Shown here in pieces: positions 1 through 32,825 of a stretch of DNA of 32,825 nt. Source of the DNA: Clostridiales bacterium (lineage in GTDB: Bacteria > Bacillota > Clostridia > Lachnospirales > Lachnospiraceae); assembly GCA_021204085.1 (NCBI GenBank), contig JAJPZY010000066.1:1-32825 (forward strand). Direction: 5' to 3'. Below the pieces are notes generated by a model. It saw only the letters and a list, made by a program, of their open reading frames with translations. It ran no database searches and was not told where the DNA came from. A program made the translations under genes and the position numbers. Every line of letters begins with the position of its first letter. Position 1 is the stretch's first letter.

Positions 1-1
1 T

Positions 2-52
2 CAACTTATCATAGAAGATCTGATATATTTACAGAAATAAATTCACACACTC
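2..52 (+). repeat. Left copy of a 51-bp terminal inverted repeat
   Basis: Bases 2-52 are the exact reverse complement of 32775-32825; identity stops abruptly on the inner side of both copies. The inner edge lies inside the PstS-like reading frame and supplies its last two codons and stop. It could be the end of a mobile element present on both sides, the arms of an invertible segment, or the shared overlap left where an assembler stopped at a repeat. Confidence 0.95.
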
Positions 53-678
53 TCCAAAAGCGGTGCGGCCGAAGTAGAACCGCTGATGGTGATGGTGCCC
101 GCGTACTGCCCGGAAAGAAATGAAACAGAATCATTCACGGACACATAAGACTCCGACACGATTTCCTGCCCATTTCCGGTCACATAGGTGAGGAAATCTT
201 CCTCCAGATCGCTCAGATCTCCGCTCCACGCCAACACAAACGGGCGGCTTAAGGTATAATCTTTCTTTTTGACATTTTCCCTTGTCCCTGCCGCCCCATC
301 CACGGCGAGCACGGTTTCATCCTCCAGAGCATCCAGAGATCCCATGGAAATATAGCCGATCGCGGATTCATCCGCCCGCACGGCCTCAATGACCGACTCC
401 GCATCCTCCGCGATCACCGCAGTGTCTGTTGTTCGATCCGGCTTTGTCTCATCCTCACTGTCGTCAAAACCAAGCAGCTCCGCAAATGCGCTTCGCGTGC
501 CGGATCCCTCTTCATGGGAAACCACCTGAACCGCACCCAGCGTGTTCAAACCTTCCACCTGTCCCAGGCTTTGCGCGGACGCACCGCAACCGGCTGCCGT
601 CACTGTTCCTGCCAGAAGCAGACTGACAAAAACTGCCCGCAGCTTACCGACAGGGTGTGTAAATTTTTTCCTGTACAT
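43..678 (-). pseudogene. PstS-like substrate-binding lipoprotein, 3'-truncated by the terminal repeat
   Basis: A secreted phosphate-type (PBP-like) binding protein fragment of 211 aa. The N-terminus has a basic start, a hydrophobic segment and a lipobox-like TAAGC with the lipidated Cys at residue 31. A phosphate-loop-like SGTR motif lies at residues 59-62. The final residues (about 197-209) match the start of another PstS domain (TISGSTSAAPL), which in the family continues for over 200 residues. Here the frame enters the 51-bp inverted repeat at Glu209 and stops after Ser-Val. The full protein was therefore probably a two-domain binding protein, and what remains is unlikely to be functional alone. 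A GGAAG ribosome site precedes the ATG. No Pst permease or ATPase is present. If the window edge is an assembly break, the gene may be intact in one version of the genome. Confidence 0.75.
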
Positions 679-923
679 CTCGACTTCCTTTCCTCATTTG
701 CACTTTCCGTATTTCCAAACCGTCCTGCTGCTTGCAGACCGCGCCTGCGGCAATCCATCTTTCCAGGCAATTCTGCATCTTGCAGACCACGCCTATGACA
801 ACAATGCATATGTGCGGCCTTTTTTTAACAGGCAATGTGAAATACCAAGAATACGCTACTACGCGCATGTAAAATCTTTTGTATCCCTTATGTCAGATTC
901 GGGTAAAATTTGCTCTTCGGTAA

Positions 924-1219
924 CACATTTTCTCTGTATTTTTTCTGTTTTTCAGGTCATTTTTCCCGCATACTACACGATTTCCCCTTCTTTCCTTATT
1001 ATTTCGGGTTGATTTTCTCGCCCCAGACACGTTTTTTCGCTGGTTTCTTCTTTTTTCGGGTCGTTTTTCTCGCCTACAACACGTTTTTTCATTGGCTTCT
1101 TCATTTCTCGGGTTATTTTCCTCGTATACAGCACGTTTTTTCGCCGGTTCCTTCTTTTCTCGGGTTGTTTTTCCCGTCCTCAGCACGTTTTTTCGCCGGT
1201 TTCTTCTTTTCTCGGGTTA
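924..1219. repeat. Tandem array, six units of 52 bp, pyrimidine-rich on the plus strand
   Basis: Units start at 924, 976, 1028, 1080, 1132 and 1184, each opening with CAC(G/A) and a T run, with a CGGGT core near the middle of most units. The last unit is cut after about 36 bp. The right-hand units are nearly identical (the fifth and sixth differ at one of the first 36 positions); the left-hand units are diverged. A period of 52 is not a multiple of three, so the array does not encode a protein repeat. There are no unique spacers, so it is not CRISPR. Confidence 0.85.
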
Positions 1220-1377
1220 TAGTTTGTTACCATGGTAAAATAGAACGTCGCCCTGTGACACTTCGCGCGCGAACAGTCACGTAGCAAAATTCCCTATCCG
1301 CAACACATTGGCTCTTAGTGAACATCGCGAACTTAGTAAACCAGTGTGCAAAGCTGCTGCACATCCTCGCGGAGTGT

Positions 1378-1419
1378 TTTATACCATATGAAAATCATGT
1401 GCTTTAACACTTTACAGCA
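1378..1419 (-). promoter_or_regulatory. Promoter-like module shared with the nrdD upstream region
   Basis: Read on the minus strand it carries TTAAAG, an 18-bp spacer and TATAAA with an extended TGG. The 28 bp at 1392-1419 match 14956-14983 upstream of nrdD at 25 positions, all differences being transitions. It points towards the truncated PstS-like gene about 700 bp away, through the tandem array. Confidence 0.4.
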
Positions 1420-1540
1420 GCATCACCACCCCAGCTACAATGTATTCATGGTTAATCTGCCTTACAGCCAGTAAGGAATTATCCATCTTGTTGCTTAAGC
1501 TGTTCGAATGAGTATGGAATCAGGCCTGATCTGTCTATGA

Positions 1541-1586
1541 TAAAAAAGAAAGAACCTGTGCGTATCCGAAAACCGAACTCGCGCAG
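1541..1586 (-). terminator. Terminator after the metal ABC ATPase gene
   Basis: On the minus strand a 7-bp stem CTGCGCG/CGCACAG (one G-T pair) at 1556-1586 is followed by a T-rich tract ending in TTTTTT (1541-1553). It lies 65 bp past the ATPase stop codon. Confidence 0.6.
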
Positions 1587-1650
1587 ACCCTTAAAAAGAA
1601 TCAGCTTTATTATTTTTCAATCTAACCATTTCGAAACACTCACGCCTTGC

Positions 1651-2634
1651 TCACACCCCGAACACTCGCGCAAATGCCTCGCTTTCATAAACCTGCCGCA
1701 CACTCCCCTGGCAGGCAACTGTCTGCCCATCGAGCAGAATCACCTGATCCGCGTACTTTGCCACATACTCCAGATCATGAGAAATCAGGATAATCGCCAG
1801 ATCATAGTTTTTCTTCAGCTCCGAGATGGTCTGATAAAACACAGCCATTCCCGTTTGATCAATCCCGGAAACCGGCTCATCCAGAAGCAGGAGATCCGGT
1901 TTATCCATGATCGCCATAGAAAGAAGCACTCTCTGCATCTCACCGCCGGAGAGATTGCAGACCTGCTTGTCAATGAGATCCTCCGCCTGGAAAACAGCCA
2001 GATTCTCTCTGATTTTCTCATTCAGCGCCCTGCTCTTTTTCCAGAAAACCGGGTAGGAGCTCTGATAGCAGGCAATCATATCGTAAACACTGATCGGCGT
2101 CTTTTTTTCAATATTCATGTTCTGGGGGACGTAGCCGATCTTCAGCTCCATTCCCTTGCCGCGGGGCAAGACCGTCTTCTCCTCCGCCTTATCCGCAGGC
2201 ATCCTGACAAATTCAGAAGCCTCGTTCTGTGATTTAGCGGATCCACGCAGTTTCATCTTTGTTTCATCAGGCGCAGGAGATTCATCATGCGAACTCTCCC
2301 GGCTATAACCTGCAATATACGAAACACCGTGGCCATGAACGCTGGTCTCTGAGAGACCGGGAGCAGGATCTCCGCTGTGTGAGACTCCCGGGGCATGGTC
2401 TCCGCTATGAGCCATCATCGAAAACTCGATATTTCCCGTATGCGGGATATCGCCCAGTATAGCACGAATCAGCGTAGACTTTCCCGCACCATTCTTACCA
2501 ATCACCGCGGCAAGCGTACCGCAGTGGATATGAAGGCTGACATTTTTTAAAATTTCCTGCTCCCCGACTGTCACGCCGATATCATTAATTCGGATACAAT
2601 GAAGACCGCAGGGTTCATATAGTTTGCGAAACAT
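1651..2634 (-). CDS. Zinc/manganese-type ABC transporter ATP-binding protein with a His-rich insertion
   Basis: ATPase of a cluster-9 (ZnuC/MntB-like) metal importer, acting on the inner face of the membrane. From the ATG at 2634 it has 327 aa: Walker A GKNGAGKST at residues 46-54, Q-loop YVPQN near 168, signature LSGGEMQR and Walker B LLLLDEP. The start is chosen by GGAGG 7 bp upstream; the longer upstream frame has no family similarity. Between Walker A and the Q-loop, residues about 71-163 form an extra block absent from ordinary family members (usual length about 235-260 aa). It is rich in His, Ser, Gly and Pro and contains a tandem 10-residue duplication (HSGDxAPGxS, DNA 2350-2409). The binding-protein gene lies upstream, but no permease gene is present. 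Zinc is more likely than manganese but not proven. Confidence 0.85.
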   Translation of the reverse strand: MFRKLYEPCGLHCIRINDIGVTVGEQEILKNVSLHIHCGTLAAVIGKNGAGKSTLIRAILGDIPHTGNIEFSMMAHSGDHAPGVSHSGDPAPGLSETSVHGHGVSYIAGYSRESSHDESPAPDETKMKLRGSAKSQNEASEFVRMPADKAEEKTVLPRGKGMELKIGYVPQNMNIEKKTPISVYDMIACYQSSYPVFWKKSRALNEKIRENLAVFQAEDLIDKQVCNLSGGEMQRVLLSMAIMDKPDLLLLDEPVSGIDQTGMAVFYQTISELKKNYDLAIILISHDLEYVAKYADQVILLDGQTVACQGSVRQVYESEAFARVFGV

Positions 2635-2851
2635 GATTCCTCCAATGGTACGATTCACGGCGCATCGGAATGCAGAACATGGATCGTCGTGCTGGCACGT
2701 AAGAGACATGCTCTGTATTCTGATGCAGCCTGTGAAGCAGGACCTCCACCCACATAAGCAAAAAGATGAGCAGCGCCTTTTGCTGCGCCAGACGCATAGC
2801 GGCTGCTTTTGCGCATGCGGGTGAAGAGCCGTGAATCGTAATAATAGTGGC
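2635..2851. other. Spacer bounded by a 13-bp inverted repeat, at the position where a permease gene might be expected
   Basis: The 217 bp between the binding-protein and ATPase genes contain a perfect inverted repeat TACGATTCACGGC at 2649-2661 and 2828-2840. No frame resembles a metal permease. The inner part near 2768-2800 (GCGCCTTTTGCTG then CGCATAGCGG) weakly resembles the dispersed repeat at 4594 and 27464. Confidence 0.6.
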
Positions 2852-3751
2852 TTAATCCCAAAACGCTTCACGAATCTGCTCCAGGTTTGCCCGCATACCG
2901 TCAAGATAACTGTCGGCGTCGTAGTCCCCGCGGGTCAGCGTATCCAGATATAGCACCGTAACATCCGCCTCCGCTTCAACTGTATCGCCCATGTCTTTTC
3001 CGTATAACTCCTCGGCAAAAATGACCGAAACCTGCTGCTTATCGATGACGGAAAGAATCTCCGCCACCTCACCGGCGCTGACCTGACGTTCTTCATCCAG
3101 ATCCATAACGCCTGCAACCGTAAGGCCAAGATCATCTGTCAGGTACTCATACGCCTCATGAAAAAGTACGACCGACCGATTGCCGGATTCCTCAAACACA
3201 TCCGCGTATTCATCCTTCAATTCCTTCAGTTTTCCCAGATACTCTGATGTGTTCGCTTTGTAAACCTCTGCGCGGGAAACTTCCGGATCCGCACCGGCAA
3301 GCCCCTCACAGATAGTCTCAATCTGCGTCATATATTTGTCTACGCTCATCCAGGCGTGCGCGTTATCTTCGAGCAGCTCCAGATTTTCACAGGCATTTAT
3401 AACAACCAGATTCGGATACTGCTCTGCCACCTCCGAAAGAAAACTCTCAATTCCGCCGCCATTGATAATGAAAATATCTGCTGTTGACAGCAGCCGCATA
3501 TCCTCCGTAGTGAGCTGATAATCATGCAGGCAACCGGTCTGCGGCTCACTTAAGTTCTCCAAAGTCACGCCCTCGCAATCGCCGATGATATTTTCCGCTG
3601 CGATATACATGGGATAAAAGGAGGTCACCACGGTTAATTCTGTGTCCTCCGAAGTGTCATCCTGATGCTGTACATATAGTACGGTAATTCCGACACTGAC
3701 CAGAAGAATGACTGCCAGAAGAAGCGCTGTAAATATATATTTATTTTTCAT
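2852..3751 (-). CDS. Metal ABC transporter substrate-binding protein (ZnuA-like, cluster A-I)
   Basis: Extracellular metal-binding component of a zinc/manganese importer, 299 aa. An N-terminal hydrophobic segment (residues about 6-26) has no lipobox cysteine, so the protein is probably membrane-anchored by an uncleaved signal. The three metal-ligand histidines of the family are visible in GCLHDYQL, NAHAWMS and FHEAYEYL, followed by the acidic fourth-ligand region EELYGKDMGD/DTLTRGDYDAD. The usual long His-rich loop is absent; a His-rich segment occurs instead in the partner ATPase. The ribosome site is weak (GAAGAA). It is followed by the 217-bp spacer and the ATPase gene. No permease is encoded nearby, so a transporter would need one from elsewhere. 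No clear Zur operator is seen. Confidence 0.87.
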   Translation of the reverse strand: MKNKYIFTALLLAVILLVSVGITVLYVQHQDDTSEDTELTVVTSFYPMYIAAENIIGDCEGVTLENLSEPQTGCLHDYQLTTEDMRLLSTADIFIINGGGIESFLSEVAEQYPNLVVINACENLELLEDNAHAWMSVDKYMTQIETICEGLAGADPEVSRAEVYKANTSEYLGKLKELKDEYADVFEESGNRSVVLFHEAYEYLTDDLGLTVAGVMDLDEERQVSAGEVAEILSVIDKQQVSVIFAEELYGKDMGDTVEAEADVTVLYLDTLTRGDYDADSYLDGMRANLEQIREAFWD

Positions 3752-3846
3752 TTTCTTCTTATTCCCATCCGCTTACATTCAAACAATCTCATATTTTTTC
3801 TTTCACCATCTCAGAATCATGACCTTCCGGAAGAATATGGAGATTG

Positions 3847-4464
3847 TCACTCATCAGAAGGCAGGCCTTCTTCTATATTATCCACACAAATCGCGTCGAT
3901 CAGCTCCCAGATCTCATCCCTGCCCTGCTTTGTCGTTGCGGAAAATGGAATCACCGGCGTATCGCTCTCCACACCCAAACCTGTTTTTATGGCCTTCACC
4001 TGCTTTGCGATCTGGCTGCGCTTGATTTTATCCAGCTTTGTCGCAATAATGATCGGGTGAAATCCCTGATACACCATCCAGTCATACATCTGCTTATCAT
4101 TGGCCGACGGATCATGACGGATATCAACAAGCAAAAATACTGCGCGAAGCTGCTTCGAGGTGTGCAGGTACCGCTCGATCATCTGACCCCACTTTTCCTT
4201 TTCCTGCGGAGAAACCTTCGCAAAACCATACCCCGGCAGATCCGTCAGATATACTTCGTCATTTACATTATAAAAGTTAATCGTCTGCGTCTTGCCCGGC
4301 TGTCCGGAGGTCCACGCCAGAGACTTTCGGTTCATCAGCGCGTTAATCAGCGAAGACTTTCCTACGTTGGACTTCCCCGCAAAAGCAATCTCCGGTTTCG
4401 TATTCTTCGGAAGCTTACTCGTATAACCGCAGACCGTTTCCAGCGAAACATTTTTAATTACCAT
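3847..4464 (-). CDS. engB: Ribosome-biogenesis GTP-binding protein EngB/YsxC
   Basis: Essential TrmE-Era-EngA-type GTPase that assists assembly of the 50S ribosomal subunit in the cytoplasm. The 205-aa product has the usual family length. G1 is GKSNVGKSS (residues 30-38), G2 is the TSGQPGKTQ region, G3 is DLPGYG, G4 is TKLDK and G5 is SATTKQG. A TTGGAG site precedes the ATG. In many Firmicutes engB directly follows lon in the order tig-clpP-clpX-lon-engB; here lon is missing and a 351-bp repeat-bearing gap separates it from clpX. The metal-binding protein gene starts 95 bp downstream on the same strand. Confidence 0.96.
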   Translation of the reverse strand: MVIKNVSLETVCGYTSKLPKNTKPEIAFAGKSNVGKSSLINALMNRKSLAWTSGQPGKTQTINFYNVNDEVYLTDLPGYGFAKVSPQEKEKWGQMIERYLHTSKQLRAVFLLVDIRHDPSANDKQMYDWMVYQGFHPIIIATKLDKIKRSQIAKQVKAIKTGLGVESDTPVIPFSATTKQGRDEIWELIDAICVDNIEEGLPSDE

Positions 4465-4515
4465 ATATTCTCCAATTGCACAGGTTCACGTCTTTCCTGC
4501 ACTACAATCAATAAA

Positions 4516-4538
4516 AGCGGAATCGTACCGACCCCGCT
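4516..4538 (-). terminator. Weak terminator-like hairpin between clpX and engB
   Basis: On the minus strand AGCGG pairs with CCGCT and is followed by TTTTATT. The stem is only 5 bp, so termination would be partial at best. Confidence 0.35.
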
Positions 4539-4593
4539 CCACTTTTCACTCTATTTATCAAACGACCTCGCAACAGCTGACTACTCATGTCGG

Positions 4594-4699
4594 CTCAGGA
4601 AGTGCCAGAAGACATCGACATATTTTCAGGCCACTTTTTTGTAGGGTGCCTTTTGCTGAGACGAAATCCAGCGCATACGGTACGACTCTGCTAAGCTCG
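4594..4699 (-). repeat. Dispersed repeat, copy 1
   Basis: It aligns end to end with 27464-27562. The best part (4641-4680 against 27509-27549) shows about 36 matches in 41 columns with one single-base indel. Shared blocks include CTCAGGA, GTAGGG, GCTGAG and CGAAATCCAGCGC. Both copies are in gaps between minus-strand genes. Confidence 0.75.
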
Positions 4700-4815
4700 C
4701 CCGTCGCCTGTGGCCCGGGCTTGCTAAGCGCCGCATGCATACATAAAAGCATCCAATCAGCGTTCGCCTGAAAATATATCGGTGCCTTCTGCCGCATCCG
4801 TCCATATAGTTAAAT

Positions 4816-6072
4816 CTACGCCGACTTACTGTACTCCAGCAGCGCCTGCGATTTCCCCTCCACAAGATCCTTCGTAATCGTACATCTGCGGATACGAGGG
4901 TCGGAAGGAATCCGATACATCAGCTCCATCATAACATTCTCCATGATGGCACGCAGTCCTCTGGCTCCGGTTTTACGGACCAGAGACTGGTCTGCTATCG
5001 CTTCCAGCGCTTCCTCCTCAAAATAAAGTTCTACCCCGTCAAGCTCCAGCAGCTTCGTATATTGCCGAAGCAGGGAATTGCGCGGCTCCTTTAAAATACG
5101 GATCAGCTCTTCCCGCTCCAGCGCCTCCAGGGAAACCGTAATCGGGACACGGCCGATAAACTCCGGAATAAGCCCGTATTTCACAAAATCCTGCGGCAGA
5201 ACTCCTCTCAGAAGTTCACCGACTTTTTTATCATTTTTCTCTGACAGTTCAGAATTAAAACCAATCGTTCCCCGATCCAGACGATTCTCTATAATGCGGT
5301 CAATTCCCTCAAAGGCTCCGCCGCAGATAAAGAGAATATTCGTGGTATCGATTGTAATCAGTTCCTGCTGCGGATGCTTTCTGCCTCCCTGAGGCGGCAC
5401 AGATGCAATCGTTCCCTCAAGAATCTTTAACAATGCCTGCTGCACGCCCTCTCCGGAGACGTCACGGGTAATGGAGACATTCTCAGATTTTTTGGTTATC
5501 TTATCAATCTCGTCAATGTAAATAATGCCATGCTCCGCCCGTTCGATATCATAATCCGCCGCCTGAATAATTTTCAGGAGAATATTTTCCACATCCTCGC
5601 CCACATAACCGGCTTCCGTCAATGTCGTTGCGTCTGCAATGGCAAAGGGAACGTTCAAAATGCGTGCCAGCGTCTGCGCCAAAAGTGTCTTTCCCGAACC
5701 GGTAGGCCCCAGCATGAGAATGTTGCTCTTCTGAAGCTCAACATCCAGATCAGGACCGGCAAGAATCCGTTTGTAGTGATTATACACTGCAACGGACAAC
5801 ACTTTTTTCGCCTGCTCCTGCCCGATCACATATTCATCCAGAAAAGCCTTCATCTCCTCCGGCTTTAGCAGGTTAATCTCCCACTCCGGATGTTCATCCT
5901 CCGAGTATTCTCCGCGGATCATGTCCTCCTCAAGAATCTCATTGCAGATCTCAATGCACTCATCACAGATATAGGCTCCGTTCGGGCCCGCGATCAGCTT
6001 ATTCACCTGTCCCTGTGTCTTACCACAGAAGGAGCAGCGTATTCTGTCCTCCTGACTCAATCTTCCTGCCAT
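4816..6072 (-). CDS. clpX: ATP-dependent Clp protease ATP-binding subunit ClpX
   Basis: AAA+ unfoldase that recognises tagged substrates and feeds them to ClpP. From the ATG at 6072 (GGAGG 6 bp upstream) it has 418 aa; a 9-codon upstream extension has no ribosome site. The N-terminal zinc-binding domain has CSFCGK and CDECIEIC. Walker A GPTGSGKT, the GYVGED pore loop, Walker [10 protein letters not shown] and the GARGLR sensor-2 segment are all present. It lies 87 bp downstream of clpP on the same strand, so the two are probably co-transcribed and certainly act together. Confidence 0.97.
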
Positions 6073-6159
6073 ATTACCTCCGATATTGTCTCCATACATT
6101 CACGGTTATACAAAAAAGTCATTGCAACCAGCTGCTAATTCAATCACCGTGATTCTTTT

Positions 6160-6744
6160 TTACTGCCTTTTCTCAATCACTGCATCGATCAAGCCATACT
6201 CCTTCGCTTCCAACGCAGACATGAAATTATCTCTCTCCGTGTCCGCTGCGATCACATCATAAGGCTTGCCCGTATTCTCTGCCAGAATCCGATTCAGACG
6301 TTCTTTCGTCTTTAAAATATTCTCCGCAACAATCTGAATATCTGTTGCCTGCCCTTTCGCACCGCCGGACGGCTGATGAATCATGATCTCCGCATTCGGC
6401 AGAGCAAACCGCTTACCTTTTGCGCCTCCGGCCAGCAGAAATGCTCCCATACTTGCTGCCAGGCCGATACAGATTGTAGAAACATCACACTTAATATACT
6501 GCATGGTGTCATAAATCGCCAGGCCTGCGGAAACCACGCCGCCCGGAGAATTGATATAAAGCTGAATATCCTTGCCCGGATCTTCAGACTCCAGAAAAAG
6601 CAGCTGCGCCACCGTCAGGCTCGCTGTTGTCTCATTGACTTCCTCACCAAGGAAAATAATCCTGTCTTTTAACAGTCTTGAGTAAATGTCATAATTGCGC
6701 TCACCTCTGCTGGTCTGTTCTACGACATAAGGTACTAAACTCAT
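6160..6744 (-). CDS. clpP: ATP-dependent Clp protease proteolytic subunit ClpP
   Basis: Serine protease forming the double-heptamer chamber that degrades proteins delivered by ClpX. It is 194 aa, the normal length. The catalytic triad is Ser98 (ASMGAF), His123 (MIHQP) and Asp172 (DTERDNF). A perfect AAGGAGG site precedes the ATG. A strong terminator after tig (6788-6814) lies just upstream, so clpP-clpX probably has its own promoter or depends on read-through. No CtsR or CIRCE operator was recognised. Confidence 0.98.
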
Positions 6745-6782
6745 ATTCTGCCTCCTTACTTATATGTACTCACAGGATACAC

Positions 6783-6814
6783 AAAAAGCAGACCGGCCAG
6801 GCCGGCTCGTCTGC
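6783..6814 (-). terminator. Rho-independent terminator after tig
   Basis: GCAGAC...GTCTGC with an inner GCCGG/CCGGC (6788-6814) forms a GC-rich hairpin followed on the minus strand by TTTTTGTG. It lies about 110 bp beyond the tig stop and about 40 bp before clpP. Confidence 0.9.
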
Positions 6815-6927
6815 CTTTTATGTTATCATTATCATATTTCACAGAAAAAATGCTATTCAGAAGCATACACACATACATCGTCAGTGATTCAAAATCCATG
6901 ACCGTGCGGCAAGCTGTCCGTCCGGGA

Positions 6928-8286
6928 TTACTCCTCCCCGGCGCCTTCCTGCTCCGCCTCAGCATCCGATTCCTTCTCTGCTTTTGACTTTGCCTTCGCA
7001 CGCGGCTTCATATTATCTGTCACAAACTGCATTGCTTTCTGAGAAGCCAGATCAAGCTTCATGTTCTCCTTCTCATCCTCTCCGATATAGGAACGAAGCT
7101 GGTCTGCTTCCATCTGATACATAGACGCCATCTTCTCAATCTCCGCGTCCACGTCCTCATCTGTAATTACAATATTCTCTGCCTTTGCAATCGCGTCAAG
7201 CACCAGATCATTCTTAATGCGCGTCTCAGCATCCGGACGAACCTGCTCTTTCAGCTGGTCTACCGTAGTGCCGGAAAACTGCAGGTACTGATCCATGGAA
7301 AGACCCTGCTGCGCCATCTGCTGTGCGAACTGATTGATCATCTGCTCACACTGTGCATCAATCATCGCAGCCGGAATGTCCATCTTGGACTTCTCAACGA
7401 TCTTTTCCATCGCTTCTTCCTGCTGTGCACGCTTTGCATCGCCGGCCTTGCGCTCTTCAACTTTCTTCTTCACGCTCTCTTTATACTCGTCCACGGTATC
7501 AAACTCGGACACATCCTGCGCGAAATCATCATCCAGCTCCGGAATCTCTTTTGTCTTTACTTCATGAATCTTCACCTGGAACACAGCGTCCTTACCGGCC
7601 AGATCCGGTGCATGATACTCCTCGGGGAACGTAACGTTCACCTCAACCTCATCACCCACGTTCTTGCCGATCAGCTGATCCTCAAAGCCCGGAATAAAAC
7701 TGCCGGATCCGATCTCCAGAGAGTGGTTCTCACCCTTGCCGCCTTCAAACGCCACACCGTCGGTAAAGCCTTCATAATCGATCACTGCGGTATCGCCGGT
7801 CTCAATTGCACGATCCTCTACGGCGATGATACGGGCGTTGTTCTCACGCTCCTTATCGATCTCTGCCATAATCTCTTCTTCGGAAGCTGTCGTATCAACC
7901 TTCGTCACCGTTACGCCTGCATATTTGCCAAGTGTCACTTCCGGACGGATTGCCACGTCTGCAGTAAAAATAAACGGCTTGCCCTTTTCAATCTGAACCA
8001 CACCAATCGTCGGACGGGACACAACATCCTGGCCGCTCTCTTCCACCGCATCACTATAGGCCTGCGGGATCAGATCATTGACCGCGTCCTCATAAAAAAC
8101 AGCCGGCCCGTACATCTTCTCTATCATAACTCTCGGAACCTTACCTTTACGGAATCCGGGAATTGCAAAATCCTTCTTCTGTTTGTTATATGCACGCTGC
8201 AGTGCTTTCTCCAATTCCTCAGCGGACACTTCAATGGTAAGCTGTACCATATTCTTTTCTTCTAAATTCGCAACCTGTACACTCAT
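6928..8286 (-). CDS. tig: Trigger factor
   Basis: Ribosome-associated chaperone and FKBP-type peptidyl-prolyl isomerase that binds nascent chains at the exit tunnel. From the ATG at 8286 (AAGGAG upstream) it has 452 aa; an earlier in-frame Met lacks a ribosome site. The N-terminal ribosome-binding domain carries the signature GFRKGKVPR. The FKBP domain (about 150-240) contains GDTAVIDYEGF and IPGFEDQLIG, and the rest is the helical C-terminal domain. The end is a short Lys/Glu/Ala-rich low-complexity tail. A consensus sigma-A promoter lies upstream and a terminator downstream, so tig can be its own transcription unit ahead of clpP-clpX. Confidence 0.97.
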   Translation of the reverse strand: MSVQVANLEEKNMVQLTIEVSAEELEKALQRAYNKQKKDFAIPGFRKGKVPRVMIEKMYGPAVFYEDAVNDLIPQAYSDAVEESGQDVVSRPTIGVVQIEKGKPFIFTADVAIRPEVTLGKYAGVTVTKVDTTASEEEIMAEIDKERENNARIIAVEDRAIETGDTAVIDYEGFTDGVAFEGGKGENHSLEIGSGSFIPGFEDQLIGKNVGDEVEVNVTFPEEYHAPDLAGKDAVFQVKIHEVKTKEIPELDDDFAQDVSEFDTVDEYKESVKKKVEERKAGDAKRAQQEEAMEKIVEKSKMDIPAAMIDAQCEQMINQFAQQMAQQGLSMDQYLQFSGTTVDQLKEQVRPDAETRIKNDLVLDAIAKAENIVITDEDVDAEIEKMASMYQMEADQLRSYIGEDEKENMKLDLASQKAMQFVTDNMKPRAKAKSKAEKESDAEAEQEGAGEE

Positions 8287-8357
8287 TTCAACTGTTCTCC
8301 TTCCACGCGCGAGCGGCTGCAAAAGGGCATAGAATCACCGCTCAAAATCATTTAGGA

Positions 8358-8386
8358 ATTATAGCACAGCGAATATATAATTGCAA
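8358..8386 (-). promoter_or_regulatory. Sigma-A promoter of tig
   Basis: TTGCAA (8381-8386), 17-bp spacer, perfect TATAAT (8358-8363), about 70 bp upstream of the tig start. Confidence 0.85.
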
Positions 8387-8400
8387 GGCAAAAATTCCCA

Positions 8401-8430
8401 GTCATATTTTTAACGTCCCGGCAAATACTA
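8401..8430 (+). promoter_or_regulatory. Possible sigma-G promoter of the spore protein gene
   Basis: GTCATA (8401-8406) and AATACTA (8424-8430), 17 bp apart, resemble the forespore sigma-G boxes (GNATA and CATACTA). The gene start is 97 bp downstream. Inferred from gene function plus a partial match. Confidence 0.4.
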
Positions 8431-8526
8431 GCATCAAGACAGCAAGTTCTTTCAAACAGGAAGTCTGTTTTTAAGAACGGCGTGTCTTTACTATATAGAG
8501 AAGATTATCTACGGAGGTGCAAAAAC

Positions 8527-8742
8527 ATGAGTGATTCTTCTAAAAGTTCTTCCAAGATGACTGTTCCGGAAGCAAAGGAAGCAATGAACCGATTTAAGCA
8601 GGAAGTTGCTTCTGAGATCGGGGTCCCCTTAAAAGACGGCGACAACGGCGATCTGACTTCCCGCGAGGCCGGTTCCATCGGTGGAGAAATGGTCAGAAAA
8701 ATGATCAAAAAGCAGGAGGAGCAGATGTCCGCGCAGGAGTAA
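8527..8742 (+). CDS. Small acid-soluble spore protein, alpha/beta type
   Basis: DNA-binding protein that coats and protects spore DNA and is degraded at germination. The 71-aa product starts at the ATG at 8527 with CGGAGGTG 8 bp upstream; 15 upstream in-frame codons lack a ribosome site. The conserved blocks are NRFKQEVASEIGVPL (with the germination-protease-type Glu-Ile/Ala context) and LTSREAGSIGGEMVRKM. The charged insert KDGDNGD between them and the glutamine/glutamate-rich tail are minor variations. It stands alone on the plus strand, between tig and a convergent DJ-1 gene, with a strong terminator. Expression should be confined to the forespore. It is the best evidence that the host forms endospores. 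Confidence 0.93.
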   Translation: MSDSSKSSSKMTVPEAKEAMNRFKQEVASEIGVPLKDGDNGDLTSREAGSIGGEMVRKMIKKQEEQMSAQE

Positions 8743-8766
8743 CGGCGGAACGCTCAGCGATGCGAA

Positions 8767-8799
8767 AAAGAAAGGGGGACGGCTGTCCCCTTTTTCTTT
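8767..8799. terminator. Bidirectional terminator between the spore protein and DJ-1 genes
   Basis: AAAGAAAGGGGGAC pairs with GTCCCCTTTTTCTTT. The A-rich left arm and T-rich right arm give a U tract in both directions, matching its position between convergent genes. Confidence 0.93.
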
Positions 8800-8824
8800 G
8801 TATTATGAGACGGAGGCGGAAGGC

Positions 8825-9367
8825 TCAGGGCATCATTGTGGAGGCGTGGATTTCTGCCTCCTTTTCTTCGCCGAGAAGATAACGAATGATGGCCAGTGCG
8901 AAGTATGGCGCCGCGCCGGGGCCTTTCCCGGTGATCAGGTTCCCGTCGGTCTCCGTGGTATTTTCGGTCCAGAGTGCTTTCCCCTCCGGCTTACAGCCCG
9001 GGTAGCCGGTGGCTGTCTTCCCCTCCAGCAATCCGGTCTCGGAAAGCATGCCGGGCGCCGCACAGATTGCCGCCACCAGCTTTCCTTCTGTCAGGAACTG
9101 TTCCGCCAGGGCACGGGTTCCCTCCGCGTTACCCAGGGCGCCGGTACCGGGGCCGCCGGGATAAACGACACCGTCAAATTGGTTAAAGTCCAGATCTGCC
9201 ATCAATGCATCCGTGCAGAACGGAATATTATGACTGCCGAGTACCTGTTTTTTCCCGGTTACGGAAACCGTTGTCACATCAATGTCCGCGCGTCTGCAAA
9301 AATCGACGGTCGTAAGACATTCTACTTCTTCCACACCATCTACAACGAAAACTGCGATTTTTTTCAT
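8825..9367 (-). CDS. DJ-1/PfpI (ThiJ) family protein
   Basis: Member of the class I glutamine amidotransferase-like DJ-1 family, whose members include deglycase/glyoxalase-type and stress proteins; the specific activity here is unknown. The 180-aa product starts at the ATG at 9367 (AAAGGG upstream); the longer frame adds an unsupported hydrophobic extension. The nucleophile-elbow cysteine is Cys102 in AAICAAPGML, the acidic partner is in the DGVEEVE segment (residues 10-16), and YPGGPG (69-74) is conserved. It is divergent from the CYTH gene with only 75 bp between start codons, so their promoters overlap. Confidence 0.92.
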   Translation of the reverse strand: MKKIAVFVVDGVEEVECLTTVDFCRRADIDVTTVSVTGKKQVLGSHNIPFCTDALMADLDFNQFDGVVYPGGPGTGALGNAEGTRALAEQFLTEGKLVAAICAAPGMLSETGLLEGKTATGYPGCKPEGKALWTENTTETDGNLITGKGPGAAPYFALAIIRYLLGEEKEAEIHASTMMP

Positions 9368-9442
9368 AATATACCCTTTCTTTTTTCTGTTTATTTCATA
9401 TAATGATGATACCAGGACAAAAAGAGAGAGGAGCCCAAACAA

Positions 9443-9901
9443 ATGGAAATCGAACGCAAATTTTTAATCTCCGCGCTGCCGGACAACCTGTCTGACTATC
9501 CCTGCCATCAAATCGAGCAGGGTTATCTCTGCACCGGCCCGGTAGTCCGTATCCGCAGACAAGATGACAGTTACATCCTGACTTATAAATTCGGCGGATT
9601 CTTAAGCCGCGAGGAGTACAATCTTCCGCTGACAAAAGAGGCCTACGAACACCTGAAGCCCAAAGCGGATGGCATTTACATTTCCAAAAAAAGGTACTGC
9701 ATCCCTTTCGGAAAATACACGATTGAACTGGATATTTTCGAAGGAGACACTGCCCCGCTGATTCTGGCAGAAGTGGAATTTCCTACTGTGGAGGAAGCCA
9801 ACGCTTTCATCCCGCCGGAATGGTTTACAGAAGACGTTACGTACTCTGAACGATATCACAACAGCTACATCAGCAAATACGGTTACCGGGCCGCTCCCTG
9901 A
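9443..9901 (+). CDS. CYTH domain protein (triphosphate tunnel metalloenzyme)
   Basis: Cytoplasmic protein of the CYTH superfamily, which acts on triphosphorylated substrates; bacterial members are commonly inorganic triphosphatases. The 152-aa product has the hallmark EIERK (Glu2, Glu4, Lys6) followed by alternating charged beta-strand motifs: VVRIRR, YILTYKF, YTIELDIF and LILAEVEF. A GAGAGGAG site precedes the ATG. It is divergent from the DJ-1 gene and convergent with the DUF1653 gene. The exact substrate cannot be read from sequence. Confidence 0.9.
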   Translation: MEIERKFLISALPDNLSDYPCHQIEQGYLCTGPVVRIRRQDDSYILTYKFGGFLSREEYNLPLTKEAYEHLKPKADGIYISKKRYCIPFGKYTIELDIFEGDTAPLILAEVEFPTVEEANAFIPPEWFTEDVTYSERYHNSYISKYGYRAAP

Positions 9902-9993
9902 TGTTCCTGCAGCCTCACGGCAGCAAATCACAGAAGCTGACATGCAATTCCTGTGGTTTTCAGGACATACAGCCCGCAGGAATCCGAACCGTC

Positions 9994-10746
9994 TTATCTC
10001 AGCCGCCCCTGCTCATACCGCTGCCGGGTGCGCATGCAATACAACAGCTGTGCGTAACGTTCCTTAATATCGCCATCCGGAATTGCCAGATCCATAACGA
10101 CTGCAATATCATCAATCAGGCGATCTGTAACCTCCCTCTGCATATCACAGACAACTTTGTACTTTTCTTCAAAATTCTCAGCATCCAAAAACTTCTCCAG
10201 CCAGGGGTTCAGACGATCTTCCCCGTCACCGGCATCATCCGAACCTGCCGCCTGTCCGCCCGCAGCTGCTACCCTGCGCCGGTCAGCTGCATCGTCCGCC
10301 CGGAGAACCCGCACCGCTTTCTCCGGTCTTTTTCCCGGTTCTCCGGCATCACTCGAAACCGTTCGGGCACCAGTCTCCTGCCCCGCTGCGATTCTTCTTT
10401 CTGCACCGGATGACTGCCTGCCGGCTTTATGCGGATGCTCCTGTTTTAAATCAGCCATTTCAGCTGCCGTCTTACGTGCAGCAGAAGCCGCCTCTGACAT
10501 TTCTCCAGTCGGATCCGCCATATACTGAAAACGATACCTCTGCGTCACCTCCGGATACTTCTCATGATCCACCTCGCTGACAAACATGTCATACGGACGG
10601 ACATAAATCTTAAAATCTCCGTACAATGCCTGGTAGACCACCTGTTTTTCCATGGTCTCCGAGTGATACGCGATTGCGATCACCTGATACATGCGTTTTT
10701 TAAAATGAAGATACTTCTCTCCCGGCATAGGGCTTCCCTGCGCCAT
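9994..10746 (-). CDS. DUF1653 domain protein with disordered linker and helical C-terminal domain
   Basis: Function unknown. The N-terminal 70 residues match the DUF1653 pattern: GEKYLHFKKRMYQV, AYHSETMEKQVVYQALYGD and VRPYDMF. Residues about 80-180 are Ala/Gly/Arg/Glu-rich and probably disordered. Residues 181-250 form a charged, probably helical domain (FLDAENFEEKYKVV to the Arg-rich end). DUF1653 proteins are usually about 70-100 aa, so this 250-aa form is enlarged by the linker and extra domain. The ribosome site is AGAGGGA. An upstream TGGTATCAT extended -10-like box is shared with the DJ-1 gene. Confidence 0.8.
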   Translation of the reverse strand: MAQGSPMPGEKYLHFKKRMYQVIAIAYHSETMEKQVVYQALYGDFKIYVRPYDMFVSEVDHEKYPEVTQRYRFQYMADPTGEMSEAASAARKTAAEMADLKQEHPHKAGRQSSGAERRIAAGQETGARTVSSDAGEPGKRPEKAVRVLRADDAADRRRVAAAGGQAAGSDDAGDGEDRLNPWLEKFLDAENFEEKYKVVCDMQREVTDRLIDDIAVVMDLAIPDGDIKERYAQLLYCMRTRQRYEQGRLR

Positions 10747-11014
10747 TTTTCATTCCCTCTTTTCCATATAATATTGTGATGATACCAGGGTCAAAATAAG
10801 TGAGATAAGAAATCTCTGATTTCTGTAATCGAACTTATGCAAAGCTGGTCATGAATGGAACGCTTGCGGTCCGATTCATGACTTTGGGGCCCGCCAAAAC
10901 ACGAAAAAGTAGCCATTTTAGCCGATTTTCAGGATAAAATGAGCGGATTTTGAGTGGTTTGAGGATTGCGAGAGTGGTTTTTACGGAGCAATCCGTGGTA
11001 TCATCGTCCGTAAA
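10747..11014. other. Intergenic element with nested dyads
   Basis: 268 bp without a gene. The outer inverted repeat GATGATACCA/TGGTATCATC (10778-10787, 10996-11005) encloses two hairpins: AGAAATC...GATTTCT near 10809-10825 and GTCATGAAT...ATTCATGAC at 10849-10883 (9-bp perfect outer stem). No T run follows the second hairpin, so it is not a standard terminator. Confidence 0.55.
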
Positions 11015-11665
11015 TCAGGCTTCGCTTCCCGGAATCATTGTATAGCGATTCAGCATATCCATACCTTCCGCCACAAAGTCTCTCTGAAAAGTCAGCGTGT
11101 CAACAGGTCCCATAACAATATTGTCCTGCACTTTTGCCATCAGATTGCCAATCTCGATCGTATCCATATCATTGTCCATCTGCACAGCCTGAGTATTCTC
11201 CCTGGCCGACTCCAGGATATCGTCGACATACGTCTGATGCAATGCGTTTGAAGGGCTCCGGCCCTGCTGTCTCGCCTGTTTATACGATCCATACCTCGTA
11301 TTATCTGCACCGCCGACCGATGTATGCCGCGCTGCCTGCACCTGATCCGCCTTTTGTTGGTTCGGCTTCGCCATCTTCGTTCCCGGCTTCGGCTGATTTG
11401 GCTTCGCTGTCTTCATCCCCGGCTTCGGCCGGTTCGGCTTTGCTGTCTTCATCCCCGGCTTCGGCTGATTCGGCTTCGCTGTCTTTATCCCTGACTTCGG
11501 CTGATTCGGCTGGTTCACATATGGCGATTCTTTATTCGGTCTCGCTTTTTGCGTATCCGCCCCGCCGGGCTTTCCCTTTGGCCTTCTTGCCGCGCTGTTG
11601 CGGACAATCGATGAAGCAATAATGATCAATACAATGACCCATATGAGCGCACCCACAAAAAACAC
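11015..11665 (-). CDS. Membrane-anchored protein with Lys/Pro-rich 12-residue repeats
   Basis: Not a recognised family. The 216-aa product begins with GTG, supported by GGAGG 4 bp upstream. One N-terminal membrane segment (about residues 3-20) is followed by a basic stretch, then four tandem 12-residue units of the type NQPKPGMKTAKP (residues 54-101, DNA 11363-11506). A Gln/Ser-rich linker and a C-terminal region with a predicted helix (VDDILESARENTQAVQ and following) come next. The repeat is strongly basic and proline-rich and resembles cell-wall-spanning spacers, but no sortase or cell-wall-binding motif is visible. Near-identical 36-bp DNA repeats suggest length variation by slippage. Confidence 0.72.
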   Translation of the reverse strand: MFFVGALIWVIVLIIIASSIVRNSAARRPKGKPGGADTQKARPNKESPYVNQPNQPKSGIKTAKPNQPKPGMKTAKPNRPKPGMKTAKPNQPKPGTKMAKPNQQKADQVQAARHTSVGGADNTRYGSYKQARQQGRSPSNALHQTYVDDILESARENTQAVQMDNDMDTIEIGNLMAKVQDNIVMGPVDTLTFQRDFVAEGMDMLNRYTMIPGSEA

Positions 11666-11742
11666 GCACCTCCAATCATTTCTTCATGCCTTATCGTAAC
11701 ACAAAAAGGGTGGAAAAAGCAATGACTATGCGCAAAATCAAA

Positions 11743-11774
11743 ATTCCCCGGAAAACTATTGCTTTCCAGGGAAT
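11743..11774 (-). terminator. Terminator after tRNA-Leu
   Basis: ATTCCCTGGAAA pairs with TTTTCCGGGGAAT with one mismatch, followed on the minus strand by a TTTTGATTTTG tract, 17 bp past the tRNA 3' end. Confidence 0.8.
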
Positions 11775-11790
11775 CGGGATTCTGATTCAA

Positions 11791-11870
11791 TGCGGATAAC
11801 AGGACTCGAACCTGCACGGTCTCCCACTGGTACCTAAAACCAGCGCGTCTGCCAATTCCGCCATATCCGC
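11791..11870 (-). tRNA. tRNA-Leu (anticodon UAG)
   Basis: An 80-nt class II tRNA. Acceptor stem GCGGATA/TATCCGC with discriminator A; anticodon stem CTGGT/ACCAG enclosing loop TTTAGGT, giving UAG; long variable arm TGGGAGACCGT; T arm GCAGG TTCGAGT CCTGT. The 3' CCA is not encoded. It decodes CUN leucine codons. It has its own promoter and terminator. Confidence 0.96.
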
Positions 11871-11917
11871 ATATCACGATATGACAGCCGAACCATGCCC
11901 TCACATCGTACCGATAT

Positions 11918-11946
11918 AGTATAACGGATAACTTTTCTGATTTCAA
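11918..11946 (-). promoter_or_regulatory. Sigma-A promoter of tRNA-Leu
   Basis: TTGAAA (11941-11946), 17-bp spacer, TATACT (11918-11923), about 48 bp before the tRNA 5' end. Confidence 0.85.
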
Positions 11947-12005
11947 CCCAAAAGGTGAGGAAATGTGAAGCCTTTTTGATCATGTTCCGCATCATAATAA
12001 TTACA

Positions 12006-12551
12006 TTATCCCTGCGCCATCCCTTCCTGCATCAGCGGCGACAGTACGACTTTTCCCTCACGCCGCGTCTCATCCATAAGGATAATCCGCTGGTTTTCCG
12101 ACCCCCGAAAAGAAAGCATCAGGTTCTTCTGTTCCTCAACAAAAGGCCCGTCGACAAGTACGTCGACATATCCAAGCAGTTCCTCCGTATAAGGCGTATA
12201 TTTTTTCCCGCCTTCCGTCAGATCGGTCTCCAGAATATATCCGGTAAATACCCAGATCGTTTTTCCCGGATAGGTCTGCTTTACCGTGCGGACAAAGTCA
12301 ATCAGTCCCTCCTGATTCTCCGGTTCAAAAGGATCGCCGCCCAGTAATGTCAGCCCTGAAATATACGACGGTTTTAACTGCTCCAGAATCTGCCGCCCGG
12401 TCTCCTCCGTGAATTTTTCTCCGTTACAAAAATCCCAGGTATCCGGCTGAAAACAGCCCTTGCATCGATTACGGCAGCCGGATACAAAGAGACTGACCCG
12501 GACGCCCGGACCATTCTCCGTGCTGAACGCCTTAATTCCTGAATAATACAT
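12006..12551 (-). CDS. nrdG: Anaerobic ribonucleoside-triphosphate reductase activating protein NrdG
   Basis: Radical SAM enzyme that generates the glycyl radical on NrdD using S-adenosylmethionine and a 4Fe-4S cluster. The start at ATG 12551 is chosen by GGAG 7 bp upstream; a TTG 15 bp earlier overlaps that ribosome site. The 181-aa product has the cluster motif CRNRCKGC (Cys26, Cys30, Cys33) and the SAM-binding TLLGGDPFEP segment. It lies 77 bp downstream of nrdD, separated by a perfect 17-bp hairpin, and is surely in the same operon. Confidence 0.96.
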   Translation of the reverse strand: MYYSGIKAFSTENGPGVRVSLFVSGCRNRCKGCFQPDTWDFCNGEKFTEETGRQILEQLKPSYISGLTLLGGDPFEPENQEGLIDFVRTVKQTYPGKTIWVFTGYILETDLTEGGKKYTPYTEELLGYVDVLVDGPFVEEQKNLMLSFRGSENQRIILMDETRREGKVVLSPLMQEGMAQG

Positions 12552-12565
12552 AATATTTCTCCGCA

Positions 12566-12604
12566 AACAGCATTACCTGCACTCCGGGTGCAGGTAATGC
12601 TGTT
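12566..12604 (-). promoter_or_regulatory. Perfect 17-bp hairpin between nrdD and nrdG
   Basis: AACAGCATTACCTGCAC and its exact complement flank a 5-nt loop. No T run follows on the minus strand, so it is unlikely to be a simple terminator. It may stabilise the nrdD message end or set the nrdD:nrdG ratio. It ends 4 bp before the nrdG ribosome site. Confidence 0.7.
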
Positions 12605-12628
12605 ATCTTTTCTCATTTACATTTATTT

Positions 12629-14806
12629 TTACAGATGCAATACTCTTTCCTTGATTTCCTGCGTCCGGCCCTGATTCCAGTACTGAGTGCCGATGTATCC
12701 GCAGGTCCGCCGCGCCACATTCATGGTATTCTGGTCACGGTTTCCGCAGCTCGGGCACTCCCAGAAGAGCTTGCCGTCCTCTTCCTTAATCTGAATCTCG
12801 CCATTATAGCCGCAGACCTGGCAGTAATCACTCTTGGTATTCAGCTCCGCATACATGATATTATCATAAATGTACTGAATCACTGCGATAACCGCTTCCA
12901 GATTGTTCTGCAGGTTCGGCACTTCCACATAGCTGATCGCGCCGCCGGGGGAGAGCGCTTGGAACTGCGCCTCAAATTTCAGCTTCTCAAACGCGTCAAT
13001 CTCCTCGGTCACATGGACATGATAGCTGTTGGTAATATAATTCTTATCCGTCACACCCGGAATCACGCCAAAGCGCTTCTGCAGGTATTTCGCAAACTTA
13101 TAAGTCGTGGACTCCAGCGGAGTGCCGTACAGGCTGAAGTCGATATTGTTCTCCGCCTTCCACTTTGCACAGGCGTCATTCATATGCTGCATCACTTCCA
13201 AGGCAAACGGCGTTGCCGAAGGATCCGTATGGGATTTTCCCGTCATATAGCGAACACATTCGCACAATCCCGCGTATCCAAGAGAAATGGTGGAATAACC
13301 GCCATAAAGCAGCTTATCGATCGGTTCACCCTTTTTCAGTCGTGCCAGCGCTCCGTGCTGCCAAAGAATCGGCGCCACATCGGACGGCGTTCCTTTCAGA
13401 CGGTTGTGCCGGCACATCAATGCACGGTAACATAACTCCAGGCGCTCGTCAAAGATCTGCCAGAACAGATCCATCTTTCCGCCGGAGGAGCAGGCGATGT
13501 CTACCAGATTTAAAGTCACCACACCCTGGTTAAACCGGCCGTAATATTTCGGTTTCCCGGTCTCGGGATCCACATAAGGCGTCAGGAAGGAACGGCAGCC
13601 CATGCAGGTATAGCAGTGTCCCTCACCGTTTTTATCAATCTTATTCTGCAGCATGACCTTCTCAGAAATATAGTCCGGCACCATCCGCTTTGCCGTGCAC
13701 TTCGCGGCAAGCTCCGTCAGATACCAGTAAGGAGTGCCTTCGCGGATATTATCCTCCTCCAGAACATAAATAAGCTTCGGGAAAGCCGGTGTAATGTATA
13801 CGCCTTTTTCATTTTTGATTCCCTGAATCCGCTGCTTTAAGACTTCCTCCGTCACCATAGCCAGATCATCCCGCAGCTGTCCCTCCGGAACCTCATCGAG
13901 ATACATGAAAATCGTGATAAACGGCGCCTGACCGTTAGTCGTCATCAGCGTGATGACCTGATACTGGATCATCTGCACGCCCTGCTTGACTTCCTTTTTT
14001 ACACGCATCTCAGCCACGCGGTTGATCGTCTCCTCATCTGCTTCGATGCCGGTCGCCTGAAACTCCGCAGCCACCTCTTTGCGGTACTTTTCACGGCTGA
14101 CCTGAACAAACGGAACCAGGTGCGCCAGAGATATGCTCTGTCCGCCGTACTGGGAGCTGGCGATCTGCGCCACAGCCTGTGTCGCGACGTTGCAGGCGGT
14201 GGAAAAGCTCTTCGGACGCTCGATCATCGTCTCACTGATGACCGTGCCGTTCTGCAGCATATCCTCTAAGTTCACCAGGCAGCAATTGTGCATGTGCTGC
14301 GCAAAATAATCGGAATCATGAAAGTGAATCAGCCCCTGCTCATGAGCCTCCACGATATCCTGCGGGAGAAGAAATCTCCTGGTGATATCCTTGCTCACCT
14401 CGCCCGCCATATAATCACGCTGTACACTGTTGACCGCCGGGTTCTTGTTGGAATTCTCCTGCTTCACTTCCTCATTGTCAAACTCCAGAAGACTTAAGAT
14501 CTGCTCATCCGTCGAATTTGCCTTACGAACCAAAGCCCTCTTGTAACGGTACGTAATATAATTGCGAGCCACGGAAAACGCCCGCTGGTTCATGATCTGG
14601 TTCTCGACAAAGTCCTGAATCTCCTCCACGGACAATGCCCGGTTCATGCCCTCGCAGATGGTCCGCATATTCGCGGAAATAACCGCGATCTGCTCCGGCG
14701 TCATTTTTTCCACATCCGAGACACTGTCGTTCGCCTTTACCACGGCTGCCGTGATCTTGTCCAGATCAAAAGGAACCTCTGTTCCGCTTCGTTTGATAAT
14801 TTTCAT
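12629..14806 (-). CDS. nrdD: Anaerobic ribonucleoside-triphosphate reductase NrdD (class III)
   Basis: Glycyl-radical enzyme reducing ribonucleotides to deoxyribonucleotides without oxygen. It is 725 aa, full length. The N-terminal ATP-cone (residues about 1-95, KIIKRSGTEVPFDLDKI) is the allosteric domain. The large barrel contains CYTCMGCRSFL and conserved active-site segments. The C-terminal zinc site is CQVCGY...CPSCGNRD, and the radical glycine is Gly703 in RRTCGYIG. An AAGGGAG site precedes the ATG. Upstream are paired NrdR-type boxes and two candidate promoters; nrdG follows. No aerobic ribonucleotide reductase is in the window. Confidence 0.98.
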   Translation of the reverse strand: MKIIKRSGTEVPFDLDKITAAVVKANDSVSDVEKMTPEQIAVISANMRTICEGMNRALSVEEIQDFVENQIMNQRAFSVARNYITYRYKRALVRKANSTDEQILSLLEFDNEEVKQENSNKNPAVNSVQRDYMAGEVSKDITRRFLLPQDIVEAHEQGLIHFHDSDYFAQHMHNCCLVNLEDMLQNGTVISETMIERPKSFSTACNVATQAVAQIASSQYGGQSISLAHLVPFVQVSREKYRKEVAAEFQATGIEADEETINRVAEMRVKKEVKQGVQMIQYQVITLMTTNGQAPFITIFMYLDEVPEGQLRDDLAMVTEEVLKQRIQGIKNEKGVYITPAFPKLIYVLEEDNIREGTPYWYLTELAAKCTAKRMVPDYISEKVMLQNKIDKNGEGHCYTCMGCRSFLTPYVDPETGKPKYYGRFNQGVVTLNLVDIACSSGGKMDLFWQIFDERLELCYRALMCRHNRLKGTPSDVAPILWQHGALARLKKGEPIDKLLYGGYSTISLGYAGLCECVRYMTGKSHTDPSATPFALEVMQHMNDACAKWKAENNIDFSLYGTPLESTTYKFAKYLQKRFGVIPGVTDKNYITNSYHVHVTEEIDAFEKLKFEAQFQALSPGGAISYVEVPNLQNNLEAVIAVIQYIYDNIMYAELNTKSDYCQVCGYNGEIQIKEEDGKLFWECPSCGNRDQNTMNVARRTCGYIGTQYWNQGRTQEIKERVLHL

Positions 14807-14942
14807 GAAAACTCTCCCTTCCGGTCATTGGCTGCTGTATGAAATACAGCTGCTGCTTTTGTCCACGCACGCTCTTGGAACGATTCCCCGCAGGAAACCG
14901 TACACTCTGGCACTTTATAATAATAAGATCATTTCTGATATT

Positions 14943-14983
14943 TTTATATCACAGGAAATCATGTACTTTAATACTTTACAACA
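14943..14983 (-). promoter_or_regulatory. nrdD promoter P2 within a shared upstream module
   Basis: TTAAAG (14966-14971), 17-bp spacer, TATAAA (14943-14948). The sequence 14956-14983 matches 1392-1419 at 25 of 28 positions. It contains a direct-repeat-like TAAAGT..TAAAG that could be an activator site. Confidence 0.5.
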
Positions 14984-15007
14984 AATTCTTCCCTACGAAA
15001 TAAAAAC

Positions 15008-15040
15008 GGGTTTTGCAGCGTCGACGACGTTGCAAAACCC
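15008..15040 (-). promoter_or_regulatory. 33-bp near-perfect dyad in the nrdD leader
   Basis: GGGTTTTGCA and TGCAAAACCC flank a further 5-bp stem (one G-T pair) closed by 3 nt. On the minus strand it is followed by TTTTTATTT, so it can act as a terminator. Being placed right at the expected P1 start point, it could equally be an operator or attenuator. Confidence 0.65.
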
Positions 15041-15069
15041 ATTCTACTATATCTTGTGGTTGTTTGCAA
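15041..15069 (-). promoter_or_regulatory. nrdD promoter P1
   Basis: TTGCAA (15064-15069), 17-bp spacer, TAGAAT (15041-15046). NrdR box A occupies the spacer and part of the -10 box, as expected for repression. Confidence 0.6.
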
Positions 15070-15091
15070 GGAAAAAATCTATATCTAGTGA
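15044..15091 (-). promoter_or_regulatory. Pair of NrdR boxes
   Basis: On the minus strand CCACAAGATATAGTAG (15044-15059) and TCACTAGATATAGATT (15076-15091) resemble the NrdR consensus ACACWATATATWGTGT. They are 32 bp apart, about three helical turns, the usual geometry. A weaker third match lies at 15106-15121. NrdR is the nucleotide-sensing repressor of ribonucleotide reductase genes. Confidence 0.7.
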
Positions 15092-15120
15092 TTTTCGGTA
15101 AAAATACACAAGATATTCCA

Positions 15121-15155
15121 TAAAACCGGCTTTCCCGGCTTTTGCCGGGTGGTTT
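15121..15155 (-). terminator. Terminator after the acylating dehydrogenase operon
   Basis: CCCGGC/GCCGGG with a four-base loop (15134-15149), extended by AACC/GGTT, followed on the minus strand by TTTTAT. It lies 20 bp past the stop codon. Confidence 0.6.
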
Positions 15156-15168
15156 TCCCTGCCGATAC

Positions 15169-16689
15169 CTACTTCGTTTCATTCACATTGAACTCCGAAA
15201 TATAGTCCTTTGTCCAGTCCACATCCTCCGGTCCGAAATACTGGATCGTGCAGGCTTTCCGCTTGGTGAAGAACTCCAGCGCATCAGAAATCTGCGCCTT
15301 ATACTGGCCGCCCATAAGCGAACCCTTGGTACCGCCGAACGGCAGATACGGCATGGACGCCGGAACACCGATATTGACGCCGATCATACCGGAATTCGTA
15401 TTGATCAGGAAATCCTGCGCCACGATGCCGGACTCGGTAAAAATACTTCCGCCGTTTCCGTAGACCGATTCATTGATCAGATCGATGCCTTCCTTATAAC
15501 TTTTAACCTTGATGAGCGACACTACCGGACCGAAAACTTCTTCCTTCGCAATTTCAAAATCCTTTGTCACACCCTCAATGATGGTCGGTCCGACAAAGAA
15601 ACCGTTTTTATTTGCCTCCGGCAGCTTTTCCCGGATATTCCTTCCGTCCACGATAACCGTTCCGCCCTCCGCTTCCGCGCGCTCAATAAACCCGTGAATT
15701 CGCTTTACGGCAGCCTCTGAAATCACCGGCCCCATATACACGTTCAGATCGTTGGCGTCGCCGACGGCAGTCTCCTCAGCCGCGCGGATCATCGCAGCCT
15801 TTACGCTGTCATAGACCGTCTCCTCCACAACAACATTCGCCGCGGCCATGCACCGCTGTCCCGCCGCTCCGAAGCAGGCGTTTTTGAAATTTTTCACAAA
15901 GCCGGAGATATTCACGGACTGCTCCACGATCGCCGTATTTTTCGCACCGGCGAGGATCATAGATTTCTTATTGGTTTTCGCGCAGCCCTCCGCGATGATC
16001 TGTCCGACCTTCGAAGAGCCCACAAACGCCATCGCCGCAATATCCGGGCTTTCCAGCATCTGCGTCACCACCGGCGCGTCGCCGTTAACAAGGTTAAAAA
16101 CACCTGCCGGCAAATCCATCCGATCAAAGACATCCGCGATCGCCTGCATGAACATCGGGCTCTGCTCCGACGCCTTAAACACCATCGTATTGCCGGTCAC
16201 CAGAGCAAATGGAACAAACCACCCGCAGACCAGCGCCGGAAAGTTAAACGGCGCCAGCGCGCCAATCACGCCGATGGGCTCCCGGCGAATCTCCGCCTCC
16301 ACTCTCGTGCTGACCATGATCTTGTCTCCGCGCATAATCAGCGGAAATCCACAGCAGGTCTCCGTGGACTGAATGATGCGGTCCATCTCCGCAAGAGCAT
16401 CCGTGTAATGCTTGCCCTGGTCGGTGGCAATCAGCTTTGCAAACTCTTCCTTCCGCGCCACCAGCTCATTGCGGAACGTAAACATATACTGTACTTTCTG
16501 CGTCATCGGCACCTTCGACCATGTTTTAAACGCTTCTTTTGCGGAAGCAATCGCCGCTTCCATATGTGCTTCTGTCGTCACCGGCACCTGCGCGATCACG
16601 GCTCCGGTAGAGGGGTTCGTTACGTCCATGTATCTGCCGCCGGTATTCTCCGTCCAGGCACCGTTTATGTAATCTTTTAAAATCTGCAT
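15169..16689 (-). CDS. CoA-acylating methylmalonate-semialdehyde-type aldehyde dehydrogenase
   Basis: Aldehyde dehydrogenase superfamily enzyme of the MMSDH/IolA type, which converts malonate or methylmalonate semialdehyde to acetyl- or propionyl-CoA. It is 506 aa. The catalytic cysteine is Cys280 in GAAGQRCMAA. The general-base glutamate of hydrolytic relatives is replaced in the ILAGAKN segment (246-251), as in the CoA-acylating MMSDH group. The C-terminal PYLPFGGTKGS and GGQYKAQISDALEFFT blocks also fit. GGGAGG 7 bp upstream sets the start. It is the last gene of the pot-linked cluster, 135 bp below the aminotransferase. Malonate semialdehyde from beta-alanine is an attractive substrate, but another short semialdehyde is possible. 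Confidence 0.86.
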   Translation of the reverse strand: MQILKDYINGAWTENTGGRYMDVTNPSTGAVIAQVPVTTEAHMEAAIASAKEAFKTWSKVPMTQKVQYMFTFRNELVARKEEFAKLIATDQGKHYTDALAEMDRIIQSTETCCGFPLIMRGDKIMVSTRVEAEIRREPIGVIGALAPFNFPALVCGWFVPFALVTGNTMVFKASEQSPMFMQAIADVFDRMDLPAGVFNLVNGDAPVVTQMLESPDIAAMAFVGSSKVGQIIAEGCAKTNKKSMILAGAKNTAIVEQSVNISGFVKNFKNACFGAAGQRCMAAANVVVEETVYDSVKAAMIRAAEETAVGDANDLNVYMGPVISEAAVKRIHGFIERAEAEGGTVIVDGRNIREKLPEANKNGFFVGPTIIEGVTKDFEIAKEEVFGPVVSLIKVKSYKEGIDLINESVYGNGGSIFTESGIVAQDFLINTNSGMIGVNIGVPASMPYLPFGGTKGSLMGGQYKAQISDALEFFTKRKACTIQYFGPEDVDWTKDYISEFNVNETK

Positions 16690-16824
16690 GAGTTATCCTC
16701 CCGTTTTATGTAAGAAATAAGACTTTCACATTCCAACGCGAACACGTTGATTTTCTGTTCCGGAACTCCGTACTGTCTAAATATCATCTGCAATTATACG
16801 TGCCCGTTATGAAACATCTCCATG

Positions 16825-18156
16825 CTAAATTCCAAGAATCTCCGCATCCACAATCGCCAGCACTTCATCCATCTTCGCCATCTCTTCCCGCACCTGCTCC
16901 TCCGTGATAATCAGCGGCGGGCAGATCAGGACCATATTCTCATGGGAATACGTCATAAAGCGGCGCTCTTTCAGAAGCCCGATGATTTTGCCCATGATTC
17001 CATCCGGATCTTTGCCGTAAGGAACCATCGGCTCTTTTGTGGCTTTATCTCTTACCAACTCAATCGCGGAGAAAAGTCCGATATGACGAACCTGGCCGAC
17101 ACAGGCATACTTCTCCACATAACTGTCAAGGATTTCCGCCAGCACCGCGCCGGATTTTGCCACATTTTCCTCGATTCCCAGCTCTGCGTACTGGCCGACG
17201 CAGACCACGCCCGCCGCGCAGGCCAGCGGATGACCGCTGTAAGTCAGCCCGCAGGAGAGCACATTATCGTCAAAGTATGCCGCAATCTTCGAGGATACGA
17301 TCACACCACCAAGCGGCACATAACCGCAGGTCACGCCCTTGGCGAAGGTAACAATATCCGGCACCACATCAAAATTCATAAACGCAAAGGCTTTTCCGGT
17401 CCGGTACCATCCGGCCATTACCTCATCGCAGACCATCAGAATGCCATACTTATCGCAGAGTGCGCGGACGCCCGGGAGATAGCCTTTCGGCGGAATGATG
17501 ACCCCGTTGGACCCGGTAATCGTCTCCATCACGATCGCCGCAATCGTCTGCGGTCCCTCATACTGAATCTGCTCCTCCAGTTTTTTCAGATAAAACTCGG
17601 TCGCCGCTTCCTCCGAAGCAAATTCAACCGGCTCTCTGTAAATATACGGATCCATAAATTTCACAAATCCGGGAACGCCCGGCTCCAGCGCGTATCTTCT
17701 GGGCTCACCGGTCAGGTTGCCCGCACCGAAAGAGGATCCGTGGTAACTGCGGTAACGGCTGAAAATTTTATTTTTTCCGGTAAACATCCGTGCGATTTTC
17801 ACCGCATTCTCATTGGCGTCCGCCCCGGCATTCGTGAAAAAGACCTTGCCGAATCCCTCCGGCATCATACCGATGATCATTTCCGCAAGTTCGGCACGCA
17901 CGTCTGAACCGTAAGAAGGCCCGACAAAACAGTAGCGGTCCGCCTGCGCTTTGATTGCATCCGCGATCGCCTGATTCCCGAAACCGAGATTTAAGTTTAC
18001 CAGTTGTGCGGACATATCCGCATAACGGTTCCCATCATAATCATAAAAGTAAATGCCGTCCGCCTTTTCCACCGGCAGCGGATTGATGCCCGCCTGTTTG
18101 CTCCAGGACTGGAGCACGTATGTTTTCTGTTTCTCTGTAATCTGTTTTGCGTCCAT
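16825..18156 (-). CDS. Class III pyridoxal-phosphate omega-aminotransferase
   Basis: Fold-type I aminotransferase of the class III (omega-amino acid/amine:pyruvate) family. From the ATG at 18156 it has 443 aa; the ATG 6 bp earlier is too close to GGAGG. Lys273 in TFAKGVTCG is the Schiff-base lysine, and CDEVMAGW (243-250) carries the cofactor Asp244. TNAGADANENAVK and SYHGSSFGAGN bind phosphate. The N-terminal SWSKQAGINPLPV and SAQLVNLNLG segments resemble taurine- and beta-alanine:pyruvate aminotransferases. Its setting between two aldehyde dehydrogenases and a polyamine-type transporter suggests removal of a terminal amino group from an omega-amino acid or diamine. Taurine remains an alternative substrate. 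Confidence 0.88.
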   Translation of the reverse strand: MDAKQITEKQKTYVLQSWSKQAGINPLPVEKADGIYFYDYDGNRYADMSAQLVNLNLGFGNQAIADAIKAQADRYCFVGPSYGSDVRAELAEMIIGMMPEGFGKVFFTNAGADANENAVKIARMFTGKNKIFSRYRSYHGSSFGAGNLTGEPRRYALEPGVPGFVKFMDPYIYREPVEFASEEAATEFYLKKLEEQIQYEGPQTIAAIVMETITGSNGVIIPPKGYLPGVRALCDKYGILMVCDEVMAGWYRTGKAFAFMNFDVVPDIVTFAKGVTCGYVPLGGVIVSSKIAAYFDDNVLSCGLTYSGHPLACAAGVVCVGQYAELGIEENVAKSGAVLAEILDSYVEKYACVGQVRHIGLFSAIELVRDKATKEPMVPYGKDPDGIMGKIIGLLKERRFMTYSHENMVLICPPLIITEEQVREEMAKMDEVLAIVDAEILGI

Positions 18157-18213
18157 AATCATTGCCTCCCTGCTGTTTATTGTTTGCTCAATGAATCGGT
18201 TATTACGTAACTC

Positions 18214-19695
18214 TTACTTTTCATACCATCCGATCGGTCCGCTGTCCAATGCAATATTCACCTGCTTGGTCTCCATGTACTCATCCAGACCATTGGTTCC
18301 CAGTTCCCGGCCGAACCCGCTCATGCGGTAGCCGCCCCAGGGCGCTGCCGTATACGTAGGCTGGTTGCAGTTAATCCAGAGGATACCGGCGCGAATCTCC
18401 TTCATAACGCGAAGTGCTTTTGCGATATTCAGCGTGCAGACAGTTCCCGCCAGACCGTACTCTGTATCATTGGCCAGTTCGATGGCTTCCTCTTCCGTCC
18501 GGAAGGTACTGATACACGCCACCGGGCCGAAGATTTCTTCTTTCATGATCGTCATATTCTGTGTACAGTTGTCAAATATCGTAGGTTTGATATAAAATCC
18601 CTTCGCACACTCACCCTCCGTATAACGGTATCCGCCGGTCACAAGAGTTGCCCCCTCGCTCTTGCCGGCTTCAATGTAACGCAGGACTTTATTCATCTGT
18701 GCCTCGGAAACGACCGGTCCGATATCCGGATTGTCAAATCCGTTCCCGATGGTCATAGCTTCTGCCTTTTCCTTTAACCGGGCGACAAATTGATTGTGAA
18801 TACTCTCTTCCACGTAGATTCGCGCGCAGGCGGAGCAAACCTGTCCCTGATTAAAGAAGGTGCCCACCATCGCCCATTCCACGGCACCCTCCAGATCACA
18901 GTCCGCAAAAACAAGGTTCGGAGACTTTCCGCCAAGCTCGAGGCCGATCTTCTTCACATTCGCCACGGCATCCGACATAATGCTCTGCCCCACCGCGGTG
19001 GAGCCCGTAAAGGTCACCATATCCACATTCTTGCTCGCCGCCAGAATATGTCCGACATTCGCACCGGAACCCAGAACCAGATTGACGGAACCGGCCGGCA
19101 TTCCCGCCTCCTCAAAAATCTCGAATAGCCGTACTGCCGAGAGCGGGCAGTCCGAGCTGGGCTTAAAGATAATGCTGTTGCCCGCCGCGATGGCCGGCGC
19201 CAGCTTCCATGTCGCCATAAGCAGCGGATAATTCCACGGTGTGATCAATCCGCAAACGCCCACCGGCTCCTTGATCGTGTGGGTATACATGGGGCCAAAG
19301 CCATTCGGAACATCCATCGTGACGCCGCCGGGCGCCAGGATCATCCCGGCATAGTATCTGAAACAATGAATCGCGTCGTCCACATCCGCCTCTGATTCTC
19401 TGAGCGGTTTCCCGTTATCCATGGTATCCAGACGCGCCAGCTCGTCCTTATGCTTTTCCATCAGCGCCGCAATCTCAAGAATCTTATCCGCGCGCTCCTG
19501 CACATCCAGATCGCGCCATTCCCGCGTCTTATAAAACGACTTCTTTGCAGCCGCGATGGCCAGCTCGGTATCCTCCGGCGTACTGTCCGTCATCAGGCAG
19601 ATTACCTCCCCTGTCGCGGGGTTGATTACGTTGCGCGTCGCGCCGGACGCGGACGCCGTCCATGTACCGTTAATATAGTTTTGTTTCATCTCCAT
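18214..19695 (-). CDS. NAD(P)-dependent aldehyde dehydrogenase (aminoaldehyde/betaine-aldehyde type)
   Basis: Hydrolytic aldehyde dehydrogenase that oxidises an aldehyde to the acid. From the ATG at 19695 (GGAG 5 bp upstream) it has 493 aa; the longer frame runs back into potD without a ribosome site. Catalytic residues Glu253 (LELGGKSPN) and Cys287 (GQVCSA) are both present, along with the PWNYPL and FTGSTAVG cofactor segments. The C-terminal WGGYRMSGFGRELG is typical of the gamma-aminobutyraldehyde/betaine aldehyde group (PuuC, BetB). It starts 17 bp after potD, so it is co-transcribed with the transporter. A substrate such as 4-aminobutanal or 3-aminopropanal is inferred from context. Confidence 0.9.
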   Translation of the reverse strand: MEMKQNYINGTWTASASGATRNVINPATGEVICLMTDSTPEDTELAIAAAKKSFYKTREWRDLDVQERADKILEIAALMEKHKDELARLDTMDNGKPLRESEADVDDAIHCFRYYAGMILAPGGVTMDVPNGFGPMYTHTIKEPVGVCGLITPWNYPLLMATWKLAPAIAAGNSIIFKPSSDCPLSAVRLFEIFEEAGMPAGSVNLVLGSGANVGHILAASKNVDMVTFTGSTAVGQSIMSDAVANVKKIGLELGGKSPNLVFADCDLEGAVEWAMVGTFFNQGQVCSACARIYVEESIHNQFVARLKEKAEAMTIGNGFDNPDIGPVVSEAQMNKVLRYIEAGKSEGATLVTGGYRYTEGECAKGFYIKPTIFDNCTQNMTIMKEEIFGPVACISTFRTEEEAIELANDTEYGLAGTVCTLNIAKALRVMKEIRAGILWINCNQPTYTAAPWGGYRMSGFGRELGTNGLDEYMETKQVNIALDSGPIGWYEK

Positions 19696-19712
19696 AATGT
19701 CTCCATTTCCCT

Positions 19713-21308
19713 TTACTCGTACTGGTTTACTCTCACATACCGCTTCCGGCAGCACACTGCCACAACCACTCCCACGGCTGCGAGGATCGCTACCCAGACC
19801 GCCACCGGGTAATCGGAGAGATGGAAGCAGCGAATATTAATCCACATCTGATTCAATTCCGCCATTTTTTCAGTGGAAAAATACTCCATGATTGTCGCCC
19901 GCTCCAGCACATCTTCCGAAGGGTACTGGGCGAAAATCTGACGGGAAGCTTCCTCCTCATCGACCAGAACAATGTAATCCTCATCTTCGTTATCGCCGCT
20001 GAAATAGTAACCCAGAGGATATTCCACGACATCCTCCTCGTCCTCCGAGGCATAACACCAGTTTGCATAATCAAACATGGTCGTATCATCCTCATTTCCG
20101 GCGATTACGGAAGTGTAACCGATGTAATACATATTCCGCACGGCGTTTTCCGGCATGGAGATAAAGTTGACAAACGCTTCGGCTGCCTGCTGTTTCTCGG
20201 TATCATCACCGATGCCGTCCTTTAGCATCACCCAGCCATCCATCCATATATTGGTGCACTCTTCAGGAACCGCAAATTCCAGGTAAACATCATCCTCCTC
20301 TGCCTGATCCATGGAATACACCGTGTCGCCGGACCACTGATAGTTGCCGACAATCTTCCCAGCCACAATATCCGCTTTTCCGCTGTCCGTCTCAAACGAA
20401 TAGGCGTTCCGGCTGATTTCCGTCAGAACTTCCTCGACACCGGCAATTGTCTCCGTACTGACGTCGTTCATCTCCTCCTGCAAACGCTCGCTGTAATCCT
20501 CCGACTGCGTAAACTCATCGGAAGTCAGCAGATCTCTTTTATAAATAGAGAGCGCCATGAAATAGGAATCTCTGGAACTGTCTTTAATACTGATCTGCTT
20601 ATTGTAATCGTCATTTAACAGGATTGTAAGCGAGCTCATCTCCTCCGCAGAAACTTCTTCCGGATCATAAACCATGCCGGTAATGCCCCACATATAGCCC
20701 GCAGCATATTTACTCCAGGGTTCACCGTTGATCTCGTTACTGTCATAAATGTCTTTAATAAAAGGGGACACATTGTTGATATAATAATTCGTCTCAACGG
20801 AGGTATCAAAAAACTCATCCGAATACTCCAGAACCTTATCCTCCGCGATCAACTTCATAAACATATAATCGGAAGGGCATACCAGATCAAACTCATTGCC
20901 CAGACCCATCAGCGTATAAAGTTCCTCGTTGGTTCCAAAGGTAGAGTATTCCACTTTCACCTTTTTCCCGTATGTCTCGTAATACCACGCTTCAAAATCC
21001 TCGATCATACTGTTTTCACCGAGAACCGTCACGCCGTTATCCAGGTCGATGGCTTCCTCCTCATCCCAGTCGCCCTCATCAATATATTCTTCCCAGTTAC
21101 TGATGCGCAGGACGATCGTTTCATCGTCAGCACCTGATTCTTCCGCCGTTTCAGAAGCTCCGGAAACCTCTTCGACAGAAGCAGCCTCTATCGCACCCGT
21201 CACTCCGTCATCATCCGCTGCCGCAGCCGGAACTGTCATACTGCTTCCTGCCGCAGTAAACAAAAAACAGCCCGCCGCTAATATTGCAAGTATTCTTCTG
21301 CCTCTCAT
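19713..21308 (-). CDS. potD: PotD-like polyamine-binding protein with a C-terminal membrane anchor
   Basis: Extracellular substrate-binding protein of a spermidine/putrescine-type ABC importer. The start at 21308 overlaps the potC stop (ATGA). Of 531 aa, residues about 1-30 are a signal peptide, 35-65 an acidic Ser/Glu/Ala linker, and the rest a family-1 binding domain (ISNWEEYID, EYSTFGTNEELYT, FDLVCPSDYMF, YAAGYMWGITGMVYD). Unusually, the end carries a hydrophobic helix (about 500-518) followed by a basic tail, so the protein is probably anchored at its C-terminus rather than by lipid. PotD proteins are normally about 350 aa; acidic inserts near 430-470 add length. The true ligand cannot be fixed from sequence. 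Confidence 0.88.
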   Translation of the reverse strand: MRGRRILAILAAGCFLFTAAGSSMTVPAAAADDDGVTGAIEAASVEEVSGASETAEESGADDETIVLRISNWEEYIDEGDWDEEEAIDLDNGVTVLGENSMIEDFEAWYYETYGKKVKVEYSTFGTNEELYTLMGLGNEFDLVCPSDYMFMKLIAEDKVLEYSDEFFDTSVETNYYINNVSPFIKDIYDSNEINGEPWSKYAAGYMWGITGMVYDPEEVSAEEMSSLTILLNDDYNKQISIKDSSRDSYFMALSIYKRDLLTSDEFTQSEDYSERLQEEMNDVSTETIAGVEEVLTEISRNAYSFETDSGKADIVAGKIVGNYQWSGDTVYSMDQAEEDDVYLEFAVPEECTNIWMDGWVMLKDGIGDDTEKQQAAEAFVNFISMPENAVRNMYYIGYTSVIAGNEDDTTMFDYANWCYASEDEEDVVEYPLGYYFSGDNEDEDYIVLVDEEEASRQIFAQYPSEDVLERATIMEYFSTEKMAELNQMWINIRCFHLSDYPVAVWVAILAAVGVVVAVCCRKRYVRVNQYE

Positions 21309-22114
21309 CCCTGCGTCACCGTCCCTTCTTCTTTTTTCGCTGCGGAACGGTTCATGCCCACGACCACTAGAATCACAATCACAAAAATAATGGTGGACAG
21401 TGCCCACAGCGCTGTCTTGATACTGGTCTGCGCACCCCTCGTCGCGTTTACCACGTAGGTGCTGATCGTATCAAAGGTTGACGGTTTCGTGTATGTGGCG
21501 ATGAAATAATCATCCAAAGCCAATGTAATTGAAAGCATAAATCCGGAAACGATGCCCGGCATAATCTGCGGAATCAGTACCTTGCGCAGTGCATAGAACG
21601 GGCGTGCGCCCAGATCCAGAGCCGCCTCATAGAGATTATCATCCATCTGCTTTAATTTCGGAATCACCGACAGATAGACGAACGGCGAACACAAGACCAC
21701 ATAACCAACCACGATGGGGATAAATGTATCCCGGCTGATTCCCAACACAACGACCAGCAGAATACAGATGGAAAAACCGGTCACAACCTCCGCGTTGACC
21801 ACCGGGATCTGGTTGATTGTCCGGATTACCGCCGCCGGTCCTTTTTTCGAATAGTAAGCGCCGATGGCGCCCAGCGTCCCGAGTACGGTCGAGATCGCAG
21901 ATGTCACCACAGCAAGAATGACCGTCCCGCGAATCATCACCAGCAATTCCTCCGAAGTGAACAGAGTGATATAGTTCTGGAGGGAAAAGGCATGAATTCT
22001 ACCGATCTGTGCCGAATCCGTAAAACTGTACACCGCAAGAATCAGAATCGGCAGATAAATAAAGCAAAGCACCAGCGCCAGAAAAATGGTCTGTCCGTAT
22101 TTCTTCTTATTCAA
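21305..22114 (-). CDS. potC: Polyamine-type ABC transporter permease PotC
   Basis: Inner-membrane permease of the MetI/BPD superfamily, 269 aa with about six transmembrane helices. The EAA loop that docks the ATPase is EAALDLGARPFYALRKVLIP (near 164-183). Its ATG overlaps the potB stop (ATGA) and its TGA overlaps the potD start, showing translational coupling. The gene order potA-B-C-D is the standard one. Confidence 0.94.
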   Translation of the reverse strand: MNKKKYGQTIFLALVLCFIYLPILILAVYSFTDSAQIGRIHAFSLQNYITLFTSEELLVMIRGTVILAVVTSAISTVLGTLGAIGAYYSKKGPAAVIRTINQIPVVNAEVVTGFSICILLVVVLGISRDTFIPIVVGYVVLCSPFVYLSVIPKLKQMDDNLYEAALDLGARPFYALRKVLIPQIMPGIVSGFMLSITLALDDYFIATYTKPSTFDTISTYVVNATRGAQTSIKTALWALSTIIFVIVILVVVGMNRSAAKKEEGTVTQG

Positions 22115-22911
22115 AAGATCGCGCCTCCTCTCTCAGAAGCCTCCGCGTCGCCATACCTGTTCAGGCATCCGGAAACGATAAAGATGATGGCCAGCAGCAC
22201 CAGCGAGATCATGGAACCGTTGTTCCAGTTTTCCACGTTGAAATAGCTGCCAATCAGGCTGCCCATGATATAGGTGCTGTTGTACAGCATATCAAGAACG
22301 ACATAGTTGGTCATCGCCGGCAGAAATACCATCATCACACCGCTGATGATACCCGGCACAGACAAAGGCAGCGCCACCTTGAAAAAACACTGCCGCGGCG
22401 TTGCGCCCAGATCCGCCGCCGCTTCCATCACTCCGTCATCCAGCTTTGCCAGCTGGTTATAAATCGGGAGAATCATAAACGGCAGAAAATCATACGTCAT
22501 TCCGATGATCGTGTTGACCATGGGGAAAAACGCCATATTTCCCTCGATCGCCGTCAACACCTCTTTCATCGCCGTGATGCGCAGGGTAAAGTTAATCCAC
22601 ATCGGCATCACAAAAATCATAATCAGAGAAGTGCTCTGCTTCCATTTCCCTCTCGCCAGAATAAAAGCCGTCGGATAGGCAATCAGCAGACAGACCAGCG
22701 TCGTCAGCACGGAAATGATCGCACTGTACACCAGCGTGCCTATAGTATTCCGGTTTGTGAAAAAATCCATCAGATTCTGCAGGGAAAACTGCCCGCTTCC
22801 GTTAGTAAAGGCGTAATATACGATCACCACCAGCGGCGCAACCACAAACAGCAGAAGAAAGATCAGATATGGGATTCCCAGCTGTTTTCTGGAAAAACCG
22901 GCTCTTTTCAT
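22111..22911 (-). CDS. potB: Polyamine-type ABC transporter permease PotB
   Basis: First inner-membrane permease of the importer, 266 aa and about six transmembrane helices. The N-terminal helix follows a short basic leader. The EAA loop reads MEAAADLGATPRQCFFKVAL, followed by PLSVPGI. It lies 18 bp after potA and overlaps potC by 4 bp. It should pair with PotC to form the channel energised by PotA. Confidence 0.94.
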   Translation of the reverse strand: MKRAGFSRKQLGIPYLIFLLLFVVAPLVVIVYYAFTNGSGQFSLQNLMDFFTNRNTIGTLVYSAIISVLTTLVCLLIAYPTAFILARGKWKQSTSLIMIFVMPMWINFTLRITAMKEVLTAIEGNMAFFPMVNTIIGMTYDFLPFMILPIYNQLAKLDDGVMEAAADLGATPRQCFFKVALPLSVPGIISGVMMVFLPAMTNYVVLDMLYNSTYIMGSLIGSYFNVENWNNGSMISLVLLAIIFIVSGCLNRYGDAEASERGGAIF

Positions 22912-22929
22912 GGTTACAGTCCCTCCCCT

Positions 22930-24363
22930 CTACTTTTTCAGTTCCACCTGAATTCCGCCTGCGTCCACGCTGACGCTGACGCGGTCGTCCATGTTCCACA
23001 GATCCGGATCGTCCACAACAAAATCTTCCTCATCGTCTGTCCGGACAATATACTGATAATGGTCACCCTTATAGAGCAGCTGGATGATATTTCCGACGGC
23101 AATCCCGCTCTCCAGATCATCGCTCATATGAATATGCTGCGGTTCCACCGAAGCGATGACATGAATCTTCTCCGGCGTCACCTCCTCGCCCTTGCTGTCA
23201 CGAAGTCTTCCATTCTTAATCGCGGATCCCGGATAGAGAGAAGTTATGTCAACGTCCACCGGCATACCGAAGAAATCAACTTTATATTCATCGGTCACCG
23301 TACACTCATATTTGTTGCGCATCACATCCACCGGCATGACATGGATCCCGTCCGGCTCAATCTCGATGCCCACCGCGCTCCCCGGTTTCACACTCTTTGT
23401 CGTCTGAATGACCACCTCATTTTTCCCGGAAAGCACCGTAATCTCATAGTGGATACCCTTGAAAATCACAGAATCTACCACGCCCCGGATTTTTCCCGCG
23501 GACGGTTCCGTGATGATGACATCCTCCGGACGCACCACGACGTCCACCGGCGTACCCTCCTCATAAGGATCCAGACAGACAAAATCCGCGCCGCAGAAAC
23601 GGACGACCTTATCCCCGGTCATAATTCCACTGTAGAGATTGCTCTCGCCGATGAAATCCGCCACAAATGCGTTCATCGGCTCGTTATAAATCTCCTCCGG
23701 CGTGCCCACCTGCTGAATCTCACCATCGGACATCACGACGATCTTATCCGACATCGTCAGGGCTTCCTCCTGGTCATGCGTCACATAGATAAAAGTAATG
23801 CCCAGCTTCTGATGCATTTCTTTCAGCTCCAGCTGCATCTCTTTTCTCATTTTCAGATCAAGCGCGCCGAGCGGCTCATCCAAAAGCAAAATCTCCGGCT
23901 CATTGACCAGCGCACGGGCGATCGCAATCCTCTGCTGCTGTCCGCCGGAAAGTGTCGTGACTTTGCGCTTTTCAAAGCCTTCCAGATCTACCATTTCCAG
24001 AACCCTGCGTACTTTTTTTATAATCTCAGCCTTCGGCAGTTTTTTCAGCTTAAGACCGAAAGAAATATTCTCAAACACATCCAGATGTGTGAAAAGCGCA
24101 TAGCGCTGAAACACCGTATTGATCGGGCGCTGGTACGGCGGAAGCATGCTGATGTCTTGCCCATTCAGCAAAATTGTCCCTTTCGTAGGCAGTTCGAAAC
24201 CCGCGATCATGCGCAGCGTCGTCGTCTTGCCGCAGCCGGAAGGTCCCAGGAAGGTGACAAACTCACCCTTTTTCACTTCCAGATTAAAATCCTCCACAGC
24301 AACAAAGTCTCCGAACGCCTTGGTGACATGCTTCAGTTCCACCATGATGTCCTTTTTTTCCAT
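22930..24363 (-). CDS. potA: Polyamine-type ABC transporter ATP-binding protein PotA, C-terminally extended
   Basis: ATPase of the importer, on the cytoplasmic face. From the ATG at 24363 (GGGAGG 7 bp upstream; the TTG start 15 bp earlier is rejected) it has 477 aa. Walker A is GPSGCGKTT (40-48), followed by the Q-loop NTVFQRYALF, signature LSGGQQQR, Walker B ILLLDEPLGALD and H-loop YVTHDQ. A TOBE regulatory domain begins near residue 285 (VVVRPEDVII). The family norm is about 350-380 aa; the extra 100 residues (from about 375) contain another beta-rich segment (VIASVEPQHI, IIQLLYKGDHYQYIV) that looks like a second TOBE domain. This could sense ligand or metabolite, but that is speculative. 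Confidence 0.95.
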   Translation of the reverse strand: MEKKDIMVELKHVTKAFGDFVAVEDFNLEVKKGEFVTFLGPSGCGKTTTLRMIAGFELPTKGTILLNGQDISMLPPYQRPINTVFQRYALFTHLDVFENISFGLKLKKLPKAEIIKKVRRVLEMVDLEGFEKRKVTTLSGGQQQRIAIARALVNEPEILLLDEPLGALDLKMRKEMQLELKEMHQKLGITFIYVTHDQEEALTMSDKIVVMSDGEIQQVGTPEEIYNEPMNAFVADFIGESNLYSGIMTGDKVVRFCGADFVCLDPYEEGTPVDVVVRPEDVIITEPSAGKIRGVVDSVIFKGIHYEITVLSGKNEVVIQTTKSVKPGSAVGIEIEPDGIHVMPVDVMRNKYECTVTDEYKVDFFGMPVDVDITSLYPGSAIKNGRLRDSKGEEVTPEKIHVIASVEPQHIHMSDDLESGIAVGNIIQLLYKGDHYQYIVRTDDEEDFVVDDPDLWNMDDRVSVSVDAGGIQVELKK

Positions 24364-24556
24364 CTGTTTTCCTCCCAAATGTTAGTTTTGCACTTTCGAA
24401 ACCAGATTTTTTCTCTCATCCGTACGCTTTCAAAAGTGACTGAATTATCTCCCTCTTTTCTCAGTATCAGGCATTTGATTCATGACTTTTTGTCCTCTGG
24501 TGCTTACAGATAATGATATCTGCGGATTGCTCCGTGCTACGCACCCCCCAGAATCC

Positions 24557-25828
24557 TCAAATCATCTCTTCAAGGATCGCCTCTTCCGCCAGCTTCTCCG
24601 CGTAGGGCGAATCCTTCTCCTGAATGCCTGCCGGGAATCCGTAAACCGCCATCTTCTCCACGAACGGATCCGGGTCGAAGGTCTCCGGACCGCAGACGCC
24701 GCTGCCGCTCCAGATGCCGTTTGCGATCAGATCCAGCATCACCACCGGGCCGACCGCTGTCTGCGCGACAACAGAATTCGTGCCGTATTTCGCGAGGCAT
24801 TCCTGATTATCCGCCACCTGATACAGATAAACCGAGCGGTCAAGGCCGTCTTTTTTGCCCGTCACCCAGGTGCCGGCGCATCCCTTTCCGACCATCACCT
24901 TTGACGTCTCCAGCGGCGACGGTGCTACTTTTACCAGAAAATCACGCGGTGCAATCTCGGAATCCCCGACTTTAATCTTCATTGTAGCATCCGCCATGCC
25001 GAGGGCTTCCAGATTCTTCAGCATCGTCCGAAACTCCGGCGTTACCCCATACTTAAATGTCACGCGGTTGCAGTCGATCACACGCGGGACCAGTAATACC
25101 TCCTCATGCTCGACGTTAATGACTTCCACATCGCCGATCCCTCCCGGGAAACAGAAAACCTCCGGCTCGGAGAAATTCTCCGTCGTAAACCAGCCCCGCT
25201 CCTTTTCCCAGATAATCGGCGGATTTAAGCACTCCTCGATCGTTGTCCAGACGGAAAATCCGAACGAGACATCCACCCCCGGAACTTCATAGTTATCACC
25301 ATCCCGGACATTGATCTCGTCAATCTCGTCAAACATATGCTTCGACGCGTATTTTGCAAAAACGTCCGCCACGCCGGGCTCCACGCCGGATCCAACCAGC
25401 GCCAGCAGGCCTTTTTCCTTCCACTGATCATAACGGTCAAACTGATAATCGCCCAGCTTGATATACGGCAGCTCAAACGGTTTCTCCGGATGGCGTTTCG
25501 ACAGCGTCATCGCGCAGTCCATGTAACCGACGCCTGCCTCATACGCCGCGTCAAAGATCGTCTCATTAAAATTCGGCGCAACCAGATTCAGGATAAAATC
25601 GCAGTCATACTTTTTTACCATAGCGATAATCGCCGCACCGTCCGCGGCGTTAATCTGCTCCGCGATAAACCGCGGCTGCCCTGCCAGAGCCACAACTTCC
25701 TGCGCCCGCGCAAGATCGTAATCCGCTACGACCATCTGCTCCAGCCATTTTGCTCCGCTCGGCTCCGATTTGATCAACATTACCGCTGACTGTCCGACTC
25801 CGCCTGCTCCGATCATTAAAAGTTTCAT
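24557..25828 (-). CDS. Saccharopine-dehydrogenase-fold oxidoreductase, carboxy(nor)spermidine-dehydrogenase-like
   Basis: NAD(P)-dependent oxidoreductase of the saccharopine dehydrogenase-like family, 423 aa. The Rossmann motif GAGGVG is at residues 7-12; LNLVAPNFNETIFDAAYEAGVGYMD-type segments (described by position, about 80-103) follow the family. The blocks GSGVEPGVADVFAKY, MFDEIDEINVRDGD, GTWVTGKKDG and FDPDPFVEKM resemble those I recall in carboxynorspermidine/carboxyspermidine dehydrogenases, which act on imines formed between aminoaldehydes and diamines. No carboxyspermidine decarboxylase gene accompanies it. AAGGAGG and a near-consensus promoter lie upstream; the pot genes follow after 193 bp. 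Saccharopine or lysine metabolism is the alternative role. Confidence 0.82.
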   Translation of the reverse strand: MKLLMIGAGGVGQSAVMLIKSEPSGAKWLEQMVVADYDLARAQEVVALAGQPRFIAEQINAADGAAIIAMVKKYDCDFILNLVAPNFNETIFDAAYEAGVGYMDCAMTLSKRHPEKPFELPYIKLGDYQFDRYDQWKEKGLLALVGSGVEPGVADVFAKYASKHMFDEIDEINVRDGDNYEVPGVDVSFGFSVWTTIEECLNPPIIWEKERGWFTTENFSEPEVFCFPGGIGDVEVINVEHEEVLLVPRVIDCNRVTFKYGVTPEFRTMLKNLEALGMADATMKIKVGDSEIAPRDFLVKVAPSPLETSKVMVGKGCAGTWVTGKKDGLDRSVYLYQVADNQECLAKYGTNSVVAQTAVGPVVMLDLIANGIWSGSGVCGPETFDPDPFVEKMAVYGFPAGIQEKDSPYAEKLAEEAILEEMI

Positions 25829-25895
25829 GGTAACATCCTCCTTGCAAACATGCGCGGGAATCTGTCTGCCATATGCTCAAAAGTGAATAATAACC

Positions 25896-25924
25896 ATTAT
25901 ACACACATGACAGAAAAATTCCAA
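25896..25924 (-). promoter_or_regulatory. Sigma-A promoter of the oxidoreductase-pot operon
   Basis: TTGGAA (25919-25924), 17-bp spacer, perfect TATAAT (25896-25901) preceded by TGTG, about 70 bp before the start codon. It lies just after the terminator of the previous gene. Confidence 0.85.
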
Positions 25925-25941
25925 TTGTTAACGTTTATGTA

Positions 25942-25992
25942 CAAAAAAGAGAGCAATGATTTCCTTCTCATCGGGAACACCATTGCTCTCTT
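25942..25992 (-). terminator. Terminator after the second saccharopine-dehydrogenase-like gene
   Basis: AAGAGAGCAATG (25981-25992 arm on the minus strand) pairs perfectly over 12 bp with 25947-25958 across a 22-nt loop and is followed by TTTTTT. It separates this gene from the next operon. Confidence 0.85.
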
Positions 25993-26019
25993 CTTTTATC
26001 TGAATCTATATGGTTTTAA

Positions 26020-27258
26020 TTATAATTTTACAAATGTCTTTACTTCTACCTCCAGCCGGATATCCAGTTCCTTCGCCATCTTCAGATACTCATCGACTTC
26101 GTCAAAAGTCAGCATATCGGAGGACAGCAGCCCGACCTGGTCATAGTGCCCGCGGACAAACATTTTGGTAAATAGTGCCCCGCACTGGCCGGTCAAATAC
26201 ATCTCGCCGGTGATTCCGGCCCGCTCAAAGGACTCCCTGCAGCCGGGCGAGTACACGTAGGTCTCCACCATTACATCCTGTCCGTCCTTCTTCTCCGTGG
26301 ACTCTACCACAAAAGCGCCCTCGTCCTTTACCAGCCCCTCGTCGAGAATCTCTTTAATCTCCTCGCGATACTTCGGCGCCGGAGGCAAATGCTCCAGAAC
26401 TACATCAAACGGAACAAAGGTATGCCCGTGGAACGTCTCCTCTTCTCTGGATAAAAGTCCCGCACGGTACAGCGGAGTAGCAAACTCAACGCCGACGCCG
26501 CCATACTTGAAATTGATGTTTTTCGCTCCCTTAAAATGCGTATCCTTATTGATACCCATATAGACCGGCTCGTCGTGTGCGTGCTCCACCAGCTTTACGT
26601 CGTTGGCGCAGCCCTTGAACTTCCGGTATACCGGCAGCGAATGCGGCTCCGTCTCGACAATCACGCCATCCTTCAAGGCAAATGTTGGATCTGTCATATC
26701 CGACAGCGCCGTAAACGGCGACCACCAAAACGGCAGAAAGCGCTTCGCCTCAACGCCCTCATACACCATCATCAGGATATCATCGCAGGTATCCAGATAA
26801 CGCATGGAGTTGCGCGCCGCCACACACATCAGCCCCGGCGCAGAACCGGTGCCGATAATCGCCAGCTTCCCGATCGCCTCAAACCGATGTCCGTAATTGT
26901 CATACAGCATCTGTATGCACTTCGGCCACCAGGGATCCAGCACATCCGTCGCGGCAAAATCCTGATAATTGCACTTCACCGCCAGCGCGGCCTCCAGCAC
27001 ATTCGGCGCGAATCGGATCGGCAGCGCATTCACAATCAGGTCAACGCCCTCGGCCGCCTCAATGATGCTGTCCACATCATTCGCGTCCACATAAAGTCCT
27101 TTCGCTTTTTTCAGGATTTTTACCAGCTCATCCACGGCCTTGTGATCCGTGTCCGCACAGCGGATTTCTGTTACTTCGGGTTCCTCATCCATTCTCTCTG
27201 CTACTGTAGTGCCCTGTGCTCCGGTTCCCAGAACCAGAATCTTTTTCACCTTATTCAT
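26020..27258 (-). CDS. Saccharopine-dehydrogenase-fold oxidoreductase, second paralogue
   Basis: A second family member, 412 aa, only distantly similar to its neighbour. The Rossmann motif is GTGAQG (residues 11-16), followed by an acidic cofactor residue in RCADTD and by VDLIVNALP. The mid-region carries GTGSAPGLMCVAARN, equivalent to the G-S/G-x-P-G block of the neighbour, and a Trp-rich segment (FLPFWWSPF). AAGGAG precedes the ATG. Its leader contains a short ORF with a good ribosome site (27320-27385). A terminator downstream makes it a separate unit between araC and the pot operon. Its substrate is unknown; lysine-, saccharopine- or polyamine-type imines are the family choices. Confidence 0.8.
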   Translation of the reverse strand: MNKVKKILVLGTGAQGTTVAERMDEEPEVTEIRCADTDHKAVDELVKILKKAKGLYVDANDVDSIIEAAEGVDLIVNALPIRFAPNVLEAALAVKCNYQDFAATDVLDPWWPKCIQMLYDNYGHRFEAIGKLAIIGTGSAPGLMCVAARNSMRYLDTCDDILMMVYEGVEAKRFLPFWWSPFTALSDMTDPTFALKDGVIVETEPHSLPVYRKFKGCANDVKLVEHAHDEPVYMGINKDTHFKGAKNINFKYGGVGVEFATPLYRAGLLSREEETFHGHTFVPFDVVLEHLPPAPKYREEIKEILDEGLVKDEGAFVVESTEKKDGQDVMVETYVYSPGCRESFERAGITGEMYLTGQCGALFTKMFVRGHYDQVGLLSSDMLTFDEVDEYLKMAKELDIRLEVEVKTFVKL

Positions 27259-27268
27259 GATAATCTCC

Positions 27269-27310
27269 TTATTTACTCGTATTGATTACAATCGGTAGTA
27301 ACTGGTTCAT
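27269..27310 (-). CDS. Possible 13-aa leader ORF overlapping the next ribosome site
   Basis: ATG at 27310 to TAA at 27269 encodes MNQLLPIVINTSK. Its stop codon merges with the ribosome site of the oxidoreductase gene (TAAGGAG), which would permit coupling. It lacks its own ribosome site, so translation is doubtful. Confidence 0.25.
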   Translation of the reverse strand: MNQLLPIVINTSK

Positions 27311-27319
27311 ATCAGAGCG

Positions 27320-27385
27320 TTAGATGCCTTCCAGATAGAGTGACATAAAAAATACCAGTTTTAAAGGTAGATCTGAGCCATCCAT
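27320..27385 (-). CDS. Possible 21-aa leader peptide
   Basis: ATG at 27385 to TAA at 27320, preceded by AGAGGTG 5 bp upstream, a strong ribosome site. The peptide starts MDGSDLPLKLVFF and ends SLYLEGI. It lies between the candidate promoter and the oxidoreductase start, a layout typical of regulatory leader peptides. No obvious run of one regulatory amino acid is present. Confidence 0.5.
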   Translation of the reverse strand: MDGSDLPLKLVFFMSLYLEGI

Positions 27386-27420
27386 TCTTTCACCTCTTTT
27401 CGATACCGGATATATTTTAT

Positions 27421-27450
27421 ATGATACACGAATATCTCCGTGCTTTGCAA
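27421..27450 (-). promoter_or_regulatory. Candidate promoter of the second oxidoreductase gene
   Basis: TTGCAA (27445-27450), 18-bp spacer, TATCAT (27421-27426). It is placed about 35 bp before the leader ORF. Confidence 0.5.
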
Positions 27451-27463
27451 GTAATTATGTTTT

Positions 27464-27562
27464 CTCAGGATGTGTCAGATGATATCAATATATTTACAAT
27501 GCAACTTTGTAGGGGCGCTTTTAGCTGAGGCGAAATCCAGCGCTTACGGAGACTTAGGCTCG
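27464..27562 (-). repeat. Dispersed repeat, copy 2
   Basis: Aligns with 4594-4699 along its whole length, strongest at 27509-27549. It lies immediately after araC and just upstream of the oxidoreductase promoter. Confidence 0.75.
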
Positions 27563-27577
27563 AAGGCTAACCATTTT

Positions 27578-28639
27578 TTACAGCCGGCTCATCAGGCGCA
27601 TCCTCTGATTAATCAGCGACACGCGCTGCAGCTCCCCCTCCACTTCCGTCAGGTTTTTATAACTAAGCTTATCTTCAATCTCCTGCATAAAAATCTTCCG
27701 ATATTCCCTCGGCGAACAGTGATGCCATTTCTTAAAGTATACCGTAAAAATCTTCACATTGGAAAACCCGCAGAGCTCGGCGATTTCCGCCATTGTTTTG
27801 TTCGTCGTCAAAAGCAGACGCTCTGCAATGTTGGCCCTGTAGTAAAACAGAATTTCTTTAAAACTCAGGCCCGATTTCCGCAAAAACTCGGAAAGATAGG
27901 ATTCCGTCAGATGAAATTCCCTGCTTAAGTCACTCAGCGTAACATGCTCCGTCGGGCGTTCTCTGATGTAAGAACTGATCTCATGATACCGCGCAATGTA
28001 ATTTTCACTGAAATCTGCATTGTCTGACCAGTAAAATAAAGCATCAAATTTATTTACCATAAACAGGAGAAGCGTATCCGCCATATGACAGAGGGTCGTT
28101 TTTTGCTCTTCCGATATTTCTTTGCAGTAAACACCTGTTTCTGAAACTGCGCCGCCCGGCAAACCTGATTCTGTCTTCGCCGGTTCCCTGCCGATCTCAA
28201 GCGAACTCTCTTTCCTGAATCCGGTCTTGGAAACATCTGCCTCAATCTCCATCAGGTATGACAAAATTCCCAGAATCATGCCCTGTACATTGATGTGCGC
28301 CAGCGTCGGATAAGAAGAACTCTTCCCGCCGGCAAATCCCTCCAGAATAAACTCACAATTTCGATATACCGGATATTTTTCATAAAAAGGATCCAATTTC
28401 AAATAAAGGGAAACCGTCAGATTCTCTTTCCCGTCATGCAGATCGTACGCGTCGCTGTCCACGGAGATGAATTCTCCCTCCCGAATCAGCGTGTCTTCAT
28501 ATCCGTCAAAAAACTTAATCTCACCGCGCAGGCAGAGAATAATCTCCAGCACATTTTCCGGAAGCAGAGTAAAACGTGACTCTGCTTCATAAACACTATA
28601 TCCGATTGGAGTATCCGACACCCAGTTAATCTTCTGCAT
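27578..28639 (-). CDS. AraC-family transcriptional regulator
   Basis: DNA-binding regulator, 353 aa. The N-terminal half (about 1-110) looks like a cupin-type ligand-sensing domain (LPENVLEIILCLRGEIKFF). Residues about 145-175 are a variable linker, and about 245-340 form the two helix-turn-helix motifs of the AraC family (HVTLSDLSREFHLTESYLSE; MAEIAELCGFSNVKIFTVYF followed by HHCSPREYRK). GGAGGAAG precedes the ATG. It is the first gene upstream of the oxidoreductase and pot genes and is their likely regulator. Its leader contains an attenuator-like structure. The inducer is unknown; a polyamine or amino acid fits the context. Confidence 0.88.
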   Translation of the reverse strand: MQKINWVSDTPIGYSVYEAESRFTLLPENVLEIILCLRGEIKFFDGYEDTLIREGEFISVDSDAYDLHDGKENLTVSLYLKLDPFYEKYPVYRNCEFILEGFAGGKSSSYPTLAHINVQGMILGILSYLMEIEADVSKTGFRKESSLEIGREPAKTESGLPGGAVSETGVYCKEISEEQKTTLCHMADTLLLFMVNKFDALFYWSDNADFSENYIARYHEISSYIRERPTEHVTLSDLSREFHLTESYLSEFLRKSGLSFKEILFYYRANIAERLLLTTNKTMAEIAELCGFSNVKIFTVYFKKWHHCSPREYRKIFMQEIEDKLSYKNLTEVEGELQRVSLINQRMRLMSRL

Positions 28640-28670
28640 CTCATCTTCCTCCGGCCAGAAAGAAAATCCC

Positions 28671-28728
28671 CAAAAAATCTTCCTGATTTGTCTCAGGAAA
28701 TCGAGTGAAACAATAAAAACTTTCCTGA
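28671..28728 (-). promoter_or_regulatory. Transcription attenuator in the araC leader
   Basis: On the minus strand three segments follow each other: TCAGGAAA (28728-28721), TTTCCTGA (28700-28693) and TCAGGAA (28686-28680), then TTTTTT (28671-28678 region). The middle segment can pair with the first (antiterminator, 8 bp) or the third (terminator, 7 bp), not both. The T run ends about 30 nt before the araC start. Confidence 0.55.
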
Positions 28729-28732
28729 TAAT

Positions 28733-28766
28733 AGAAAAACAGAGAAATCACGCCGTGACCTCTCTG
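28733..28766 (-). terminator. Hairpin with T run upstream of the araC attenuator
   Basis: CAGAGA...TCTCTG with an inner TCAC/GTGA stem (28740-28766), followed on the minus strand by TTTTTCT. It may terminate the AAA-ATPase transcript about 200 bp upstream, or be part of the araC leader. Confidence 0.6.
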
Positions 28767-28964
28767 CCATAAATATCTTCTGCAATTTTCTGTTAAGTTC
28801 TGTATAATTTCTCCTTTTGAAAAACTTTATACTAGTATTTTAACTGCCTTTTGTCAGAAATTAAAGTGGGAAATCCGTGTATTTTCGCATTTTTTTAACA
28901 CGAAAACATTTGATTTTCATATCAGAATACTTGATTCAAACCCCAAAAACGGCTTACGCCTTTC

Positions 28965-30548
28965 TTATACCACAACCTCGACAAGTTCGCGGTCTCCTAC
29001 TATAATGCGTTTCAATCCGATCTGCTTCTTTTTATTAAAATTAAAACTCAGCATATATCCCTTTTGCAAATGATAGTAATCCATGTACTCCAATAATTGG
29101 TTCTCCCCGCGCCGATTGTATTCCTGACCATGAAAAATCTTCATCTCGAGAACAAACTGCTCTCCCTTATAATCAATGATCACATCCGTCCGCTTCATAT
29201 TGCGCGTTCTGGCTTCAATATAATAATTGCCGCTTCCGTTTATAATCGGCTTCAGATAAATCAGAAAAATCCTTCTTCCATTATCCTCGATGAATTTGTC
29301 GTCCACATCCGCATAAATATCTTCAAAATACTCACAGAATTTCCGCAATACCAGTTCCATTTGAAGATGACCGCCTATAATAAACTGGTTTTTTTCCATA
29401 TCCGCTGTCGAAAAAATTCGGTTGTTCATTTCATCTTCGGAAAGGAAAAGATTATACAGCTTGGTCTCAAAAATACGATTTGCTACGGCCACAGAGCCAT
29501 TCCGTTCTTTCAGAAAACCAAACATTACACCGATACGAATACGCTCATTTTCCGCTTCATACGCATATTTTTCACCCTGAAACAAAATACTGTAAATCAT
29601 CTCTTTCAGATTCGGATTATCGTTGAGTTTTTTGCTCATATCGTCAAAAAGCGTGTTTGGTTCCTTTAAAATTCTGCTGATTGCTTTCTGAATTGCTTCC
29701 TCATTCCAGGCATCCTTTTTTTCCTGCTCCGTGCAGTTATCCTCTATTCTTTCCGCAAGAATCTGACATAATCTGGACACAAGGAACGGATAACCGGAAG
29801 TGTAATCATATAAAAGCTGACTGACCTTTTCTATATTCATACCGGTATGCCAGTCTTCTTCATACTGGTTGAGCATAGACACAATATCTTTTGGGGAAAA
29901 ACTCATGTCTATTTTAAAATCCGCAGCAATGTTCCATGGACTATTATACTTTGATTCCTGCCCCGGGTGAATCTTCTGTTTTAAATTTTTAATGTCATAC
30001 ACACCCGCAAGAATAACAGACCAGAATGTCGTATCTTTTCCCGCCATGCGGTTCAGGTATTTTGTGCGCAACAGACCAAGAAAGGCGAGGAACAACTGAT
30101 TATCAGAACTCTTATCCACCTCATCAATCATCAAAATCACCTTTTTGCTGCTTGTTTGACACAAGAGGGTAATTTTTTCATCCAGGTCCATCATCGGAAA
30201 TTCTTCCGAAACAGGCTTTTCCCACTCCGATAAGATGTCTTCTTCCACTCCCTGCCTGCGCAAATTTGTTGCTATCATTCTGACAAATCCCTCAGCCAAC
30301 GTCTGTTTCGATGTAAAGAAATCATCCGCGGCCTCAAAGCTCAGACTCAGTACAAGGTAATCCTGCTTTAACTTCTCTTCCAACATAAACAGCATCGTCG
30401 TTTTTCCATACTGCCTCGCACGGTTGATTGTAAAATACATACCCGGCTCGATATAATCGCTTACGATTTGCTGCACCCGCCCGCTTAAATCTACCATATA
30501 ATGCAGTTTAGGAACACAAAGACCCGTGACTGTAAATGTTTTTTGCAT
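28965..30548 (-). CDS. AAA-ATPase-like protein with C-terminal PD-(D/E)XK nuclease-like domain
   Basis: Resembles the widespread but poorly characterised family of AAA-like ATPases joined to a PDDEXK nuclease-like domain, found in Firmicutes and Bacteroidetes. The 527-aa product starts at the ATG at 30548 (GAGGAG upstream; a GTG 18 bp earlier is rejected). Walker A is RARQYGKTTML (Gly48-Lys49-Thr50) and Walker B is VILMIDEVDKS (near 138). The C-terminal nuclease-like signature is DVIIDYKGEQFVLEMKIF with Asp and Glu-x-Lys. Base composition is visibly more AT-rich than the pot genes, which suits acquisition by transfer. A defence or mobile-element role has been suggested for related families but is not shown here. 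Confidence 0.8.
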   Translation of the reverse strand: MQKTFTVTGLCVPKLHYMVDLSGRVQQIVSDYIEPGMYFTINRARQYGKTTMLFMLEEKLKQDYLVLSLSFEAADDFFTSKQTLAEGFVRMIATNLRRQGVEEDILSEWEKPVSEEFPMMDLDEKITLLCQTSSKKVILMIDEVDKSSDNQLFLAFLGLLRTKYLNRMAGKDTTFWSVILAGVYDIKNLKQKIHPGQESKYNSPWNIAADFKIDMSFSPKDIVSMLNQYEEDWHTGMNIEKVSQLLYDYTSGYPFLVSRLCQILAERIEDNCTEQEKKDAWNEEAIQKAISRILKEPNTLFDDMSKKLNDNPNLKEMIYSILFQGEKYAYEAENERIRIGVMFGFLKERNGSVAVANRIFETKLYNLFLSEDEMNNRIFSTADMEKNQFIIGGHLQMELVLRKFCEYFEDIYADVDDKFIEDNGRRIFLIYLKPIINGSGNYYIEARTRNMKRTDVIIDYKGEQFVLEMKIFHGQEYNRRGENQLLEYMDYYHLQKGYMLSFNFNKKKQIGLKRIIVGDRELVEVVV

Positions 30549-30720
30549 GAATATCTCCTCTCTCACAGAGCATCCCCGACGTCCACCTGTTACCGGAACT
30601 TTCTTTAAGAATCTGATATTATAAAATTAACTCTGATACCAGTTTATAACATTCTAACTTTCACTTCAACAAAAATCATAAATATCCTCCGAAATGCTGC
30701 CGTCGTCTGATATAAAAAGG

Positions 30721-30760
30721 AAAAAACTCTGCGGTGCAACAAAAAAGCTGCACCGCAGAG
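30721..30760 (-). terminator. Terminator after the acetyltransferase gene
   Basis: CTCTGCGGTGCA pairs perfectly with TGCACCGCAGAG (30727-30738, 30749-30760) and is followed on the minus strand by TTTTTT. Confidence 0.95.
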
Positions 30761-30776
30761 AAACTATTAACTACTA

Positions 30777-31292
30777 CTATATCAGATGTTCGAAAAAATA
30801 ATGCTCCTTATGCTCAATAATGCCGCCAACATTCATTTCCCGGACCGCCACAACACGAAACCCCAATTTTTTTTCGTACAGATGCCGTGCGGGTTTGTTC
30901 TGCCCACCGGTATCTAATTTCACAGAAATACAGCCTTGTTCTTTTGCAAACCGAAAGATATGCTCAACCAATGCGGATCCATAACCCTTGCCATATTGTC
31001 TGGGAGAGATTGCCAGCAAATGAATTACTATTGCCTTCCCCGACGTCCAATTCAAGCCTCTGTATTCCTCCGGCTCCTCATAATCACATACGATGCATCC
31101 GCAATATTCATTTTCTGCATTTTGCAGTAGGAATACAATGCCATCTTTTATGTAGTGCATCAGTAAATCAGCAGTCGGGTAAACATCTTTTTGAAATACG
31201 GAATATTTCGTCGTACGCTCTTCATAATCCATAATTTCTTCAAACAAGCCGTTTACTGTCTCCCCGTCAGTTTCAACAGCTCTGACTATCAA
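30777..31292 (-). CDS. GNAT-family N-acetyltransferase
   Basis: Acetyl-CoA-dependent acetyltransferase, substrate unknown. I choose a TTG start at 31292, because AGAGGTG lies 6 bp upstream; a GTG at 31301 overlaps that site. The product has 171 aa. Motif A (acetyl-CoA pyrophosphate binding) is RQYGKGYGSAL, and motif B-like NKPARHLYEKKLGF is followed by the beta-strand V-V-A-V-R. It begins 16 bp after the permease gene and ends before a strong terminator, so the two form an operon. The pairing suggests the acetyltransferase modifies what the permease imports, but this is inference. Confidence 0.85.
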   Translation of the reverse strand: MIVRAVETDGETVNGLFEEIMDYEERTTKYSVFQKDVYPTADLLMHYIKDGIVFLLQNAENEYCGCIVCDYEEPEEYRGLNWTSGKAIVIHLLAISPRQYGKGYGSALVEHIFRFAKEQGCISVKLDTGGQNKPARHLYEKKLGFRVVAVREMNVGGIIEHKEHYFFEHLI

Positions 31293-31308
31293 TTCCCTCA
31301 CCTCTTTT

Positions 31309-32748
31309 TTACTTCAAATTTTCATCCAGTTCAATCATAATATCCCTGCCGAACTCTTTCCCGTACTTTTTCCGGGAATAGAAGTAGAAAATCACACCGA
31401 GGATAATCCACGCGCCGACGACGACCCACTCCTGCCAGATCAGCGCCGAGCTGAATTTTGAAGGAATGATGTAGAGGGAAGTCATAAAGCCCGTCAGACA
31501 GACCGCGATCACACCCACAGCCATGCCGCCTTTTACTTTGTAAGGGCGCTCCATCTCAGGCTCCTTTTTCCGCAAAATGCAGTAGGAAATGGATACGAAA
31601 AGATACGCTACCACACAGCCGAAGGACGCCGCGTCCACCAGCCATACCAGAATGCCGCGTCCGAAGAACGGAGCAATCACGCAGGCCGCGCCGCAGAGCA
31701 GAAGTGCCGCCACCGGGGTCTTTCTCTTGCCCAGCTCCCCGAATTTTTCCGGAAGCATCCGGGACTCACCCATGGAATACATCGCACGGCTGCCGCCCAT
31801 CAGGAAGGAATTCCAGGAAGTAACAATTCCGCAGAGACCGCCGATGATCAATACCTTGCCCATCATCGGTGAGTGGAAGGCCAGTTCCATCGCTTTGGCT
31901 GTCACAAGGCCGGTCTGGGATTCCATTTCCGCCACCATGGCACTCTCAGGCATTACATAGCACACAGCGAAAACGATGAGCAGATACCAGACAATTGCCA
32001 TAATAATAGAGAAAAGCATTATCCTGCCAATCTTCTTATAAGGAACATTGATTTCCTCCGCTGCCTGCGGAATCACATCAAAACCGACAAAGAGGAAGGG
32101 CGTCATGCAGGCTACTTTAAACACGCTGCTGACCGTACTGCCGGTACCGGCGTTCCAGAACTGCTCCGTGATATTTGCCGAATCACCTGAAACACCCGAA
32201 GCAACCATCAGAAGGATACCGGCAATCGCGATCACGGCCGTAAGGACAGTCTGAAGAATCGCTGCTGTTTTTGCGCCTGCAATATTGATTGCCGTGATAA
32301 AGACAGCCATGACTGATCCAAGCAGAATCGTGGTCAGATAAATATCACGCCCCGCAATGGTATACAGATAAATCTGATTGAAATTCGGGAACAGATAGGT
32401 GATAACGGTCGGAAGCGCTGTCGCCTCGAACGCCGCCGTCGCCACGTACGCCAGAATAATCGCCCATGTACAGATAAACGAACCTGTGGATCCCATCGCC
32501 CGATAGCTGAATACATGCTCGCCGCCGCACTGAGGCATGGCCGACGTCAGCTCCGCATACGTAAATCCTACAAATACAACCATGGCTCCGCCGATCACAA
32601 ATGCCAGAATAGAGCCCATAAATCCGGCTGTCTGGATCCAGTCGCCCGAGTTAATGACCCAGCCCCAGCCGATCATCGCGCCGAAGGCAATTACCAGTAT
32701 ATCCCAACTTCCCATTACTTTGTCAAACTTTGATGTGTTTTTTTCCAT
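31309..32748 (-). CDS. APC-superfamily amino acid permease
   Basis: Integral membrane transporter of the amino acid-polyamine-organocation superfamily, 479 aa with about 12 predicted helices. The first helix has the substrate-binding glycine motif AFGAMIGWGWVINSG, and the PYKKIGR loop and TPVAALLLCG segment are family-like. The C-terminal tail is charged. AAAGGAAAG precedes the ATG. Its upstream region is cut by the terminal inverted repeat 26 bp before the start, so its natural promoter is not visible and it may be driven from the repeat. Substrate cannot be assigned; amino acids or amines are both possible. Confidence 0.9.
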   Translation of the reverse strand: MEKNTSKFDKVMGSWDILVIAFGAMIGWGWVINSGDWIQTAGFMGSILAFVIGGAMVVFVGFTYAELTSAMPQCGGEHVFSYRAMGSTGSFICTWAIILAYVATAAFEATALPTVITYLFPNFNQIYLYTIAGRDIYLTTILLGSVMAVFITAINIAGAKTAAILQTVLTAVIAIAGILLMVASGVSGDSANITEQFWNAGTGSTVSSVFKVACMTPFLFVGFDVIPQAAEEINVPYKKIGRIMLFSIIMAIVWYLLIVFAVCYVMPESAMVAEMESQTGLVTAKAMELAFHSPMMGKVLIIGGLCGIVTSWNSFLMGGSRAMYSMGESRMLPEKFGELGKRKTPVAALLLCGAACVIAPFFGRGILVWLVDAASFGCVVAYLFVSISYCILRKKEPEMERPYKVKGGMAVGVIAVCLTGFMTSLYIIPSKFSSALIWQEWVVVGAWIILGVIFYFYSRKKYGKEFGRDIMIELDENLK

Positions 32749-32774
32749 GTCTTTCCTTTCGTTATTTCCAAATT

Positions 32775-32825
32775 GAGTGTGTGAATTTATTTCTGTAAAT
32801 ATATCAGATCTTCTATGATAAGTTG
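32775..32825 (-). repeat. Right copy of the 51-bp terminal inverted repeat
   Basis: Perfect reverse complement of 2-52. Its inner edge is only 26 bp from the start codon of the amino acid permease, so the permease's native promoter is replaced by or lies within the repeat. Read inward, the repeat contains TGATATATT, an acceptable extended -10 box, so it may drive the permease. No transposase is visible in the window. Confidence 0.95.

Follow-up and report, generated by a model that had tools for sequence, protein, structure and literature searches.

The window considered here, a stretch of 32,825 nucleotides from an apparently anaerobic clostridial bacterium, carries on its minus strand ten ORFs that fill positions 15169..28639; all matched in Pfam and NCBIfam the families claimed for them in the original prediction, and the cluster as first noted is confirmed as real. 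Read along that strand, they encode an AraC-family regulator (27578..28639; HTH_18, 65.1 bits in Pfam; 75% conserved in two congeners); two oxidoreductases of the saccharopine dehydrogenase fold, namely SDH1 (26020..27258), a predicted NAD-linked secondary-amine dehydrogenase, and SDH2 (24557..25828), sister to carboxyspermidine dehydrogenase (CASDH); the ABC transporter components PotA (22930..24378, likely start ATG 24363), PotB (22111..22911), PotC (21305..22114), and PotD (19713..21407, likely start ATG 21308, overlapping the potC stop); an aldehyde dehydrogenase (ALDH; 18214..19695); a class III omega-aminotransferase (AT; 16825..18162); and an MMSDH/IolA-like CoA-acylating semialdehyde dehydrogenase (15169..16689). 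The translational coupling proposed inside pot was read as 4-bp overlaps at potB/potC and potC/potD, together with the expected 17 bp between potD and the ALDH gene. With gaps of 319 bp (araC/SDH1), 191 bp (SDH1/SDH2), 193 bp (SDH2/potA), and 135 bp (AT/MMSDH), a single ten-gene transcript is no more than a possibility; promoter-like sequences, which are consensus matches only, precede SDH2 and the MMSDH-like gene.

The suggested search for the ten-gene order in other genomes found it, identical, in two further genomes of the genus. The nine genes compared with one congener (araC left out) have dN/dS values of 0.019-0.085 and are under purifying selection; given the same order in two congeners and these values, the cluster is more than a chance assembly. 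One congener keeps SDH1-potABCD, with SDH2, ALDH, and AT not nearby and no match to MMSDH.

SDH1 and SDH2 are indeed distinct, as had been claimed, with about 23% identity between them. The models of both proteins show a CASDH-like fold over nearly the whole chain. Carboxynorspermidine synthase (NF043000) was the only NCBIfam match for either protein at E <= 1e-10, with scores of 162.1 and 48.8 against a cut-off of 800; one has to keep in mind that the CASDH of congener G549 itself reaches only 399.7. In the phylogeny, SDH2 forms a separate supported clade, apart from CASDH. The catalytic CASDH positions His228 and Glu230 are conserved in 32/32 aligned rows, the triad 228-230 being His-Glu-Glu in all nine SDH2 rows, His-Asp-Glu in 11 of the 12 SDH1 rows (His-Glu-Glu in the other one), and His-Asp-Glu in two of the six CASDH rows.

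The cofactor site differs. The whole Ser34-Arg35-Thr36-Lys39 motif is present in 6/6 CASDH rows, 0/9 SDH2 rows, and 0/12 SDH1 rows; in both SDH proteins, an Asp, the usual sign of NAD use at this position, stands in place of the Ser of this NADP-binding motif. Both enzymes are thus predicted from their residues to be NAD-linked rather than NADP-linked; for SDH2, NAD use is a prediction because a basic residue, Arg, is retained at the position of CASDH Lys39 (9/9). In BfCASDH, the NADP phosphate is held by residues including Thr36 and Lys39, and no turnover was seen with NADH (PMC10413350). Arg187, present in 6/6 CASDH rows, gives way to Glu in 9/9 SDH2 rows; in SDH1, the residue is Ser, Ala, Gln, or Glu. 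SDH1 has, in addition, an invariant Lys172-Arg173 pair (42/42 rows) that could hold a carboxylate and would be odd for a purely cationic substrate.

On family membership, PotABCD is a polyamine-type importer, with a polyamine as its predicted ligand. PotA exceeds the cut-off of TIGR01187 (374.2 vs 355.6 bits); the other components stay below their NCBIfam cut-offs, PotB (BPD_transp_1 in Pfam) having a spermidine/putrescine permease as its top NCBIfam match, PotC matching PotC at 141.3 bits, and PotD belonging to SBP_bac_6. The best solved relatives of PotD are polyamine-binding proteins (4eqb, E 6e-17; 4gl0; 7xjm; 3ttl). The ALDH (Aldedh, 575.9 bits) is of the betaine-aldehyde/aminoaldehyde type, its closest solved chains being BADH and aminoaldehyde dehydrogenases. 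The AT exceeds the PRK06062 cut-off (536.5 vs 472 bits), and its closest solved chain is the taurine:2-oxoglutarate aminotransferase 6jix (E 1.7e-159). For the MMSDH-like enzyme, TIGR01722 is the best family, but below cut-off (407.7 vs 448.5), and 1t90 is the closest solved chain (E 6e-120); in that alignment, the two IolA arginines (GRG and ERCM), which we take to bind a carboxylate, face Arg, and the Cys of RCM is also as in IolA. The ALDH, AT, and MMSDH-like enzyme fit the proposed order of aminoaldehyde, omega-amino acid, malonate-type semialdehyde, and acyl-CoA.

Across 20 genomes of the genus, own genome included, that are 92-95% complete, nspC (TIGR01047) is found in a single one, and the TIGR01047 search returned no nspC/CASDC decarboxylase in the three genomes that carry SDH2. 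The only PF02784 gene of our genome matches lysA best, below cut-off (272.2 vs 297.9). In G549, the sole nspC genome, the ordinary CASDH adjoins a spermidine synthase gene (speE) and an Orn/Lys/Arg decarboxylase gene. These results support a gene set different from the usual CASDH/nspC biosynthetic route. A plain CASDH annotation was rejected on cofactor motif, clade, and the missing nspC. The PF01564 search gave one fused MFS/spermidine-synthase-like protein, and the bacterium may still synthesize spermidine. For FAD amine oxidases, which the original prediction took to be absent from the cluster, the whole genome gave three short partial PF01593 matches, none full length. The genome also encodes, on another contig than the cluster, an AbfD-type dehydratase (815 bits to 1u8v) and a CoA-transferase; matches to the dehydratase family PF03241 occur in all three SDH2 genomes and in seven of the 20 genomes of the genus, i.e., 3/3 with SDH2 vs 4/17 for the others, a raw count from a small sample that ignores relatedness.

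SDH1 was found only in its own genome among 150 genomes of the family (1e-20) and 398 of the phylum (1e-60), as was SDH2 among 391 genomes of the class (E <= 1e-60); six pattern matches to SDH2 in viral contigs included no relative. A pattern scan, which favours close relatives, gave SDH1 at 56 loci, some of which are short, and the named strains carrying SDH1 are Clostridium sp. ASF356 and Anaerovorax odorimutans SL.3.17. Only two of the 56 (L005 and L006) have an ALDH or a true match to SDH2 near SDH1; together with the reduced congener locus, this means that SDH1 need not belong to the pathway. The commonest neighbour family is the APC permease, at 20 loci, and it stands directly upstream of SDH1 in 15 of the 50 loci with more than 1500 bases upstream. 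Among the 20 neighbour proteins scanned, no recurrent pathway enzyme was recognised; they included UvrB, a DNA polymerase IV-type protein, a cation efflux protein, and an FAD/NAD oxidoreductase, among others.

More distant relatives keep partly similar company. Actinobacterial relatives of SDH2 have an APC-type permease nearby in four of six loci (one permease being truncated), and one locus has an adjacent aminobutyraldehyde dehydrogenase (731.3 vs a cut-off of 615) plus an aminotransferase. The two loci with no APC permease are L064, whose surroundings include transporters of the LysE and MFS types as well as an ornithine decarboxylase, and the unannotated L061, where a dihydroxy-acid dehydratase-type gene is adjacent (six ORFs scanned). 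A relative of the AT (44%) overlaps an MMSDH gene on a Thermus plasmid. Distant SDH-like genes of rhizobia and haloarchaea have pot transporters and ALDH genes as neighbours, joined at one locus by MMSDH; in Natribaculum luteum, PotD, PotA, ALDH, the SDH-like protein, and MMSDH (above cut-off) are encoded together. Eight such loci, chosen from 21 records, were examined, the haloarchaeal ones, like the actinobacterial loci above, coming from plasmid records only: an ALDH is annotated next to the SDH-like gene in six (a fragment in L093) and judged from the ORF layout only in a seventh (L096), a pot-type transporter is annotated in four, and a Streptomyces locus (L100) shows no ALDH and no transporter in its vicinity. 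A saccharopine dehydrogenase of a Rhizobium strain is reported to be linked to lysine degradation (PMC7198800), and the rhizobial gene sets could serve lysine.

Putting these observations together, we give an even chance to the reading that the cluster serves oxygen-independent catabolism of spermidine-type polyamines via NAD-linked cleavage. PotABCD would import the polyamine, and SDH1 and/or SDH2 would use NAD+ to carry out oxidatively a step of the type that CASDH performs as a reduction: the secondary amine would become an imine, whose hydrolysis would take the aminopropyl arm off as 3-aminopropanal and leave a diamine such as putrescine. ALDH would convert 3-aminopropanal to beta-alanine, pulling the unfavourable cleavage step; the AT would then yield malonate semialdehyde, and the MMSDH-like enzyme acetyl-CoA and CO2. 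The C4 half might be exported or pass into a GABA/4-hydroxybutyrate route using the dehydratase encoded elsewhere in the genome, and the two SDH enzymes may divide spermine and spermidine, or two arms, between them. That undescribed routes exist is implied by marine bacteria, in which spermidine use is reported without the known spdH gene (PMC8437039). As the original prediction had supposed, no pathway with such a gene set, nor any catabolic polyamine enzyme of the SDH fold, was described among the literature matches listed, in a mostly open-access search with subscription journals mostly outside it.

A broader proposal, plausible but somewhat less than an even bet, is that relatives of CASDH comprise several NAD-linked, oxygen-independent polyamine-cleaving lineages (SDH1, SDH2, rhizobial, and haloarchaeal), often accompanied by an importer of the pot or APC type and in several cases by an ALDH, and that two of them here feed a full route from the aminopropyl arm of spermidine to acetyl-CoA; this would be a form of anaerobic polyamine fermentation not yet described for Clostridia.

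The original interpretation as a whole is partly supported: its catabolic secondary-amine reading agrees with both SDHs being nearest CASDH and having an NAD-type residue at the key position, but sits less easily with the taurine enzyme nearest the AT and with the Lys-Arg pair of SDH1. The latter speaks for a competing reading, unlikely in our view, in which SDH1, and perhaps the whole cluster, handles a carboxylate-bearing secondary amine (putreanine- or isoputreanine-type polyamine acids, opines, or N-carboxyalkyl lysines) and an NAD-linked cut would give a semialdehyde and an amine. In its putreanine version, AT and ALDH would first oxidise the terminal amine of spermidine, and SDH1 would then free malonate semialdehyde for the MMSDH-like enzyme. 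The frequent position of SDH1 behind an amino-acid-type APC permease agrees with it, and pot-type transporters serve other amines too; on the other hand, SDH2 of the same cluster has Glu at CASDH Arg187, PotD is nearest polyamine binders, and the APC permease of L053 has a basic amino acid/polyamine antiporter as its top NCBIfam match, at a score (99.4) that falls far short of the cut-off (409.05).

Lysine catabolism, with one SDH as L-lysine 6-dehydrogenase or saccharopine dehydrogenase and ALDH oxidising aminoadipate semialdehyde, seems very improbable: the best CASDH structure scores higher by 5.2 (SDH1) and 11.5 (SDH2) Z units, piperidine-6-carboxylate dehydrogenase is absent among the 25 NCBIfam matches listed for an ALDH that best matches BADH and aminoaldehyde enzymes, and the MMSDH-like enzyme would be left unexplained. 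Nitrogen assimilation from taurine or beta-alanine, with the SDH enzymes as accessories, has in its favour the nearest relative of the AT, and we consider it very improbable. According to PMC6616044, taurine clusters pair Toa with sulfoacetaldehyde reductase or, in the IsfD type, come with a TauABC transporter; neither was found in the scan of the ten cluster genes, and the Arg residues at the two IolA arginines also speak against this option. Faintest of all is the idea that SDH2 is an ordinary biosynthetic CASDH near uptake genes by chance, which would be allowed by its His-Glu-Glu motif, its fold, and an identity of 25-30%, along almost the entire protein, with structures of the CASDH group, but which conflicts with the nspC missing from the three SDH2 genomes, the loss of both Arg187 and the NADP motif in 9/9 rows, the separate clade, and the biosynthetic neighbours of the G549 CASDH.

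Gut polyamine levels influence host physiology, and microbial polyamine synthesis is far better described than oxygen-free microbial breakdown. If polyamine cleavage by SDH enzymes is true, some proteins annotated “saccharopine dehydrogenase” may be polyamine catabolic enzymes, and the SDH1 strains ASF356 and SL.3.17, as well as the small gene sets, become testable.

Compared with known systems, the SDHs resemble CASDH (BfCASDH 8deb, HpCASDH 8h52) in fold over nearly the whole chain, in the catalytic His228 and Glu230, and in having Glu188 or an Asp at that position; unlike CASDH, they lack the Ser-Arg-Thr-Lys motif and Arg187 and sit with uptake and oxidation genes in a genome without the nspC partner. 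Homospermidine synthase, whose chemistry cleaves and remakes secondary amines, has a fold like that of the SDH models, and the NAD bound in its solved entries is predicted for the SDHs. The taurine:2-oxoglutarate aminotransferase of Bifidobacterium kashiwanohense is the closest solved relative of the AT, whereas the ten genes include neither sulfoacetaldehyde reductase nor TauABC, unlike its taurine cluster. GABA/4-hydroxybutyrate fermentation (AbfD, 1u8v) is echoed by the dehydratase and CoA-transferase, although these lie on another contig and their link to our cluster is putative. A functional parallel may be drawn with the bauABCD route of P. aeruginosa for beta-alanine and polyamines, which supplies an aldehyde dehydrogenase, a beta-alanine aminotransferase, and a malonate-semialdehyde dehydrogenase, the functional trio predicted here too; in that route, glutamylation precedes the opening of the polyamine by an oxygen-linked oxidase, whereas two SDH enzymes would stand here in place of that oxidase-based opening.

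The ten genes form a real and conserved cluster. As the original prediction described it, they lie contiguously on one strand of the window, here the reverse one (15169-28639), in the order araC, two saccharopine-dehydrogenase-fold oxidoreductases (SDH1 and SDH2), potA, potB, potC, potD, an aldehyde dehydrogenase (ALDH), a class III omega-aminotransferase and a protein resembling CoA-acylating (methyl)malonate-semialdehyde dehydrogenase (MMSDH-like). The 4-bp overlaps at potB/potC and potC/potD were also retrieved, together with the 17 bp separating potD from the ALDH gene; as the remaining intergenic gaps reach 319 bp, a single ten-gene transcript is putative. The genome, of which the window makes up one contig, measures 2.93 Mb and is 94.7% complete; next to the cluster lies an anaerobic ribonucleotide reductase gene (12629-14806), as would suit an anaerobe.

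Several features of the window itself deserve description. PotD (19713-21308) has a C-terminal end that resembles a membrane span, with an acidic stretch preceding the ligand-binding part, and PotA (22930-24363) carries about 130 additional residues beyond its best TOBE match. A 533-aa ORF adjoining the cluster (28965-30566, reverse strand) contains an AAA_35 (AAA-like) domain (45.4 bits), and a full-length Clostridiales-1 RNA (RF01699, 80.6 bits) is found at 10835-11003 on the forward strand.

The original prediction had proposed looking for the ten-gene order in other genomes, and the search bore it out: two congeners (loci L086 and L087) keep the identical order, with 72-97% identity, and dN/dS between the window and L086 ranges from 0.019 to 0.085 across the nine genes computed. 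Of the 19 remaining genomes in the genus, two have SDH2 at about 93% identity; one further match (30% identity) is an ordinary carboxyspermidine dehydrogenase (CASDH). Another congener, G555 (locus L004), has potABCD starting about 40 bp after SDH1, with no SDH2, ALDH or aminotransferase match near this set and no MMSDH match genome-wide at 1e-60.

The cluster appears catabolic. Its ALDH is closest to betaine-aldehyde and aminoaldehyde dehydrogenases, its aminotransferase to taurine aminotransferase, and its MMSDH-like protein to IolA 1t90, with arginine kept at two aligned arginine positions and a score under the TIGR01722 cut-off. A 44% relative of the aminotransferase is encoded in Thermus by a gene overlapping an MMSDH gene. 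To judge from these similarities, the three enzymes fit a predicted route from beta-alanine through malonate semialdehyde to acetyl-CoA; other omega-amino acids may also be their substrates.

Relatives of the two oxidoreductases are found well beyond the genus. Eight loci with distant SDH-like genes (L093-L100) were compared. In two rhizobia (L098, L099) and in Haladaptatus salinisoli (L095), an ALDH gene adjoins the SDH-like gene and a pot-type transporter is nearby; Natribaculum luteum (L094) has the adjacent ALDH, the nearby pot-type transporter and, in addition, an MMSDH that passes its cut-off. At the Terrarubrum locus (L097), SDH and ALDH genes form a pair with an ABC transporter close by, while the SDH-like gene of Haladaptatus halobius (L093) is split and adjoins an aminotransferase gene and an ALDH fragment. 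No ALDH, transporter, aminotransferase or MMSDH gene is present at the Streptomyces locus (L100). The annotated row on the haloarchaeal plasmid of L094 (2779-8642) reads PotD, PotA, aldehyde ferredoxin oxidoreductase, ALDH, SDH-like and MMSDH, and a N. longum haloarchaeal plasmid (L096, 8544-14642) matches it in ORF sizes and order, a match of layout only. That importer, SDH and ALDH recur together in separate SDH lineages argues most strongly for a functional association. One has to keep in mind that it is compatible with more than one substrate, lysine being a possible one for the rhizobial sets (PMC7198800).

Closer relatives often stand beside another kind of transporter gene. Actinobacterial plasmids encode SDH2-type proteins (49-52% identity) in at least 13 of the 40 records listed out of 115, and an APC-type permease lies near the SDH2-type gene in four of the six actinobacterial loci examined (L062, where it is truncated, L063, L065 and L066); the Mycobacterium locus among these also encodes an aminobutyraldehyde dehydrogenase (above cut-off) and an aminotransferase. 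On the Mycobacterium ulcerans plasmid (L062, 11302-13426), the truncated amino acid permease ORF follows SDH2, with a transposase gene farther along. For SDH1-type proteins, 56 loci were found by a pattern scan biased to close relatives, and of the 50 with more than 1500 bases upstream, 15 have an APC permease 6-342 bp ahead of the SDH1-type gene. Anaerovorax odorimutans SL.3.17 has two SDH1 copies (L008 and L009, about 81% identity), the permease being directly ahead of one only, and in a Spirochaetales MAG (L014, 5637-8115) two SDH1-type genes converge, sharing 59% and 46% identity with the SDH1 of the window.

NAD-linked cleavage of some secondary amine is the best reading of the cluster, and we consider this predicted chemistry probable; that the amine cleaved would be a plain polyamine is an even call. 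The host genome has no full-length PF01593 amine oxidase match, only three short partial ones. Its contig C3 carries the genes for a CoA-transferase and for a 4-hydroxybutyryl-CoA dehydratase that scores 815 bits against 1u8v; across the genus, dehydratase-family matches occur in seven of the 20 genomes, among them the three that have SDH2. At locus L082 (6019-10708), AMP-binding, LuxE and LuxC family genes lie downstream of the dehydratase and CoA-transferase genes.

A biosynthetic role of the usual carboxyspermidine type fares poorly in comparison. The host genome does encode a fused MFS/spermidine-synthase-like protein and may be able to make spermidine; SDH1 and SDH2 are its only PF16653 genes, and its single PF02784 decarboxylase is closest to lysA, yet under the lysA cut-off. 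The partner decarboxylase gene nspC is found in one of the 20 genomes of the genus (G549), also the sole bearer of an ordinary CASDH, whose gene has a spermidine synthase gene and one for an Orn/Lys/Arg decarboxylase as neighbours. Among the five plasmid CASDH loci fetched, that of Parabacteroides is without an adjacent nspC, whereas in the other four nspC adjoins the CASDH gene. The cluster is distinct from the usual biosynthesis set.
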